Positions 1-64,000 of a DNA stretch of 64,000 nucleotides are shown one piece after another; the first letter of the stretch is position 1, and each line of letters begins with the position of its first letter. Source of the stretch: Cupriavidus taiwanensis (GTDB lineage: Bacteria > Pseudomonadota > Gammaproteobacteria > Burkholderiales > Burkholderiaceae); NCBI RefSeq assembly GCF_900250115.1, contig NZ_LT984803.1, forward strand, positions 1,391,583 through 1,455,582, given 5' to 3'. Made by a program: the position numbers and the translations under genes. The notes beneath the pieces are model-generated. The model saw only the letters and a program-made list of their open reading frames with translations. It made no database searches and was not told where the DNA came from.

Positions 1-587
1 TGATGAACAACGGCCACGTACTGCCGTACCTGGACGTGCCGCTGCAGCACGCCCACCCGGACGTGCTCAAGCGCATGAAGCGCCCGGCCAACGCCGAGAA
101 GACCATGGACCGCATCCGCGCCTGGCGCGAGATCTGCCCCGAGCTGACCATCCGCAGCACCTTTATCGCCGGCTTCCCGGGCGAAACCGAGGCCGAGTTC
201 CAGACGCTGCTGGACTTTGTCGCCGAGGCCGAACTCGACCGCGTCGGCTGCTTTGCGTACTCGCCGGTGGAAGGCGCCACGGCCAACGACCTGCCGGGCG
301 CACTGCCCGACGAGGTGCGCGAGGAGCGCCGCGCCCGCTTCATGGAAGTGGCCGAGGAAGTGTCCTCGCGCCGGCTGCAGCGCAAGGTCGGCCAGACCCT
401 GCGCGTGCTGGTCGACGAGGTCAACCAGGATGGCGGCATCGGCCGTTCGTCGGCGGATGCGCCGGAAATCGATGGCCTGGTCTATATCGCGCCGCCGCAG
501 CGTACCTCGCAGCGCTACCGCGCGGGCGAGTTCGTCGAAGTCAGGATTACGGGTGCCGATGGCCACGACCTGTGGGGCGAGGTCTGA
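1..587 (+). CDS. rimO: RimO, ribosomal protein S12 methylthiotransferase (3' part only)
   Basis: This is the C-terminal part of the radical-SAM enzyme that methylthiolates an aspartate of ribosomal protein S12. The gene enters from the left edge of the window, so its start and both iron-sulfur cysteine clusters lie outside. Visible are the family blocks [19 protein letters not shown] and [15 protein letters not shown] from the end of the radical-SAM barrel. The C-terminal TRAM domain follows (about the last 65 residues, with [11 protein letters not shown] and ending GHDLWGEV). These blocks fit RimO better than its tRNA-modifying relative MiaB. The reading frame is open from base 3 to the TGA at 585-587. 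It lies 115 bases upstream of bktB on the same strand. Confidence 0.93.
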
Positions 588-702
588 GCTAGTCCTGCCG
601 GACGAGGCCGGCGCGGTGGCGATTAGGTAAAAGTACGGTCGTTCGTTTCCGCGCGGCCGCGGCTATACTGTGCGGTGCAACATACCCCCCTTGGAGACAG
701 TC

Positions 703-1887
703 ATGACGCGTGAAGTCGTAGTGGTGAGCGGTGTCCGTACCGCAATCGGGACCTTTGGCGGCAGCCTGAAGGATGTGGCGCCGGCAGAACTGGGCGCGCT
801 GGTCGTGCGCGAGGCGCTGGCCCGGGCGCAGGTGTCCGGCGACGATGTCGGCCATGTGGTGTTCGGCAACGTGATCCAGACCGAGCCGCGCGATATGTAC
901 CTGGGCCGCGTGGCGGCGGTCAACGGCGGGGTCTCGATCAACGCGCCGGCGCTGACCGTGAACCGCCTGTGCGGCTCGGGCCTGCAGGCCATCGTCAGCG
1001 CCGCGCAAACCATCCTGCTGGGCGATGCCGACGTCGCCATCGGCGGCGGTGCCGAAAGCATGAGCCGCGCCCCGTACCTGGCGCCGGCGGCACGCTGGGG
1101 CGCGCGCATGGGCGATGCCGGCCTGGTCGACATGATGCTGGGCGCGCTGCACGACCCGTTCCACCGCATCCACATGGGCGTGACCGCGGAGAATGTCGCC
1201 AAGGAATACGACATCTCGCGCGCGCAGCAGGACGAAGCCGCGCTGGAATCGCACCGCCGCGCTTCGGCCGCGATCAAGGCAGGCTACTTCAAGGACCAGA
1301 TCGTCCCCGTGGTGACCAAGGGCCGCAAGGGCGAGGTTACCTTCGACACCGACGAGCATGTGCGGCATGACGCCACCATGGACGACATGACCAAGCTCAA
1401 GCCGGTCTTCGTCAAGGAAAACGGCAGCGTCACCGCCGGCAATGCCTCGGGCCTGAACGACGCCGCCGCCGCGGTGGTGATGATGGAGCGCGCCGAGGCC
1501 GAGCGCCGCGGCCTGAAGCCGCTGGCGCGCCTGGTGTCGTACGGCCATGCCGGCGTCGATCCCAAGACCATGGGCATCGGCCCGGTGCCGGCGACGAAGA
1601 TCGCGCTGGAACGCGCCGGCCTCCAGGTCTCGGACCTGGACGTGATCGAAGCCAACGAGGCCTTTGCCGCGCAGGCCTGCGCCGTGACCAAGGCCCTGGG
1701 CCTGGATCCGGCCAAGGTCAACCCGAATGGCTCGGGCATCTCGCTGGGCCACCCCATCGGCGCCACCGGCGCGCTGATCACGGTGAAGGCGCTGCATGAG
1801 CTGAACCGCGTGCAGGGCCGCTACGCGCTGGTGACGATGTGCATCGGCGGCGGGCAGGGCATTGCCGCCATCTTCGAGCGGATCTGA
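703..1887 (+). CDS. bktB: Beta-ketothiolase BktB (acetyl-CoA C-acyltransferase)
   Basis: A 394-residue biosynthetic-type thiolase. The catalytic residues are visible: Cys90 in NRLCGSG (acyl carrier), His350 in GHPIGATG and Cys380 in TMCIGGGQG. The sequence agrees closely with the known Cupriavidus necator BktB, which condenses acetyl-CoA with propionyl- or butyryl-CoA and supplies 3-hydroxyvalerate monomers for polyhydroxyalkanoate. The cytoplasmic reaction is reversible, so a role in beta-oxidation is also possible. I chose ATG 703 because GGAGAC sits at 694-699 and MTREVVVVSG is the family N-terminus; a GTG at 670 would add eleven unrelated residues. TATACT at 664-669 could be a -10 box, but no good -35 box is seen. 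No phaC or phaB is adjacent. Confidence 0.96.
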   Translation: MTREVVVVSGVRTAIGTFGGSLKDVAPAELGALVVREALARAQVSGDDVGHVVFGNVIQTEPRDMYLGRVAAVNGGVSINAPALTVNRLCGSGLQAIVSAAQTILLGDADVAIGGGAESMSRAPYLAPAARWGARMGDAGLVDMMLGALHDPFHRIHMGVTAENVAKEYDISRAQQDEAALESHRRASAAIKAGYFKDQIVPVVTKGRKGEVTFDTDEHVRHDATMDDMTKLKPVFVKENGSVTAGNASGLNDAAAAVVMMERAEAERRGLKPLARLVSYGHAGVDPKTMGIGPVPATKIALERAGLQVSDLDVIEANEAFAAQACAVTKALGLDPAKVNPNGSGISLGHPIGATGALITVKALHELNRVQGRYALVTMCIGGGQGIAAIFERI

Positions 1888-1895
1888 GCTTAGCC

Positions 1896-2513
1896 TTGCG
1901 CCGCGTGCCGCTGAAAACGTCCATCCCGGCGCTGGCCGCCGTGCTCGCCCTGGCGGGCACGGCGCAGGCCGCACCGGCGACCGAATTGTCGAGCGGGCCG
2001 GTCGGGGCGGCCGCGCCTGGCGGCGAAAGCCTGGGCATCAACCAGGCCATCCGCGATGGCGAGGCCAGGCGCGGCACGGCGCTGTCGACCGGCGCGCCCA
2101 GGCCGCTGGCGCCGCGCCCCGAATATTCATCGCTGCCGGTCTATGTCGGCAAGGTCGGCGACCAGCCGGTGCGCCTGCGCCTGGGCCCCAAGCCGGACGA
2201 GCGCGACAGCGTGCGCGGCGAGTACAGCGGCCGTGGCGCCGGGGTGCGCCTGCTGGCCGGCGAGTGGGAGGACGGCGCCTTCCTGATGGAGGAGTCCGAC
2301 GACGGCACCCGGGTGTCGGGCAACTGGGAAGGCACCATCGACGCCGGCGGCGCCGTGCGCGGCACCTGGACCGACGCCTTCAATCCGGCCATCGTGTTGC
2401 CGTTTTTTATCCGCCCGCTGGGCCTGCTGGTGATTCCCCCGTTCGACATGACGCCCAACAGCGGCGTCACCTACGCGCCGCCGCCGCCGAAGTCGTCGAT
2501 TTCCGGCTGGTAG
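1896..2513 (+). CDS. Secreted hypothetical protein
   Basis: About 205 residues, unrecognised. The N-terminus (RRVPLK, then an Ala/Leu-rich stretch ending GTAQA) looks like a Sec signal peptide, so export to the periplasm is inferred. The mature part has alternating charged and Gly-rich strands (GEYSGRGAGVRLLAGEWEDG, GNWEGTIDAGG, RGTWTDA), which suggests a small all-beta protein. A hydrophobic stretch near FFIRPLGLLVIPPF and a Pro-rich tail follow. The start is uncertain: TTG 1896 is taken here and GTG 1905 is equally possible. There is no strong ribosome site, and it begins only 8 bases after bktB, so translation may be coupled to that gene. Confidence 0.72.
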   Translation: MRRVPLKTSIPALAAVLALAGTAQAAPATELSSGPVGAAAPGGESLGINQAIRDGEARRGTALSTGAPRPLAPRPEYSSLPVYVGKVGDQPVRLRLGPKPDERDSVRGEYSGRGAGVRLLAGEWEDGAFLMEESDDGTRVSGNWEGTIDAGGAVRGTWTDAFNPAIVLPFFIRPLGLLVIPPFDMTPNSGVTYAPPPPKSSISGW

Positions 2514-2610
2514 GCCATTTCCGGCACCACGCGCCGAACCATCCCGGTGGCGCGCGCGGCATTTGCTGGTAAGCTCGGAGGCTCATCGCGTCTCATGCCT
2601 GACCGTGCCG

Positions 2611-2670
2611 CGCCGACGCACGCCGACGCACGCCGACGCACACTGACGCACACTGACGCACTCCGCCGCA
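2611..2670 (+). repeat. 10-bp tandem repeat upstream of metC
   Basis: Three perfect copies of CGCCGACGCA (2611-2640) are followed by two of CACTGACGCA (2641-2660) and one degenerate unit, CTCCGCCGCA. The array lies in the 202-base gap between the preceding gene and metC, 46 bases before the chosen metC start. Ten bases is close to one helical turn. The length is not a multiple of three per unit, and no frame through it looks like real protein. Confidence 0.9.
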
Positions 2671-2715
2671 CTGGCCGTGTCAAGCGACCGGGCGGCAGCC
2701 AGCAAGGAAACCGCC

Positions 2716-3933
2716 GTGTCCGATTCCTCATCCGACAAGCCCGCATCCCGTTACCTGCAGACCGTCGCGGTCCAGCCCGAGCTGGACATCGCCCCCGGCT
2801 TTGCCTCGTTTTCCCCGGCCACGCATCGCGGCTCGACCGTGGTGTTCCGCAACCTCGCCGAACTGCGCGCGCATGGCGACGGGGCCACCACTTACTGGCG
2901 CTACGGCCTGCATGCCACGCCGACCAGCGAGGCGCTGTGCCAGCACCTGGCGCTGCTCGAGGGCGCGCGCCACGCGCTGCTGCAGCCGTCGGGCCTGGCG
3001 GCGATCTCGCTGGTGTACTTCGCGCTGCTCAAGAGCGGCGACGACGTGCTGGTGCCGCATAACGTCTACGGCCCCAACCGCGACCACGGCGAGTGGCTGG
3101 CGCGCGACTTCGGCGTGACCGTGCGCTACTACGATCCCATGGACGCCGCCGCGCTGCCCGCGCTGATCCAGCCCAATACGCGCCTGATCTGGATGGAGTC
3201 GCCGGGCTCGGTGACGATGGAGGTGCCCGACTGCGGCGCCATCGTCGCCGCGGCGCGCGCGCGTGGCGTGCTGACCGCGATCGACAATACCTGGTCGGCC
3301 GGCGTCTACTTCCGCCCGTTCGAGCTGGGCATCGACATCTCGGTGCAGGCGCTGACCAAGTACCAGTCCGGCGGCAGCGACGTGCTGATGGGCGCGGTGC
3401 TGAGCTGCGACGATGGCCTGCACGGCCGGCTCAAGCGCGCCCGCATGCTGATGGGCTGGGGCGTGTCCGCCGACGACTGCCACCTGGTACTGCGCGCGCT
3501 GCCGAGCCTGCCGGTGCGGCTGGCTGCCCATGACCGCGGCGCGCGCGAGGTGGCCGAATGGCTGCGCCAGCGGCCGGAGGTGGCGCGCGTGCTGCATCCC
3601 GCGCTGCCGGACTGCCCCGGCCATGCCAACTGGCGGCGCGAATTCACCGGCGCCAGCGGGCTGTTCGCCATCGTGCTGCGCGAGCGCTTTACGCGCCAGC
3701 AGGTCGATGCCTTCGTCGAGGCCTTGCAGCTGTTCGCCATCGGCTGGTCGTGGGGCGGCGCGCACAGCCTGGCGGTGCCGTACCACGTCCAGGGCATGCG
3801 CCCGGCGGGCACCTGGCCGCCGGCAGGCTGGCAGGATACCGGCGAGCTGGTGCGGCTCTATATCGGCCTGGAAGACACGCGCGACCTGATCGCCGACCTG
3901 CGCCAGGCGATCGAGGCCACGTTGTCCGCGTAA
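2716..3933 (+). CDS. metC: Cystathionine beta-lyase (MetC, PLP-dependent)
   Basis: A 405-residue Cys/Met-metabolism PLP enzyme of the gamma-family. The internal-aldimine lysine is about residue 215 in ALTKYQSGGSD, a motif typical of the cystathionine beta-lyase branch. Other family blocks are YWRYGLHATPTSEALCQHLA, PHNVYGPNRD and the C-terminal SWGGAHSLAVP. The enzyme cleaves cystathionine to homocysteine, pyruvate and ammonia on the way to methionine. GTG 2716 is chosen because AAGGAAA lies at 2704-2710 just before it; the upstream GTG 2677 lacks such a site. It runs convergent with the DUF2789 gene, with 13 bases between stops. The tandem repeat at 2611-2670 is its immediate upstream region. 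Confidence 0.93.
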   Translation: MSDSSSDKPASRYLQTVAVQPELDIAPGFASFSPATHRGSTVVFRNLAELRAHGDGATTYWRYGLHATPTSEALCQHLALLEGARHALLQPSGLAAISLVYFALLKSGDDVLVPHNVYGPNRDHGEWLARDFGVTVRYYDPMDAAALPALIQPNTRLIWMESPGSVTMEVPDCGAIVAAARARGVLTAIDNTWSAGVYFRPFELGIDISVQALTKYQSGGSDVLMGAVLSCDDGLHGRLKRARMLMGWGVSADDCHLVLRALPSLPVRLAAHDRGAREVAEWLRQRPEVARVLHPALPDCPGHANWRREFTGASGLFAIVLRERFTRQQVDAFVEALQLFAIGWSWGGAHSLAVPYHVQGMRPAGTWPPAGWQDTGELVRLYIGLEDTRDLIADLRQAIEATLSA

Positions 3934-3946
3934 GCGGGCGGCCAGG

Positions 3947-4186
3947 TCAGGCCGGCTGTCTCAGCGCCAGGTTGAGCTGGTCGACGACTTCGGCCCAGTC
4001 GGCGTCGTCGAGCAGCTCGTCGCGCAGCAGGGCGGACTGGGCCGGCGTCCAGAACGGGGCTTCGGCCAGCTCGAGGGTCTCGGGCAGCGGCGCGTGCTTG
4101 CCGATGAAGGCACGGATGCTGGCTTCGTCGGAGGCCAGGCCAAGCTGGTCGAAAAGTTCTGAAAACTGGTGGAAGGTCGGTTCCAT
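3947..4186 (-). CDS. DUF2789 family protein
   Basis: A 79-residue acidic protein beginning MEPTFHQFSELFDQLGL. This matches the small DUF2789 family, whose function is unknown. It has Leu/Glu-rich helices (ELFDQLGL, LLRDELLDDADWAEVVDQL) and no signal peptide or cysteine, so it is probably a cytosolic helical protein. An upstream in-frame start at 4234 would add residues unlike the family, so ATG 4186 is preferred. It stands alone between metC (convergent) and the terminator of the PepSY operon. Confidence 0.82.
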   Translation of the reverse strand: MEPTFHQFSELFDQLGLASDEASIRAFIGKHAPLPETLELAEAPFWTPAQSALLRDELLDDADWAEVVDQLNLALRQPA

Positions 4187-4243
4187 GATGGTCGGGCTCG
4201 CTGTGGTTGACCTGAGGTAGTGTAGGGCAGCCACGAGAACAAG

Positions 4244-4268
4244 AACGGACGCCGTGGCGTCCGTTTTT
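4244..4268 (-). terminator. Terminator of the PepSY/DUF3649 operon
   Basis: A ten-base inverted repeat, AACGGACGCC/GGCGTCCGTT, lies 20 bases downstream of the PepSY stop codon. On the minus strand it is followed by a T-rich stretch (TTCTTGTTCT). On the plus strand it is followed by TTTTT, so it may work in both directions. Confidence 0.75.
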
Positions 4269-4288
4269 AATGGTGCCGGCGCTGCGCG

Positions 4289-5938
4289 TCAGCGCGTCTC
4301 GGTGCCCGACAGCGCCTTGGCGCCGGCGGCGGGGCTGGCCGCCGCTTCGGCCAACGCGGTGCGCGGCATGGCCCAGACCGACTCCGCCGGCCCGCCGCGG
4401 GCGCGGCGAGCGGTGGCGCGGGCGAGCGCGGCAAAGCCCGCCGCCAGCGCAATCGCGCCGAGGTCGAAGCCGGCGATGATCCAGTGCCCGCTGGGAATGC
4501 TGTGCAGCAGGTGGTCGCCGGTCAGGATCGCGTTCGACAGCGGCACCGTCAGCGCGGCCAGCGCTGCGGCGCAGAGCAGCTCCACCGCGGCGCGCACGGG
4601 CGCGCGCAGCAGCGCCCAGGCGCAGGCCAGGCCGAACGCGGTGAAATAGGTCTGGCTGACGGCGCGCTCGGGCCACAGCAGCGCCGCGGGAAAGCACAGC
4701 GCCACGCCGATGCAGCAGCCGATGCACACGCCCACGGTGGCCTGCGCCAGCAGGCGGTGCGCGCGCGGCTGCCCGGCCTGGCGCAGCTTGCGCCGCGACT
4801 CGATCCACAGCAGGTTGCCCGAATAGAACAGGAAGGCGCCGGCCAGCCCGGCCAGCAGGTAGACCAGCCGCACCGGCAGTTCGCCGAAGGTACCGAAATG
4901 CAGCGCGTACAGCGCGCTGTAGAGCCCGTGGTTGCTGTCGCGCGCGCCCGCGGTCTGGTTGGCCGTCAGCTGGCCGGCGTTGGCTGCGCCGCTGGCGGCG
5001 TGGATGCCGACCGAGCCCAGGTTGCCGAGCGCGCGCGTGCTGGTGCCGCGCACTTCGACCACGGCGTTGGCGTCGCCGTAGCGCTGGAAGCGGAATGATT
5101 CCGGCGTGAAGCGCTCGCCGCCGTGCGCGCGCGCGATCTGCATCAGCGTCGCGGTGGGCAGCGTCGGCACCGCGCGCCCCGCGGCGGCAACTTCCGGCAC
5201 CGCGGTGGTGGCGGTCGGCACCGCCTCGAACAGGCGGCCGTTGAAGGTGAGCGTGTTGAACACCATCATCAGCACCAGCGACAGGCAGAACAGCGCGCCG
5301 GTGACGGCAAAGACCAGGTGGAAGGGCAGGCTGAACAGGCCCAGCACATTGTGGGTGTCCATCCAGAAACGCTTGAGGTTGCGCCCCGGACGCACCGCGA
5401 ACAGGTCCTTTTTCAGCCGCGGCAGGTGCAGCAGCACGCCGGACACCAGCGCCAGCCCGTACAGTACCGAGATCGCGCCCATGAAATAGATGCCGCCGAC
5501 CGGGATGCCGAGCGAATAGTGCAGGCTGTTCAGGAACGCCGACAACTCGCCCATGACGTGGTCGCGCGAGGTGTCGCGCTGCATCGCGGCGTTGCCGGCC
5601 AGGCGCGCGTCGGTGGTCATCTGCCACGCGCCGGCCTGGTCCTGCCAGTAGGCCGAGATATTGGGCTCGCCCTCCGACGGTATGATCACGTAGGCACTGG
5701 CCGCGGCTTCCGGGTGGATCGCGACCAGCTTCTGCATGAAGCGGTCGACCGCGGCCGGGTCGGCGCTGGCCTCGACCGGCGCGCTGCCCTTGAGCCGCGC
5801 CGGCGACTGCCAGACATGCAGTTCGTGGTGGAAGACGGTGATGGCGCCGGCAAAGAAGGCGATAAACAGGGCCCAGCCGGCCATCAGGCCGACCCAGGTA
5901 TGCAGCGTCTGGTACAGGCGCAGGGTTGCGGTTTTCAT
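4289..5938 (-). CDS. PepSY-associated TM helix protein (iron-regulated membrane protein)
   Basis: A 549-residue inner-membrane protein of the PepSY/PiuB family, which is linked to siderophore uptake and ferric-siderophore reduction. The N-terminus MKTATLRLYQTLHTWVGLM and the first helix with its FHHELHVW end are diagnostic. Further helices are near GGIYFMGAISVLYGLALVSG, FHLVFAVTGALFCLSLVLM and the C-terminal third. His residues in or beside the helices (HTW, HHELH, HNVLG, HALHFG-type) could bind haem, as proposed for the family. ATG 5938 gives the family N-terminus. It is last in a three-gene operon and starts 10 bases after the DUF3649 stop. Expression is inferred to be Fur-controlled from the box at 6569-6590. 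Confidence 0.9.
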   Translation of the reverse strand: MKTATLRLYQTLHTWVGLMAGWALFIAFFAGAITVFHHELHVWQSPARLKGSAPVEASADPAAVDRFMQKLVAIHPEAAASAYVIIPSEGEPNISAYWQDQAGAWQMTTDARLAGNAAMQRDTSRDHVMGELSAFLNSLHYSLGIPVGGIYFMGAISVLYGLALVSGVLLHLPRLKKDLFAVRPGRNLKRFWMDTHNVLGLFSLPFHLVFAVTGALFCLSLVLMMVFNTLTFNGRLFEAVPTATTAVPEVAAAGRAVPTLPTATLMQIARAHGGERFTPESFRFQRYGDANAVVEVRGTSTRALGNLGSVGIHAASGAANAGQLTANQTAGARDSNHGLYSALYALHFGTFGELPVRLVYLLAGLAGAFLFYSGNLLWIESRRKLRQAGQPRAHRLLAQATVGVCIGCCIGVALCFPAALLWPERAVSQTYFTAFGLACAWALLRAPVRAAVELLCAAALAALTVPLSNAILTGDHLLHSIPSGHWIIAGFDLGAIALAAGFAALARATARRARGGPAESVWAMPRTALAEAAASPAAGAKALSGTETR

Positions 5939-5948
5939 GATGGCGGTC

Positions 5949-6260
5949 TCAGGTGGTGGGCACGGCGGCCAGTGCGGCCGGCGCCAGGCCGGCCAGTCGC
6001 AGCGCCCACAGCGCGCCGAAGCCGAGCAGGTTGGCACCGCCCAGCCACAGCCACGCGCTGCGGCTGGAACGGAACAGCAGGCTGGCGCTGATGATCGCGA
6101 CCCACAGCGGCAGGCAGGCCGCCACCGCCGCGACGATGCCGGATTGCCAGCCGCCCGGCAGGGCAAGGATCGCCAGCGTGCACAGCACCAGCGCCAGCGG
6201 CAGGCCGAGCAGCGTGCCGGCCAGCCACTTGCTGCCCATGCCGGATGCGTCCGCGCTCAT
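5949..6260 (-). CDS. DUF3649 small membrane protein
   Basis: A 103-residue protein with three hydrophobic segments (LLGLPLALVLCTLAILALPG, GIVAAVAACLPLWVAIISAS and LWLGGANLLGFGALWALRL). It matches the DUF3649 family of iron-uptake-associated membrane proteins. Its ATG overlaps the stop of the DUF3325 gene by four bases (ATGA), so the two are translationally coupled. Function is unknown. Its constant company with PepSY proteins suggests a role in siderophore-iron handling at the inner membrane. Confidence 0.85.
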   Translation of the reverse strand: MSADASGMGSKWLAGTLLGLPLALVLCTLAILALPGGWQSGIVAAVAACLPLWVAIISASLLFRSSRSAWLWLGGANLLGFGALWALRLAGLAPAALAAVPTT

Positions 6261-6544
6261 GCCCGCTGCTCCCGTTCGCCGTGGCGCCCGCGCGCGGCAT
6301 AGGTGCCGATGAACGGCCACACCGACAACGCGCACGGCACCGTGACCAGGCTCGCGGCAATAGCGACCGGCCAGCCGTCGGTCAGGCTCCACAGCCAGGT
6401 GCTGGCGCAAGTCAGCGCCAGCCCCAGCCAGCCGGCCAGCCGCGGACGGGAGAGGGTGCCGCGCGGCAGCAACACCTGGTTCGGCGCGGCCAGGTACAGG
6501 CACGCGGCCGCAGCCAGGCCAAGAAGGACGGCCAGAACTTGCAT
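6257..6544 (-). CDS. DUF3325 small membrane protein
   Basis: A 95-residue protein starting MQVLAVLLGLAAAACLYLA, with three predicted membrane helices and a conserved-looking NQ..L motif after helix 1 (AAPNQVLLP). It matches the DUF3325 family found first in DUF3325-DUF3649-PepSY operons. It is the promoter-proximal gene here, with a Fur-box-like site 25-45 bases upstream. Function is unknown; a link to iron acquisition is inferred from operon and box. Confidence 0.85.
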   Translation of the reverse strand: MQVLAVLLGLAAAACLYLAAPNQVLLPRGTLSRPRLAGWLGLALTCASTWLWSLTDGWPVAIAASLVTVPCALSVWPFIGTYAARGRHGEREQRA

Positions 6545-6568
6545 GGGGCAATGTCAGATCAGCGAAAC

Positions 6569-6590
6569 ATTAATAATAATGATTCGCATT
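6569..6590 (-). promoter_or_regulatory. Fur box upstream of DUF3325-DUF3649-PepSY operon
   Basis: On the minus strand the site reads AATGCGAATCATTATTATTA. This is close to the 19-bp Fur consensus (GATAATGATAATCATTATC), with the ATCATTATT half nearly perfect. It sits just upstream of the first gene, where iron-loaded Fur would block transcription. Reading the site is direct; repression by Fur is inferred. Confidence 0.8.
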
Positions 6591-6727
6591 TGTGTGCGCA
6601 AGCGCCACGTCGAGGGTGCGCGCCCCGGCGAGGATTTCAGTGCACCCGGAAAGGCACGCGCGGCGACGGCGCGCGAGCAGCGTCCGCGCGCGGCGGACGC
6701 TTCAGGAGGCGAGGCGCCTGGCGGGGA

Positions 6728-7582
6728 TCAGTGCGGGAACAGCGCCAGCAGGCCGTCGAGCCCGACGTGGTTGAATGCGACGCTGGCCTGCGCGCGTACC
6801 ACCGGCTTGGCGCGGAACGCCACCGACAGTCCGGCCACGGCCATCATCTTCAGGTCGTTCGAGCCGTCGCCCATGACGATGGCCTGGTCGGGCGTGGCGC
6901 CGATCTGCGCGCAGATTTCCTGCACGGTGCGGGCCTTGACGTCGGCGTTGACGATCTCGCCGACGACATTGCCGGTCAGCTTGCCGTCGACGATCTCGAG
7001 CGTGTTGGCGCGGGTGAAGTCGAGCTGCAGGCGCGGCTTGAGCTGGTCGGTGAAGTGCACGAAGCCGCCCGATACCAGCAGCGTCTTCAGGCCCAGCGCC
7101 CGCACCGTCTCCAGCATGCGCTCGGCGCCCGGCGACAGCCGCAGGCGCTCGGCGTAGACCCGCTCCAGCACGGCGGCGTCCAGCCCCTTGAGCAGCGCCA
7201 CGCGGCGGCGCAGGCTTTCGTTGAAATCGGTGATCTCGCCGCGCATGGCGGCTTCGGTGATGGCGGAGACCTCGGCCTTGAGGCCGCAGAAGTCGGCGAT
7301 CTCGTCGATGCACTCGATCGTGATCAGGGTCGAGTCCATGTCCATCGCCACCAGGCGGAAGTCGGACAGCTTGCGCCCGGCCGGCACCACCGCCCAGTCG
7401 ATCGCGCGCGGGCCGCAGAAGTCGTCGAGCGCGTCGCGCAGCGCCGCTGTCAGCGGCGCGCAGTCCTCGGCCACCGCCACGGTGTCGCTGCGCGGCACCA
7501 GCGCGGAAGCGCGGGCCAGGGTGCGGGCGGTGTCGAGGTCGGCGGGGACAAGCGGGGCGAGGCTCTGCAGGATCAGGGGCAT
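6728..7582 (-). CDS. serB: Phosphoserine phosphatase SerB
   Basis: A 284-residue HAD-family phosphatase that makes L-serine from O-phosphoserine in the last step of serine synthesis. Motif I is DMDSTLI (Asp81 nucleophile, Asp83 acid/base). Motif II is SGGF, with a conserved lysine in KPRL or ADVK, and motif III is GDGSNDLKMM. The N-terminal 70 residues form the short regulatory domain common to SerB of this group. ATG 7582 (MPLILQSLAP) is preferred over ATG 7621 because it gives the usual N-terminus, but neither has a clear ribosome site. It stands alone on the minus strand between the Fur operon and the exported hydrolase. Confidence 0.93.
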   Translation of the reverse strand: MPLILQSLAPLVPADLDTARTLARASALVPRSDTVAVAEDCAPLTAALRDALDDFCGPRAIDWAVVPAGRKLSDFRLVAMDMDSTLITIECIDEIADFCGLKAEVSAITEAAMRGEITDFNESLRRRVALLKGLDAAVLERVYAERLRLSPGAERMLETVRALGLKTLLVSGGFVHFTDQLKPRLQLDFTRANTLEIVDGKLTGNVVGEIVNADVKARTVQEICAQIGATPDQAIVMGDGSNDLKMMAVAGLSVAFRAKPVVRAQASVAFNHVGLDGLLALFPH

Positions 7583-7681
7583 GACGGGCGAAAATCGGGC
7601 GCTTGCCGCGGTCGTCGGCAAGGCGGGGGCTGCTACGCGGCAAAAGCGCTATTGTAGCCCCCCGCGGCGCCCCCGGGCGAA

Positions 7682-9067
7682 TCAGCGCTGCGCCATCACC
7701 ATGTAGTCGACCGTCAGGCTGGACAGCGCGCGCACGCCGTTGATCAGCGCCGGCTCATCCACATAGAACTCGGGCGAGTGGTTCGACGGCGCCTTGGTCA
7801 CATCCTGCCCCCTGGGCGTCACGCCGAGGTTGAAGAACAGGCCCGGCACCTTCTCCTGGTAGAACGAAAAATCCTCGGATGCGGTGGCCTTGGGCGTGAT
7901 CATCCAGTTGCCGTCGCCGGCCACGCGCTGCAGCGTCGGCGCCATCTTCTCGGTCAGCGCCGGCTGGTTGATGGTGGCGTTGTACAGCTCGACCACGCGG
8001 AAACTGGCCTCGGCCCCGGCGCTGGACGCAATCGCCTCGGTGGTGCGCTTCATGCGGGCATGGATGTCCTTCTTCATGCCTTCGTCGTAGGTCCGGATGG
8101 TGCCCATCATCTCGACCTTCTCCGGCACGATGTTCATGCGGTTGCCGCCGTGGAAGGTGCCGACGGTGATCACCGACGGTTCCAGCATGGCATTGACCTG
8201 GCGGCTCTGGATGGTCTGCAGGCCCATCACGATCTGCGACGCCACCACGATCGGGTCGATCCCGCCCCACGGCCGCGCGCCGTGGGTCTGGCGGCCCTTG
8301 ACGTCGATCCAGAACTGGTCCGCCGCCGCCATCGAGGCGCCGCTGCGCCAGCCCAGCTTGCCCGATTCGATGCCGCTGGTCACATGCAGGCCGAAGATGG
8401 CATCGACCTTCGGATTGTCCAGCACGCCCTCGGCCACCATCTGCTTTGCGCCCCACATGTTCGAGCCATTGGGCTCGAAGTCGGCCGGGCTTTCCTCGGC
8501 CGGCTGGAAGATAAACTTGACGGTGCCGGGCAGCTGGTCCTTCATGCCGGCCAGCACCTCTGCCGTGGCCATGAGAATCGCGACGTGCGTGTCATGGCCG
8601 CAGGCGTGCATCACGTCGACTTCCTTGCCCAGGTACTGGCCCTTGGCCTTCGACGCGAACGGCACGTCGACGCGCTCCTTCACCGGCAGCGCGTCCATGT
8701 CGGCGCGCAGCGCCACCACCGGGCCGGGCTTGCCGCCCTTGAGCACGCCCACTACGCCGGTCTTGGCCACGCCGGTCTTGACCTCCATGCCGAGCTTGCG
8801 CAGGTGGTCCGCCACCAGCCTTGCGGTGCGGGTCTCGTAGTTGCCCAGTTCCGGATGCTGGTGGATATCGCGGCGCCAGGCGATCAGCTGCTTTTCCACG
8901 GCCTTGGCGCGGGTCTCGATCTGGGCGTGGAGGGCGTCGGTGGCGGCGCCGGCCGGGGCAGGCGTGGTCTGCGCCGGCGCGGGGTTGCAGAGCAGGCCGG
9001 CCGCGAGTGCGAGGCTGGCGAAAGCAAAGCGGACGGTGGAACGGGATGCGGTGGAACGGACGGCCAT
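7682..9067 (-). CDS. Exported M20-family amidohydrolase (hippurate hydrolase/aminoacylase type)
   Basis: A 461-residue metallopeptidase-fold amidohydrolase. It has a typical Sec signal peptide (RSTVRFAFASLALAAGLL...PAPAQ), so it acts in the periplasm. Metal-binding blocks are HACGHDTH, QPAEESPADFEPNG and the C-terminal KATASEDFSFY. A dimerisation-domain insert begins at about ASMAAADQF. The closest functional group is hippurate hydrolase/IAA-amino-acid hydrolase, which releases a carboxylic acid from an N-acyl amino acid; the true substrate is unknown. A strong ribosome site (GAAGGAGAT) precedes ATG 9067. It is a single gene, with a pair of inverted intergenic repeats behind its promoter region. 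Confidence 0.88.
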   Translation of the reverse strand: MAVRSTASRSTVRFAFASLALAAGLLCNPAPAQTTPAPAGAATDALHAQIETRAKAVEKQLIAWRRDIHQHPELGNYETRTARLVADHLRKLGMEVKTGVAKTGVVGVLKGGKPGPVVALRADMDALPVKERVDVPFASKAKGQYLGKEVDVMHACGHDTHVAILMATAEVLAGMKDQLPGTVKFIFQPAEESPADFEPNGSNMWGAKQMVAEGVLDNPKVDAIFGLHVTSGIESGKLGWRSGASMAAADQFWIDVKGRQTHGARPWGGIDPIVVASQIVMGLQTIQSRQVNAMLEPSVITVGTFHGGNRMNIVPEKVEMMGTIRTYDEGMKKDIHARMKRTTEAIASSAGAEASFRVVELYNATINQPALTEKMAPTLQRVAGDGNWMITPKATASEDFSFYQEKVPGLFFNLGVTPRGQDVTKAPSNHSPEFYVDEPALINGVRALSSLTVDYMVMAQR

Positions 9068-9153
9068 GCAGGATCTCCTTCGTTATTGTTGGTTTGATGC
9101 TGGCAGAGTGGTTGGCTGCTTGGTGAGTGGGGCGCTGGAGTACTGCGGGCGCC

Positions 9154-9193
9154 GGCCCTCACCCCCGCCCCTCTCGCGCAGGCGGGAGAGGGG
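9154..9193 (+). repeat. GC-rich intergenic repeat, left copy
   Basis: The left arm of an inverted pair reads GGCCCTCACCCC, then a short hairpin CCCTCTCGCGC/GCGGGAGAGGGG. The right copy at 9247-9285 is the same element in opposite orientation. Such dyads are common intergenic repeats in Burkholderiales. Confidence 0.8.
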
Positions 9194-9246
9194 AGCAAAC
9201 AAGCGGGATGGGATGACTACGATACTGTCGAACGCCGAGGCAGTGC

Positions 9247-9285
9247 TCCCTCTCCCGCTTGCGCGAGAGGGTTGGGGTGAGGGCC
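9247..9285 (-). repeat. GC-rich intergenic repeat, right copy (inverted)
   Basis: This is the reverse complement of the element at 9154-9193. It carries its own hairpin (CCCTCTCCCGC/GCGCGAGAGGG) followed by TTGGGGTGAGGGCC. The two copies lie about 53 bases apart between the hydrolase promoter region and the argE 3' end. They could form one large stem or act as a transcription barrier. Confidence 0.8.
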
Positions 9286-9330
9286 AGCGTATCGACGCAG
9301 TGCGGACAACAAAGCCGCCGCGGACCCAGA

Positions 9331-10554
9331 TCAGGCCGTAACCCGCAGGCTATCCACCACCTTATGCAAGAACCTTTCGCACGCAGCCAGCTGCTCCAGC
9401 GCAACGAACTCGTCCGGCTTGTGCGCCTGCTGGATATCGCCGGGGCCGCACACCACCGCCGGAATGCCCGCGCGCTGGAACAGCCCGGCCTCGGTGCCGT
9501 AGGCCACCTTGCTGGTGTCGCGGTCCGCGGTCAGCGCGCGTACCAGCTGCGTGATGGCTTCCTGCTCGGCCACGTCGAGCGACGGCGCGGCGGCGATCTT
9601 GCTCAGCGTCAGGTCGGCGTCGGCATGTTCGGCGCGCATCTTCGGCAGCAGCACCTCGCTGGCATAGGCCTGGATGCGCGCGTAGATCGCTTCCGGATCG
9701 ACGCCGGGCAGGTTGCGGAACTCGAACACGAACTCGCACAGCGCCGGGATCGTGTTGAGCGCAATGCCGCCCTGGATGGTGCCGGTCTGCGCGGTGGTGT
9801 AGGGCACGTCGAAGGCCTGGTCGTAGGGGCCGTTGGCCTTGAACTCGTCGGCGATGTCGCGGATGAAGCAGATCAGCCGTGCCGCGTATTCGATCGCATT
9901 GACGCCGCGCGGCGTCAGCGACGAATGCGCGGCCTGGCCTTTCACGCAGCAGCGGTAGGCGTTGATGCCCTTGTGCGCAACGATCACGCGCATGCTGGTG
10001 GGTTCGCCGACGATGCAGCCGCCGGGGGTCACGCCGCGCTCGCGCAGTTCGGCCAGCAGGTAGGGCGCGCCCATGCAGCCGATTTCTTCGTCGAACGACA
10101 GCGCGTAGTGCACCGGCTCGCGCAGCCTGGCGTCGAGGATGGCCGGCAGCAGCGACAGGCTGGTGCCGATAAAGCCTTTCATGTCGCAGGTGCCGCGGCC
10201 GTACAGCTTGCCGTCGCGCACCACCGGCTTGAACGGGTCGGTGGTCCACGCCTGCCCGTCCACCGGCACCACGTCGGTGTGGCCCGACAGCACGATGCCG
10301 CCGTTGGTCTCGCCGTTGGCCGCGGGCACGGTGACGAACAGGTTGGCCTTGTCCCGTTGCGGGTTGTAGCTCAGATGGGGCTTCAGCCCCTTGGCCAGGA
10401 AATGGTCGCGCACCGACTCGATCAGGCCAAGGTTCGAATTGCGGCTGGTGGTGTCGTAGGCCACCAGCCGCTGGGTCCATTCCAGTGCGCTGCCGCGCGC
10501 TGCGGTTTCGGTGACGGACTGGCTGGAGTCGGCTCGGGCAGCTTTGGCTGGCAT
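9331..10554 (-). CDS. argE: Acetylornithine deacetylase ArgE
   Basis: A 407-residue cytoplasmic M20 metalloenzyme that deacetylates N-acetylornithine in arginine synthesis. The first metal motif SGHTDVVPVDGQ holds His92 and Asp94; the catalytic pair is in SFDEEIGCMGA. Later blocks are GEPTSMRVIVAHKG and the C-terminal HKPDEFVALEQL. Length and blocks fit ArgE of the Burkholderiales better than DapE. Its 5' end is 80 bases from the mfd stop on the same strand. No other arg gene is near. Confidence 0.9.
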   Translation of the reverse strand: MPAKAARADSSQSVTETAARGSALEWTQRLVAYDTTSRNSNLGLIESVRDHFLAKGLKPHLSYNPQRDKANLFVTVPAANGETNGGIVLSGHTDVVPVDGQAWTTDPFKPVVRDGKLYGRGTCDMKGFIGTSLSLLPAILDARLREPVHYALSFDEEIGCMGAPYLLAELRERGVTPGGCIVGEPTSMRVIVAHKGINAYRCCVKGQAAHSSLTPRGVNAIEYAARLICFIRDIADEFKANGPYDQAFDVPYTTAQTGTIQGGIALNTIPALCEFVFEFRNLPGVDPEAIYARIQAYASEVLLPKMRAEHADADLTLSKIAAAPSLDVAEQEAITQLVRALTADRDTSKVAYGTEAGLFQRAGIPAVVCGPGDIQQAHKPDEFVALEQLAACERFLHKVVDSLRVTA

Positions 10555-10634
10555 GGGGGCGGTATCACTAACGTGTTAAGGAATCGATGCTACACCCGGC
10601 CGCGCGCCGCGTCCATGCACGATCGGCATCGGCG

Positions 10635-13600
10635 CTACGCCAGCTGCCGCAGCGTATGCTTGATGGTCTGCGCGCGCACCGCCACGTCCGGCATCTTGGC
10701 CTCGATGCGCAGCTTGTCCTGTCCCGCCAGCTTGATATGGCGGTTCTTCTGCACCAGGTCGATGATGCGCATCGCATCGATGGGCGGATTGGGCACGAAC
10801 TGCACGCTGATGGCGGCCTCGCCGGCGTCGATCTTGCGCACGCCCAGCGGCGCCGCGGCGATGCGCAGCCGGTGGGTCTCGACCAGCGCCTGCGCCTGCG
10901 CCGGCAGGCGGCCGAAGCGGTCGACCAGCTCTTCCTGGATGTCGTCGACCCGCTCCGGGGTCTCGCAGTTGGCCAGCCGCTTGTACAGCGACAGGCGCTC
11001 GTGCACGTCGGCGCAGTAGTCGTTGGGCAGCAGCGCCGGCGTGCCCAGGTTGATCTCGGTGGTGGCGGCCAGCGGCGCCATCAGGTCGGGCTCCTTGCCG
11101 GCCTTCAGTGCCTTGACTGCATGGTTGAGCATGTCCGTGTAGAGCTGGAAGCCGATCTCGTGGATCTCGCCCGACTGCTTGTCGCCCAGCACCTCGCCGG
11201 CGCCGCGGATTTCCAGGTCGTGCATGGCCAGGTAGAAGCCCGAGCCCAGTTCCTCCATCTGCTGGATCGCCTCGAGCCGGCGCTGCGCCTGCTTGGTCAG
11301 GCCGTCGACGTCATGCACCAGCAGGTAGGCATAGGCCTGATGGTGCGAGCGCCCGACGCGGCCGCGCAGCTGGTGCAGCTGCGCCAGCCCGAACTTGTCG
11401 GCGCGGTGGATCAGGATGGTGTTGGCGGTCGGCACGTCGATGCCGGTCTCGATAATGGTGGTGCACAGCAGGATGTTGTCGCGGCGCGAGACGAAGTCGC
11501 GCATCACGCGTTCGAGCTCGCGCTCGTGCATCTGTCCGTGCGCGACCGCGATGCGCGCCTCGGGCACCAGCTCGGCAAGCCTGGCGCGCTTGTTCTCGAT
11601 GGTCTCGACCTCGTTGTGCAGGAAGTAGACCTGCCCGCCGCGCTTGAGCTCGCGCAGGATGGCCTCGCGGATCACACCGTCTTCCTCGCGCCGCACGAAG
11701 GTCTTGATCGCCAGCCGCTTCTGCGGCGCGGTGGCGATCACCGAGAAATCGCGCAGCCCTTCCAGCGCCATGCCCAGCGTGCGCGGAATCGGCGTGGCGG
11801 TCAGGGTCAGGATGTCGACCTCGGCGCGCAGCGACTTCAGCGCTTCCTTCTGGCGCACGCCGAAGCGGTGTTCCTCGTCGATGATGACCAGCCCCAGGCG
11901 CTGGAACCGGACCTGGTCGGACAGGATTTTGTGGGTGCCAATGACGATGTCGACGCTGCCCTCGTTGATCTGCTTGATGGCCGCGTCGATCTCCTTCTTG
12001 GTCTTGAAGCGCGACAGCTCGACGATGCGCACCGGCCATTCGGCGAAGCGGTCGGACAGCGTCTGGAAGTGCTGCTCGGCCAGCAGCGTGGTCGGCGCCA
12101 GCATCGCCACCTGCTTGCCGCCGAGCACCGCGACAAAGGCCGCGCGCAGCGCGACCTCGGTCTTGCCGAAGCCGACATCGCCGCACACCAGCCGGTCCAT
12201 CGGCTTGCCCGAGGTCATGTCGGCGATCACCGCGGCGATCGCGGCGGCCTGGTCCGGCGTTTCCTCGAAGCCGAAGCTCTCGGCGAAGGTCTCGTAGTCC
12301 TTGGGCGAGAGCGGGAAGGCGAAGCCCTCGCGCGCGGCGCGGCGCGCGTACAGGTTGAGCAGTTCGGCGGCGGTGTCGCGGATCTGCTGCGCTGCCTTGC
12401 GCTTGGCCTTGTCCCACTGGCCCGAGCCCAGGTGGTGCAGCGGCGCGGTATCCGGGTCGGCGCCTGAGTAGCGTGAGATCACGTGCAGCTGGTGCACCGG
12501 CACGTACAGCTTGCTGCCCTTGTCGTAGTCCAGGTGCAGGAATTCCTCGTCGCCCTGGCCCATGTCGAGCGTCACCAGGCCCTGGTAGCGGCCGATTCCG
12601 TGCTCGCTGTGCACCACCGGATCGCCGATCTTCAGCTCGGCCAGGTCGCGCACCATCGAATCGACGGCCGAGGCCTGCTCCTGCTTGCGACGGCCGGTGC
12701 GGCGCGCGGTGCCGGCGTACAGCTCGGCTTCGGTGACGAAGGCCAGCCGTGCCTGCGGCAGCGCGAAGCCGCTCTGCAGCGGCGCCACCGCGATCGAGAA
12801 ATGCGCGTCGCCGGCGAGGAATGCGGCAAAGTCGTCGACCGGATGCGGGCGCAGGCCGCTTTCGGCAAACAGCTGCAGCAGCGTCTCGCGCCGGCCGGCG
12901 GAGTCGGCGCACATCAGCACGCGGGTCTGCTTGTCGAGCAGCAGCGACTCCAGGTTGACCAGCGGGTCTTCGGCGCGGCGATTGACCGCGACGTCGGGCA
13001 GGAGCGCCGAGAACGCCGGCTGCTCGGCGCCGGCTTCCCCCTGCAGCACCAGCCGCGCCATCGGCTTGGCGGCGACGAAGAACTGCTCCTCCGACAGGAA
13101 CAGGTCCGCGGGCGGCAGCAGCGGGCGCTCGCGGTCGTGGCGCATGAAGTTGTAGCGCTGCGTGGTGTCGGCCCAGAAGCGGCGGATGGCCTCGTCGATG
13201 TTGCCCGCGAATACCAGCTGCGTGTCGGCGGGCAGGTAGTCGAACACGGTGGCGCTGTGCTCGAAGAACAGCGGCAGGTAATACTCGATGCCGGCCGACG
13301 GCACGCCGTTGCCGACGTCCTTGTAGATCGGCGACTTGGTCGGGTCGCCTTCGAAGACCTCGCGCCAGCGGCCGCGGAAGGCGGTGCGCGCGGCTTCGTC
13401 GAGCGGGAACTCGCGCCCGGGCAGCAGCCGCACTTCCTTGACCGGATACAGGCTGCGCTGCGTGTCCGGATCGAAGGCGCGGATGGTCTCGATCTCGTCG
13501 CCGAACAAATCGATGCGGTACGGCAGCGCCGAGCCCATCGGGTACAGGTCGATCAGGCCGCCGCGCACGCTGTATTCGCCCGGCCGCATCACCGCGCTGA

Positions 13601-14084
13601 CATGCTCGTAGCCGGCCAGCGTGAACTGCGCCTTGAGTGCGGCCTCGTCGAGCCGCTCGCCCTGCTTGAAGAAGAAGGTATAGGCGGCCAGGAAGGCCGG
13701 CGGCGCCAGCCGGTACAGCGCGGTGGTGGCGGGCACCAGCATCACGTCGCACTGGCCGGTCTGGATGTCGTGCAGCGTCGCCAGGCGTTCGGAGACCAGG
13801 TCCTGGTGCGGCGAGAAGCTGTCGTAGGGCAGGGTTTCCCAGTCGGGCAGCAGGCGCACGCGCAGTTCCGGCGCGAACCAGGGGATTTCCTCGGCCAGGC
13901 GCTGCGCATCGACCGCATGCGAGCACACCACCGCCAGCATCGGCGCGCGCGCGCGGTGCTGGCGCGCATAGGCGGCCACCGCCAGCGCATCGGCCGAGCC
14001 GCGCAGGCCGGCCACGCTGTGGCGCAGCCCCGGCTTGACCAGCGGCAGGTTGACGAAGGGAAAGGCGGGCGTGGCGTCAGGCAT
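10635..14084 (-). CDS. mfd: Transcription-repair coupling factor Mfd
   Basis: A 1149-residue Mfd, the expected full length. It removes RNA polymerase stalled at DNA damage and recruits UvrA. The N-terminal UvrB-like module includes [18 protein letters not shown]. The RNA-polymerase-interacting domain starts near [15 protein letters not shown]. The translocase has Walker [10 protein letters not shown] at about 632 and the DEEH box at about 735, followed by [13 protein letters not shown] and the motif VI block [11 protein letters not shown]. It is divergent from ispD, with a 211-base shared upstream region holding a GC hairpin near 14113-14136. Confidence 0.97.
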
Positions 14085-14112
14085 GTCGGCAGGGGGCGTT
14101 CAAAACGACGAC

Positions 14113-14136
14113 GCCCCGCCGGCATTGCGGGCGGGG
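14113..14136. promoter_or_regulatory. GC-rich hairpin in the mfd-ispD divergent region
   Basis: An inverted repeat, CCCCGCC ... GGGCGGGG, with a short loop lies in the mfd leader, 30-50 bases before its ATG. On the minus strand TATAAT at about 14211-14216 may be an mfd -10 box. No convincing -35 partner is seen for either gene. Confidence 0.4.
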
Positions 14137-14295
14137 GTCGGAACAGGGGACCTCGGGTGCCGGTGGCGCCGGCCGGATACGTTGATGCGGCATGGCGACG
14201 GGCAAGGGCCGTATTATAGAATGCGCACCGGTTGCCCCGCTGGCCAGTGCCGCTGGCCTGCGCTGGCGCCGCCTTTTTCACTCCACGCCGATCCC

Positions 14296-15036
14296 GTGTC
14301 CGCTCGCCGCTTTGCCCTGATTCCCTGTGCCGGTACCGGCAGCCGCGCCGGCGGCGCCGTGCCCAAGCAATACCAGACCGTGGCCGGCCGGCCGATGATC
14401 TGGCACGCCCTGGCGGCGTTCTCGGCGTGCGACGCCATCAACGCCACCGCGCTGGTGCTGGCGCCCGACGACATGCCGCTGGAATCGCGTTTCGGCGCGG
14501 CCGCGTTTGCCGGGCTTCGCTTCGATACCGCCTTTGTCGGCGGGGACAGCCGCCATGCATCCGTGCTGGCCGGCCTGCACCACCTGGCCCAGCTGGGCGC
14601 GACCGACGCCGACTGGGTGCTGGTGCACGATGCCGCGCGCCCGGGACTGACGCCGGCGATGGTCCACGCGCTGGTGCGCGCGGTGGAAAGCGACGGCGAC
14701 GACGATCCGGACGCGGCCATCGGCGGCATCCTGGCGGTGCCGGTGCCCGACACGCTGAAACGCGCCCAGGACGATGCCCGCATCGGCGCCACGGTGCCGC
14801 GCGAAGGGCTGTGGCAGGCGCAGACGCCGCAGATGTTCCGCCTGGGCGTGCTGCGCCAGGCGCTGCAGGACGCCATGGCCGCCGGCGCGGTGGTAACCGA
14901 CGAGGCCAGCGCGATCGAGCGCCTGGGCCTGCATCCGCGGCTGGTCAACGGCTCGCTGCGCAATTTCAAGGTGACCTACCCGGAGGACTTCGCGCTGGCC
15001 GAAGTGCTGCTGGGCAGCCACGCCAAAGGAGCATGA
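14296..15036 (+). CDS. ispD: IspD, 2-C-methyl-D-erythritol 4-phosphate cytidylyltransferase
   Basis: A 246-residue cytidylyltransferase of the non-mevalonate isoprenoid pathway, joining MEP and CTP to CDP-methylerythritol. The nucleotide-binding loop [18 protein letters not shown] is near the N-terminus. VLVHDAARP and the C-terminal YPEDFALAE are also family motifs. GTG 14296 ([13 protein letters not shown]) places the loop where it belongs; upstream in-frame starts would add a long unrelated extension. ispF follows four bases after the stop, so the two form an operon. Confidence 0.93.
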
Positions 15037-15040
15037 CCGC

Positions 15041-15550
15041 ATGATGCCTTTCGATATCCGGGTCGGGCAGGGCTATGACGTCCACGCGCTGGTACCCGGC
15101 CGCAAGCTGATCCTGGGCGGGGTCGAGATCCCGCACGACCGTGGCCTGCTGGGTCATTCCGATGCCGATGCGCTGCTGCACGCGGTCACCGACGCGCTCT
15201 TCGGCGCCGCGGCGCTGGGCGATATCGGGCGCCATTTTCCCGACACCGACGCGCAGTTCGCCGGCGCCGACAGCCGCGCGCTGCTGCGCGAGGCGGCGCG
15301 CCGCGTGCGCGAGGCCGGCTATGAAATCGGCAATGTCGACGCCACGGTGATCGCGCAGGCGCCCAAGCTGGCGCCGCATATCGGCGCGATGGTGGCCAAC
15401 CTGGCCGAAGACCTGGCGATCGCGCGCGGGCGCTGCAACGTCAAGGCCAAGACCAACGAAAAGCTGGGCTTCGAGGGACGCCAGGAAGGCATCGTGGCGC
15501 AGGCCGCGGTGCTGCTGTGGCGCGCCTCGGTGGCGGACGCGCAGGACTGA
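15041..15550 (+). CDS. ispF: IspF, 2-C-methyl-D-erythritol 2,4-cyclodiphosphate synthase
   Basis: A 169-residue enzyme forming the cyclic diphosphate in isoprenoid synthesis. Metal ligands Asp13 and His15 lie in GQGYDVHAL, and [19 protein letters not shown] is the second signature. The C-terminus has [19 protein letters not shown] at 15026-15031, inside the end of ispD, serves ATG 15041, so translation is coupled. It runs toward the convergent GNAT gene, two bases away. Confidence 0.96.
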
Positions 15551-15552
15551 GC

Positions 15553-16125
15553 TCAGGCGCGCGGCGCCTCGGGCGCCACGTCTTCGGGTGGAATGGCGTA
15601 GGTGTAGTCGATCAGCCGCGCCATCGCGCCGCTGCGCGCGCCGGCCTCGGTGCGCTTGGTGAACCCCATCTGCTGGCACAGCCGGTTGGCTGACGCCATT
15701 TCCGGCATGGTGCGCACCACCAGCGTCGACGCGCCGATATCGCGTGCGCGCTGGATGCAGATCTGCATCAGCGTGCGCCCCAGCCCCAGGCCGCGCGCCT
15801 GAGGGCTGACCGACAGCAGCCGCGCTTCGGGCTGGGTCAGGGTGATGGTGCTGCCATCCAGCGCCGGCAGCGTCGCCCCTGGGTGGCAGAACAGCACCGC
15901 GCCCATGATGCCGTGATCGGTCTCCGCCACCCACCATTCCATGTCCGGGTGGCTGGTCGCCAGCACGGCCTGCATGCCGCGCTGGAACGAGGCGCGGCAA
16001 TCTTCCATGATCGCGAGCTCGTATTGCCCGTAGGCCTGTTGCGTGACGGCGGCGATATCGCCCCAGTCATGCACCGCCGCCAGGCGGTAATGGAAGCGGG
16101 GGGAAGTCGGCGAAGGCAGGGTCAT
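15553..16125 (-). CDS. GNAT-family N-acetyltransferase
   Basis: A 190-residue GNAT protein. The acetyl-CoA pyrophosphate loop is SPQARGLGLGRTLM (Q/RxxGxG/A), preceded by the beta-strand EARLLSVS. IGASTLVVRTMPEMASANRLCQQMGF is a typical C-terminal half with the ANRLYxxxGF-like block. The substrate cannot be told. ATG 16125 is taken; an ATG at 16194 would add 23 residues. No ribosome site decides. It is a single gene convergent with ispF. Confidence 0.85.
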   Translation of the reverse strand: MTLPSPTSPRFHYRLAAVHDWGDIAAVTQQAYGQYELAIMEDCRASFQRGMQAVLATSHPDMEWWVAETDHGIMGAVLFCHPGATLPALDGSTITLTQPEARLLSVSPQARGLGLGRTLMQICIQRARDIGASTLVVRTMPEMASANRLCQQMGFTKRTEAGARSGAMARLIDYTYAIPPEDVAPEAPRA

Positions 16126-16305
16126 GGCAGGCTGAAAGTGCGTATCCTGCCTGGATTGTAGGCGGATCGCCGCGCCCGCGCAGGTCGGCGCCATGACGGT
16201 TGCAGGATGGGAACAGCCGGCAAGTTCCGATGGGAAGCTGTCGGCTGTTGTGCTACGGCGCCCGTTGCCGGGCTGCCAGGGAGGGCGCGGGGGCGCGCAG
16301 ATGCC

Positions 16306-16827
16306 TTACTGGGCCGCGATCACGTTGGCCGCGGCCACGATCACCGCGGCAATGCGGCCGACGTCGCGCAGCTGCTGCGCGGTCATGCCCTGTTCGTTCT
16401 TCAGCAGCTGGTAGTGCGACTTCACGCAGAAGTGGCACTTGCCCACGATCGATGCGGCCAGCGCGTACATCTCGAAGCGGCGCTTGTCCACGCCGCCATG
16501 GGTGGCGTAGGCGTTCATGCGCAGCCCGGCCGGCTGGCTGGCCAGGTCCGGATCGTCGGCCATCTCGACATACGGGTACCAGGTGTTGTTCATGCCCATC
16601 AGCGCGGCCGCGGTCAGCGCGCCGTTGGTTTCCTCGGGCGACAGCACGCCGGCATTGCGGATGGCGTCCACCAGCACCTTGCTCTGCGCCGCGAATGCCG
16701 CCGCCAGCGCCACGCCGACCGCATCGTTGCCTTCCAGCGAGGAGCGGGCGATGGTGCCGTCGACGTTCAGGCGGATGTCCTTGGCGTAATCGGGGATCAA
16801 ATTCTTAATCGTACTGAGGAATTCCAT
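16306..16827 (-). CDS. ahpD: Alkylhydroperoxidase AhpD
   Basis: A 173-residue AhpD with its redox pair Cys131/Cys134 in GKCHFCVKSHY and His138. In studied bacteria AhpD (with lipoyl proteins) re-reduces AhpC and also has weak peroxidase activity of its own. AGGAGAAAT lies just before ATG 16827. It follows ahpC on the same strand, but a strong intrinsic terminator lies in the 104-base gap, so ahpD is probably expressed by read-through or from its own start site. Confidence 0.95.
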   Translation of the reverse strand: MEFLSTIKNLIPDYAKDIRLNVDGTIARSSLEGNDAVGVALAAAFAAQSKVLVDAIRNAGVLSPEETNGALTAAALMGMNNTWYPYVEMADDPDLASQPAGLRMNAYATHGGVDKRRFEMYALAASIVGKCHFCVKSHYQLLKNEQGMTAQQLRDVGRIAAVIVAAANVIAAQ

Positions 16828-16852
16828 TTATTTCTCCTATCGATCGGGGCTC

Positions 16853-16875
16853 AAAAAACCCGCGCAAGCGGGTTT
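16853..16875 (-). terminator. Intercistronic terminator between ahpC and ahpD
   Basis: A perfect 8-bp stem AAACCCGC/GCGGGTTT with a four-base loop is followed on the minus strand by a run of six Ts (stem end included). It sits 57 bases after the ahpC stop and 26 bases before ahpD. It would reduce ahpD transcription relative to ahpC. Confidence 0.85.
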
Positions 16876-16931
16876 CGATGCGGAGGGTGGGCCCTCCGCG
16901 GATCGCCAGGGCGTCTGGCGACGGACAGAAA

Positions 16932-17480
16932 TTACAGCGTGGCGCCACCAACGGCACGGTTGCACGGGCACAGCTCGTCCGTCTGCAGGCCGTCCAGGAT
17001 ACGCAGGACTTCGTCCGGGTTGCGGCCGACGTTCAGGTTGTTCACCGAAACGTGCTGGATGGTGTTTTCCGGATCGACGATGAAGGTCGCGCGCAGGGCC
17101 ACGCCGGCAGCGTGGTCACGCACGCCCAGCTGGTCGATCAGCGAACCGGTCACGTCGGCGAATTGCCACTGGTTCAGCTTGCTCAGGTCCTTGTGTTCGC
17201 GGCGCCATGCCAGCTTGACGAATTCGTTGTCGGTCGAGCCGCCCAGCACGATCGCGTCGCGGTCGGCGAAGTCGCCGTTCAGCTTGGCGAAGGCCACGAT
17301 TTCGGTCGGGCACACGAAGGTGAAGTCCTTCGGGTAGAAGTAGATGATCTTCCACTTGCCTTCGAACGACTTCTCAGTGATGTCTTCGAAAGCCGACTGG
17401 CCGTTCTCTTCGTGATTGTTGAAACCCGGCTTGACACCGACGACGTGAAAGGCTTCGAGCTTGTCACCAACGGTCTTCAT
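16932..17480 (-). CDS. ahpC: Peroxiredoxin AhpC
   Basis: A 182-residue 2-Cys peroxiredoxin. Peroxidatic Cys57 is in DFTFVCPTE, and the C-terminal cysteines Cys171 and Cys173 are in DELCPCN. The form resembles the AhpC that pairs with AhpD rather than with AhpF, which fits the neighbour. It reduces hydrogen peroxide, organic peroxides and peroxynitrite in the cytoplasm. ATG 17480 has AGGAGAAGT upstream. The 283-base upstream region holds an A/T-rich patch with TTGA-N5-TCAA at 17615-17627. OxyR control would be expected, but I cannot read a clear OxyR site. Confidence 0.96.
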   Translation of the reverse strand: MKTVGDKLEAFHVVGVKPGFNNHEENGQSAFEDITEKSFEGKWKIIYFYPKDFTFVCPTEIVAFAKLNGDFADRDAIVLGGSTDNEFVKLAWRREHKDLSKLNQWQFADVTGSLIDQLGVRDHAAGVALRATFIVDPENTIQHVSVNNLNVGRNPDEVLRILDGLQTDELCPCNRAVGGATL

Positions 17481-17763
17481 AGACTTCTCCTGATATGGTT
17501 GCAATGAGAGCGGTGCCGCTGCCGCATGCCCCGGCGTGGGACCGGTGATACGGCTGCTGCGGCGGCGTACCGCGACAAAACGTGATTATGCGTCATCATC
17601 CGGGTCCGGGCTAATTGATATTCTCAAACGGCCCGATAGGCAAAGGCATGGCCACGCCCGGCACGGCATGTGGCGCATCGTCGCGCCACCCCGCCGTTGC
17701 GATGGGCCAGTATGCCACGCGCGATCACCCCCACATGGGAAGTTGGTGACGGTCGCGGCGAAA

Positions 17764-19068
17764 TCAAGCCGCCTGCATTGCCGCCTCGCTGCCGCGGCGC
17801 GCGCGGAAGATCACCAGCGTGGCGACCAGCCCGCACAGCGCGGCGAACATCAGCCACAGGCCCGGGGCGGCCTTGTTGCCGGTGGCGTGGATCAGGTAGG
17901 TCGAGATCGCCGGCGTGAAGCCGCCGAACAGCGCGGTCGCCAGGCTGTACGCCAGCGAAAAGCCGGTGGTGCGCACCGCGGGCGGCATGATCTCGGTCAG
18001 CGCCACCACCATCGCGCCGTTATAGCTGCCGTACAGGAACGACAGCCACAACTCCACCATCAGCAGCCGCGCGAACGACGGCTCGGCCACCAGCCACGAC
18101 ACCGCCGGATACGCGCTCAGCAGCGTCGCCACCGTGAAGCCCAGCAGCAGCGGCTTGCGCCCGACGCGGTCCGACAGCGCGCCCATCAGCGGCAGCCAGA
18201 TAAAGTTGGACAGGCCCACGCACATGGTGACGATCAGGTTGTCGGTGTCGTCGAGCCTGAGCACGGTCTTGCCGAAGGTCGGCGTGTACGCGGTGATCAT
18301 GTAGAACGACACCGTGGTCATCACCACCATCATGCAGCCGGCCAGGATGATGCGCCAGTTCTCCAGCATCGAGCGGTAGATCTCGCCGATCGCCGGGCGG
18401 TGCTTGCGCGCCTTGAAGGCCTCGGTCTCTTCGAGCGAACGGCGGATCAGGAACAGGAACGGCACGATCAGGCAACCGACCAGGAAGGGGATGCGCCAGC
18501 CCCATTCGTCCATCTGCGCCGGCGCCAGCGTGGCGTGCAGGATCACGCCGAGCAGGCCGGCGAAGATCACCGCGACCTGCTGGCTGCCCGACTGCCACGC
18601 GACATAGAAGCCCTTGCGCCCGGGCCTGGCGATCTCGGACAGGTACACCGAGACCCCGCCCAGCTCCACGCCCGCGGAAAAGCCCTGCAGCAGGCGCCCG
18701 GCCAGCACCAGCAGCGGCGCGGCCACGCCGATGGTGGCATAGCCCGGCACGCAGGCGATCAGCAGCGTGCCCAGCGCCATCAGCACCAGCGTCATGATCA
18801 GGCCCTTGCGGCGGCCGTGGTGGTCGATGTACGCGCCCAGCACGATCGCGCCCAGCGGGCGCATCAGGAAGCCCGCGCCAAAAGTGGCGAGCGAAAGCAT
18901 CAGCGAGGCAAACTCGTTGCCGCTGGGGAAGAACGTCCTGGCGATGGCGGCGGCGTAGAAGCCGTACACCATGAAGTCATACATTTCCAGGAAGTTGCCG
19001 CTGACGACGCGGAACACGGTGCGGAACCCGTGCTGCGAGCCGGCGGACGCTGCGGTGGTTTCTGACAT
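17764..19068 (-). CDS. MFS transporter, citrate/tricarboxylate:proton symporter type
   Basis: A 434-residue twelve-helix major-facilitator protein of the metabolite:H+ symporter (CitA/TcuC/ShiA) group. The N-terminus carries [18 protein letters not shown], a signature of citrate/tricarballylate symporters. The loop 2-3 motif is [12 protein letters not shown], and [15 protein letters not shown] is in helix 5. The second-half repeat has [16 protein letters not shown] 19068 ([10 protein letters not shown]) is chosen; the upstream start at 19107 adds 13 residues without support. The substrate is inferred to be a tri- or dicarboxylate. It is a lone gene. Confidence 0.87.
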
Positions 19069-19271
19069 GGCTGTCTCTCGGGCGCCGCCGGTGCGATCCG
19101 GCGGCATGATTGTCGGGAGGTATCAGCCAGGCGCGCGGGGCACGCCATGTGGGTGGAGGGTTGCCGCGGGCCTGATGACGGGCGCCAGTGTGCGCCGCGC
19201 CGCTGTCATTGCCCTGTCAAATGCCTTTCAGAAAGCTATCAGCGGCTGTCGAAAACCTGTCAGGTCGCCGC

Positions 19272-20621
19272 TCAGGCGCGCCGGAAGCACGCGCTGACCA
19301 CCAGTCCGGTGGCCGGCGCGGCGCGGTTGGCCAGCAGCAGCCGGCCGCCGTTGCGCTGCATGATGCGGTTGACGATGGACATGCCCAGCCCGGCGCCCTT
19401 GGCTTCGCTGCGCGCGGCGTCGAGCCGGTAGAAGGGCCGCGTCAGCAGCGACAACTGCCCGTCGGGCACGCCGTTGCCATGGTCGGCCACGGTCAGCACC
19501 GCTTCCTTGTCATCGACGCGCGTGGAGATCTCCACCACCGCCATGCCGGTCTGCTCATCCTTGGCGTAGCGGCGCGCGTTCTCGACGAGGTTGTCGAGGA
19601 TGCGCTGCACCTCCATGCGGTTGGCCACCGCCATCACCGGCTCGTTGGCGCGCACGTGCACGCGCACGTCGTCGTGCGCGGCATAGACGCCGACCGCATC
19701 GTGCACCAGCGCCGACAGGTCCACCGGCTCGACCGTCTCGAGCGGCGGGCGCGCGTAGTTGAGGAACTGGCCGATGATGGCGTCCATCTGCTCGATGTCG
19801 GCAATCATGGCGTCGCGCGTGGTGCCGTCCATCGGCGACATCTCGGTTTCCAGCCGCAGTCGCGTCAGCGGCGTGCGCAGGTCATGCGAGATGCCGGCCA
19901 GCATCACCACGCGGTCGTCGTCGAGCTGGCGCAGGTCGCGCACCATCTGGTTGAAGCTGTGGTTGGCCAGCGCCACTTCGCTGGCGCCGTGCTCGGGCAG
20001 CGGCGGCGGATCGCCGCCGGCGCCGATGGCGCGCGCGGCGTTGGCCAGCCGCTTGAGGGGGTAGTTGACGCGCGCGGTGATAAAGGCCGCGCCGATGATC
20101 GACAGCAGCAGCGCGGCGATGCTCCACCACAGCCACTGGATGCCGGGCACGCGCTCGAAGCGCTCCGGGCTGATCGCGACCCAGTAGTCGTCGCCCTCGA
20201 TCTCGAAGCTGACCCACACCCCGGGGATGTCGTTGACGGTGGTGGCCAGCACGGTGTCCTCGCCCAGGCGGCTGCGGATCTCCTGCTGCACCAGCGAGGT
20301 CAGGAACGGATTGGCGGTGGGCGCGGCGAAGTCGTCGTCCTTCTCGCGCGGATAGACCTTGATGCCTTCGTTCTGCACCAGGTCCAGCAGCAGGAAGCGG
20401 CGCCGCGCGGGATCGGAATAGAGCAGCGCGGCGCGCGTCAGCTTGACCACGCTGACCACCTGCATGGCTATCTGCTGCGCGCGCGGGGCGCGTTCGAACA
20501 GCCGGTAGCTCTGGAACCAGATCCCAAGCGAGATGGCCAGCAGCAGGGCGATCAGCATGAAGGTCCGCCAGAACAGCGAACCAAAGAACCGCGTTGCGGT
20601 ACGGCCGATTACGGTCGCCAC
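19272..20621 (-). CDS. envZ: EnvZ-type sensor histidine kinase
   Basis: A 449-residue inner-membrane kinase. Helix 1 is about 20-38 and helix 2 about 162-184, enclosing a periplasmic domain of about 120 residues. HAMP follows, then the H-box GISHDLRTPLTRLRLE with His246. The N box (LDNLVENARRY) and G boxes (DHGNGVPD, GAGLGMSIV) complete the ATPase. It resembles EnvZ/RisS of betaproteobacteria, which phosphorylate OmpR/RisA. The GTG start at 20621 lies 24 bases after the ompR stop, so the pair is an operon. The input signal is unknown. Confidence 0.92.
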   Translation of the reverse strand: MATVIGRTATRFFGSLFWRTFMLIALLLAISLGIWFQSYRLFERAPRAQQIAMQVVSVVKLTRAALLYSDPARRRFLLLDLVQNEGIKVYPREKDDDFAAPTANPFLTSLVQQEIRSRLGEDTVLATTVNDIPGVWVSFEIEGDDYWVAISPERFERVPGIQWLWWSIAALLLSIIGAAFITARVNYPLKRLANAARAIGAGGDPPPLPEHGASEVALANHSFNQMVRDLRQLDDDRVVMLAGISHDLRTPLTRLRLETEMSPMDGTTRDAMIADIEQMDAIIGQFLNYARPPLETVEPVDLSALVHDAVGVYAAHDDVRVHVRANEPVMAVANRMEVQRILDNLVENARRYAKDEQTGMAVVEISTRVDDKEAVLTVADHGNGVPDGQLSLLTRPFYRLDAARSEAKGAGLGMSIVNRIMQRNGGRLLLANRAAPATGLVVSACFRRA

Positions 20622-20645
20622 GATAGGAACAGCGGCCGCACTCGG

Positions 20646-21368
20646 TTATTTCACGCCATCGGGAATGAAGACGTAGCCCAGGCCCCACACCGTCTGGATG
20701 AAACGGGGGTTGCTCGGGTCCGGCTCGATCAGCTTGCGCAGGCGCGAGATCTGCACGTCGAGGCTGCGGTCGAACACTTCGTATTCGCGGCCGCGCGCCA
20801 TTTCCATCAGCTTTTCACGCGACAGCGGCTGGCGCGGATGGCGCGCGAACACCTTCAGCACCGAGAATTCGCCGGTGGTCAGCGTGATTTCCTCGTCGTT
20901 CTTGGTCAGCGTGCGCGTGGCCAGGTTCAGCACGAAGTCGCCGAAGGCGAAGGTCTCGGGCGTTTCCGACGGGGCGCCGGGCACTTCGGCCGGGCCCTTG
21001 CGGCGCAGCACCGCGTGGATGCGCGCGATCAGCTCGCGCGGATTGAAGGGCTTGGGCAGGTAATCGTCGGCGCCCATCTCCAGGCCGACGATGCGGTCCA
21101 CGTCCTCGCCCTTGGCGGTGAGCATGATGATCGGGGTCTGGTCGTTGGCGCCGCGCAGCCGGCGGCAGATCGACAGGCCGTCTTCGCCGGGCATCATCAG
21201 GTCCAGCACCAGCAGGTCGAAACGCTCGCGCAGCCAGAGCTTGTTCATCGCGGTGGCGTTCTCCGCCACCAGCACGGTAAAACCCTGTTCGCCCAGATAG
21301 CGGCGCAGCAGATCGCGCAGACGCGGGTCATCGTCGACGACGAGAATCTTGTGGCTGGTATTTTCCAT
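20646..21368 (-). CDS. ompR: OmpR-family response regulator
   Basis: A 240-residue regulator. The receiver domain (about 7-120) has the acidic pair DDD at 12-14, phospho-acceptor Asp56 in LVLDLMMPGEDG, and Lys in LPKPFNP. The DNA-binding winged helix (about 140-235) contains the block LTTGEFSVLKVFARHPRQPL and ends with TVWGLGYVF. It is the cognate regulator of the downstream kinase gene. The family controls porin and envelope genes, and in Bordetella (RisA) virulence genes. ATG 21368 starts MENTSHKILVVDDD as expected. Confidence 0.95.
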   Translation of the reverse strand: MENTSHKILVVDDDPRLRDLLRRYLGEQGFTVLVAENATAMNKLWLRERFDLLVLDLMMPGEDGLSICRRLRGANDQTPIIMLTAKGEDVDRIVGLEMGADDYLPKPFNPRELIARIHAVLRRKGPAEVPGAPSETPETFAFGDFVLNLATRTLTKNDEEITLTTGEFSVLKVFARHPRQPLSREKLMEMARGREYEVFDRSLDVQISRLRKLIEPDPSNPRFIQTVWGLGYVFIPDGVK

Positions 21369-21670
21369 GGCGGTATCTTAGCGACTATCGCTTTCGCTCA
21401 AAATGGCTTAACAAAACGTTACATACTTTACCCCGTGGTATGGCAGTGTGCATCAATCGTGCGATTACACTGCGCAATCCGTCCATTTCGGCGCCAGGCG
21501 CGGCTGTTTTCCGCGCATTTTCGCCGGACGTTCCACGGCTTCCGCCAGCCCGCCCAGCGCTCGCTGGCGCAATGCTTGCAGAGCGCGCGGTGCCGGACGG
21601 GGTACCGGGATTCCCGCCTTCGGGGCAGTCCAACCACTGCCTTTTCGCGAAGCCAAGACCGCCATTATCA
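21369..21670. other. Divergent gap between ompR and a secreted hypothetical gene
   Basis: About 300 bases without a supported gene. The part next to ompR is unusually A/T-rich (AAAATGGCTTAACAAAACGTTACATAC) and must hold the ompR promoter. I cannot assign unambiguous -35/-10 boxes. The rest is GC-rich and featureless. Confidence 0.5.
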
Positions 21671-22003
21671 ATGAAAGTGAACCGAACCCGGCACGGGCAG
21701 CCGCAGCATGGTATCGCCGGCGCATGCCTTGCGCTGGCGCTGTGCATGCCGGGCGGGACGGCGCTGGCGCAATCGGCGGGTATGGCCAACTTGCTCAAGC
21801 GCTATCCGTCGACACAGGCGAGCGACCCGGGCAACAGCCAGCGCGAGGCGCGCGCCCGCGCCGAGCGCCACCGCACCGAGCAGCGCGAGGCCGAGCGCCG
21901 GCGCGGCGAGGAGCGCGGCGGCTCGCGGCTGTCGCCGGACGAGCGCCGCCGGCTGCGCAAGAACCTCTACGACTTCGGCCGCGACATCTACCAGGGCGGC
22001 TAG
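21671..22003 (+). CDS. Small exported Arg/Glu-rich protein, unknown function
   Basis: A 110-residue protein. The signal peptide is clear (basic start MKVNRTRHGQPQHG, hydrophobic GACLALALCMPGG, cleavage near ALAQS). The mature part is dominated by Arg/Glu heptad-like runs (about 60-90) and ends RRLRKNLYDFGRDIYQGG. It is probably a charged, helical periplasmic protein; no family is recognised. The ribosome site is weak. Its stop shares a CTAG with the stop of the convergent hydrolase gene at 22000-22003. Confidence 0.7.
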   Translation: MKVNRTRHGQPQHGIAGACLALALCMPGGTALAQSAGMANLLKRYPSTQASDPGNSQREARARAERHRTEQREAERRRGEERGGSRLSPDERRRLRKNLYDFGRDIYQGG

Positions 22004-23262
22004 CCGCGCGGCTTGAAATGGCGCAGGAAATCCACGAAGACCTCGGCGGCCAGCTGCGCGTCTTCGCTGGTGATGGTCTCCAGCGGGTTGTGGCTGATGC
22101 CGCCGTTGCCGCAGCGTACGAACAGCATCGCCACCTCGGTGACCCGCTGCATCATCATGGCGTCATGGCCGGCCCCGGACGGCAGCTCGAACGCCTGCAG
22201 CCCGCGCTTCTTCAGCACCGCCCCGAACTGATCCATCAGCCAGCGCGCGCATGGCGCGTTGTTGACCGGCGGCACCCGCTCCACCTGCGCGCTCAGCCCG
22301 CGCCGTTCGGCGATCTGCGCGATGCCGGCAACGATGTCGGCGATGGCGGCCTCGCGGATGGCGTCCTCGCCGGCGCGGATATCCATCGAGAAGGTGCAGG
22401 CCGCGGGGATGACATTGCTCGAGCCGTTCGGCACCTGCAGCTGGCCTACGGTGCCGACCAGTGTCGGCGCTGCCGCGCAGCGCTGCTCCACCAGCAGGAC
22501 CATCTCGGCTGCGCCCGCGGCGGCGTCGCGGCGCATGCCCATCGGCGTGGTGCCGGCGTGGCTGGCGAGGCCTTCGACGCGCACCGAGAAACGGCTGCTG
22601 CCGGCAATCTGCGTGACCACGCCCAGCGGCAACTCATGGTGCAGCAGCACCGGACCCTGTTCGATATGGACTTCGACAAAGCCCAGCAGCGACACCGGAT
22701 CGAGCGCCGCGTCGCGCAGCGCCTGCAGCCCGCCGGCGCCCGGCAGGCCGGACGCGGCCAGCGCCTCGCGCAAGGTGATGCCGTCCGCGTCCTGGCGTTC
22801 GAGCAGTGCGGCGTCGAAGCGGCCGGCCAGCACGCTGCTGGCGAGGAAGCTGGTCTTGAAGCGCAGTCCCTCTTCTTCGGCGAAGGCCACCACGTCGACG
22901 TGGTAGGGCAGGCGGATGCCGGCCCGGTCGAGCGCGCCGATCACGGCTATCGGCAGCAGGATGCCAAGCCGGCCGTCATAGCGCCCGCCATTGCGCACGG
23001 TGTCGAAGTGCGAGCCGGTCAGCAGCACGCGCGGGTCGCGCACGGCGGGATCGGCCGCATAGCGGCCGACGACATTGCCGATGGCATCGATGCGCACCTG
23101 CATGCCGGCGGCTTCCATCCACTGCGCCAGCAGCGCCTGCGCGGCGCGGTGGGCGGGCGTCAGGTAGGCGCAGGTCAGGCCGCCCTCCATGTCGGAGAAG
23201 CGGGCGAGTTCGTCGGCGTGGGCCAGGATGGTGTCGCCGAGGGAAGCGGAGGTCTGCGTCAT
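22000..23262 (-). CDS. Allantoate amidohydrolase/carbamoyl-amino-acid hydrolase (M20, AllC-type)
   Basis: A 420-residue zinc hydrolase of the AllC/HyuC group. Metal-site blocks are GSHFDTVRNGGRYDGRLGI and AFAEEEGLRFKTSFLAS; later blocks are HIEQGPVL and SGAGHDAMMM. Members split the carbamoyl group from allantoate, ureidoglycolate or N-carbamoyl amino acids. The sequence features favour allantoate amidohydrolase, but no purine-catabolism neighbours are present, so the substrate is uncertain. ATG 23262 starts MTQTSASLGD. It runs on the same strand as hpnD, which lies upstream; the gap is 51 bases. Confidence 0.86.
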   Translation of the reverse strand: MTQTSASLGDTILAHADELARFSDMEGGLTCAYLTPAHRAAQALLAQWMEAAGMQVRIDAIGNVVGRYAADPAVRDPRVLLTGSHFDTVRNGGRYDGRLGILLPIAVIGALDRAGIRLPYHVDVVAFAEEEGLRFKTSFLASSVLAGRFDAALLERQDADGITLREALAASGLPGAGGLQALRDAALDPVSLLGFVEVHIEQGPVLLHHELPLGVVTQIAGSSRFSVRVEGLASHAGTTPMGMRRDAAAGAAEMVLLVEQRCAAAPTLVGTVGQLQVPNGSSNVIPAACTFSMDIRAGEDAIREAAIADIVAGIAQIAERRGLSAQVERVPPVNNAPCARWLMDQFGAVLKKRGLQAFELPSGAGHDAMMMQRVTEVAMLFVRCGNGGISHNPLETITSEDAQLAAEVFVDFLRHFKPRG

Positions 23263-23313
23263 GGCGGTACGGCGTGAGGCAAGTGGATCGGGAAGGGCGG
23301 CGTCATCGGCGTG

Positions 23314-24150
23314 CTAGCTGTTGCGCACCCAGGTCTTCCAGGCGATCCACAGCTTGCGCAGCGGCGTCAGCGCGATGCGCTGGTTCAGCACCTGGAACTC
23401 GCTGGCCTCCAGTTCATCGAGCAGCGCGTGGTAGATCGCGCCCATCAGCAGGCCGGCGCGCTGGGCGCGGCGGTCCTGCCGCGGCAGCAGCGCCAGCGCC
23501 TCATGGTACAGCGCGCGGGCCCGGCCGGCGTGGTACTGCATCAGCGCGACAAAGCGCCCGGAATGCTCGCCCTTGAGGATCTCTGAAGCCGGCACCTGGA
23601 ATTGCTGCAGCGTATTAACCGGCAGGTAGATGCGGCCGCGCCGGGCGTCCTCGCCGACATCGCGCAGGATATTGACCAGCTGCAGCGACTGCCCCAGCTT
23701 TTCGGCGAAGACCAGCGTCTGCGGATCGGTGTAGCCGAACAGGCGCGCGCTGAGGGTGCCGACCACGCCGGCCACGCAGTGGCAGTAGCGCGCCAGGCCG
23801 GCTTCGTCCAGGTAGCGGGTCTGGGTCAGGTCCATTTCCATGCCCTCCAGCACTTCCGCCATTTCGGCCTGGCTCAGGCCGGCGCTGGCGACGTGCGGCT
23901 GCAGGGCCTGGGTGGTGGGATGGGTCGGCGCGCCGTCGAACAGGCGGCGCAGCTCGGCACGCCACCAGTCGAGCTGCTGGTGCGCCAGGCCGGCGTCATG
24001 GGTGTCGTCGACCACGTCGTCGACCTCGCGGCACCAGGCATAGAGCGCGGTGATCGCGCGGCGCCGCTCGGCCGGCAGGAACAGGAAGCTGTAATAGAAG
24101 CTCGAGCCGCTCTGGGCGACTTTCTCTTGGCAATACTGATCGGGCGTCAC
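23314..24150 (-). CDS. hpnD: Presqualene diphosphate synthase HpnD (squalene/phytoene synthase family)
   Basis: A 278-residue trans-isoprenyl diphosphate synthase. The two Asp-rich motifs are CREVDDVVDD (about 43-52) and NILRDVGEDARRGRIYLP. GSSFYYSFLFLP at the start and LTPLRKLWIAWKTW at the end are typical of HpnD. HpnD joins two farnesyl diphosphates to presqualene diphosphate for hopanoid synthesis. Its usual partners HpnC and HpnE are not next to it. GTG 24150 is the start (MTPDQYCQEKV). It may be co-transcribed with the downstream M20 hydrolase gene. Confidence 0.88.
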   Translation of the reverse strand: MTPDQYCQEKVAQSGSSFYYSFLFLPAERRRAITALYAWCREVDDVVDDTHDAGLAHQQLDWWRAELRRLFDGAPTHPTTQALQPHVASAGLSQAEMAEVLEGMEMDLTQTRYLDEAGLARYCHCVAGVVGTLSARLFGYTDPQTLVFAEKLGQSLQLVNILRDVGEDARRGRIYLPVNTLQQFQVPASEILKGEHSGRFVALMQYHAGRARALYHEALALLPRQDRRAQRAGLLMGAIYHALLDELEASEFQVLNQRIALTPLRKLWIAWKTWVRNS

Positions 24151-24347
24151 GCCGGTCTCGGGTCGAAGAAATGTGGAAAGCGGGGGAAAGCGGGGGTGCC
24201 AGGCCGATGGGAGTCAGCCGCCTTGCAGTGCGCCAGCGGCGCGCCGGATTGTAGCACCGCGCCCGGCCCGGCCCGGCCGCGCCGGGCGCAGTTCGCCGCC
24301 CCGGAGCGCCGCTGAAGCTTGCTTCCAGGCATTTCGTCGCCTGCCGT

Positions 24348-24376
24348 TTGACGCACCCCGGAGCGGTCGTTATATT
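24348..24376 (+). promoter_or_regulatory. Sigma-70-type promoter of the RND efflux operon
   Basis: TTGACG (24348-24353), a spacer of exactly 17 bases and TATATT (24371-24376) face the membrane-fusion gene. This is one of the best promoter matches in the window. It leaves an mRNA leader of about 165 bases. It lies in the 397-base divergent gap before hpnD, whose remaining sequence shows nothing else but GC-rich CTCCGGC repeats near 24410-24440. Confidence 0.7.
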
Positions 24377-24384
24377 ACTGACCG
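24364..24384. promoter_or_regulatory. Inverted repeat overlapping the RND promoter -10 box
   Basis: CGGTC-N11-GACCG spans the TATATT box. Its position, size and symmetry fit a repressor operator of the TetR type, which often controls RND pumps. No regulator gene lies next to it, so the binding protein is unknown. Confidence 0.55.
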
Positions 24385-24547
24385 AAAAGTTATTTAGTGC
24401 CCGTGCCGGCCTCCGGCCTCCGGCCATCCGCCGGCCATCGTCACGCTGCCACCCTCGGCCCGCCACCTTGCGCGGCGTGAATGCGGTGGAGCGCGGTGGC
24501 GCGCGGCCCGCCCAGCAGTTGTACCGATTCCGACTCGTTGCCTACCG

Positions 24548-25759
24548 ATGCCAGTGCTTTGCCAACTGCCGGAAGTTGCGGCCGCAGATAACTCTGTCAC
24601 CCCCGTCGTCACCACGCCGCACCGGCACGCCAGGCGGGGCGGCCGCGGCATGGCCGTGGCGGCGCTGTCGCTGCTGGCTGGTGCGCTGGTGCTGGCCGGC
24701 TGCGGCAAGGCGCCCGAGCCCGCGCCGGAGATCCGCCCGGTGCGCATGATGCAGCTCAGCCCGCATAGCGGCAAGACCGCCTTCGAGTTTTCCGGCGACG
24801 TGCGCCCGCGCGTGGAGTCGCGGCTGGGCTTTCGCGTCGGCGGCAAGATCGCCGCGCGGCTGGTCGATGTCGGCGCCGTGGTCAGCAAGGGCCAGCCGCT
24901 GGCACGGCTGGACCCGGCCGACCTGTCACTGGCCGAAACCGGCTCGCGCGCGCAGTTCGAGGCCGCCCGCACCGAGCGCGACCTCGCCGCGGCCGACCTG
25001 AAGCGCTATAACGACCTGTTCGCCAAGGGCTTTATCAGTGCCGCCGAGCACCACCGGCGACAGGCCGGTTTCGATGCCGCCGAGGCGCGGCTGCGCCAGG
25101 CGCAAGCCGGGCTGCGCACCCAGTCCAACCAGACCGCCTATGCGGTGCTGCATGCCGACGCCGACGGCGTGGTTACCGCCATCGACGCCGAGGTGGGCCA
25201 GGTCGTCACCCCCGGCCAGCCGGTGGTGCGGGTCGCGCAGACGGCCGAGAAGGAAGTGGCGATCGGCCTGCCCGAGGACCAGGTCGGACTGCTGCGCGGC
25301 CTGACCGATGTGACCGTCCATACCTGGGCCGAGCCGCAGCGCGCGCTGCCCGGCCGCGTGCGCGAGATCGCCGCCGCTGCCGACCCGGTCACGCGCACCT
25401 ACGCCACCCGCGTGAGCGTGCCCAACCCGCCCCCCGACCTCAAGCTGGGCATGACCGCGGTGGTGACCTTCGTGCGTACCGGCGCCGCCCCGGCGCTGCG
25501 CGTGCCGCTGACCGCGCTGCTGCAGGAGCAGGGCCGCGACCTGGTCTGGATCTACGATGCCCCCTCCGGCACGGTCAAGCCGGTGGCGGTGACGCTGGGC
25601 GAGGCCTTCGGCAACGAGATCGAGGTGCGCCAGGGCCTGGCGCCGGGCCAGACCATCGTCACCGCGGGCGTGCACCTGCTGCGCCCGGGGCAGAAGGTGC
25701 GGCCGCTGCAGACGGTCGCGCCGGCGTCGGCAGCGGCCGCCACCCCGAAGCAGGGGTGA
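24548..25759 (+). CDS. RND efflux membrane-fusion (periplasmic adaptor) lipoprotein
   Basis: A 403-residue adaptor of a tripartite efflux pump. A lipobox LVLAGC (Cys52) follows a hydrophobic stretch, so the mature protein should be lipid-anchored in the inner membrane. The lipoyl half-motifs are VESRLGFRVGGKIAARLVDVGAVV and ADADGVVTAIDAEVGQVVTPGQP. A helical hairpin lies between them (about 110-180) and a beta-barrel domain after. ATG 24548 is used; an internal ATG at 24650 would still give a signal peptide. The transporter gene starts four bases after its stop. Confidence 0.9.
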   Translation: MPVLCQLPEVAAADNSVTPVVTTPHRHARRGGRGMAVAALSLLAGALVLAGCGKAPEPAPEIRPVRMMQLSPHSGKTAFEFSGDVRPRVESRLGFRVGGKIAARLVDVGAVVSKGQPLARLDPADLSLAETGSRAQFEAARTERDLAAADLKRYNDLFAKGFISAAEHHRRQAGFDAAEARLRQAQAGLRTQSNQTAYAVLHADADGVVTAIDAEVGQVVTPGQPVVRVAQTAEKEVAIGLPEDQVGLLRGLTDVTVHTWAEPQRALPGRVREIAAAADPVTRTYATRVSVPNPPPDLKLGMTAVVTFVRTGAAPALRVPLTALLQEQGRDLVWIYDAPSGTVKPVAVTLGEAFGNEIEVRQGLAPGQTIVTAGVHLLRPGQKVRPLQTVAPASAAAATPKQG

Positions 25760-25763
25760 GCGG

Positions 25764-28700
25764 ATGGACCATTCCCGCTTCAACCTGTCGCGCTGGGCGC
25801 TCGAGCACCAGCCGCTGACCCGCTACCTGCTGGTGGTGCTGCTGCTCGGCGGCCTGCTGGCTTTCTTCCAGCTCGGCCAGGACGAGGACCCGCCGTTCAC
25901 CTTCCGCGTGATGGTGGTGCAGGCGTTCTGGCCCGGCGCCACCGCCGAGCAGATCGCGGTCCAGGTCACCGACAAGATCGAGCGCCAGCTGCAGGAAGTG
26001 CCCTATGCGGACAAGATCCGCAGCTTCTCCAAGCCCGGCGAGACCACGGTGATCTTCCAGCTCAAGGACACCTCGCCCGCCAGGGAGACCGCGCAGGTCT
26101 GGTACACCGTGCGCAAGAAGATCGGCGACATCCAGCAGACCTTGCCCGCCGGCGTGCGCGGGCCGTTCTTCAACGACGAGTTCGGCGACGTCTACGGCAC
26201 CATCTACGCGCTCTCGGCCGATGGCTTCAATTACAAGGAGCTGCGTGAATATGCCGACCTGGTGCGCCAGGAACTGCTGCGGGTGCCGTCGGTGGCCAAG
26301 GTGTCGCTGATCGGGCTGCAGGACGAGAAGGTCTACATCGAATTCAACCAGGCGCGCTTTGCCCAGCTGGGGCTGGACATCAATGCCATCGCCGACCAGA
26401 TCTCGCAGCAGAACAACCTCACCGGCAGCGGCGTGCTGGTAACCCCGAGCGACAACCTGCAGGTGCGCCTGTCGGGCCAGTTCGCCAGCGTGGCAGACCT
26501 GGAGAACCTGGTGCTGCGCGGGCCCAACGGCATCGCCAACATCCGCCTGGGCGACATCGCCCAGGTCTACCGCGGCTATGTCGACCCTACCCAGCAGCGC
26601 ATGCGCTTCAACGGCAAGGACGTGATCGGGCTGGGCATCTCGATGCAGAAGGGCGGCGACATCATCGAGCTGGGCAAGAACCTGCGCAGCGCCTTCGAGC
26701 GGCTGCGCGGCCAGTTGCCGGTGGGTATCGAGATGGACCAGGTGCAGGACCAGCCCGAGGCGGTGCAGCGCTCGGTCGGCGAGTTCGTGCGGGTGCTGAT
26801 CGAGGCGGTGGTGATCGTGCTGGCGGTGAGCTTTGTCTCGCTGGGCCTGCACACGCGGCCGCTGCGGCTCGACGTGCGCCCCGGGCTGGTGGTGGCGCTG
26901 ACCATCCCGCTGGTGCTGGCGGTGACGTTCCTGTTCATGAACATCTTCGGCATCGGCCTGCACAAGATCTCGCTGGGTGCGCTGATCGTGGCGCTGGGAC
27001 TGCTGGTCGACGACGCCATCATCGCGGTCGAGATGATGGTGCGCAAGCTGGAAGAGGGCTTCTCCAAGATGGAGGCCGCCACCTTCGCCTATACCTCGAC
27101 CGCGATGCCGATGCTGACCGGCACGCTGATCACCGCGGCCGGCTTCCTGCCGGTGGGGCTGGCACGTTCGACAGTGGGCGAGTACACCTTCGCCATCTTC
27201 GCGGTGACGGCGCTGGCGCTGGTGCTGTCGTGGCTGGCGGCGGTCTACTTCACGCCCTACCTGGGCTACCTGCTGCTCAAGACCCGCGGCCGGGGCGCGG
27301 GCGAGGCCCACGAGGTCTTCGACACGCCGTTCTACGCGCGCTTCCGCCGGCTGGTGGACTGGTGCGTCAGCTGGCGCAAGCTGGTGATCGCGATCACGCT
27401 GGTGGCGTTCGCGCTGGGCCTCTACGCCTTCAAGTTCGTCGAGAAGCAGTTCTTTCCGGATTCGAGCCGCCCGGAGCTGATGGTGGAGCTGTGGATGCCG
27501 GAGGGCACCAGCTTTGCCCAGATGGAAACCGAAGCCAAGCGCTTCGAGCAACGGATCGGCAAGGACAAGGAGGTCGCCAGCCTGACCACCTTCGTCGGCA
27601 CCGGCGCGCCGCGCTTCTACCTGCCGCTGGACCAGATCTTCCCGCAGACCAACGTGGCGCAGGTAATCGTGATGCCGGCCAGCACCGAAGTGCGCGACGC
27701 GCTGCGCCGCCGCATCATCAAGCTGCTCGACGCCGAGTTCCCGTACCTGCGCGGCCGCGTCAAGCTGCTGCCCAACGGGCCGCCGGTGGCCTATCCGGTG
27801 CAGTTCCGCGTAATCGGGCCGGATGCCGCCGGCGTGCGCCGGCTGGCCGACCAGGTCAAGGCCGAGATGCGCGCCAATCCCAACACCGTCGGCGTCAACG
27901 ACAACTGGAACGAGAACGTCAAGATGCTGCGCCTGGAGATCGACCAGGACAAGGCGCGCGCGCTCGGCGTGACCACCCAGGCCATCGCCCGCGTCACGCA
28001 GACGGTGCTGAGCGGCGTGCCGGTGGGGCAGTACCGCGACGGCGACAAGCTGATCGACATCCTGATGCGCACCCCGCGCAATGAGCGCGACGCGATTTCG
28101 GACCTGAACAATATGCTGGTGCCGACCAGCAGCGGGCGCATGGTGCCGCTGACGCAGGTGGCGCGCGTGGCGCTGCGCTCCGAGCCCGGCGTGGTCTGGC
28201 GCGAGAACCGCGACTTCGGCGTGACCGTGCAGGCCGACGTGGTCGACGGCATCCAGGGTCCGACCGTCACCGCGCAGATCAATCCGAAACTCGATGCGCT
28301 GCGCACGCAATTGCCGCCGGGCTACCGCATCACCGTGGCCGGCGCGGAAGAAGAGAGCGGCAAGGCCGGGGCCTCGATCGCGGCGCAGCTGCCGTTGTGC
28401 ATCTTCATCATCTTCACGCTGCTGATGCTGCAGCTCCACAGCTTCTCGCGCGCGGCCATGGTGTTCCTGACCGGTCCGCTCGGGCTGATCGGCGCCGCCG
28501 CCACACTGTTGCTGCTGCGCGCGCCGATGGGTTTCGTGGCGCAGCTCGGCATCACCGCGCTGCTGGGCATGATCATCCGTAACTCGGTAATTCTGGTCGA
28601 CCAGATCGAGCAGGACATCCGCGCCGGCGTGCCGCAATGGACCGCCATCGTCGAAGCCGCGGTGCGCCGCTTCCGCCCGATCATCCTGACCGCCGCCGCG

Positions 28701-28877
28701 GCGGTGCTGGCGATGATCCCGCTGTCACGCTCGATGTTCTGGGGGCCGATGGCGGTGGCCATCATGGGCGGGCTGATCATCGCCACGGTGCTGACGCTGC
28801 TGTTCCTGCCGGCGCTGTACGCGGCATGGTTCCGCGTGCGGCGGCCCGAAGACGGGCCGGGCGCCGTGGCCGTGTGA
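25764..28877 (+). CDS. RND efflux transporter permease
   Basis: A 1037-residue proton-driven pump of the AcrB/HAE-type superfamily, with the expected length and duplicated twelve-helix layout. Helix 1 is LTRYLLVVLLLGGLLAFF, and the porter domain follows. The helix-4 proton-relay region is ALIVALGLLVDDAIIAVEMM, with the conserved Asp pair. The second half mirrors this (IIFTLLMLQLHSF, LGITALLGMIIRNSVILVDQ). The early motif DEDPPFTFRVMVVQAFWPG is of the type seen in uncharacterised multidrug/solvent pumps. No outer-membrane factor gene follows, so a shared TolC-like channel is inferred. Confidence 0.95.
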   Translation: MDHSRFNLSRWALEHQPLTRYLLVVLLLGGLLAFFQLGQDEDPPFTFRVMVVQAFWPGATAEQIAVQVTDKIERQLQEVPYADKIRSFSKPGETTVIFQLKDTSPARETAQVWYTVRKKIGDIQQTLPAGVRGPFFNDEFGDVYGTIYALSADGFNYKELREYADLVRQELLRVPSVAKVSLIGLQDEKVYIEFNQARFAQLGLDINAIADQISQQNNLTGSGVLVTPSDNLQVRLSGQFASVADLENLVLRGPNGIANIRLGDIAQVYRGYVDPTQQRMRFNGKDVIGLGISMQKGGDIIELGKNLRSAFERLRGQLPVGIEMDQVQDQPEAVQRSVGEFVRVLIEAVVIVLAVSFVSLGLHTRPLRLDVRPGLVVALTIPLVLAVTFLFMNIFGIGLHKISLGALIVALGLLVDDAIIAVEMMVRKLEEGFSKMEAATFAYTSTAMPMLTGTLITAAGFLPVGLARSTVGEYTFAIFAVTALALVLSWLAAVYFTPYLGYLLLKTRGRGAGEAHEVFDTPFYARFRRLVDWCVSWRKLVIAITLVAFALGLYAFKFVEKQFFPDSSRPELMVELWMPEGTSFAQMETEAKRFEQRIGKDKEVASLTTFVGTGAPRFYLPLDQIFPQTNVAQVIVMPASTEVRDALRRRIIKLLDAEFPYLRGRVKLLPNGPPVAYPVQFRVIGPDAAGVRRLADQVKAEMRANPNTVGVNDNWNENVKMLRLEIDQDKARALGVTTQAIARVTQTVLSGVPVGQYRDGDKLIDILMRTPRNERDAISDLNNMLVPTSSGRMVPLTQVARVALRSEPGVVWRENRDFGVTVQADVVDGIQGPTVTAQINPKLDALRTQLPPGYRITVAGAEEESGKAGASIAAQLPLCIFIIFTLLMLQLHSFSRAAMVFLTGPLGLIGAAATLLLLRAPMGFVAQLGITALLGMIIRNSVILVDQIEQDIRAGVPQWTAIVEAAVRRFRPIILTAAAAVLAMIPLSRSMFWGPMAVAIMGGLIIATVLTLLFLPALYAAWFRVRRPEDGPGAVAV

Positions 28878-28918
28878 CGGCCGGCGCCAGGGTCCCGCGC
28901 CACTGCGCCAGGCTGCGC

Positions 28919-29362
28919 CTAGTTGCAGATCGTGCCGGGAACAGGCTTGCCCGAGGCGGTCAGTCCCTGGCAGGCATCGCCGCTGGCCAGGCTGGTGTCC
29001 GACGCCGACGCCGGCGACAGCTTCAGCTTGCCGGCCACGGTGCAACATCCGCGCGGCGGTGGCGGGTTGGGGCTGCGCTTGACGGTGGTGCCGGTCAGGG
29101 TGGTAGGGGTGCCCGGGGTTACCGAAGTGGTTGGGACCGGAGTCACCTCCGCCGCCGAGCCGGCGGCGGCTGCTGCGGCAGCGCCGGCCTTTGGCGGGCC
29201 GCCTGCTTCAGCCGACTCTTCCACTTCGGGATAGACGCATTGCCCCTGGTGGCAGATCCGCTCACCTTTGCACTGCATGTCGTACTGGCATCCGGCGGCG
29301 TGTGCGAGCGATGTCCAGCCAGCGGCCATCGACGCTGCCAACAGCAAGGCAGGGAATTTCAT
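28919..29362 (-). CDS. Secreted cysteine-rich hypothetical protein
   Basis: A 147-residue exported protein. Its signal peptide is MKFPALLLAASMAAGWTSLAHA. Next comes a compact Cys motif, CQYDMQCKGERICHQGQCV (four cysteines, C-x5-C-x6-C-x4-C), then an Ala/Thr/Pro-rich linker. A C-terminal segment has GCCTVAGKLKLSP and further Cys residues (GDACQG, GTICN). The first part resembles short EGF-like or dickkopf-like Cys clusters. Function is unknown. GGAGGG precedes ATG 29362. It is convergent with the RND gene. Confidence 0.78.
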   Translation of the reverse strand: MKFPALLLAASMAAGWTSLAHAAGCQYDMQCKGERICHQGQCVYPEVEESAEAGGPPKAGAAAAAAAGSAAEVTPVPTTSVTPGTPTTLTGTTVKRSPNPPPPRGCCTVAGKLKLSPASASDTSLASGDACQGLTASGKPVPGTICN

Positions 29363-29612
29363 ATGCCCTCCGATCAGGGCTGAGGTGATCATGCCGGGCC
29401 CTGCCTGCGCAGTGCGCACGGCGACCCCGACATCTTCAGCATAGATCGCCGCAAGGGTCCGCGAAAGGCGGCGCCCCTCAGGTGTTCTACCACCTGCGCC
29501 GCGCCGCGAACGCGGACGTCATCGCCCACACGCAGCCCATTGCCGCATGGCCGAGCGAAGTCGATCGAAATCCTTGGGGGGAAGGTTGTCAGCCCGCCAC
29601 TTGGAAGGCGGG

Positions 29613-29699
29613 TGGTGCGAGGGAGGGGACTCGAACCCCTACACCATTGCTGGCGTCAGGACCTAAACCTGGTGCGTCTACCAATTTCGCCACCCTCGC
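29613..29699 (-). tRNA. tRNA-Leu (anticodon TAG)
   Basis: An 87-base class II tRNA on the minus strand. The acceptor stem GCGAGGG/CCCTCGC is perfect, with A and encoded CCA at the 3' end. The D arm has GGTGGCGAAATTGGTAGACG. The anticodon loop is TTTAGGT with TAG at positions 34-36, a long variable arm follows, and the T loop is GGTTCGAGTCC. It reads CUA and related Leu codons. Behind its 3' end lies a CCCGCC/GGCGGG hairpin (29593-29613). Confidence 0.97.
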
Positions 29700-29757
29700 G
29701 GTCCTAGCGGCGCTGCCCGGACGGGCGGCCGCGCTGCTCGTTGCAGGACAGGAAAGC

Positions 29758-29784
29758 AAAAAGGCGGCTGGAATTGCCCGCCTT
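29758..29784 (-). terminator. Possible intrinsic terminator upstream of tRNA-Leu
   Basis: On the minus strand AAGGCGG ... CCGCCTT is followed by TTT. It would stop transcription entering the tRNA-Leu gene from the right, but no minus-strand gene is seen directly upstream. The sequence from here to the vanZ-like start (29785-29969) shows only a possible TATATT box near 29933. Confidence 0.45.
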
Positions 29785-29969
29785 CGTCCGCTTTGTTGCC
29801 CACGGCACCGGCCGCCGCGACGTGGTGTCGGCAAGGCTTGTGCCCGCGGTGCAACGAGGCTGCGGATTGTAGCGCAAGGTGCGGGGGGAATCCAGCCCCG
29901 TGGCGACTGCGAGCCCTGGCTGTCCGGTGCAGCTATATTGTCGGCTTTTCCAGACCATCGTCCCCACCC

Positions 29970-30338
29970 ATGATTGCCGTTCCGACCCTGACCCCGCTGC
30001 GCTGGCGCCTGCTGTTCTGGGCCTGCGCCGCCGCCATGCTGGTGCTGTCGCTGATGCCGCCGACGCAGCCGCTGCCGACCACCGGCTGGGACAAGGCCAA
30101 CCACGCGCTCGGGTTTGCGCTGCTGGGCGTGCTGGGCGCGCGTGCCTACGCTGCGCGCGGCTGGCCGCTGTGGCTGGGGCTGGTCGCGTATGGCGGCGTG
30201 ATCGAGCTGCTGCAGGGGCAGACCGGCTACCGCGAGGCCGACTGGCTCGACCTGCTCGCCGACACCGTCGGCGTGGCCGCGGCCATGGCGCTGCTCTGGC
30301 TGGCGCGCCGGCTCAGCGCTCCTCGGCTTCGAGCGTGA
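29970..30338 (+). CDS. VanZ-like membrane protein
   Basis: A 122-residue small membrane protein with about four hydrophobic helices. The VanZ-like signature is split between GWDKANHALGFALLGVL and VIELLQGQTGYREADWLDLLADTVG. VanZ is known for teicoplanin tolerance in Gram-positives; in proteobacteria the role is unknown. ATG 29970 gives MIAVPTLTPLRWRLLF. Its 3' end overlaps the convergent rlmJ gene by 26 bases. Confidence 0.85.
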   Translation: MIAVPTLTPLRWRLLFWACAAAMLVLSLMPPTQPLPTTGWDKANHALGFALLGVLGARAYAARGWPLWLGLVAYGGVIELLQGQTGYREADWLDLLADTVGVAAAMALLWLARRLSAPRLRA

Positions 30339-31170
30339 ACCCTGCGCCGTCGTCCTGCCCGAGCAGGTCGACCAGCACGGGCATGGCCTGCCGCAGCGAC
30401 TCCTGCAGCCGCCACGGCGGATTGACGATGAACATGCCGCTGCCGTGCAGGCCCAGCCCGCCCTCGACCGGGCGCTTCACCGTCAGGGTCACATGCAGCC
30501 AGCTCTTGAGCGGCAGGCCCTGCAGCTGCACCGGCAGCTGCACCGCTTCGCGCCGCTGCACCTGCGGGTACCAGACCGCGTAGACGCCGGTGGCAAAGCG
30601 CTCCAGCCCGTCGCGCACGGTCTGCACGGTGCGCGCGTAGTCCTGCTTGTCTTCGTACGAAGGATCGACCAGCACCAGCGCGCGCCGCGGCGGCGGGGGC
30701 AGGATGGCCTTGATGCCGCCGAAGCCGTCGCCGTCGTACAGCATCACGCGGCGCCCGGCGCCGCGGAAGTTATCGCGCAGGACCTGGATCTCGGTGCTGT
30801 GCAGCTCGAACAGGCGCAAGCGGTCGTGCTCGCGCAGCATCTGCCAGGCCAGCCACGGCGAGCCCGGGTAGTGGCGCAGGTTGCCATCCGGGTTGAGCGC
30901 GCGCACCTGGTCCAGGTATTCGTCCAGCATCGGGGGCAGCTGGGTGCCGCTGGCGGCGGCGCGCCACAGCGGCGCGATGCCGGTTTCGAACTCGGCCTTC
31001 TTCTGCGCGTAGGCGTGGTCCAGCGCATAGAGGCCGGCGCCGGCGTGGGTGTCGATGTACCAGAACGCCTTGTCCTTCTGCGCCAGGTGCTCGAGCAGTT
31101 GCACCACGACGGCGTGCTTGAGGACATCGGCGTGATTGCCGGCATGGAAGGCGTGACGATAGCTGAGCAT
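30313..31170 (-). CDS. rlmJ: 23S rRNA (adenine2030-N6)-methyltransferase RlmJ
   Basis: A 285-residue SAM-dependent enzyme methylating A2030 of 23S rRNA. The N-terminus [20 protein letters not shown] is the strongest family marker. The SAM site region is [13 protein letters not shown]. The catalytic block is [13 protein letters not shown], i.e. the DPPY-like N6-adenine motif in its RlmJ form. ATG 31170 is chosen over 31197 because the family starts at [12 protein letters not shown]. It is divergent from mnmC. Confidence 0.94.
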
Positions 31171-31318
31171 GTGGAGCAGGGCGCCCTGGCGGCGCAAGAT
31201 CGGAGGCGGACGGCGAGGCGGTCCGCGGCAAGGCCGCTATGCTACCATCCGGCGCGAGTCGCCCCCTCCACGCCCCGCTGGTTCGCCTGGGGCATTCTGC
31301 TTCCGAGTTTCCTGTCCC

Positions 31319-33292
31319 ATGCCGCGCGCACTAGAGCCCGCCGAGCCGATCCTGTCGGCCCAGGGCACCCCCTATTCGCCCCGCTACGACGACGTCTACC
31401 ACAGCACCGAAGGCGGCCTGGCGCAGGCCGCCCATGTCTTCCTCGGCGGCAATGGCCTGCCGGGGGCGTGGGGCGGGCAACGGCAGTTCGTCATCGTCGA
31501 GACCGGCTTCGGCCAGGGGCTGAATTTCCTGGCGACCTGGCAGGCGTGGCGCGACGATCCACAGCGCTGCGGCACGCTGCATTTCGTCTCGATCGAAAAA
31601 CATCCGTTCACGCGCGCGGGGCTGGCGCAACTGCATGCCAGCCTGGACGGGCTGCAGCTGCTGGCGCAGGCGCTGCAGGCGCAATGGCCGCTGGCACTGC
31701 CGGGCCTGCACCGGCTCGCGTTCGAGCAGGGCCGCGTGGTGCTGACGCTGGCGCTGGGCGATGCCGAGGCGATGCTGCCGCGGCTGGCCGCCGGGGCCGA
31801 TGCATTCTACCTGGACGGCTTCTCGCCGGCGCGCAATGCCGAGATGTGGTCGGCGCCGGTGTTGCGCGGCCTGGCGCGGCTGGCGCGTCCCGGCGCGACG
31901 CTGGCGACGTATACCGCCGCGGGTTTTGTGCGGCGGGGGTTGAAGGAAGTCGGCTTCGAGGTCGACAAGGCGCCCGGCTTTGGCGGCAAGCGCGACATGA
32001 CGGTCGCGCGCTTTCGCCCGCAATGGAAATCGCGCCGGCACGCGCCGCCGTTGCCGGGCCAATGGCCCGAGCGCCATGCCATCGTGATCGGCGCCGGACT
32101 GGCGGGTTGCGCCGTGACCGAGCGGCTGGCCGCGCGCGGCTGGCGCGTGACCCTGTTCGACGCCCACGCAGGTCCGGCGCGGCAGACCTCGGCGCATCGC
32201 GCCGCGGCCATGCATGCGCACGTGTCGGCCGACGACAGCCTGCTGTCGCGGCTGTCGCGTGCCGGCAACCAGTACGCCTTGCGCGCCTGGGCGGCGTTGG
32301 CCGAGGCCGGGCATCCGGTCGGCTGGCACGGCTGCGGCGTGCTGCAGATCGGCGCGGACGAGGCCGAAGGCGAGGCACAGCGCGCCGCGCTGGACGCCAT
32401 GGGCCTGCCGCAGGAGTTCGTGCGCTGGATCAGCGCCGCCGAGGCGGCCGCGGCGCATCACGCCCGGGTGCCGCGCGGCGGCCTGTGGTTTTCGCAAGGC
32501 GGATGGGTCGCGCCGCCGGACATCTGCGCGGCGCAGCTTGCGCGTGCCGGCCAGGCGGTGACGGCGCGCTTCGGCTGCCGGGTTGGCGCAATCGCGCGCG
32601 TCGACGGGCAATGGCGGGCGCTCGCGCAGGACGGGGCGGTGCTGGCGGCGGCGCCGGTGCTGGTGTTGGCCAACGCACACGAGGCGCAGCAACTGCTGCC
32701 GCAGCAACACTGGACCCTGCGGCGCGTGCGCGGGCAGCTGACCACGCTGGCATCCGCGCAGGTCGATGCACTCGGTGGCTGGCCCGACTGCGTGGTGACC
32801 GGTGCCGGCTACCTGCTGCCGCGTGCCGCCGACGGCAGCGGCCGTGTCGGCTCGAGCTATGACGACGACAATGGCCCGCTGGTGGCGCAGCCGGCGGTCC
32901 ACGCGGCCAACCTGGCCCGGCTGGCGGGGCTGCTGCCGGACCAGGCCGACGCCGTGGCCGCGATCGACCCTGCCGACGTGTCGGGCTATGTCGGCGTGCG
33001 CACGGTCACGCACAACCGGTTGCCGCTGATCGGGCAAGTGCCCGACGAGGCCGCCGCGGTGGCGCAGGCCGCGTCGCTGCGCGGCGCGCACCTGCGCGAC
33101 CTGCCGCGCCTGCCCGGGCTGTATGCTGCGCTTGCCTATGCCTCGCGCGGCCTCACCTGGGCCGCTCTGGGTGCGGAACTGCTGGCCAGCCAGATCGAGG
33201 GCGAGCCGCTGCCGCTGGAGTCGGACCTGGCCGATGCGGTGGATCCGGCACGCCTGCTGCTGCGTGCGCTGCGCCATGGGCTGGCGGCGTAG
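31319..33292 (+). CDS. mnmC: MnmC, bifunctional tRNA mnm5s2U biosynthesis protein
   Basis: A 657-residue fusion that finishes 5-methylaminomethyl-2-thiouridine at tRNA position 34. The N-terminal methyltransferase domain (about 1-245) has the SAM motif [17 protein letters not shown] and [17 protein letters not shown]. The C-terminal FAD oxidoreductase (from about 260) starts with [19 protein letters not shown] and ends with [16 protein letters not shown]. Both halves look complete. ATG 31319 begins [12 protein letters not shown]. It is followed by a 230-base gap before tig with no gene. Confidence 0.93.
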
Positions 33293-33522
33293 CGCGGCGC
33301 CGCGGGGCCGGAGGGTTGCGGCGCGTTCCGGGCAAAATCTGCCGGAAGCGAATCAAAACCGTGCGATAATCCCCGTTTTCCGTTTGCGCGGAGCTTTCCG
33401 TTCGCCGGTGCGCTGCCCTGGCCGTCCTGTGGTGACGGCGCCGTGGCGGTAAAGCGGGCGGTACGCGTACAAGACGGCAGCACCTACGAACACAACTACA
33501 TTTCTGGATTGGATCTACGACC

Positions 33523-34878
33523 ATGTCGAACGTGATTGAGAACCTCGGCAAGCTGGACCGCAAGGTGACCCTGGCCATCCCCAAGGCCGAAGTGGAAAAG
33601 GAAAAGCAGGAGCGCCTGGTTCGCCTGTCGAAGACCGTGAAGATGTCGGGCTTCCGTCCGGGCAAGGTGCCGATGAAGATGGTCGAGAAGCAGTACGGCC
33701 AGCAGGTCGAGTTCGAAGTGCGCTTCGACAAGGCCGCGCGCAAGTTCTTCGACATCACCAAGGAACAGGACGTCAAGGTTGCCGGCCAGCCCAAGTTCGA
33801 GATCAAGAACGAAGGCGTGGGCGAGGATGAAGTGGCGTTCGACGCCACCTTCGAGGTGTACCCCGAAGTGACCATCGGCGACCTGTCGGCGGCCGAAGTC
33901 ACCCGAACCGGCACCGAGATCACCGACGCCGAAGTCGACAAGACCATCGACATCCTGCGCAAGCAGCGCGTGCACTACCATGCCCGCGGCGAAGCCGGCG
34001 AGCATGGCGACGGCGGTGCCGACGTCACCGCGCAGAACGGCGACCGCGTGACCGTGGACTTCGTCGGCAAGATCGACGGCGAAGAGTTCGCCGGCGGCAA
34101 GGCCGAGGACTTCCCGTTCGTGCTTGGCGAAGGCCGCATGCTGCCCGAATTCGAGCAGGCCACCCTGGGCCTGAAGGTCGGCGAAAGCAAGACCTTCCCG
34201 CTGGCTTTCCCGGCCGACTACCACGGCAAGGAAGTGGCCGGCAAGACCGCCGAGTTCACCGTGACCCTGAAGAAGGTCGAGTGGGCCCACCTGCCGGAAG
34301 TGAATGAAGCCTTCGCCAAGTCGCTGGGCATCGCCGACGGCAGCGTCGAGAAGATGCGCGCCGACATCCGCGAGAACCTGGAGCGCGAAGTGAAGCGCCG
34401 CACGCACGCCATGCTGAAGGACCAGGTCATGGAAGCGCTGCTGAAGGCGAGCGAGCTGGACGTGCCCAAGGCCCTGATCGAGCAGGACCAGGAGCGCCTG
34501 GTGGAAATGGCCCGTCGCGACCTGGAACAGCGTGGCATGCCCAACGCCAAGGACATGCCGATTCCGGCCGAGATGTTCGCGCAGCAAGCCGAGCGCCGCG
34601 TCAAGCTGGGCCTGATCCTGGCCGAGATCGTCAAGGCCAACGGCCTGGAAGCCAAGGCCGACCAGATCAAGGCCGAGATCGAGGACTTCGCCAAGAGCTA
34701 CGAGGACCCGAAGGAAGTCATGCGCTGGTACTACGGCGACCAGCAGCGCCTGGCCGAAATGGAAGCCTACGTGCTCGAAAACAACGTGGTAAATTTCGTG
34801 TGCGGCAAGGCCAAGGTCACCGACAAGAAGGTGTCCTTCGAGGAACTCACCGCCGAAGGCAACCAGCAGCAAGCCTGA
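33523..34878 (+). CDS. tig: Trigger factor (ribosome-associated chaperone/PPIase)
   Basis: A 451-residue trigger factor. The ribosome-binding N-domain has the signature [17 protein letters not shown] at about residues 44-60. The FKBP-type PPIase domain (about 165-250) includes [21 protein letters not shown] and [12 protein letters not shown]. The remaining C-domain is the helical arm region. It binds nascent chains at the tunnel exit. It is first in the tig-clpP-clpX-lon block. A GATAAT at 33365-33370 may be a -10 box, without an evident -35. Confidence 0.97.
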
Positions 34879-34896
34879 GGCCGGAAGTGACCGGCA

Positions 34897-34918
34897 GCCC
34901 CGCGCCACGGTGCGGGGC
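34897..34918 (+). promoter_or_regulatory. Hairpin between tig and clpP
   Basis: GCCCCGC/GCGGGGC forms a 7-bp stem with an 8-base loop and no T run after it. It could stabilise the tig message or weakly attenuate read-through into clpP. Confidence 0.5.
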
Positions 34919-34977
34919 AGGGACTTCCCGAGTTACCCGGATTGCCTTGCGATCCGACGAATCCATGGAGAACATGC

Positions 34978-35628
34978 ATGACCCGCAATGATTTGCTTGA
35001 CCGTCTCGCCACCACGCAGGCTTCGGCACTGGAAACCCAGGGCCTGGGGCTGGTGCCGATGGTCGTCGAGCAGTCCGGCCGGGGCGAGCGCGCCTATGAC
35101 ATCTACTCGCGCCTGCTGAAGGAGCGCGTGGTGTTCATGGTGGGCGAGGTCAACGACCAGACCGCCAACCTGGTGGTGGCACAGCTGCTGTTCCTGGAAA
35201 GCGAGAACCCCGACAAGGACGTGTCCCTGTACATCAACTCGCCGGGCGGTTCGGTGTCGGCGGGGCTGGCCATCTACGACACCATGCAGTTCATCAAGCC
35301 CGACGTGTCGACGCTGTGCATGGGCATGGCGGCCAGCATGGGCGCCTTCCTGCTGGCGGCGGGTGCCAAGGGCAAGCGTTCGGCGCTGCCCAACTCGCGC
35401 ATCATGATCCACCAGCCGCTGGGCGGCGCGCGCGGCCAGGCCTCGGACATCGAGATCCAGGCGCGCGAGATCCTGTACCTGCGCGAGCGGCTCAACACCA
35501 TCCTGTCGGAAGTGACGGGCCAGCCGGTAGAGAAGATTGCCCGCGACACCGATCGCGACAACTTCATGAGCGGCGACCAGGCGGTCGACTACGGCCTGAT
35601 CGACAAGGTACTGGCCCGCCGCGGCTGA
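34978..35628 (+). CDS. clpP: ATP-dependent Clp protease proteolytic subunit ClpP
   Basis: A 216-residue serine protease forming the Clp double-heptamer. The catalytic triad is Ser120 in GMAASMGAF, His145 in [10 protein letters not shown] and Asp194 in RDTDRDNF. The N-terminal 15-20 residues before [20 protein letters not shown] are probably a short propeptide. ATG 34978 with GGAG at 34967-34970 is used. clpX follows after a terminator, so the two genes are probably transcribed at least partly separately. Confidence 0.97.
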
Positions 35629-35706
35629 TGCTGCGCGCCGCCGTGGCCTATGCGGCAACGGCGGCCGGCCATGCTGGCCGGGCCCAACTGGCGAAGGCTA
35701 CACCGG

Positions 35707-35731
35707 AACGAGGCCCCGTGCCTCGTTTTTT
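35707..35731 (+). terminator. Terminator after clpP
   Basis: AACGAGGC/GCCTCGTT with a five-base loop is followed by TTTTTT. It lies in the 252-base gap between clpP and clpX and would limit read-through. The rest of the gap should hold a clpX promoter, which I cannot place securely. Confidence 0.88.
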
Positions 35732-35880
35732 GCATCGGAACCCGGGCCACGGGGCCTTGGCCCCACAGCCGGGGGGAAGCGCCGGTGATGCCAATTGTTT
35801 TGGCGTATGATGCGTTTGAAGCGTATCGCCGAGGAGCCTGTCGCCCCGCGGTGTGCGCACTGCAAAAGTGACTGATTCCT

Positions 35881-37158
<1,278 letters not shown>

Positions 37159-37215
37159 CGCGAGGCCTGCCAGCGTGGCAAGTGGTCGGCACCATACCGG
37201 CAGCAGGCGGAACAG

Positions 37216-37247
37216 GCCGTTCGCGTAGAAGCGAGCGGCTTTTTTTG
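37216..37247 (+). terminator. Terminator after clpX
   Basis: GCCGTTCGC/GCGAGCGGC (one G-T pair), a six-base loop, then TTTTTTT. It separates clpX from lon. Confidence 0.9.
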
Positions 37248-37354
37248 TTTATTTCTACCGACGAGAGGGAGGAAACGCGGGTATGCTGTTTCAGAGGGGC
37301 CACCAAGTGCAGGTAGCGGCATCTGCCTGCCTTGATGAATCGATTGGCACGTAT

Positions 37355-37381
37355 CTTGTAATCGATTCGGGCGGCCCAATT
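37355..37381 (+). promoter_or_regulatory. Heat-shock (sigma-32-like) promoter of lon
   Basis: CTTGTAA (37355-37361) resembles the sigma-32 -35 box CTTGAAA. It is followed at an acceptable distance by GCCCAATT (about 37373-37380), close to the -10 consensus CCCCATNT. lon is a classic heat-shock gene, so this reading is favoured. An overlapping sigma-54-like match (TTGGCACG-N4-TTGTA at 37344-37360) has one mismatch in the -12 element. Confidence 0.55.
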
Positions 37382-37412
37382 TACGCCTTAAATGACTGAC
37401 TTGGGGAAAATG

Positions 37413-39824
37413 ATGTCCGGAACACAACTCCTCCCGGCCGAGCCGATTCGCCTGCCACTGTTGCCGCTGCGCGACGTGGTGGTGTTTCCGCACATGGTGA
37501 TCCCGCTGTTCGTGGGACGCCCAAAGTCCATCAAGGCGCTTGAGACTGCGATGGAGGCGGGCAAGAGCATCATGCTCGTGGCCCAGAAGACGGCGGCCAA
37601 GGACGAGCCGACCGCCGACGACCTGTACGAGGTCGGCTGCATCGCCAATATCCTGCAAATGCTGAAGCTGCCCGACGGTACCGTGAAGGTGCTGGTCGAG
37701 GGTACCCAGCGCGCAAACATCCGCGAGGTGAGCGAGGACGATTCGCACTTTATGTGCGAAGCCGTGCCCGTGCCGCCCGCACCTGGCGAAAGCGCCGAGA
37801 CCGAGGCCCTGCGCCGCGCGATCGTGTCGCAGTTCGACCAGTACGTGAAGCTCAACAAGAAGATCCCGCCCGAGATCCTGACCTCGCTGTCGGGCATCGA
37901 CGAGGCCGGGCGCCTGGCCGATACCATCGCCGCGCACCTGCCGATCAAGCTCGAGCAGAAGCAGAAGATCCTGGAGATGGTCAATGTGACCGAGCGCCTG
38001 GAAAGCCTGCTGTCGCAGCTCGAGGGCGAGATCGACATCCTGCAGGTCGAAAAGCGCATCCGTGGCCGCGTCAAGCGCCAGATGGAGAAGAGCCAGCGCG
38101 AGTACTACCTGAACGAGCAGGTCAAGGCCATCCAGAAGGAACTGGGCGAGGGCGAAGAAGGCGCCGACCTGGAAGAACTCGACAAGCGCATCAAGGCTGC
38201 GCGCATGCCGAAGGAAGCCAAGAAGAAGGCCGACGCCGAATTCAAGAAGCTCAAGCTGATGTCGCCGATGTCGGCCGAGGCCACCGTCGTGCGCAACTAC
38301 ATCGACACGCTGGTGAACCTGCCGTGGCGCAAGAAGAGCAAGGTCAACAATGACCTGGCCAACGCCGAGCGCGTGCTGGATGAAGACCACTACGGCCTGG
38401 AGAAGGTCAAGGAACGCATTCTCGAGTACCTCGCGGTGCAACAGCGCGTGGACAAGGTGAAGGCGCCGATCCTGTGCCTGGTCGGGCCTCCCGGCGTGGG
38501 CAAGACCTCGCTCGGCCAGTCGGTGGCGCGCGCGACGAACCGCAAGTTCGTGCGCATGGCACTGGGTGGCGTACGTGACGAGGCCGAGATCCGCGGCCAC
38601 CGCCGTACCTACATCGGCTCGATGCCGGGCAAGATCCTGCAGAGCCTGTCCAAGGTCGGCGTGCGCAATCCGCTCTTCCTGCTCGATGAAATCGACAAGA
38701 TGGGCATGGACTTCCGCGGCGATCCGTCGTCGGCGCTGCTCGAGGTGCTGGACCCGGAACAGAACCACACGTTCCAGGACCACTACATCGAGGTCGACTT
38801 CGACCTGTCCGACGTGATGTTCGTGGCGACGTCCAACTCGCTCAACATCCCGCCGCCGCTGCTCGACCGCATGGAAGTGATCCGCCTGTCGGGTTACACC
38901 GAGGACGAGAAGGTCAACATCGCCCAGCGTTACCTGCTGCCCAAGCAGATCAAGAACAATGGTCTGAAGGCAGGCGAGATCGAGGTCACCGAAAGCGCGA
39001 TCCGCGACATCATCCGCTACTACACGCGGGAAGCGGGCGTGCGATCGCTGGAACGCGAGGTCTCCAAGATCGCCCGCAAGGTGGTCAAGCTGCTGCTGCT
39101 GAAGAAGGAGTCGGGCACGATCAAGGTCGATTCGGAGAACCTGGACAAATTCCTGGGCGTGCGCAAGTACGACTTCGGCCTGGCCGGCAAGGAAAACCAG
39201 GTGGGCCAGGTGACCGGCCTGGCGTGGACCGAGGTGGGCGGCGATTTGCTGACCATCGAGGCCGCGATCATGCCGGGCAAGGGCAACATCACCCGCACCG
39301 GTTCGCTGGGCGATGTGATGAAGGAATCGGTCGAGGCCGCGCGTTCGGTGGTGCGTTCGCGGGCACGCCGCCTGGGCATCACGGATGAGATGTTCGAGAA
39401 GCGCGACATCCACATCCACGTGCCTGAAGGCGCCACGCCCAAGGACGGCCCGTCTGCGGGTGGCGCCATGACCACGGCGCTGGTATCGGTGCTGACCGGC
39501 ATCCCGGTGCGCGCGGATGTCGCCATGACCGGCGAGATCACGCTGCGCGGCGAGGTGCTGCCCATCGGCGGCCTCAAGGAGAAGCTGCTGGCAGCCCACC
39601 GCGGCGGCATCAAGCTGGTGCTGATCCCCGAGGAAAACGTCAAGGACCTGGCCGAGATCCCGGACAACGTCAAGAACGCCATCGAGATCGTGCCGGTGCG
39701 CTGGATCGACAAGGTGCTGGAACTTGCGCTCGAGCGCAAGCCCGAGGCCCTGCCGGAGGAAGACGCCAAGCCCGCCGAGGTGGCCGATAAAGCCACGGCC
39801 AAGGTCGAACGCCTGCATCACTGA
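37413..39824 (+). CDS. lon: ATP-dependent protease Lon (La)
   Basis: An 803-residue LonA. The N-terminal substrate-binding domain begins with [20 protein letters not shown]. The AAA+ module has Walker A GPPGVGKT at about 358-365 and Walker [10 protein letters not shown]. The protease domain has Ser681 in DGPSAGGAM and Lys724 in [10 protein letters not shown], the catalytic dyad at the same spacing as in E. coli Lon. ATG 37413 is chosen because GGGG at 37403-37406 is well spaced to it. ATG 37392 has no ribosome site. It degrades misfolded and regulatory proteins. A strong terminator follows. Confidence 0.97.
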
Positions 39825-39848
39825 GGCCGGCCCAGCCGCTCCAACAAG

Positions 39849-39884
39849 ACGCCGCAGGGCAGCGATGCCCGGCGGCGTTTTTTT
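39849..39884 (+). terminator. Terminator after lon
   Basis: ACGCCGC ... GCGGCGT encloses an inner GGGCA/TGCCC stem, and a run of seven Ts follows. It is a very stable bipartite hairpin 25 bases after the lon stop. Confidence 0.93.
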
Positions 39885-39897
39885 GTCCGCGCAGGCC

Positions 39898-39924
39898 TTG
39901 GCAAACCGAAATCACCTGTATTAC
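39898..39924 (+). promoter_or_regulatory. Possible promoter of tRNA-Val
   Basis: TTGGCA (39898-39903), a 15-base spacer and TATTAC (39919-39924) precede tRNA-Val by about 90 bases. The spacer is short for sigma-70, so confidence is limited. Confidence 0.35.
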
Positions 39925-40014
39925 ACTTGCGCCCTCGCAACGCAAACCACGGCAGCTGCCGCGAGGTGCGAAGCGTTCAGCAAGTTGCAGGCAGACAGCC
40001 TGCGATGGTCGAGC

Positions 40015-40090
40015 GGGTGCTTAGCTCAGTTGGTAGAGCGGCGCCCTTACAAGGCGTAGGTCGGGGGTTCGAACCCCTCAGCACCCACCA
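40015..40090 (+). tRNA. tRNA-Val (anticodon TAC); island attachment site
   Basis: A complete 76-base tRNA starting GGGTGCTTAGCTCAG and ending in encoded CCA. The acceptor stem GGGTGCT/AGCACCC is perfect. The anticodon loop CTTACAA has TAC at 34-36, and the T arm is GGGGGTTCGAACCCCT. Its 3' half, with the downstream terminator, is repeated at 53788-53887, so it served as the insertion site of the genomic island that follows. Confidence 0.97.
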
Positions 40091-40109
40091 ACGTTCGATC
40101 GATGAAATC

Positions 40110-40140
40110 AAGGACTTGGAGTGATCCAGGTCCTTTTTTT
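40110..40140 (+). terminator. Terminator of tRNA-Val
   Basis: AAGGACTTGGA/TCCAGGTCCTT (one G-T pair), loop GTGA, then seven or more Ts. The same hairpin follows the tRNA copy at 53857-53887. Confidence 0.92.
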
Positions 40141-40260
40141 ATGCCCGTTTTACCACCCGACAGCGGAGCCTAAGGCAGTCTCTGTGGCCGACACTATCGC
40201 CATCAATGCGATGACCGGCTGCGCCGACCGAGTTTCGCGGGGGCCAGCGAAGGGGTTTGC

Positions 40261-40623
40261 TCACCCCACCAGCAGTTTCGCAAAACTCAGCTCATGGCCG
40301 TCGGGATCGCTGATATGGAAATACCGCTCGCCCCACTCGGCATCGCGCGGGGCGTCCTCGGGACGCAGCCCGTGTGCGAGCGCCCGTTGGTGGATGGCGT
40401 CGACATTGTCGACATGGAAAATGATGCGTCCCCACCACGACCATTGCCGGCTGGATGGCTGCGCAATCAGGTTGAGATAGCCCGTGCCTACGTGGAAGCT
40501 GGTGAATTCCGCATCAGAACCTCCATAGCGGATCTGAAATCCGAGCGTCTGGTAGAAGGCAACGGCTCGTGACATGTCGTGGGTGGCAAGTGTCACGGCA
40601 TTGATCGAGGAAATCATCGGCAT
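40261..40623 (-). CDS. VOC-superfamily (glyoxalase/bleomycin resistance-like) protein
   Basis: A 120-residue two-module VOC protein. The first module starts INAVTLATHDMSRAVAFYQ. The second has WGRIIFHVDNVDAIHQRA and ends with the YFHISDPDGHELSFAK block. Metal-ligand type residues (His in THDM and FHV, Glu in HELSF) are visible, but no substrate can be named; members include glyoxalases, dioxygenases and resistance proteins. ATG 40623 is used, with ATG 40617 nearly as good. It is the first gene inside the island and faces the tRNA. Confidence 0.82.
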   Translation of the reverse strand: MPMISSINAVTLATHDMSRAVAFYQTLGFQIRYGGSDAEFTSFHVGTGYLNLIAQPSSRQWSWWGRIIFHVDNVDAIHQRALAHGLRPEDAPRDAEWGERYFHISDPDGHELSFAKLLVG

Positions 40624-41023
40624 TGGGGGCGTGTTTAACCGGACCAGATCAGGCTAGATCCGGATTTTCACCGGAATCCACCGCCGCCCGAACTGGCGCC
40701 GCGTGCGGATGCGCCAATGCCCTCGCCGGTCGCTGGGGGGGCGGCTGAGTTCAGTATAGGCCCCGTGAATGCGCCAAGGGCGCGCAGTATGAGCGCCCGC
40801 AGGAGGTCAACCAGCGTTTTGCTGCGATGGTTTTCGTCTGCTGGGACGCCCCGTCCATGACTGTACCTCGCTGTGCCCAGATTGCTTTCGAACCCGCGCA
40901 TGCTATTCCGATCGGGTTGGCACAGGTGGATCGTTTTCCGATATACCCGAATCGCCATTCCCTATTAGCCAGACCACTGTCGTCTCCATAGACTCAACAC
41001 AGTTTCATCCAACTGGAGTAGAA
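40624..41023. other. 400-base gap upstream of the DsbA-fold isomerase gene
   Basis: No supported gene. TTGGCA (40917-40922) with GATATA (40940-40945) at 17-base spacing could be the promoter of the plus-strand gene at 41024. A run of A/G-poor sequence around 40680-40760 has no coding look. Confidence 0.4.
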
Positions 41024-41623
41024 ATGGACAAGAAGCGAGTTGACCTGTACTGGGATGTCGGCAGCACTAATACCTACTTCGCCATCAAGCTGATCAAGCC
41101 GATCATTGAGCGCCATGACGCAGAACTTGTTCTGCATCCCTACAATCTGGGCTATGTCTTCCGGAACAACGAATATGAGCTGATGAAGGAACCGAAGTCG
41201 AAACTCCGGTACCGCAAACGGGATCTGATGCGCTGGGCCGAAAAGTACAACCTTCCGTTTCAGATCCCCCGGCAGTTCCCGATCAAGTCCAGCCGGGCGC
41301 TTCGTGGCTCGCTTGCGATGCGACGCAAAGGCCTCGAGCTGGCGTTTGTCGAGCGGGTGATGGAAGCATACTGGGAGCGCGGCGATGCCAGCATCGTCGA
41401 GTTTGCCGGCCTGCGACCGATCGTCGAGGCGCTAGGCGTTGACTTCGCCTGGTTCGAAGAGCTTGCCGCGAGCGACGAGATTGGCGCCGAGCTGGCGCGA
41501 AGCACGGACGCAGCGGTCGAGCGTGGGGTTTTTGGGGTGCCGATGATGTATGTGGGAGACGAAATGTTCTGGGGGAAGGATCGCCTCGACTTCATGGAAG
41601 AGGAACTTGCGCGCACCGCGTAG
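41024..41623 (+). CDS. DsbA-fold protein, 2-hydroxychromene-2-carboxylate isomerase/kappa-GST type
   Basis: A 199-residue thioredoxin-fold protein. The N-terminal YWDVGSTNTYFAIKLI has Ser at the active position where DsbA has CxxC, as in HCCA isomerase and kappa-class GSTs, which use glutathione. The cis-Pro block GVFGVPMMYVGDEMFWGKDR and the C-terminal LDFMEEEL are family hallmarks. GGAG at 41013-41016 serves ATG 41024. Known relatives isomerise naphthalene-pathway intermediates or disulfides; the local role is inferred to be glutathione-dependent catabolism with the GST and reductase 3-6 kb downstream. Confidence 0.87.
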   Translation: MDKKRVDLYWDVGSTNTYFAIKLIKPIIERHDAELVLHPYNLGYVFRNNEYELMKEPKSKLRYRKRDLMRWAEKYNLPFQIPRQFPIKSSRALRGSLAMRRKGLELAFVERVMEAYWERGDASIVEFAGLRPIVEALGVDFAWFEELAASDEIGAELARSTDAAVERGVFGVPMMYVGDEMFWGKDRLDFMEEELARTA

Positions 41624-41849
41624 GAGATCGCACGACGGCCTGCGCAGCGGTCTGGCTCCGACCGCTGGGGAGGCCGTTCTCACCAGAATCCTGTCCCGCC
41701 ACTGATCCTCGGCAACTCACCCCATTGCTTCCTGGCTGCAAAGCCATCGTGCCGGTAGCCACCGACAAGCACGGTCAGCACGCATTGTCGTGCCTCGTCC
41801 CAGACGGAGCGAAGAAGGGCGGCAACCGGCGGCGCAGCCCTGGTCCTGC

Positions 41850-43085
41850 TCAAATGATGTTGCGTTCTCGCAGCCGCTGGAACTCGGCGGCATCTACGCC
41901 GGCCATTTCCCGCAGGATCTCTTCCGTGTGTGCCCCCGGTATGGGCGCCGGCGTGTCATAGCCGACGTCTGCATCGCCAAATTGCAAGGGGAATGACGCC
42001 GCTTTGACATGCATCGTTGCCTTTGCGAGCGGGTTCCACAGCGATACGGCCATGTTCCGCGCAACGATCTGATCCCAGGCGAGTACGTCATCGATCGTCC
42101 GTACCGGACTGCACGGAATCCTGGCGGACCGCATCTGCTGCTCGATCTCCGCAGTAGGCAGCGCCGATGTCCACTTCGAAACGATCTCGTCAACTGTCGC
42201 ATTGTTCGACAAGCGCCATGAGACGGACATGATGTCGGGATCATCCTTGAGGTCGGACCGGCCCATGAGGTCCAGCAGGGTGCTCCAGTCATCGTTGCTG
42301 GCGGCCCCGATGGTCACCCAGCCATCCGCGCTCTGGTACGCGTTGAAGGGGGAGAATCGCATGATGCGGTTGCCTTGCTGGAAGGAGAGGCCCAGTTCGC
42401 GATAGCAATCCAGCGGCTCGTCGAGGATCAAGGACAGCAGGCAGTCCGTCATGGAAACATCCACCGACTGTCCATGGCCGGTGCGCTGGCGGTAGTTCAA
42501 TGCCGCGACGATCCCGAACGCGGCGAACAGGCCGGCAATCGCATCCGAAAGCGGCGAGCCCGCCTTCGTGGGCCCGGCGCCTGGTTGACCCGTGATGCTC
42601 ATCAAGCCGGCGGCCGCTTGTACCATCAGATCATAGGCCTTGAGGTTTTTTGCAGGGCCTGTGGAACCGTATCCAGTCAGCGAGCAGTAGACCAGGGATG
42701 GATTCACTTCGCGCAGCATGTCATAGCCAATGCCAAGCCGAGCGGCGACGCCCGCGCTGAAATTCTCCACCACGACATCAGCTTGCCTGGACATACGCAA
42801 GAAGAGCTCCTTGCCGTCCGCGCTCTTCAGGTTCAGCGTGGCGGACTTCTTCGAGCGCGCCCGCTTCAGGTAGGCGATGCCCATGTCCTCCTGGGTACGT
42901 CTTTCGAAGGAGACGCCATGCGGGCCGGCAAACGGTGGTGAAAATGCGGTCGGATCCCCGCCGTCCGGATCGTCGATCTTGATGACTTCCGCACCGAGCC
43001 CGGCGAGAAACAGCGTGCATTGAGGGCCGGAGAAGAACCGGGTAAGGTCAAGTATCTTGACGCCGTCGAGAATCCGTTTGGTCAT
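41850..43085 (-). CDS. Family III CoA-transferase (CaiB/BaiF), first copy
   Basis: A 411-residue formyl-CoA-transferase-fold protein. N-terminal DLTRFFSGPQCTLFLAGLGAEVIKID is typical. The nucleophilic aspartate is Asp181 in GSPLSDAIAGLF. ENFSAGVAARLGIGYDML and YCSLTGYG are further family blocks. Such enzymes move CoA between carboxylic acids; substrates include oxalate, carnitine, succinate/benzylsuccinate and itaconate. It is followed on the left by a 226-base gap. Its 5' end is 100 bases after the stop of the LysR gene on the same strand, so co-transcription is plausible. Confidence 0.9.
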   Translation of the reverse strand: MTKRILDGVKILDLTRFFSGPQCTLFLAGLGAEVIKIDDPDGGDPTAFSPPFAGPHGVSFERRTQEDMGIAYLKRARSKKSATLNLKSADGKELFLRMSRQADVVVENFSAGVAARLGIGYDMLREVNPSLVYCSLTGYGSTGPAKNLKAYDLMVQAAAGLMSITGQPGAGPTKAGSPLSDAIAGLFAAFGIVAALNYRQRTGHGQSVDVSMTDCLLSLILDEPLDCYRELGLSFQQGNRIMRFSPFNAYQSADGWVTIGAASNDDWSTLLDLMGRSDLKDDPDIMSVSWRLSNNATVDEIVSKWTSALPTAEIEQQMRSARIPCSPVRTIDDVLAWDQIVARNMAVSLWNPLAKATMHVKAASFPLQFGDADVGYDTPAPIPGAHTEEILREMAGVDAAEFQRLRERNII

Positions 43086-43185
43086 GGGTTGCCGTTTGCC
43101 TGTTTAGACGCTTCGAAAGTCTAGACACGCAACAGTGCAACCGGCCAATAGGACTTTGCGGTGACGGTATTGCGATTCCGTATGG

Positions 43186-44136
43186 CTAATCGATTCTCGA
43201 CGCGCCGGGCCATGCGCCTTCGGCAACCAGCGCCGCAGCGGTCTCGCGAATCAGTTCCATGATCCGGCGCGCGGCGGTACTCAGCGGCATGATGTCGAAG
43301 GTGCAAAGCGAAAGGCGTCGTTGCAGCGCAGCACCGGCGATCCGTTGCACGGTGAGGCCCTCGGTGCCCCCGGGGATCGAAGGCGACAAGATCGTCGAGC
43401 CGACGCCGCTTGCGACGACCGCGCGAATCGTCGCGAGAGAATCGAGTTCCGCCAACACGACCGGCCGTTGGCCCGCAGCTTCGAATGCCTCGTCGATAAT
43501 CTGTCGCGTGATGTTGGATTTCCCGGGAAGGATCAGGGGCCGTCGTGCCGCTGCCTCGACGGAGATCTCTTCCGGCGCCGCGCCTTCCGCTGCTTGGGAC
43601 GAAAGCAGAAACAGGTTCTCGGTCAGCAGGGGGCTGACCTCAAGATGTGCCCCGAGCCTTGTCTCGCGTACCGCACCGGCTCCATCCACGCGCTCAAACA
43701 ACAGGCTCATCTCGATCCGCCCGTTTACCACCAGCTCCTGAAGGTGTCCGCTGAGGCTTTGCGTGATCCGGAGCTGGATATCGGGGTACTGCGTGGCTGC
43801 CGCGGCCAGCAGTCTGGGCGCGAGTATCGTCGCTGCGCTGGTCGGAAGCCCGACCGATACGGTTCCCTGCGGATGCTCGCCGGCATGCTGGACATCGTTC
43901 TTCATCAACTCCGCCTGGCGCAACATGGCGCGTGCGTGGCGATAGAAGACTTCTCCCGCGTCCGTCGCAACCACGCCGCGGGCGCTCCTGGCCAGCAACT
44001 TCACCTTGAGCTCGTCTTCGAGCTTGGCGATTTGCTGGCTGAGCGCTGGCTGTGCGGTGTACAGGTCGGCGGCCGCACGGGACACGCTTCCCAACTCGAC
44101 GATGCGTACGAAGTACTTAAGTTGTCGGAATTCCAT
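43186..44136 (-). CDS. LysR-family regulator (Nac/Cbl-like)
   Basis: A 316-residue regulator. The winged-helix domain starts MEFRQLKYFVRIVELGSVSR, with AAADLYTAQPALSQQIAKLE as recognition region, close to the Nac/Cbl subgroup. The effector domain (about 90-300) has TVSVGLPTSAATILAPRLL. It is divergent from the glutathione transferase gene (about 100-base gap), the usual arrangement for control of that operon and of itself. The effector is unknown but probably an intermediate of the local pathway. Confidence 0.92.
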   Translation of the reverse strand: MEFRQLKYFVRIVELGSVSRAAADLYTAQPALSQQIAKLEDELKVKLLARSARGVVATDAGEVFYRHARAMLRQAELMKNDVQHAGEHPQGTVSVGLPTSAATILAPRLLAAAATQYPDIQLRITQSLSGHLQELVVNGRIEMSLLFERVDGAGAVRETRLGAHLEVSPLLTENLFLLSSQAAEGAAPEEISVEAAARRPLILPGKSNITRQIIDEAFEAAGQRPVVLAELDSLATIRAVVASGVGSTILSPSIPGGTEGLTVQRIAGAALQRRLSLCTFDIMPLSTAARRIMELIRETAAALVAEGAWPGASRID

Positions 44137-44237
44137 GGCTCATTGTATGGCGCGCCAGCCGGACGGTGCCAGCCATAAGTTTTCGACATGCCCCAAGCGG
44201 GACACAGTATTGGCGCAACGATGGTGGCATTTCTAAG

Positions 44238-44972
44238 ATGGCTCCATCAGTAACGAGCCACCTCACCGAGATGATCGACCTCTACTTCTGGAGCACGCCG
44301 AACGGCTACAAGGTTTCCATTCTCCTTGAAGAGCTGCGGATGCCCTACAACGTCATACCGGTGCACATCGGCAAGGGGCAGCAGTTCGCGCCGGAATTCC
44401 TGGCGATCAGCCCGAACAACAAGATACCTGCCATTGTCGATCATGAAGGCCCGGACGGACAGCCGATTGCGATGTTCGAGTCGGGCGCCATCATGATGTA
44501 CCTGGGGGAGAAAAGCGGCTACCAGTTCATGCCGCAAGACACGCGCAGGCGCTATGAGGTGCTGCAGTGGCTGATGTTCCAGATGGGTGGCGTGGGACCG
44601 ATGCTTGGGCAGGCCCATCATTTCCGCAAGTACGCGCCGGAGAAGATCGACTACGCGATTGACCGTTATACCGGCGAGGCACGTCGGCTCTACACGGTGA
44701 TCGATCGCCGGCTCGCTGATTCCGAATACCTGGCGGGCGATTACTCGATCGCGGACATGGCCACCTATCCGTGGCTGCGTGCCCACAAATGGCAAGGCCA
44801 GGACCTTGCGGACTTTCCCAATCTCGAGCGCTGGTACTCGGCGGTACGCGAACGTCCCGCGGTTCAGCGCGGTATTGCCGTGCTCGCCGAGAAGGTCGAC
44901 AAGACCGGTGCCAAGCCGAGCGGCGAGCGCTGGGACAACCTGTTTGGCAAGAACCAGTTCACCACGCGTTAG
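44238..44972 (+). CDS. Glutathione transferase, nu-class/YfcG-like disulfide reductase
   Basis: A 244-residue GST. MIDLYFWSTPNGYKVSILLEE closely follows the YfcG N-terminus, including the TPNG active-site turn. ISPNNKIPAIVDHEGPDGQP, FESGAIMMYL and GGVGPMLGQAHHF continue the match. Nu-class GSTs bind two glutathiones and reduce disulfides or remove glutathione from adducts. The start is uncertain: ATG 44238 adds 11 residues before MIDLYFW at 44271. It heads a plus-strand operon GST, CoA-transferase, glutathione reductase, Bug protein. Confidence 0.92.
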   Translation: MAPSVTSHLTEMIDLYFWSTPNGYKVSILLEELRMPYNVIPVHIGKGQQFAPEFLAISPNNKIPAIVDHEGPDGQPIAMFESGAIMMYLGEKSGYQFMPQDTRRRYEVLQWLMFQMGGVGPMLGQAHHFRKYAPEKIDYAIDRYTGEARRLYTVIDRRLADSEYLAGDYSIADMATYPWLRAHKWQGQDLADFPNLERWYSAVRERPAVQRGIAVLAEKVDKTGAKPSGERWDNLFGKNQFTTR

Positions 44973-44982
44973 GAGAAACACC

Positions 44983-46269
44983 GTGTCGCAAACCAGGACT
45001 CCAATGCTTACCGGCTTCCGCGTGCTGGATATCACCCAGATCGTTGCAGGGCCGACCTGCACCCGCATTCTTGCCGAGATGGGCGCGGAGGTCGTCAAGC
45101 TCGAGCTCGCCCCGTTTGGCGACCGCACCCGCGTCGGCGGCCTGCGCAGCCGGAAGCCGGAGCATAAGCGTTGTTCCCAAAGCACCTACTTTGTCCAGCA
45201 CAACCACTCGAAGAAAAGCCTGGCGCTGAATCTCAAGGACAACAAGGCGCGCGAGCTTGTGCTCAAAATGATCCCGCAGTTCGACGTGCTGGTGGAAAAC
45301 TTCTCGCCAGGCGTGATGGATCGTTTCGGGCTTGGCTACGACGTGCTGAAGACCATCAATCCGCGCCTGGTCATGTGCTCGATTTCTCTTGCGGGGCAGA
45401 AGGGCGTCCTGGCGAGCAAGCCGGGATACGACTACGTTGCGCAGGCATACGCCGGCATCACGGACCTGATCGGCGATGCCGAAGGCAGTCCCGCCCTGAT
45501 CACCATGGCGATCGGGGACGCATCCACCGGGGTCGCCGCCGCCATGGCAATCGGCTTCGCGTTGCTGCATCGGGAGCGAACCGGTGAGGGGCAGTACCTC
45601 GAGACGTCGCTGCTGGATACCTATTTCAACATGCATGAGGTAGCCGTTCCGCGCGTCAGCCTGCGCCAGGGCTATGAACCAACGCGCACCGGATCGCAGC
45701 ATCCCGACGGTGGGCCGACCGGCATCTTCCGTTGCGGGGACGGTACTTACCTGACGCTGGCGACCCTTCCGCACCAATGGGAGCAGGTTGCGTTGGCCCT
45801 GGGACGCGACGACCTCCTGACCGATCCGCGCTTTGCCACCGCTGCGCTGCGCCGCGACAACAACGACCAGCTCAAAGAGATTGTGGAGTCTTGGCTTGCT
45901 ACCTTCGCGTCCAGGGACGCTGCCATCGAAGCACTGGAGCGGCAGCGGATTCCTTGCGCGCCGGTGCTCACGCTGCGCGAGGCCATGAACCATCCCCATC
46001 TGCGTGAGCGCGGGGTCGTACGCGCGGTGCGTGACCCTTACCTAGGCGAATTCCAGATCCCGGGTCCGGCGGCGAGATTCTCCGCCTGGGAGTATCCGTC
46101 TTCCTTGAAGGCTGACCTGCTGGGCGAACACAACGAGCAAGTCCTGAAGGCGTTCGCCGGGCTTGAGGATGCGGAGATCGACGCCTTGTATGCCGAGGGC
46201 GTGCTGGTGCGAGACCGGCTGCTCGAGCCGAACGCGGTGCCGACAGCAGAAGCTGAGGTCTCGCGATGA
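44983..46269 (+). CDS. Family III CoA-transferase, second copy
   Basis: A 428-residue CaiB/BaiF enzyme. FRVLDITQIVAGPTCTRILAEMGAEVVKLE is split by the start choice as usual for the family. Asp179 in AIGDASTGVAAAMAIG is the likely nucleophile. AGGAGA at 44971-44976 and GTG 44983 fit; the stop of the GST gene overlaps that site, and glutathione reductase overlaps its end by four bases. It probably activates the acid on which the neighbouring glutathione enzymes act. That is inference from the operon. Confidence 0.9.
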   Translation: MSQTRTPMLTGFRVLDITQIVAGPTCTRILAEMGAEVVKLELAPFGDRTRVGGLRSRKPEHKRCSQSTYFVQHNHSKKSLALNLKDNKARELVLKMIPQFDVLVENFSPGVMDRFGLGYDVLKTINPRLVMCSISLAGQKGVLASKPGYDYVAQAYAGITDLIGDAEGSPALITMAIGDASTGVAAAMAIGFALLHRERTGEGQYLETSLLDTYFNMHEVAVPRVSLRQGYEPTRTGSQHPDGGPTGIFRCGDGTYLTLATLPHQWEQVALALGRDDLLTDPRFATAALRRDNNDQLKEIVESWLATFASRDAAIEALERQRIPCAPVLTLREAMNHPHLRERGVVRAVRDPYLGEFQIPGPAARFSAWEYPSSLKADLLGEHNEQVLKAFAGLEDAEIDALYAEGVLVRDRLLEPNAVPTAEAEVSR

Positions 46270-47627
46270 GCGCCGTGGATAACAGCATGGACGCTTTCGA
46301 TCTGCTCGTCATTGGTGCGGGCTCTGGCGGCGTAAGGGCGGCACGTACCGCTGCAGCGCTCGGCGCGCGGGTTGCGATCGCGGAACAGTCGCGCGTAGGC
46401 GGCACCTGCGTGATTCGCGGCTGTGTGCCGAAGAAGCTCCTGGTCACGGCGAGCCGATACCGCTCCGAGGCAACCGACGCAATCGGCTTTGGCTGGAGCT
46501 TTGAGGCCAGAGGCCACAACTGGCGTGTGCTTCGTGATGGCATCGCCGAAGAAGTCTGCCGGCTCGAGCAGCTGTATCGCAAGGGACTGGAAAACGCCCA
46601 CGTGACGATCCTAGACGAGACCGCGTCGGTGGAGGGCAGTGGCCGTGTGCGGCTCGCATCGGGCAGATCGGTGCGGGCTGAAAACATCATCGTCGCCACG
46701 GGCGCGTTACCTTCGCCGCTTGGCATTCCCGGGGCGGAGCATTGCATCACCTCGGACGATGTCTTCGGGCTGCCGGCTCTGCCCCCTCGTATCGTGATCG
46801 TGGGCGGTGGCTATATCGCGCTCGAATTCGCAGGAATTTTCAAGGGGCTGGGCGCCGATGTCACGCTACTGCACCGCGGCGCCGCGGTGCTGCGAGGGTT
46901 CGATGCGGATGTGCAGCAAGGCGTTGCCGGCGCGTACCTCGAGCAGGGCATCCGGATCCGATTCAATACCGCGGTCCGTTCCATCGAGGCCTCGCCCGCC
47001 GGCTATTGCGTGACGGACCACACCGGGAACCGTTTCGATTGTGATCTCGTCCTGAACGCGACCGGCCGCCTGCCAAACACGATGGCCGCAGCGGGAGTCC
47101 TTGCGCTGAACCAGGGCGGGGCCATCGTGGTGGATGATCGATATGCGACCTCGGTGGCGGGCGTTTATGCCATCGGGGATGCGATCGGGCAGTTGAACCT
47201 GACGCCGGTGGCGATCCGGCAAGGACAGTGGCTGGCCGAGTCGCTCTTTGGGACACCGCGGCTTTGTTTGCCCGACTTCGGGTTGACACCGACGGCAGTG
47301 TTCTCCACGCCGGAGCTTGCCAGCGTGGGACTGACCGAGCAGCAGGCACGCGCGACGCTTGCCGATATCACGGTCTACCGCACCAGCTTCCGTCCCATGC
47401 GAGCTTCGCTGGCAGGGAGCCTTGAGCGCGTCATGATGAAGCTGGTCGTCGACAAACACAGTGACCGGGTCGTTGGCCTGCACATGCTGGGGCGTGATGC
47501 TGCCGAGATCGTTCAGATGGGCGCGATCTCGCTGCAGCGGGGCATCACGAAACGCGAGTTCGACCGGACCGTCGCATTGCATCCCAGCGTCGCGGAAGAG
47601 TTCGTCACCATGAGCAACCATGACTGA
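46266..47627 (+). CDS. gor: Glutathione-disulfide reductase
   Basis: A 453-residue FAD/NADPH disulfide reductase. The FAD loop is VIGAGSGGVRAARTAA. The redox pair is Cys48/Cys53 in GGTCVIRGCVPKK. The NADPH site is GGGYIALEFAGIFKGLG, and the catalytic His439 is in LHPSVAEEF. These fit glutathione reductase rather than dihydrolipoamide dehydrogenase. The ATGA overlap with the CoA-transferase gene shows coupling. A reductase dedicated to this operon implies that the pathway makes oxidised glutathione. gor is named by motif, not by proven function. Confidence 0.9.
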   Translation: MSAVDNSMDAFDLLVIGAGSGGVRAARTAAALGARVAIAEQSRVGGTCVIRGCVPKKLLVTASRYRSEATDAIGFGWSFEARGHNWRVLRDGIAEEVCRLEQLYRKGLENAHVTILDETASVEGSGRVRLASGRSVRAENIIVATGALPSPLGIPGAEHCITSDDVFGLPALPPRIVIVGGGYIALEFAGIFKGLGADVTLLHRGAAVLRGFDADVQQGVAGAYLEQGIRIRFNTAVRSIEASPAGYCVTDHTGNRFDCDLVLNATGRLPNTMAAAGVLALNQGGAIVVDDRYATSVAGVYAIGDAIGQLNLTPVAIRQGQWLAESLFGTPRLCLPDFGLTPTAVFSTPELASVGLTEQQARATLADITVYRTSFRPMRASLAGSLERVMMKLVVDKHSDRVVGLHMLGRDAAEIVQMGAISLQRGITKREFDRTVALHPSVAEEFVTMSNHD

Positions 47628-47691
47628 AGGTGGCGGGGCGGAGCAGCAAGCGTAGTCATCACACAAAGAGCAGGACGCAAGGAGACAGGCT

Positions 47692-48657
47692 ATGAGATTG
47701 ATTACAGCATTCGCAATAGGATGGCTGGCATGCAGTGCTTCGTTCGCGGAATCCTTCCCTTCCCGGCCACTGACCCTGGTGGTGCCGTTTTCGCCCGGTG
47801 GCCCGACAGACGTTGTGGCCCGTCACCTGAGCGCCGCGATGGGACGGTCACTGGGGCAATCGGTGGTCGTGGAGAATCGTGCCAGCACGGGCGGCATTGT
47901 CGGTTCGGAGTTCGTTGTGCGGGCCGAGCCCAATGGCTATACGCTATTGATTCATAACATCGGCATGGCGACCTTGCCCGCGCTGACCAAAAGGCTTCGA
48001 TTCGACCCGACCAGGGACTTTGACTATATCGGGCTCGTTGCCGATGTGCCGATGACATTGGTCGCGCGCCCGAACCTTGCACCGTCCGGGTTCAGCGAAC
48101 TGCGGGCCTATATCGCGGCCAATCAGCGGAAGATCAATCTCGCCAATGCGGGCATCGGCACAGCGTCACACCTGTGCGGGCTGATGCTGATGAGCCAGCT
48201 CCATGCGGCAATGACGAGCATCCCGTATAAGGGCGCTGCGCCGGCCATGGTCGATGTCCAGGGCGGGCAGGTCGATTTGTTATGCGATCAAGTGACGACC
48301 ACGCTCCAGCCGATCAATACCGGCCGGGTCAAGGCGTACGGCAGCACGACGTCGCAAAGGCTGGCCGCGTTGCCCAAGCTGCCGACCCTGCACGAGCAGG
48401 GCCTGGATCAGTTTGAAGTGACAGTCTGGCATGGCGTCTACGCGCCCAAGGGCACGCCCAGGCCAGTCGTCGCCAAGCTGGTCAAGGCTCTGCAGGATGC
48501 GGTTGGTGATGCTGCCTTCCGGGAGGGAATGCTGAAGCTCGGCGCAATCCCGGTAGCGGTTGACCGCGCTACGCCCGAAGCACTGTCGCAGCAATTGAGA
48601 AGCGAGATTGCCCGATGGACACCGGTCATCAAACAGGCCAACGCCTTTATCGACTAA
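47692..48657 (+). CDS. Bug-family (TctC) periplasmic binding protein, first copy
   Basis: A 321-residue exported solute-binding protein. The signal peptide is MRLITAFAIGWLACSASFA. The Bug signature is RPLTLVVPFSPGGPTDVVAR, and SIPYKGAAPAMVDVQGGQVDLLCDQ is the second ligand-loop region. Bug proteins bind carboxylates or amides for tripartite tricarboxylate transporters, often without cognate membrane genes nearby, as here. AAGGAGA precedes ATG 47692. It is probably the last clear gene of the GST operon, and its ligand is likely the pathway's substrate acid. Confidence 0.92.
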   Translation: MRLITAFAIGWLACSASFAESFPSRPLTLVVPFSPGGPTDVVARHLSAAMGRSLGQSVVVENRASTGGIVGSEFVVRAEPNGYTLLIHNIGMATLPALTKRLRFDPTRDFDYIGLVADVPMTLVARPNLAPSGFSELRAYIAANQRKINLANAGIGTASHLCGLMLMSQLHAAMTSIPYKGAAPAMVDVQGGQVDLLCDQVTTTLQPINTGRVKAYGSTTSQRLAALPKLPTLHEQGLDQFEVTVWHGVYAPKGTPRPVVAKLVKALQDAVGDAAFREGMLKLGAIPVAVDRATPEALSQQLRSEIARWTPVIKQANAFID

Positions 48658-48692
48658 CAGCGGCCGAAGGCCAGGGTTACTTGGGAGCGATC

Positions 48693-48986
48693 ATGGGCAA
48701 CGATTCCCGGCAGACGGAAGCAGGCGCGCGCAGCGAAGTCGTGCGGCGGATTGCCATGGAGGCGGCCGCGCTGATGATGTTCAAAGGAACGTCGGCGGCG
48801 ACGGCGATTTCCGCGGCGGTTGCGCATCATGTTTCCGATGTACAGGGCGGGCGCGAGTGCAGGGGAACATTGGCGGAGGTCGAGTCGACCTGGATCCCGC
48901 CAGGCAGAGACCAGGAGGTCCTCGAGGCGTCCACCGGGATTCTGGCGGAGGTCGAAATGCGCCTTTCCGAGACGACGTGGGATTGA
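48693..48986 (+). CDS. Hypothetical protein (97 residues)
   Basis: Starts MGNDSRQTEAGARSEVVRRI with GGGAG a few bases upstream, 35 bases after the Bug gene. The first half is helical and Ala-rich (AMEAAALMMFKGTSAATAI). No family is recognised. It may be a real small gene at the end of the operon or decayed DNA; the neighbouring remnant at 49447 argues for caution. Its TGA overlaps the ATG of the next open frame (TGATG). Confidence 0.4.
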   Translation: MGNDSRQTEAGARSEVVRRIAMEAAALMMFKGTSAATAISAAVAHHVSDVQGGRECRGTLAEVESTWIPPGRDQEVLEASTGILAEVEMRLSETTWD

Positions 48987-49360
48987 TGGCAGGCAGCGCG
49001 ATGGCCGGCCTTGGTCGTGCGGACATGCCATGCACGCCGGCCGAGCTGCTTCACCGGATCCGGGCCATGCTGAAGCAGCTAAGCTTCGATGAGGCCAGCG
49101 CCGCGAAGACAGAGGCATCCGGCATCGAGCGTCGCCTCGCGACGCGGTTGAGCCAGGCCATTGCGGTAGGCTCAGCGCTGGAAATTGCCGTGGTTTTAGG
49201 TTGCGGTGCCGAACTCTCGCTGTTCCCCGACGATGCTGTGCTCGAGCGGTGCACGACAACCGTACGGACGGCAGGGCAATGCACACTGGTGGGTGCGATC
49301 TGGGCAGTGCGGCATCGATGCGTGCGAGGGGGAGGGGCGGTCCGGAGATTCTCGCTCTAG
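48986..49360 (+). CDS. Hypothetical protein overlapping the preceding one
   Basis: A 124-residue open frame starting at the TGATG overlap. The first 70 residues look helical (CTPAELLHRIRAMLKQL, IERRLATRLSQAIAVGSAL). The tail is Arg/Cys-rich and not protein-like. No family is recognised. The stop-start overlap is suggestive, but codon use is unlike the surrounding genes, so this is weak. Confidence 0.3.
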   Translation: MAGSAMAGLGRADMPCTPAELLHRIRAMLKQLSFDEASAAKTEASGIERRLATRLSQAIAVGSALEIAVVLGCGAELSLFPDDAVLERCTTTVRTAGQCTLVGAIWAVRHRCVRGGGAVRRFSL

Positions 49361-49446
49361 CCACCATCCTCGAGGCCCCTCAGCGGCCATCAGGCAACCG
49401 CATTGGCACTGAACGGAAACTGGGGATGCCGGTTCAACCCACCCCA

Positions 49447-49521
49447 CGCGAGGCCGCTATGGCAAAGCTCGTGGCAACAGAGTCGGCTCGGCGTGTCGTC
49501 GATGCTGCAGCCCAGCTTTTA
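49447..49521 (+). pseudogene. Remnant of an acyl-CoA dehydrogenase C-terminal domain
   Basis: The plus-strand frame reads REAAMAKLVATESARRVV, then DAAAQLL. This matches the helix of acyl-CoA dehydrogenases usually written EAAMAKLFASE..RVV..AVQ. Nothing recognisable lies before it, and after it the frame runs antisense into the hydratase gene. It is a scrap of about 25 codons, taken as evidence that a dehydrogenase gene was once here. Confidence 0.5.
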
Positions 49522-50301
49522 ACCCCAGTTCGGGCGACGTTTCTCTACGAAGGCAGTGATGCCTTCGCGCGCATCATCGGTGGCCGCGACGCGGCAGAAC
49601 GTATCGACTGCATAGGAAACACCACGACGGTAGTCGCTGTCGGCGGCCCGATGGAATGCTGCTCTGCCAATGCTCATCGCAGAGGCTGACTTGGCGGCCA
49701 GATTTGCGGCCAGTGACCGCGCCTCCTCGAGTACCGTTTCCGTGGGGACCACACGATTAACCAGATGCAAGGCCTGCGCCTCGCTCGCGTTAAAGGAGCG
49801 CCCGGTAAAGAGCAAGTCGAATGCGACGTGACGGCCGACGATGCGCGGCAAATGGGTAAAGTGGATAGCCGGGAGCATGCCGACGTCAATTTCCGGGTAT
49901 CCGAAGCTGGCATCCTCGGCGGCCACAATCAGATCGCAGGAGATAGCGAGGGTCATGCCGCCGCCGCGCGCGGCGCCACTCACCGCGGCGATGGAAGGTT
50001 TGCCAAGACGATACTGTGCTTCTGACAGCTGGACGTAAAGCTTGTCCAGAAGCGTGTGGACGGTATCCGCCGATGCGCCTTGCAGTGCGGCAATATCAAG
50101 CCCGGCGCAGAATCGCTTGGGCAACGAACTCGCAATGATCACTGCCCGAGCCGCGTCATCAGAGGCAGCGCGATTCAGCGCCTGAATCAGCGCGTCGACC
50201 ATTGGAACGGTAAGCGCATTGACCGGAGCGTGGTCGAGGAGAATTTCGGCGACGTGGTCGCGGACAGTGTAGGTGACCAAGGACATAGTCTGCTCAATCA
50301 T
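49519..50301 (-). CDS. Enoyl-CoA hydratase/isomerase family protein
   Basis: A 260-residue crotonase-fold protein. The oxyanion-hole strands are RFCAGLDIAAL and AAVSGAARGGGMTLAISCD. The second catalytic block FGYPEIDVGMLPAIHFTHL keeps its Glu. The first Glu of classic hydratases (GGGCELA) is replaced by Thr (GGGMTLA), so it may be an isomerase, a hydrolase or a hydratase of unusual substrates. ATG 50301 lies eight bases after the CoA-transferase stop; ATG 50286 is the alternative. It is last in the minus-strand operon. Confidence 0.88.
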   Translation of the reverse strand: MIEQTMSLVTYTVRDHVAEILLDHAPVNALTVPMVDALIQALNRAASDDAARAVIIASSLPKRFCAGLDIAALQGASADTVHTLLDKLYVQLSEAQYRLGKPSIAAVSGAARGGGMTLAISCDLIVAAEDASFGYPEIDVGMLPAIHFTHLPRIVGRHVAFDLLFTGRSFNASEAQALHLVNRVVPTETVLEEARSLAANLAAKSASAMSIGRAAFHRAADSDYRRGVSYAVDTFCRVAATDDAREGITAFVEKRRPNWG

Positions 50302-50309
50302 GGTGTGGT

Positions 50310-51518
50310 CTAGGCGGCTGCCGCCGTTGCGGCAGAAGTCACGGCGCCGGTGTGGTACATGCCTTTAATCTGCCCTGGTGTGAACCCAGCCTCGTGCAGG
50401 ATTTCGTCAGTGTGTTCGCCGAGCAGCGGGGCGGGACGACTTGCCCGGCGTGCTCCTCGGCCGAAGCGGACGGGCAAGCCGATGTTCGAGACGGTACCCA
50501 GGACGGGGTGCTCGGTCTCGACAATCAATTGTCGGGCCTTGACTTGAGGGTGTGCCAACGCTTGATCCAGCGTCTGAATCGGCGAGTAGGGCACCCCGAT
50601 TTTCTGGAGCGCTTCCAGCCAGTATGCGAGCGGCTGGGTCGAGAGGCGAGACTGCACCAGTTCTACCGTACGGGCGAAGTTCTGTACGCGCGCGGCATTG
50701 GTGGCAAAGTCCGGATGATCCACGCAATCTTCGAGGCCGGCGACCGCGCAGAAGCGCTTCCATTGAGCGTCATTGCCAACACCCAGCATAAGGGGGCCAT
50801 CAGCGGCCTCGAACGCCTGGTAGGGCGACATGGAAGGATGCGCAGTACCCATCCGTTGCGGCGCCTTCCCGGTACGCCAGTAGTTCTGCGCCATGTAGCC
50901 CATAAAGCCAAGGGCGGTCTCCATGAGCGCGACTTCGAGATACGTTCCCTTGCCTGTGCTGTGCCGCTCGAGCAGGGCAGCCAGGATGCCGCTGAGGGCG
51001 TGCATGCCTGTGCCGATGTCGACTGGCGAAAAGCTCGCCCGCGCAAATTTTCCGCCGGGCTCGCCCATGGTGCTGATCATCCCGCTGAACGCCTGCAGCA
51101 TCACATCATAGCCGGGTTCGTTCCCGAGGGGGCCGTCGCGCCCATAGCCGGATATCTCGCAGTAAATCAAGCGGGGATTCAATGCGCTCAGGGTTGCGTA
51201 GTCCACGCCGAGTTTCGCCGCGGTGCCCCCGCCGAAGCCCTGCAGCACGATATCCGCGTTAGACGCAAGTTGTTGAACAACACGTTGGCCCGCTTCGCTC
51301 TTGAGATCCACGGCGATGCTGCGCTTGTTGTGGTTGACAGCAAGGAACACCGCCGACTGACCCGCATCCTGCGGCACCCACCCGCGTGTGTCGTCGCCGG
51401 AACCCGGTGGCTCCACCTTAATGACATCTGCGCCCAACTCCCCGAGGTATTGACCGCATAGCGGGCCTGCCAGGACCTTGCTCAGGTCCAGGACCTGAAT
51501 ACCTTTCAATGGTTGCAT
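50310..51518 (-). CDS. Family III CoA-transferase, third copy
   Basis: A 402-residue CaiB/BaiF enzyme: VLDLSKVLAGPLCGQYLGEL, NHNKRSIAVDLKSEAGQ, and the likely nucleophile Asp167 in FSPVDIGTGMHAL. The C-terminus ends in an Ala-rich tail. ATG 51518 (MQPLKGIQVLDL) has AAGGAA about ten bases upstream. An ATG at 51539 overlapping the Bug stop is also possible and would couple the two. It sits between Bug protein and enoyl-CoA hydratase, which suggests uptake, activation and hydration of one acid. Confidence 0.9.
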   Translation of the reverse strand: MQPLKGIQVLDLSKVLAGPLCGQYLGELGADVIKVEPPGSGDDTRGWVPQDAGQSAVFLAVNHNKRSIAVDLKSEAGQRVVQQLASNADIVLQGFGGGTAAKLGVDYATLSALNPRLIYCEISGYGRDGPLGNEPGYDVMLQAFSGMISTMGEPGGKFARASFSPVDIGTGMHALSGILAALLERHSTGKGTYLEVALMETALGFMGYMAQNYWRTGKAPQRMGTAHPSMSPYQAFEAADGPLMLGVGNDAQWKRFCAVAGLEDCVDHPDFATNAARVQNFARTVELVQSRLSTQPLAYWLEALQKIGVPYSPIQTLDQALAHPQVKARQLIVETEHPVLGTVSNIGLPVRFGRGARRASRPAPLLGEHTDEILHEAGFTPGQIKGMYHTGAVTSAATAAAA

Positions 51519-51535
51519 GGCTTGAGATTCCTTTT

Positions 51536-52510
51536 TCATTCCGGCTGGATGCCAAGTCCACGCGCAACGTTCGTCCAGCGCTCGGCGTCCGTTCGGACGA
51601 AGCTGACGAGCTGATCGGGACGGGTTGGCATCGGCTCTGCGCCACGATTGCGTAGCGCCGCAACGTATTCGGGGTCATTGACGGCCTTTGCCGCAGCCGC
51701 TCGCAAACGGTCGACCGCTGCCTTAGGAGTCTGTGCAGATGCCTGTAGGGAGAACCAGAACTTCAGGTCTGCGCCTGGGTATCCGGCCTCTTTGAGCGTC
51801 GGGACGTCCGGCAGCATGGGGGATCGCTGCGAAGCCGTAATGGCAAGTGGCTTCAGCTTGCCGCCCTGTATCTGGCCGATGCAAGTCGTAAAGGAGTCAA
51901 ACACAAAATCGACCTGGCCGGCCATCACGTCCGTGAGCGCCGGCGAGCTGCCTTTATAGGGCACCGCAACCGCTTGGAAGTCCGCCTTTTTCTGAAGCAG
52001 GGAGCCATAAATGTGCGGCGACGATCCAGCACCAAAGGTGGCATATGTCAGTGCGCCAGACTTCGCCTTCCCCAGTTGGACCAGATCGGCTAGCGTCTTT
52101 GCCTTGAGTTTGTCGGGGTGCACGACCAGGACGTTTGGCATGGAGCCCGTCGTAGCGATGGGCACGAAATCTCGTCCTGGCTGAAAGCGGGCGTGCGGGT
52201 ACATCAACGGATTCACCGCTTGCATTGCCACGGTGTTATGCAAGAGGGTGTAGCCATCGTTGCCGCTATCGAGCACATGCTGAGCACCGATGTTGCCGCT
52301 GGCGCCAGGGCGATTGTCAATGACCACCGCTTGGCCCAGTTCCTTGGACAAGGCCGTGGCCAGCAAGCGAGCGATAAAGTCGGTGGGCCCGCCGGCGGCA
52401 AATGGCACAACGATCCGTACTGGCTTGGTCGGCCATTCAGCGGCAAAAATGGGGCCCGCCATGACGGCCGCAGCCGCTCCAAGCACCAAGGTGCGTCGTC
52501 TCGGATTCAT
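51536..52510 (-). CDS. Bug-family (TctC) periplasmic binding protein, second copy
   Basis: A 324-residue solute-binding protein. The N-terminus MNPRRRTLVLGAAAAVMAGP has an RRR start like a Tat signal, ending IFAAE. KPVRIVVPFAAGGPTDFIAR is the Bug signature and AVPYKGSSPALTDVMAGQVDFVFD the second loop. AGGAGAC precedes ATG 52510. It heads the minus-strand operon with CoA-transferase and hydratase, divergent from a LysR gene. The ligand is unknown. Confidence 0.92.
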   Translation of the reverse strand: MNPRRRTLVLGAAAAVMAGPIFAAEWPTKPVRIVVPFAAGGPTDFIARLLATALSKELGQAVVIDNRPGASGNIGAQHVLDSGNDGYTLLHNTVAMQAVNPLMYPHARFQPGRDFVPIATTGSMPNVLVVHPDKLKAKTLADLVQLGKAKSGALTYATFGAGSSPHIYGSLLQKKADFQAVAVPYKGSSPALTDVMAGQVDFVFDSFTTCIGQIQGGKLKPLAITASQRSPMLPDVPTLKEAGYPGADLKFWFSLQASAQTPKAAVDRLRAAAAKAVNDPEYVAALRNRGAEPMPTRPDQLVSFVRTDAERWTNVARGLGIQPE

Positions 52511-52549
52511 GCTTGTCTCCTGTGATTCTGCGCAAGCATGCCCATTTGC

Positions 52550-52605
52550 GAGATATAAATCCAAGACAGAATATAGATATCCGATATAAGATTTCGGTAT
52601 ATCTC
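52550..52605. promoter_or_regulatory. Inverted repeat in the Bug-LysR divergent region
   Basis: Perfect arms GAGATATA (52550-52557) and TATATCTC (52598-52605) enclose a second imperfect dyad, ATATCCGA/TTCGGTATAT. The block is strikingly A/T-rich in this genome. It lies between the two divergent starts, where a LysR regulator would bind. The arms are seen directly; the binding is inferred. Confidence 0.6.
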
Positions 52606-52623
52606 ACGATTGACGCGTGCCCC

Positions 52624-53607
52624 ATGGCTCTCGAACTACGTACCCTGCGGGGATTCGTCGCGGTTTGTGCAGCTGGCTCCATTTCCCGAGCCGCCGAGCG
52701 CTTGCACATCGCCCAGCCGGCGTTGAGCCTGCAGATGAAGAATCTGGAGGAGGAGTTCGGCGCGGACCTGCTCGAACGGACCCCGCGCGGCGTGGTCGCG
52801 ACCGCAGCGGGAGAAATGCTGCGGTCGCATGCGACGGACATCCTGCGGCGAGTCGAGGTCGCGTACGAGGACGTCAGAACAGCCATCAAGCAGCCTCAAG
52901 GCAGGGTCGCAGTGGGGCTGCCGCAGTCGTTGGCAAAGCTGCTAACAGTGCCGCTCGTGAAGGAAGTCTGCGCGGAATGGCCGGGGATTGATCTCCAGAT
53001 CATCGAGCAGAGCACCGGATATATTCCGCAAGGGCTGCTGACTGGCCATCTGGACATTGGCATGACGTTCGGCGCTACGCCCGAGCCAGGGTTAAGAGCG
53101 GATCGCGTGCTTGAAGAGCGGCTGCTGCTTGTTGGCCCGCCGGGCGAGCTGTCCGCGCATGGGATAGGCGGCATCAGCGCTGCAGTCGGCGTCCCGTTTT
53201 CCCAACTGGGCCGCTATCCGTTAATTCTCCCTGCCGGACTACATGGTTTGCGTAGTCTCATCGACCGGTTCAGCGCGTCCCATGACACCGAGCTTCAGGT
53301 TATCGCCGAAGTGAATGCAATCCCGGAGCTCATTGCCCTTGCCGCAGCGGCGGCAGGCTTTACTATCCTGTCGCACGCATCAGTGCAAGAGGAGTGGCGA
53401 AGCGGGGTCGTGTCGTGCGGCCGTATCGCCGAAGAGGGAATCACGCGACAGGTGTACCTTTGCCGGGCGGCAACACTACCCGCCTCCTTGGCTGTGACGA
53501 CTGTATGGCAACGTGTTCTCGCGATTACCAAACGGCTAGTGGACGGGGGGGAGTGGCCGGTTTACCGCTTCAATGCCGGAGGAGAAGGCATGGGTATCCA
53601 GCGGTGA
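52624..53607 (+). CDS. LysR-family regulator of the bug-CoA-transferase-hydratase operon
   Basis: A 327-residue LysR protein. The helix-turn-helix region is LRTLRGFVAVCAAGSISR with AERLHIAQPALSLQMKNLEEE. The effector domain begins GRVAVGLPQSLAKLLTVPLV. ATG 52624 follows the family start (MALELRTLRGF). It is divergent from the Bug gene with a 113-base shared region containing the 52550-52605 repeat. It is the last intact gene before the right end of the island. Confidence 0.93.
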   Translation: MALELRTLRGFVAVCAAGSISRAAERLHIAQPALSLQMKNLEEEFGADLLERTPRGVVATAAGEMLRSHATDILRRVEVAYEDVRTAIKQPQGRVAVGLPQSLAKLLTVPLVKEVCAEWPGIDLQIIEQSTGYIPQGLLTGHLDIGMTFGATPEPGLRADRVLEERLLLVGPPGELSAHGIGGISAAVGVPFSQLGRYPLILPAGLHGLRSLIDRFSASHDTELQVIAEVNAIPELIALAAAAAGFTILSHASVQEEWRSGVVSCGRIAEEGITRQVYLCRAATLPASLAVTTVWQRVLAITKRLVDGGEWPVYRFNAGGEGMGIQR

Positions 53608-53787
53608 GGGGCCTGCTTCAGGTCGAATCCGGGGTAAAGGATTTGAGGGGGCAGGTATCCAGCACATCGAAATGCGCCCGTGGATCGGGTAACGGGAGGT
53701 AGCCAAAACATTCGGCCTCGCTCCGGCACTGATGGTACGAAAAGTTGGTGGCGCTTGTAAGTCAATGGTTTATAAGGAAGTTCAATT

Positions 53788-53835
53788 CCCTTGCAAGGCG
53801 TAGGTCGGGGGGTTCGAACCCCTCAGCATCCACCA
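53788..53835 (+). repeat. Degenerate copy of the tRNA-Val 3' half (attachment-site repeat)
   Basis: The copy starts in the anticodon loop (CCCTTGCAAGGCG against CCCTTACAAGGCG) and runs to the CCA end. It has one extra G before the T loop and one C-to-T change in the acceptor. The 5' half of the tRNA is absent. It matches tRNA-Val 40047-40090 and marks the right end of the island. Confidence 0.88.
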
Positions 53836-53856
53836 CCGCACGGCCGGCAAGAATCA

Positions 53857-53887
53857 AAGGACTTGGAGCGATCCAGGTCCTTTTTTT
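53857..53887 (+). terminator. Second copy of the tRNA-Val terminator
   Basis: AAGGACTTGGA/TCCAGGTCCTT with loop GCGA and a T run. It is the same hairpin as at 40110-40140, so the duplicated block extends past the tRNA itself; after it both copies read on with TTTTTTTATGCC. Confidence 0.9.
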
Positions 53888-53915
53888 ATGCCTGTCTCAC
53901 CACCGGCAGGATCTG

Positions 53916-54116
53916 GTGTTCCAGTGGTGGAATGGGGATGCGTCTCCGAAAGCCCGAGCCAAAACGTTGGACTATCTCTCAAAGCGGTTTGACGACATCT
54001 TCGGGCAGGCCGGCTGTGTCGGACTGAAATTCCACGACCTGCGGCACGAGGCGGTGAGCCGGCTCTTTGAAAAGGCGACCCTGGCCGAGAGCCAAATCAT
54101 GAAGATCAGCGGTCAT
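53916..54116 (+). pseudogene. Tyrosine-recombinase (integrase) fragment
   Basis: The plus-strand frame contains LVFQWWNGDASPKA, then FHDLRHEAVSRLFEKATLAE and KISGH. These are the HxLR and GH boxes of the catalytic domain of phage-type integrases common at tRNA genes. The N-terminal half, the first catalytic Arg and the tyrosine are missing; after ISGH the expected block is garbled. It is a remnant only 80 bases beyond the tRNA-Val repeat, probably the integrase of an older element at this tRNA. Confidence 0.75.
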
Positions 54117-54436
54117 AGGTTTCGTGAAGCCTATTCATATCGGGGATATGGTCATGCCGCTCACCCTCAAACTGGCGCGGGCTATTTTGAAGAACCGAAT
54201 GCCCCTTGTGGCAGGGCGTACGCCGCCTCAAGCTTCAGTCGTTCGCCTCGAGACTTGAGTGCCTGGATGCTCAGAGAGGGAGTAGCACTGACAAACCTGA
54301 TTTGCGAGCAGCGTCTGATGCGAGCAATGTTTGATGTGTCGCAAGGCAAGCAACATGGCCGGTATGGATTTGCTTGTCGCGAACGCCGTAATACCGTCTT
54401 CTACGACCGCTTTGGCGAGACCCACTCTTGCTTTGA
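54117..54436. other. Gap between integrase fragment and cytochrome operon
   Basis: About 320 bases without a supported gene. The plus-strand frame stays open but shows no recognisable protein. The minus strand has a 65-codon open frame (54228-54425) of no known family. It is probably decayed mobile DNA. No terminator for the cytochrome operon is obvious. Confidence 0.45.
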
Positions 54437-55231
54437 CTACTGCCCTTCGGTCGCCGCTTTTCGCGCGTAAAAACCCGCCACCTCTTCAATCTCCTTGTCC
54501 GTCATTGCCCTGGCCATGTTGCGCATCTGGCCTTCGGCATCGTTGCGCCGCTGCCCATTGCGAAAGGCGCGCAGTTCAGTGGTGAGGTAGTCATGCGGCA
54601 TGCCTTCCAGCCAGGGTGCGCCGAACTTCTGGTCAACGCCGCCGTGGCACGAGATGCACGGGGCAATGTTGCGCAGCGGGTCGCCCACGCGGACGAGTGG
54701 GGGCAGGGATTCGTCGTAGGTGGTCGGTGCGGTGCGAGCCTTGGGGAGCGAGGCGTAGTAGGCGGCGAGGTCGGTGATGTCGCGTTCGGACAGGTTGCGG
54801 GCCAGCGATTCCATAATCGCGCTGCCGCGCTTGCCGGATTTGTAGTCCTGCAACTGCTTGACGACGACTTCCGGGTACTGTCCGGCAAGGTTGGGCGCAT
54901 TGGACGCGCTCATGCCGCGCGCACCGTGGCACATCGTGCAATTGTTCAGGGCCAGCGTGGCGCCGCGGCCGATGACGTCGGCGGGGGCGGCATGGGCCAT
55001 GCTCCGGTCGAGCACGACGTTGGTGGCGATGTGGCTGTTGCGTGAGGTGCCCTGGCTATTCCAGCTGGCTGGCGCGCCGGCGGCGCGGCAGATGGCATCC
55101 CACACGCCGCGCGCGGAGAAATCGCCTTGTACGGAGGGCAACCAGATAAAGCCGACCAGCGCCAGCACCACCGTCAGCACGACCAGCGCCAGTACGCTCT
55201 TGTTGCCGATGGGATTGTGATGCGCGGACAT
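54437..55231 (-). CDS. Dihaem cytochrome c (c4-like), membrane-anchored
   Basis: A 264-residue cytochrome with two CxxCH sites (98-102 CTMCH; 192-196 CISCH). One N-terminal helix (about 12-30) is not followed by a cleavage site, so it is probably anchored with both haem domains in the periplasm. Distal Met ligands are likely in GMSAS and MARAMT-type segments. It is last in the oxidase operon, 49 bases after subunit I, and is inferred to pass electrons to the CuA subunit. Confidence 0.9.
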   Translation of the reverse strand: MSAHHNPIGNKSVLALVVLTVVLALVGFIWLPSVQGDFSARGVWDAICRAAGAPASWNSQGTSRNSHIATNVVLDRSMAHAAPADVIGRGATLALNNCTMCHGARGMSASNAPNLAGQYPEVVVKQLQDYKSGKRGSAIMESLARNLSERDITDLAAYYASLPKARTAPTTYDESLPPLVRVGDPLRNIAPCISCHGGVDQKFGAPWLEGMPHDYLTTELRAFRNGQRRNDAEGQMRNMARAMTDKEIEEVAGFYARKAATEGQ

Positions 55232-55279
55232 TGACGGTTCTCCTGTTGAGCCTGTGGGCAGGCGAGTCAGCGGCTACCG

Positions 55280-56901
55280 TCATCGGCTTCCAATCGGCAC
55301 CACCGGCACCGATGCGTTGTCAAGCACAGCCAGCTGGACGATCGGATAACCGTAGTTGACCAGCGTCAGCGCGATCATCATTGCCACCCACAGCGCGAAG
55401 CCGTTCAGCGCTGCCGGAGGACGGGCCTCCGGATGCAGCGTCTCGCTGAAGGCGTAGGGCGCGGGTGTGCCGGCCGGGCGGCGGTGGCCCATGACGAGGA
55501 CAATGACGAAGAGCAGCGCCGACAGCACCATCACCAGCCCGCCGAGCGTAGAGGCGATGACCGTCCACGCCTGCGGCTGCAGCGCGGGGTGGCTGTAGTC
55601 GTAGTACGCCATGCGGCGTGGCATGCCGAGCAGCCCCACCCAGTGCCACGGTAGCGACAGCACCAGCATGCCAAGGAACCATAGCCACAGCTGCAGGCGC
55701 ATCAGCCCGGCCGGCAGCGGCCCGCGGCCGGTCAGCTGCGGCCAGAGGTCGTAGGCGAGCGCCATGTACATGATGACGATCGCGCCGCCAAAGATCAGGT
55801 GGAAGTGGCCGGTGACCCATTGGGTGTTGTGGATTGTCTCGTTTAGCTGGTAGCTCATGTTGATGATGCCCCCCGCGCCGCCGAGGCCCAGCATGATGAA
55901 CGAGAATGTCACCGCCAGCATCATCGGGTTGTGCCACGGAAGCGCAGCCAACCAGCCGAACGGGCCCTGGCCGCCGCGCAGCCGGGCGGCGATCTCGACC
56001 GAGGCGACGATGGTGAAGACCGTCAGCAGCGTGGGGACCGACACCATTGCCGTCATCGCTGCATGGACGAACTTGAAGCCTGAACCGACTTGCGGGTCGG
56101 CGAACAGGTGGTGGATGCCGATCGGCATCGAGAAGACCAGGAAGAGCGCAAACGCCACGCGGCCCATGGTGTCGCTGTAGAGCCGTCCGCCGATGGCGCG
56201 CGGTACGATGCTGTAGAAGGCGACGTAGGCAGGGATCAGCCAGAAATAGACGATGGCATGGAGTGTCCAGGAGAAAAAGACTCGTGCCAGTCCGGCGTTG
56301 ATGGTGTCGGTCAGTCCGAGCGATGCTGGCAGGATCAGCACCAGCACCTCGATAGCCGCGCCCAGCGAGGTCCATGCCCAAAGGTAGGCGCCTGCCACGA
56401 TGCCGTACATGGCAAGCGGCACGGTCGCGCCCGGGTTATCGCGCTTCCAGGCGGCCAGGTTGGCCGACATCAGCGCTACCCATATCCACGAGCCGACCAC
56501 CACCAGCACTACGCCGAAGTAGTAGAACGGGCTGCCGATCATCGGCGGTAGAAGGTATAGAGGACCGACGCCTTGCCCAGCCCCATGGTCACCGCCGCCA
56601 GCACCGTGCCGGCGATGACCAGCCAATAGCCGATCCACGCCCAGCGCACGCCCAGCAGCGCCCGCTTGAGCGAGAGCTCGCTGACTGCGTAGCCGAACCC
56701 CATTGCTACCAGCGTGGGCATCACGTACGCCATCACGGTGCCGTGCGCGGTGACGGAGCGGTAGTAATGCTCGGGATTATTGACCCACTGCGCCAGCGGA
56801 CTGCGGATGAACATCTGCCATTCGCCGAGCAGGATGGCGCCCAGAAAGGCGATGAATGCCACCCAGAAATGGGCGAGAACGAGCTTTCTAGCGAGGAACA
56901 C
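55280..56901 (-). pseudogene. Haem-copper oxidase subunit I, B-type (ba3-like), frameshifted
   Basis: Two frames together make one subunit I of about 540 residues. The first part (56901-56539) has helix 1, the His ligand in SVTAHGTVMAYVMP and ends VLYTFYRR-stop. The second part continues from PPMIGSPFYYFGVVLV. It has WTLHAIVYFWLIPAYVAFY (CuB His and Tyr) and TQWVTGHFHLIFGG (haem a3 and low-spin haem His). Joining needs one extra C in the C run at 56546-56550. The motifs fit the B-type (ba3) branch. It is either a true one-base deletion, phase variation or a sequence error. Confidence 0.85.
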
Positions 56902-57472
56902 AGGTCATCCTTTCCGTGTTGCGCGCACGGGCCAAGAAATCCTCACGCGGGAGGACCTGCACCTTCGCCCACATGGCCTCGTGGCCGATGCCGCAGTACT
57001 CGTGACAGGGCATCAGGTGCTCGCCCGTCTGGTTGAAGGTGGTGGTGAACGTCGCCACGAAGCCAGGAATCAACATGGTGTTGGCGTTGGTCGTGCCGAC
57101 GATGAATCCATGCACCGCGTCGGCGCTGGTGCCGCGGAACGTCACCGGCATGCCCTGCGGCACTACGATGCACTGCGGCTCGAATGAATACTGCTGGGCA
57201 ACCAGCCGCACTGTGACCTTGCCGTCCGGGTCCACCGCCGTGCCGAGGTTGCCTTCGACGAATTCGCCTTCGAGATGCAGTGTCCTGACATTGACCGTTT
57301 CCACCCGTGATGGCGGCATTGACGCCCAGTGGAGGCCGGCGAAGATCATGAGCAGGACGATGACTGCGATGATGAGCCCGACCACCATGGCCCAGCGGCG
57401 CTCGGCCGCCACGGCGACCGCCTCGGCGTGATGGCCATCCGGCGCAGCGGGCCTTTGCGGCGCGGCGGTCAC
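56888..57472 (-). CDS. Cytochrome oxidase subunit II (CuA), ba3-like
   Basis: A 194-residue single-helix subunit (helix about 29-48) with a periplasmic cupredoxin domain. CuA ligands are His121 in AVHGF, Cys156, Cys160, His164 and Met167 in MPCHEYCGIGHEAM. One N-terminal helix rather than two is typical of ba3-type enzymes. The GTG start at 57472 overlaps the stop of the preceding 58-codon gene by four bases, and its own end overlaps subunit I by 14 bases. It takes electrons from cytochrome c and passes them to subunit I. Confidence 0.93.
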   Translation of the reverse strand: MTAAPQRPAAPDGHHAEAVAVAAERRWAMVVGLIIAVIVLLMIFAGLHWASMPPSRVETVNVRTLHLEGEFVEGNLGTAVDPDGKVTVRLVAQQYSFEPQCIVVPQGMPVTFRGTSADAVHGFIVGTTNANTMLIPGFVATFTTTFNQTGEHLMPCHEYCGIGHEAMWAKVQVLPREDFLARARNTERMTCVPR

Positions 57473-57645
57473 TGGACCAGCCCCCGCGGCACGTGCACGA
57501 AGAAAAAGAAGACGAGGTAGATGAGAACGACGATAGCCGTCGCCACACCGGCCACGGCGAAGGTGCCGGACGGTCCCGCGCTGACCACGCGATGCACCTC
57601 GTCATCGGCCGGGCGCGGCTCGTTGTGATCGAGAGGTTCTGGCAT
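57469..57645 (-). CDS. Small single-helix oxidase subunit (CbaD/subunit IIa-like)
   Basis: A 58-residue frame: MPEPLDHNEPRPADDEVHRV, then a Gly/Ala stretch and one helix, TAIVVLIYLVFFFFVHV, ending PRGLVQ. Position before subunit II, size and a single helix match the third small subunit of ba3 oxidases; sequence similarity is not claimed. Its TGA overlaps the GTG of subunit II (GTGA), and it starts 26 bases after the trihaem cytochrome stop. Confidence 0.72.
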   Translation of the reverse strand: MPEPLDHNEPRPADDEVHRVVSAGPSGTFAVAGVATAIVVLIYLVFFFFVHVPRGLVQ

Positions 57646-57671
57646 ATCTGGCCTCGTCTAGTTGCGCTCGG

Positions 57672-58991
57672 CTATTCCGGCAGCAGCTTGCGCAACTCGT
57701 TGACCTGCGTCGCTGCCACCGGGGTGCCGGTATTGCCCCAGGCTACGCGGATATAAGTCACCACGGCGGCGGCCTGGTCGTCATTGAGGATGTGCGAGAA
57801 GGGCGGCATGCCGTGCGGGCGTGGGTTCTTCTGCGTGCCGGGCGCATAGCCGCCGTTCAGCACCATGCGGATGGCATTGACCGGAGACGACATCGTGATC
57901 GACTGGTTTGCCGCCAGCGGCGGATAGGATGGCGGATGGCCCTTGCCGTCTTCGGCGTGGCACATCGCACATTGCTGCAGGTAGATCTGGCGGCCTGCCT
58001 CCATCACGGCCGGCTGTACCAGTCGCTCGTGGCTAGCGGGCGGCGCCTCGGTGTCGCGCTGCGGCAGGGCCTTCAGGTAGACGGCCATCGCCTGGACGTC
58101 CTCGTCGGTCATGTATTGCAGGCTGTTATAGACGACCTCCGCCATCGGGCCATACACCGTGGCACGGTGCGAGACGCCTACCTGCAGCAGGTCGACGATA
58201 TCCTGGATCGGCCAGTTGCCCAGCCCTGCCTCGCGGTTCGAGGTGAGTGACGGCGCATACCAGTTCTGGTTCGGAATCATGCCACCTTCGAATTCCTTCG
58301 ACTCGCTGGAGCCGCCCAGCGCATTGATGGCGGTATGGCACATGGCGCAGTGGCCGAGCCCCTGCACGAGATAGGCGCCGCGGTTCCATTGGGCCGACTG
58401 GTTCGGGTCGGGCTTGAACTCGCCTTCCGTGAAGTAGAGTGTGCGCCACCCGATCAGCAGTTCGCGCTTGTTGAACGGGAAGCGCAGTTCGTGTGGATGG
58501 TTCTTGCGCTTTACCGGTGGCACCGACATCAGGTACGCGTAGATCGCGTCCGAATCCTCGCGCGTGACCTTGGTGTACGAGGCGAATGGCATTGCCGGGT
58601 AGAGCAGGGAGCCGTCGCGCGAGACGCCGGTGTGCATCATCCGGTAGAAGTCGTCGGCGCTCCATTGGCCGATGCCGGTCTCGTCGTCGGGCGTAATGTT
58701 AGGGACATACAGGTTGCCGAAGGGCGTCGGCATGGCGCGTCCGCCGGCGAAGGCGGGATTGTTCGGCTCGGTATGGCAGGCCACGCAATCGCCGGCGCGG
58801 GCAAGGTACTCGCCCTTGGCGATGATCTGGCTGGCGGGGTTCAGCGCGCCGGCCGGCTTCCCGCCGCTTGCCGCGGTGACGGGTGGGGGCGCTTTTGCAG
58901 GTTCGCGATGCATCAGCCGCACGGCCAGGGCGCCCAACGCCGCCACAACGACGATGCCGATGACGAGAATGAGCAACCCGCGCGCTTTCAT
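57672..58991 (-). CDS. Trihaem cytochrome c (alcohol/gluconate dehydrogenase cytochrome type)
   Basis: A 439-residue cytochrome with three CxxCH sites: 69-73 CVACH, 215-219 CAMCH and 341-345 CAMCH. An N-terminal helix (about 5-24) anchors or exports it. GEYLARAGDCVACHT and GGRAMPTPFGNLYVPNITPD are typical of the cytochrome subunit of membrane alcohol, aldehyde or gluconate dehydrogenases. No dehydrogenase gene is present. Here it lies inside an oxidase operon, so it is inferred to be an electron donor to the oxidase. Confidence 0.92.
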   Translation of the reverse strand: MKARGLLILVIGIVVVAALGALAVRLMHREPAKAPPPVTAASGGKPAGALNPASQIIAKGEYLARAGDCVACHTEPNNPAFAGGRAMPTPFGNLYVPNITPDDETGIGQWSADDFYRMMHTGVSRDGSLLYPAMPFASYTKVTREDSDAIYAYLMSVPPVKRKNHPHELRFPFNKRELLIGWRTLYFTEGEFKPDPNQSAQWNRGAYLVQGLGHCAMCHTAINALGGSSESKEFEGGMIPNQNWYAPSLTSNREAGLGNWPIQDIVDLLQVGVSHRATVYGPMAEVVYNSLQYMTDEDVQAMAVYLKALPQRDTEAPPASHERLVQPAVMEAGRQIYLQQCAMCHAEDGKGHPPSYPPLAANQSITMSSPVNAIRMVLNGGYAPGTQKNPRPHGMPPFSHILNDDQAAAVVTYIRVAWGNTGTPVAATQVNELRKLLPE

Positions 58992-59001
58992 GGCGTGCCT
59001 C

Positions 59002-59763
59002 TCATCGCTGGCTGCCGCATGCCAGCGGCATGCGCACGACGTTGGACGACTCGGGCGACGGGTCCTTGGGCGGCTGTTGCTGCGACAGCCAGGCGGCTAC
59101 TGCCGAGATGTCGGCATCCGACAGCCGCGAGGCGACGCGCTTCATGCAGTCCGGCTCCGCCGCGTGCCGTTCCCCCACCTTCCAGCGCGTGAGCTGGCCG
59201 ACGATGTAGGCGTGCCGCAGGCCAACCAGGCCCGGAATGCCCGGCTCCATGCCGGTAAGCCCGGCGCCGTGGCAGGCGGCACAGGCGGGAATTCCCTGCT
59301 TGGGATCGCCGCTCGCGACCAGCGCCTGCCCGCGCGCCATGGTGGCCTGCGGGACGTCGGTAGGGGCACTTGGCGCGAAAGGTGGGCGCAGCTTGGCGAA
59401 ATACTCGGCGATTTCCTTCAGGTAGGGGTCGGGCAGGTAGGCGACCAGGTAGTTCATCGGCGGATAGCGCCGGGTGCCATCTCGGAACGCGACCAGCTGG
59501 TTATAGAGATAGCCGGCTGGCTTGCCAGCAATGCGCGGGTAGTAGCCATTGCCAGTGCCCTGGCCGCTCTGTCCGTGGCAGGTAACGCAGCCCTGCACGC
59601 GGGCTTCCATTGAGTCGACTGTCTTGAAGGCGGGTATCACCTCCTGCGGTGGTGTCGGACCTGGCAGGGACTGCGCACGACCGTGGAGCGGCAAGCTGCT
59701 CAGCCAGACGAGAAGCGACGCCATCAGCCAATCACGCAGCAATGCCATCCGAGTGGGGCGCAT
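59002..59763 (-). CDS. Dihaem cytochrome c4-like protein, exported
   Basis: A 253-residue protein with signal peptide (DWLMASLLVWLSSLPLHGRA) and two haem sites (59-63 CVTCH; 161-165 CAACH). Repeats of the c4 fold are visible: YYPRIAGKPAGYLYNQL and IPGLVGLRHAYIVGQL. ATG 59763 is taken, with ATG 59748 possible. It is first in the oxidase operon, 25 bases after the predicted transcription start, and the next gene starts 10 bases after its stop. It probably shuttles electrons in the periplasm. Confidence 0.9.
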   Translation of the reverse strand: MRPTRMALLRDWLMASLLVWLSSLPLHGRAQSLPGPTPPQEVIPAFKTVDSMEARVQGCVTCHGQSGQGTGNGYYPRIAGKPAGYLYNQLVAFRDGTRRYPPMNYLVAYLPDPYLKEIAEYFAKLRPPFAPSAPTDVPQATMARGQALVASGDPKQGIPACAACHGAGLTGMEPGIPGLVGLRHAYIVGQLTRWKVGERHAAEPDCMKRVASRLSDADISAVAAWLSQQQPPKDPSPESSNVVRMPLACGSQR

Positions 59764-59794
59764 GGTCCATCTGCTGTCCGGTGCAAACAGACTC

Positions 59795-59822
59795 ATACTA
59801 TGCGCTGTGCTGCATTTGTCAA
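59795..59822 (-). promoter_or_regulatory. Sigma-70 promoter of the oxidase operon
   Basis: On the minus strand a consensus TTGACA (59817-59822), a 16-base spacer and TAGTAT (59795-59800). It faces the first cytochrome gene with a leader of about 25 bases. Confidence 0.72.
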
Positions 59823-59823
59823 A

Positions 59824-59835
59824 GTTGAGCTCAAC
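59824..59835. promoter_or_regulatory. Perfect palindrome just upstream of the oxidase promoter
   Basis: GTTGAGCTCAAC, twelve bases and fully symmetrical, ends one base from the -35 box. It is not an FNR site (which would be TTGAT-N4-ATCAA). It may bind an unknown regulator. Confidence 0.45.
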
Positions 59836-59951
59836 CTCGACTGCGGGCGGCCGCGGCCTGGCGAAGCTACGTGCAGCCCAATCGCCTCGATTGGTCACGT
59901 GCCGTGGGGCGGGTCTGCCTTCGAGAAAAGCGATGATGTGGGTCGTGCCGG

Positions 59952-60257
59952 CTAGTACTTCTCATGAGTGCCCCAACCGATGCGGTGCCGCTCCTGCGTG
60001 GCCTCATGCCGCGAGTCCTCCTCGCTGTGCAGGTAGCCGCTCGTTGTCGAGATGGACGAATGCCCAAAGTTGTCCCGCACGTAACGCAGATCCACCTGCC
60101 GATCCGGCATGTGCGAGCCGGCGGTATGGCGCGGCCAGTGGGCCGGGGCGCTGGCCAGCACCGCGGCCTGTGCTTCCCACTCAGCCCCGCGTGCGCGCAG
60201 GCGCGCGGCCGCCAGGCCGAACACCTCCTTCAGAATCAGGTGCAGCGCCCCACCCGA
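59952..60257 (-). pseudogene. Tyrosine-recombinase C-terminal fragment
   Basis: About 100 codons of an integrase end. Visible are HWPRHTAGSHM (HxxR box, with Pro where Leu is usual), DNFGHSSISTTSGYLHSEED (His and the nucleophile Tyr), and a TAG stop. The frame stays open to 60380 but loses family likeness. The N-terminal domain and first catalytic Arg are missing. It points leftward toward the oxidase operon and is truncated where the Tn3 scrap begins. Confidence 0.72.
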
Positions 60258-60349
60258 TAGGCCTCCGCAAATGGAGACTGGACAATCTGCGACGATGACG
60301 AGGTCCGGTACCTCTGGCGCATCAATCTGGACGTGGTGCGGCGCTGAGG

Positions 60350-60575
60350 ATGCAGCCGAGCCACGAAACCGCCTATCCAACGCTGCCGGCTGAACTGACC
60401 GCCGCCGAACTGGAAGCTGCGTTCACGCCGACACCAGCCGAGATCCGCTTCGCGCGCAGCCAGTCTCGTCGGGCCTCAACGTCCGTCGTGATTCTCGTGC
60501 AACTCAAACTGCTGCAGCGCCTCGGCTACTTCCCGATGCTGACTGATGTGCCACCCATCGTGATAGCCAAGGTCT
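60350..60575 (+). pseudogene. 5' fragment of a Tn3-family transposase gene (DUF4158 domain)
   Basis: MQPSHETAYPTLPAELTAAE is followed by LEAAFTPTPAEIRFARSQSR and LVQLKLLQRLGYFPMLTDVPP. This is the N-terminal DUF4158 domain of Tn3 transposases, which are nearly 1000 residues long. Likeness stops at VIAKV (60575), although the frame runs to 60799. GAGG precedes the ATG. About 75 codons remain, so the gene is dead. Confidence 0.75.
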
Positions 60576-60959
60576 TCTCCCTGTCTTCCAGAACTGTTCC
60601 GCCGCCCCGGGGCCGATATCGGACATCCTCGAACAGCGAGCGTGCCAGGGAAAGGAATTTGGCCGCCTTTGATGACAGGTTGATGGGCCAAGCGCTCTTG
60701 TCTTCCCCTAGCCTAAGCATTCTCCGGAGCAACTCTCTTTTTTCCGTTGGTTGGGGCAGGGCGTGCCAAGCGGATGCTCAGGCGTGGATTCCCAGATAAA
60801 TCAAAGGGTTGCAAGAGATGTGACGGATTTTTTTGGAAGCCCCGTCAACCCTCAGGTACCGTCCCATGCGGTGGGCAAATCTGAGCTGCTTGTCGGGTTC
60901 GCTGAACTCGACTAGCCTGCTATCGATGCCGATTCTTCGCTGCACTGCGATAACCATTA
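60576..60959. other. Gap between Tn3 fragment and the GGDEF-EAL gene
   Basis: About 380 bases. A minus-strand open frame (60526-60732, 68 codons, with KAAKFLSLARSLFEDVRYRP) looks mildly protein-like but is unrecognised and partly antisense to the Tn3 scrap. The GGDEF-EAL promoter must lie toward 60960; ATTTTTTT at 60828-60835 is the only notable run. No terminator or inverted-repeat end of a transposon is evident. Confidence 0.4.
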
Positions 60960-63602
60960 ATGCTAGAACGCTCGACCACTGGGTATGGCAAGGCGCTGCA
61001 GGGCCTGCGGCAAGTCTTTTCCCCCTTGAACCTGGGCGCAGCGGCGTGGCTGATTGCAACATGGGCATTCTCGGCGTTCCAACTCGTGAGCGAGCGGGAC
61101 CGTCTGCTTCACGAAGCCGCGGTGCGAACTCAGGCGCAGGCGCAGGCGTTCGCCGCATACTCGAAATCAAGCATCCTGCGGCTGTCCGAGTTCCTCCTCG
61201 ATTTACGGGCCAGTTGGCTGGTCAGCCAGCCGGGGTTCGTCGACATGGTGCGCGAGCGGGAAAGCCTGGTGGTGGACCTTTCGTTCCAGGTGTCCGTGAT
61301 CGACAAGCATGGCCTGCTCATCTACTCGTCCATCGCGGCGCCGGCGCCGGGCGAGAAGGTTGACCTGAGCGGGCGCGAACATTTCCGGGTCCATCAGAGT
61401 GCGGGCGGACGCGACATGCTGTTCATCAGCGACCCGGTGAAAGGCAAGGTCTCACGTAAATGGTCGATTCAATTCACGCGCCCCATCCTGCGCGCCGGCA
61501 GCTTCGACGGGGTCATCGTAGTCTCGGTCAGTCCAGAACAGTTCGCCAGTTTTGCGCAGACATTCATTAACCGCGATGGCGAAGTGGCGTCGGTTATCAA
61601 GGATTCGGGCCAGGTCATTGCGCGCGTGCCCGCCCTGGAGGGCTCGCTGGCAAGGGCGGTCAGCAACCGGCCGTACCTCGCCAGCGTGGCGCCCCAGTCT
61701 GGCAGTTATCGCGCGGTGTCAGGCTCGGAAGGCGTGGAGCGGGTCTTCGGCTATTACCGTATGCCGGAATTCGGGCTTAACTTCGTGGTGGGCGAGTCGG
61801 TGGGCTTGGTGCTGGCGCCCTACGAAGTCTATCGCCGCGTTGCCTTGGCGGGAGCCATCGCTTCTACGCTGCTGCTCGGCCTGTTGTACTACAGCCTGCG
61901 CCGCTCCATGGCGGATAGACGGCGTCATATGGAAGAGATGCGGCTGGCTTCGCTGGTCTATTCATCCAGTAGCGAGGCCATGGTGGTGACGTCGCTCGAT
62001 GGCACCATCATCGACGTGAATCCGGCCTTTGCTGCCGCCACTGGCTATACCGCCGGGGAGATCAAGGGCCGCGCGGGCCATAGCATCAGCGGGGCAAGCA
62101 ACGAGGCCGGGCTGGTTGACCGCCTGCGTGCTACCGTGCAAGCCAAGGGCAGATGGAGCGGTGAGTTGTCGATCCGCCGCAAGGACGGCAGCGAGTTTCC
62201 TGCATACCTGACCGTGGATACCTATCTGGCTCACGCGTATGGCGAGCGTCGCCGTGTCGCATTGATCCATGACATGACCGAGAAGCGCCAGGCGGAGCAA
62301 GTCATCCGCCACCAGGCAAATTTCGACGCGCTCACCGACCTGCCTAACCGCCGCCTGTTCTTCGACAGGCTGGAGTACGAGATTGAACGCTCGCGCCGTA
62401 CGAAGGATGGCCTTGCGCTGCTGTTCATAGACCTGGATCGCTTCAAGGAGGTCAACGATACCCTCGGCCATGATCAGGGTGACCTTTTGCTGCTGGAGGC
62501 GACGCGGCGCATTGCGGCATCGGTGCGCGCGTCGGATACCGTGGCGCGGCTGGCGGGCGACGAGTTCACCGTGATCCTGCCCTCGGTAGGGGACTCCGCC
62601 GTTGCCGCAGACATCGCCCAGACCATCCTCGAGCGGATTGCTGCGCCTTACCACCTGGCCAGCGAGTTGGTGGCGGTGTCAGCCAGCGTCGGCGTGGCCA
62701 CGTGTCCCAAGGACGCTGACAACGCCGAGGCCCTTCTGGTGTGCGCGGACCAGGCGATGTTTGCCGCCAAGGCGGAGGGCCGCAATCGATGGAAAATCTT
62801 CACCCCCTCTCTGCTGCAGGCAGAGAGGGAGCGCCTGCGTATCACCCAGGATCTACGCACAGCGCTGGCGGCCGGACAGTTCGCGCTGCACTACCAGCCG
62901 ATTGTTAATCTGCACACGGGCAAGGTCTGCAAGGCCGAAGCCCTGATTCGCTGGGACCATCCGGTGCGCGGGCCGATCCAGCCTGCGGATTTTATTGCCG
63001 TAGCAGAGGAGTCCGGCCTCATCATCGACATCGGCCGCTGGGTGTTGACGGAAGCGCTGGACCAGCTTTCGCGCTGGCAGATGCTGATAGGCAAAGACTT
63101 CCAGATTTCGGTCAACAAGTCACCAGTGGAGTTCTGCGCGCCGTCGAACGGACCCGAATCTTGGTCGAGCGTGATAGAGCGCAGGAACGTGCCGGTGGGC
63201 AGCCTCATCATCGAGATTACCGAAGGCTCGTTGATGGAGCAGAACGCCGATGTTATGGATCAGCTCTCACGCTTTCAGGCAGCCGGCATCGAAGTCGCGC
63301 TCGACGACTTCGGCACCGGCTACTCTTCCTTGTCGTACCTGCGGCGACTGGACATTGACTACATCAAAATCGACCAGTCTTTCATCCGGTCGCTGACGCG
63401 CGGACCGGACGACGTGGCCCTGTGCCGCGCCATCATCAGCATGGCGCATGCACTACGCATCCGCGTGATTGCCGAGGGCGTCGAGACCGGATTGCAGCGC
63501 GACATCCTGGTGGCTGCCGGCTGCGATTACGGGCAAGGGCACTTTTTTTGCCCGCCAGTGGAGGCCAGCGAGTTCGAAGCCTTCGTGGGCGCCGTGACTT
63601 GA
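60960..63602 (+). CDS. Membrane-anchored PAS-GGDEF-EAL cyclic-di-GMP enzyme
   Basis: An 880-residue protein. Helix 1 (about 25-43) and helix 2 (about 295-315) enclose a periplasmic Cache-like sensor (VSVIDKHGLLIYSS, DLSGREHFRVH, GVIVVSVSPEQF). A PAS domain follows (about 335-445: TSLDGTIIDVNPAFAAATGY). GGDEF (about 455-610) has the active form RLAGDEF at 531-536. EAL (about 640-875) has KAEALIRW, SVNKSP, EITEGSL, DDFGTGYSSLSYL, YIKIDQSFI, AEGVET and a Gln near GQGHFF, all needed for phosphodiesterase activity. Net direction is unknown. ATG 60960 has no clear ribosome site. Confidence 0.95.
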   Translation: MLERSTTGYGKALQGLRQVFSPLNLGAAAWLIATWAFSAFQLVSERDRLLHEAAVRTQAQAQAFAAYSKSSILRLSEFLLDLRASWLVSQPGFVDMVRERESLVVDLSFQVSVIDKHGLLIYSSIAAPAPGEKVDLSGREHFRVHQSAGGRDMLFISDPVKGKVSRKWSIQFTRPILRAGSFDGVIVVSVSPEQFASFAQTFINRDGEVASVIKDSGQVIARVPALEGSLARAVSNRPYLASVAPQSGSYRAVSGSEGVERVFGYYRMPEFGLNFVVGESVGLVLAPYEVYRRVALAGAIASTLLLGLLYYSLRRSMADRRRHMEEMRLASLVYSSSSEAMVVTSLDGTIIDVNPAFAAATGYTAGEIKGRAGHSISGASNEAGLVDRLRATVQAKGRWSGELSIRRKDGSEFPAYLTVDTYLAHAYGERRRVALIHDMTEKRQAEQVIRHQANFDALTDLPNRRLFFDRLEYEIERSRRTKDGLALLFIDLDRFKEVNDTLGHDQGDLLLLEATRRIAASVRASDTVARLAGDEFTVILPSVGDSAVAADIAQTILERIAAPYHLASELVAVSASVGVATCPKDADNAEALLVCADQAMFAAKAEGRNRWKIFTPSLLQAERERLRITQDLRTALAAGQFALHYQPIVNLHTGKVCKAEALIRWDHPVRGPIQPADFIAVAEESGLIIDIGRWVLTEALDQLSRWQMLIGKDFQISVNKSPVEFCAPSNGPESWSSVIERRNVPVGSLIIEITEGSLMEQNADVMDQLSRFQAAGIEVALDDFGTGYSSLSYLRRLDIDYIKIDQSFIRSLTRGPDDVALCRAIISMAHALRIRVIAEGVETGLQRDILVAAGCDYGQGHFFCPPVEASEFEAFVGAVT

Positions 63603-63724
63603 GGGGCACGCCGCCCTTCGACGGCTTGGCCGGGGGCTCATCTGGACGTCGTCCCTGGCTTACTCAGACGTACGGATTCTGCACTCTTACCCAGGTATCA
63701 AGCGCTCCGGCAACGCGTCCATGA

Positions 63725-64000
63725 ATGGGCGCAACGCGTTCGACAAATACGGCTCACGGTATATCCCATCTTCTCACTCGCTTAAGCATCTCCCATTGGT
63801 CAAGTGTCGATTTTCATTTTCAGGCCGCCAAGAAGCGTTTACTGAAGCTGCGCGCCGACACGAAGAAGCCGATCGAATCAGCAAAGCGTGAGGTGGCAAA
63901 GGCAATCGAGGCGGCAAAGGCTGCGGCTCGCTTCGGAAAGCAGGCGGCAAAGGAAATGGCGGCCGCAAAGAACGCCAAGGCGGCCGGCAGTCCAGCGTAG
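63725..64000 (+). CDS. Lys/Ala-rich hypothetical protein
   Basis: A 91-codon frame ending at the last base of the window. From about residue 33 it is a Lys/Ala helix (KKRLLKLRADTKKPIESAK, then AAKAAARFGKQAAKEMAAAK), like the basic tails of H1-type or DNA-binding proteins. The first 32 residues do not resemble protein of the same kind, so the real start may be elsewhere or the gene a 3' remnant. No ribosome site. Function unknown. Confidence 0.4.
   Translation: MGATRSTNTAHGISHLLTRLSISHWSSVDFHFQAAKKRLLKLRADTKKPIESAKREVAKAIEAAKAAARFGKQAAKEMAAAKNAKAAGSPA

Follow-up and report, generated by a model that had tools for sequence, protein, structure and literature searches.

A putative mobile catabolic cassette combining a nu-class glutathione S-transferase with CoA-transferases in Cupriavidus taiwanensis

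Results

A gene group joining glutathione and CoA chemistry

The analysed window, a stretch of 64,000 nt from Cupriavidus taiwanensis (GCF_900250115.1, NZ_LT984803.1, positions 1,391,583-1,455,582) to which all coordinates refer, carries a gene group for a nu-type glutathione S-transferase (GST), two family III CoA-transferases, a glutathione-disulfide reductase (GR), a DsbA-fold protein, a Bug protein and a LysR regulator. The recurrence of the same genes together in other genomes is more than chance, and we give about even chances to the view that they form a catabolic cassette, spread by horizontal transfer and directed at an organic acid from outside the cell, which would provide uptake, CoA activation, glutathione chemistry and recycling of GSSG. 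The gene families, catalytic residues, packing, linkage and the island that carries the genes are established at the level of sequence. The features are as follows:

41024..41623, plus strand: DsbA-fold, 2-hydroxychromene-2-carboxylate isomerase (HCCA isomerase)-like protein; DSBA domain
41850..43085, minus strand: CoAT1, family III CoA-transferase (CoA_transf_3); Asp181 at the Frc Asp169 position
43186..44136, minus strand: LysR regulator gene, transcribed divergently to the GST operon
44137..44237, no strand: LysR-GST intergenic region; one block within it is conserved as far as Hydrogenophaga and Polaromonas
44238..44972, plus strand: nu-type (YfcG-like) GST
44983..46269, plus strand: CoAT2, family III CoA-transferase (CoA_transf_3); starts with GTG; Asp179 corresponds to Frc Asp169
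46266..47627, plus strand: GR, glutathione-disulfide reductase; pyridine nucleotide-disulphide oxidoreductase family
47692..48657, plus strand: periplasmic binding protein of the Bug/TctC kind; BugD (2f5x) is its nearest solved relative in sequence
48693..48986, plus strand: small ORF of 97 aa after the Bug gene, conserved in G019, G025 and G054 (59-72%)
49025..49360, plus strand: second small ORF, 111 aa, 85% in G019

Searches with protein family models confirmed the ORFs and families at 41024-48657, in agreement with the gene calls of the original prediction. The tight packing that it had described was also seen, with TAGGAGA at the GST stop (the predicted RBS) and an ATGA overlap between CoAT2 and GR, as was the divergent orientation of the LysR gene (43186-44136, minus strand) relative to the GST operon on the plus strand. 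The conserved block in 44137-44237 may represent a regulator site or promoter. The most likely start of CoAT2 is the GTG at 44983, which gives a protein of 428 aa, rather than the ATG at 45004; several of the CoAT2 homologues listed are of the same length. Comparison of the window with the G019 copy gave dN/dS values of 0.05-0.21 for the seven named genes. An acyl-CoA dehydrogenase remnant 3' of the Bug gene was considered and ruled out: the stretch consists of the two small ORFs, which are present in other Cupriavidus, and tblastn of two G019 dehydrogenases against the window returned nothing significant (best E 4.8). The G054 copy of the second small ORF (48%) is located elsewhere beside the cassette. 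Neither these two ORFs nor the borders of the island described below had been noted in the original prediction.

Conserved residues of the encoded enzymes

YfcG-like enzymes are best known in vitro as disulfide reductases. The window GST is 54% identical to E. coli YfcG and has active-site residues in common with it, namely the glutathione contacts T20, N22, Q49, K62, I63, E81 and S82, and also R143, whose equivalence to NaGSTNu Arg177 is inferred, NaGSTNu lying outside the alignment. Its YfcG equivalog score of 242 bits is below the cut-off of 332, and by these measures it classes as a nu-class member, not as YfcG itself. Passages of PMC5892560 give Thr and Asn (TPN), Gln, Lys-Ile, Glu-Ser and a partner-chain Arg as the nu-class contact residues and describe binding of two GSH or one GSSG, in vitro cleavage of a glutathionyl adduct by nu-class GSTs including E. 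coli YfcG and YghU, and reduction of disulfides by the latter two enzymes in vitro. The reported glutathione contacts are thus kept, in line with the class originally predicted.

The predicted CoA-transferases likewise keep the catalytic Asp at Frc position 169 (D181 in CoAT1, D179 in CoAT2 and D174 in a further CoA-transferase, CoAT3). The position of Frc Gln17 holds Phe, Val and Leu in the three proteins, and all of them score below the cut-offs of the seven NCBIfam models listed; by Gln17 and the model cut-off, none of the three would be assigned as a formyl-CoA:oxalate CoA-transferase. GR scored 493 bits with the glutathione-disulfide reductase model NF004776 (cut-off 480) and stayed below the cut-offs of TIGR01424 (517 of 606) and TIGR01421 (365 of 556). 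The DsbA-fold protein gave a distant profile match (81 bits) to the HCCA isomerase 2imd over nearly its whole length, with Ser14 aligned to 2imd Ser11 (the NahD Ser11 position); with its predicted DsbA fold and this Ser it falls into the HCCA isomerase/kappa GST group, and it is probably GSH-dependent. No naphthalene genes were present among those scanned.

Conservation and core of the cassette

Conserved synteny, which the original prediction had named as its own test, was found: the neighbourhood recurs in other genomes. The genes are conserved as one unit, divergent LysR gene included, and so the first outcome that would speak against the prediction, namely no conserved neighbourhood, did not occur. 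The seven cassette genes recur in 5 of 60 Cupriavidus genomes; a CoAT2 orthologue is found in 5/60 genomes of the genus and is adjoined by GST and GR orthologues in all five. Seven more cassette loci lie outside the genus Cupriavidus, with a complete cassette in Polaromonas, a cassette without GR in Hydrogenophaga and reduced versions in Alphaproteobacteria.

Twelve loci with a CoAT2 of at least 58% identity were compared; L080 (37% CoAT2), L070 (43%) and L096 were excluded from this count, and L071 and L072 were dropped because their contigs are those of G019 and G054. The DsbA-fold gene is present at all 12 loci, followed by GST (10), CoAT1 (8), Bug (7), LysR (7) and GR (6). GR lies directly 3' of the CoA-transferase gene in the five Cupriavidus copies and in Polaromonas; G019, G025 and the window have the two genes in overlap. 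It was not found at L073, L075, L077 and L079, each with some 10 kb downstream, and GSSG therefore need not be a bulk product; GST was not seen at L076 and L077. From the 12-locus counts, the core therefore consists of the DsbA-fold protein and the CoA-transferase, in most loci with the nu-GST, GR being accessory. This shifts the emphasis of the original prediction away from GR (6/12 loci); the DsbA-fold protein, correctly predicted to be present, had been placed merely alongside and turned out to be a partner at every locus. The DsbA-fold proteins of the 12 loci form two subfamilies, and both the window profile and the single tested member of the other subfamily (L079) match solved HCCA isomerases. 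In G035 the GST gene is directly downstream of the DsbA gene, and at L078 a divergent gene of the fumarylacetoacetate hydrolase family lies beside the cassette DsbA-fold gene.

In the GST tree, the ten cassette GSTs are separate from 25 paralogues. The alphaproteobacterial copies form one group in each of the two trees, GST and CoAT2, at modest support (3/35 and 1/13 inner branches reach the mark of the tool). The loci of the 25 paralogous GSTs served as a control, and within at most about 1.5 kb on either side none contained a match to CoA-transferase, GR or the DsbA-fold protein; Bug was matched at one locus and ECH at one, and these two may be identical.

The tRNA-Val island and the distribution of the cassette

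The cassette lies inside a 13.8-kb tRNA-Val island delimited by the following features:

40015..40090, plus strand: tRNA-Val (tac), insertion target of the island
40044..40157, plus strand: left direct-repeat copy (3' part of tRNA-Val and terminator)
53788..53904, plus strand: right direct-repeat copy

The left and right repeat copies share three blocks of 92, 94 and 96% identity, and the 13.8 kb between them are missing in the relative G045. The cytochrome c gene was found in 12 other genomes; within the short loci compared, both island flanks are visible in G045 only, and at the remaining 11 just the cytochrome side is visible. A remnant at ~53.9-54.2 kb was rejected as the island's own integrase: its match to Pfam stays below threshold (16.8 bits against a cut-off of 27.1), and as the empty site in G045 carries a portion of it too, it probably does not belong to the island.

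Among the species sampled, the cassette is uncommon. Searches for CoAT2, with at most the four best candidates per genome scored, gave 2 of 399 genomes in the order (its own and G081 at 43%), 1 of 398 in the phylum (its own) and 1 of 399 in the family of G118 (L096). The protein collection nevertheless contains many relatives of CoAT2 (2,105 at E <=1e-100, the context of nearly all of them unseen). CoAT2 matches occur in 1,202 plasmid records, all below 60% identity (best 38%), and no plasmid copy of the cassette was seen. Six other GR matches of 45-49% (L064-L069) have different surroundings; at L064 a nu-type GST adjoins GR, without a CoA-transferase match. G024 contains GR fragments (52-56% over ~200 residues), and a Xanthobacter dioxanivorans plasmid carries a nu-type GST and a GR within one catabolic stretch. 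The literature searched yielded no paper describing this gene set.

Comparison with known glutathione-dependent pathways

The nearest working analogue is found in the glutathione pathways for isoprene and styrene. According to passages of PMC9804861 and PMC10057887, Gram-negative iso clusters encode, besides a LysR protein, an Frc-type CoA-transferase (IsoG), a GST (IsoJ) and a glutathione reductase (GarB), and a GST is proposed to act on a CoA thioester with release of GSSG. In the isoprene work of PMC9804861, garB proved dispensable. An Frc-type CoA-transferase, a GST, a cluster-borne GR and LysR are common, as gene kinds only, to the lower isoprene pathway of Variovorax sp. WS11 and the window cassette, as is, from the same passages, location on a megaplasmid. 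The window cassette differs in that it is without a monooxygenase, IsoI, IsoH and AldH and has the Bug and DsbA-fold proteins instead; among the genes scanned (40.2-54.5 kb), no monooxygenase, conjugating GST (IsoI/StyI) or IsoH was found. The isoprene analogy put forward originally holds for the kinds of genes (LysR, CoA-transferase, GST and GR).

In the styrene cluster of Gordonia rubripertincta CWB2 (pGCWB2), a TPNG (Ure2pB/nu) GST is in one run with a CoA-transferase, and an FAD-dependent oxidoreductase is nearby. The window GST is 43% identical to the likely StyJ (a name inferred from passages of PMC8552685) and is closer to E. coli YfcG. Identities to the styrene-cluster CoA-transferase are 30% for CoAT1, 33% for CoAT2 and 33% for CoAT3, and therefore none of the three stands out as its counterpart. 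GR is 28% identical to the styrene-cluster reductase over 260 residues, and the best relative of the other styrene GST in the window's genome (29%) is located elsewhere. For the CoA-transferases there was no sign of orthology to the styrene cluster, and the GST is nearer YfcG.

To our knowledge, the lignin beta-ether pathway is without a CoA-transferase step, and no beta-etherase gene was present among the genes scanned. NaGSTNu, which acts in lignin beta-ether cleavage in Novosphingobium, is of the same GST class, and the contact residues given in passages of PMC5892560 are kept in the window GST. The neighbours of E. coli yfcG, which encodes a disulfide-bond oxidoreductase, differ from those of the window GST. 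The cluster for 3,3'-dithiodipropionate in Advenella comprises LysR, a family III CoA-transferase and two TctC proteins, together with the Mdo dioxygenase and the Acd desulfinase, which are absent among the window genes; the text of that paper (PMC5373536) never uses the word glutathione.

Discussion

In the proposed route, the acid would be captured in the periplasm by the Bug protein and CoA moved onto it by CoAT2 and/or CoAT1. The DsbA-fold enzyme would then, with glutathione, isomerise the unsaturated acid or acyl-CoA or form an adduct, and the nu-GST with a second GSH would remove glutathione to give free acyl-CoA and GSSG. GSSG would be returned to GSH by the dedicated GR in some hosts and by housekeeping GR in others, the acyl-CoA would enter general beta-oxidation, and LysR would switch the cassette on. 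We know of no cluster enzyme that makes a glutathione adduct from an acid. That glutathione is added to the acyl-CoA and then reductively removed by the DsbA-fold enzyme and the nu-GST, with the dedicated GR paying in NADPH, is a tentative proposal, with perhaps one chance in four.

A DsbA-fold isomerase is known from naphthalene catabolism. Glutathione may be a cofactor only, helping the DsbA-fold enzyme and the GST to isomerise an unsaturated acid or acyl-CoA between cis and trans forms without net production of GSSG, and GR would then serve just to keep the glutathione pool reduced. The HCCA isomerase-like partner at all 12 loci, the several loci without GR and the fumarylacetoacetate-hydrolase-family gene at L078 are consistent with such a role, but a GR directly behind the CoA-transferase gene in Polaromonas and the five Cupriavidus copies is not called for by it, and the nu-class binding of two GSH or one GSSG, as described in passages of PMC5892560, favours redox chemistry. 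We consider this a possible but somewhat doubtful explanation.

Less likely still is a pathway in which an organic disulfide or a thiol acid is broken down, as for 3,3'-dithiodipropionate. Here the GST would reduce R-S-S-R with two GSH, GR would recycle the GSSG and the CoA-transferases would activate the product, in keeping with the in vitro disulfide reduction by YfcG and YghU (passages of PMC5892560) and with the LysR, family III CoA-transferase and TctC/Bug genes of the Advenella cluster (passages of PMC5373536). However, the genes scanned in the cluster included no thiol dioxygenase or desulfinase, NF042439 (the model for 3-sulfinopropanoyl-CoA desulfinase) was above its cut-off in only one of the five cassette genomes (G054) and not in that of the window (best score 299 bits vs 600), and the conserved HCCA-type protein would be left without explanation. 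A stress operon, in which GST, GR and the DsbA-fold protein counter stress by thiols or electrophiles while the CoA-transferases and Bug are neighbours by chance, appears improbable: although both GST and GR count as general redox enzymes, CoAT1 and Bug1 accompany CoAT2 at 8/12 and 7/12 loci, a CoA-transferase match is seen at none of the 25 paralogous GST loci, and a second GR (41%) and another YfcG-like gene (63%) are present elsewhere in the window's genome.

If acyl-CoA reduction were indeed driven by GSH, electrons would come from glutathione and not from a flavoenzyme, in a catabolic route so far undescribed. The physiological roles of nu-class GSTs are described as largely unknown in passages of PMC5892560, and those of PMC10057887 call it uncertain what precisely IsoG and IsoJ do when isoprene is degraded, and the CoA donor of IsoG unknown. 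The cassette, a small mobile gene group found in a few unrelated bacteria that probably breaks down an acid, ties a nu-GST to a CoA-transferase and a DsbA-fold enzyme and would thereby offer a second, oxygenase-free system for the same questions, with the Bug protein as a direct handle on its substrate.

A probable catabolic cassette in a tRNA-Val island

ORFs and profile scans of the window bore out the gene families originally predicted for the cassette, namely a DsbA-fold protein, two family III CoA-transferases (CoAT1 and CoAT2), a LysR regulator, a nu-type GST, a glutathione reductase (GR) and a Bug protein (Bug1), as well as their tight packing: the CoAT2 ribosome site overlaps the GST stop (TAGGAGA), and CoAT2 and GR share an ATGA. 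The start of CoAT2 is probably the GTG at 44983, and the gap between the LysR and GST genes is 101 bases. In this genome (7.0 Mb, three contigs) the cassette lies within a tRNA island, along with a second catabolic set, since a direct repeat (tRNA-Val 3' part plus terminator) lies on both sides of 40.04–53.90 kb, and in G045, a relative without the island, the lon–tRNA-Val side and the cytochrome c side are found in one 3.8-kb locus with the 13.8 kb between them missing. The second set (ECH, the family III CoA-transferase CoAT3, Bug2 and a divergent LysR2; 49519–53607) also adjoins the cassette in Cupriavidus genome G054, on the opposite side, so that the two co-occur in differing arrangements. 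A weak tyrosine-integrase remnant (53745–54467) lies immediately beyond the right repeat and is partly present at the empty site of G045, and the left edge of the island holds a Glyoxalase/VOC gene (40273–40632) with no match near the cassette in the four other Cupriavidus loci. Downstream of the Bug gene are two small ORFs, 48693–48986 and 49025–49360, for which a search of 5.8 billion proteins returned 7 proteins (the window's own counted) and 3, respectively. The former has a counterpart after the Bug gene in each of G019, G025 and G054, the latter one in G019; in G054 a 48% relative of the latter (L062:5086–5409) precedes the DsbA gene, and neither ORF was found in G035.

Conservation of the gene neighbourhood

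The original prediction had proposed to look for conserved synteny, and the cassette genes were indeed found together, as a full set in Cupriavidus and Polaromonas, lacking GR in Hydrogenophaga and as a reduced set in alphaproteobacterial loci. Among 119 genomes searched, GST relatives showed 94, 89, 87 and 79% identity in Cupriavidus G019, G025, G054 and G035, respectively, the next being at most 66%. Across 59 genus genomes, the corresponding values were 92, 88, 86 and 68% for CoAT2 (at most 38% beyond those four, among the matches listed) and 83, 78, 76 and 54% for GR (next full-length matches 45–49%; G024 fragments 52 and 56% across ~200 residues). CoAT2 at E up to 1e-85 was present in 5 of 60 genus genomes. 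The gene order in the five Cupriavidus genomes is DsbA, CoAT1, LysR, GST, CoAT2, GR, Bug, except in G035, where the DsbA gene is placed between LysR and GST, immediately 5' of GST. A scan of 84,980 species (one genome each) with two short CoAT2 motifs, so narrow that the count is a lower bound, yielded 10 loci: G019 and G054 again, one 37% match and seven new loci (CoAT2 at least 58%) from Hydrogenophaga (L073), Polaromonas (L074) and alphaproteobacteria (L075–L079). Each species was represented by a single genome in the collections searched, and the number of candidates scored in each wide search was small; the protein collection contained ~2,100 CoAT2 relatives.

Over 12 loci (the window, L060–L063 of the other Cupriavidus genomes and L073–L079), the DsbA-fold protein was present in all 12 (from translation with Pfam confirmation in L075, from translation alone in L076), GST in 10, CoAT1 in eight, LysR at 56% or more and Bug1 in seven each, and GR in six. 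GST was not seen in L076, whose contig starts just upstream, or in L077. GR was absent from L073, L075, L077 and L079, each with some 10 kb of downstream sequence; the sequence after CoAT2 extends ~0.5 kb in L078 and ~2.8 kb in L076. In Hydrogenophaga, a Bug gene lies directly 3' of CoAT2. The DsbA-fold proteins of L077–L079 are 24–27% identical to the window's, and the L079 protein, the one tested, hits the solved HCCA isomerases that the window's protein also matches. In a control set of 25 paralogous-GST loci (L011–L035; up to ~1.5 kb either side, E threshold 1e-8), a CoA-transferase, GR, LysR or DsbA match was found in none, and there was one Bug and one ECH match, perhaps in one locus.

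Other genes were observed around individual copies. In G035 (L063:13999–19489) the cassette is followed by genes for an unknown protein of 371 aa, a member of the UGSC family, a CoA-transferase, a Pyr_redox_2 flavoprotein and a Bug protein; the flavoprotein, thioredoxin-reductase-like by eye, may be a further disulfide reductase with a CoA-transferase and a Bug protein as neighbours. The G025 flanks (L061:515–5276) code for an anthranilate-dioxygenase-like Rieske oxygenase and an aromatic-acid MFS-type transporter, both under model cut-offs, and beyond the Bug gene of G019 (L060:13958–18195) there is a pair of acyl-CoA dehydrogenase genes, one of them resembling pimeloyl-CoA dehydrogenase at a score under the cut-off, together with an acyl-CoA synthetase gene.

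Phylogeny, selection and conserved residues

In a 38-GST tree (3 of 35 inner branches at the tool's 95/80 mark), the ten cassette GSTs separated from the 25 paralogues with support of 90/89, below that mark, and the three alphaproteobacterial ones formed one group (95/99). In the CoAT2 tree (16 rows; 1 of 13 inner branches at the mark), the alphaproteobacterial rows grouped at 94/93, or 94/95 when L070, a locus with a 43% CoAT2, was included; four Cupriavidus rows and Hydrogenophaga grouped (82/92) before G035 joined, a hint that G035 acquired its cassette separately. The seven cassette genes are under purifying selection (dN/dS 0.05–0.21 against G019, GR being highest, and 0.04–0.11 against G054); values for the two small ORFs were 0.21–0.27, with dS not computable for one of them against G025. 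Within the LysR–GST gap, a block is kept amid divergent flanking sequence in six genomes of three genera (the window's, G019, G025, G054, Hydrogenophaga and Polaromonas; G035, with its DsbA gene there, was left out).

GST residues T20, N22, Q49, K62, I63, E81 and S82 match in kind and spacing the glutathione contacts of the Novosphingobium nu-class NaGSTNu, as given in PMC5892560; the L079 GST has Arg in place of Q49. In the CoA-transferases the catalytic Asp is conserved, and there is Phe, Val or Leu at the position of Gln17 of the formyl-CoA transferase Frc, by which mark they are no oxalate enzymes; PMC10057887 reports a similar change for IsoG and CaiB. Ser14 of the DsbA-fold protein sits where the HCCA isomerase 2imd has Ser11.

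Comparison with known systems and proposed function

The analogy with isoprene degradation drawn in the original prediction is fair for a possible mode of action; membership of the isoprene/styrene family did not hold up, no oxygenase, IsoI or IsoH being among the genes scanned at the cassette. As described in PMC9804861, the Gram-negative isoprene cluster includes LysR, IsoG, IsoJ and GarB, and GSSG release from a CoA thioester is a proposed, not demonstrated, role of IsoJ; both isoG and isoJ proved essential there, garB dispensable, the last being in line with an accessory GR in the cassette. The window GST is 43% identical to the TPNG-type GST of a Gordonia styrene plasmid and 54% to E. coli YfcG, and the Gordonia styrene CoA-transferase shows 30–33% identity, equally to CoAT1, CoAT2 and CoAT3. 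The likeness to the isoprene and styrene systems is thus one of gene kinds and not of demonstrated common descent. A plasmid of Xanthobacter dioxanivorans, named from dioxane, carries a nu-type GST (60% to the window GST) and a GR (47%) four genes apart in one catabolic stretch (L101:2458–9681), amid aldehyde dehydrogenase and glycolate oxidase-like genes; in genome G043, GR adjoins a nu-type GST.

As the DsbA-fold protein is present throughout, an isomerisation assisted by glutathione is a serious rival explanation of the cassette. Less likely is a pathway for disulfide acids, given that in four of the five cassette genomes, the window's included, no match exceeded the cut-off for the known desulfinase. 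The most economical reading is that the cassette serves acid uptake, CoA transfer, glutathione chemistry and GSSG recycling: an acid would be taken up, CoA would be transferred onto it, the DsbA-fold enzyme and GST would carry out the glutathione chemistry and, in hosts with GR, the GSSG would be recycled.
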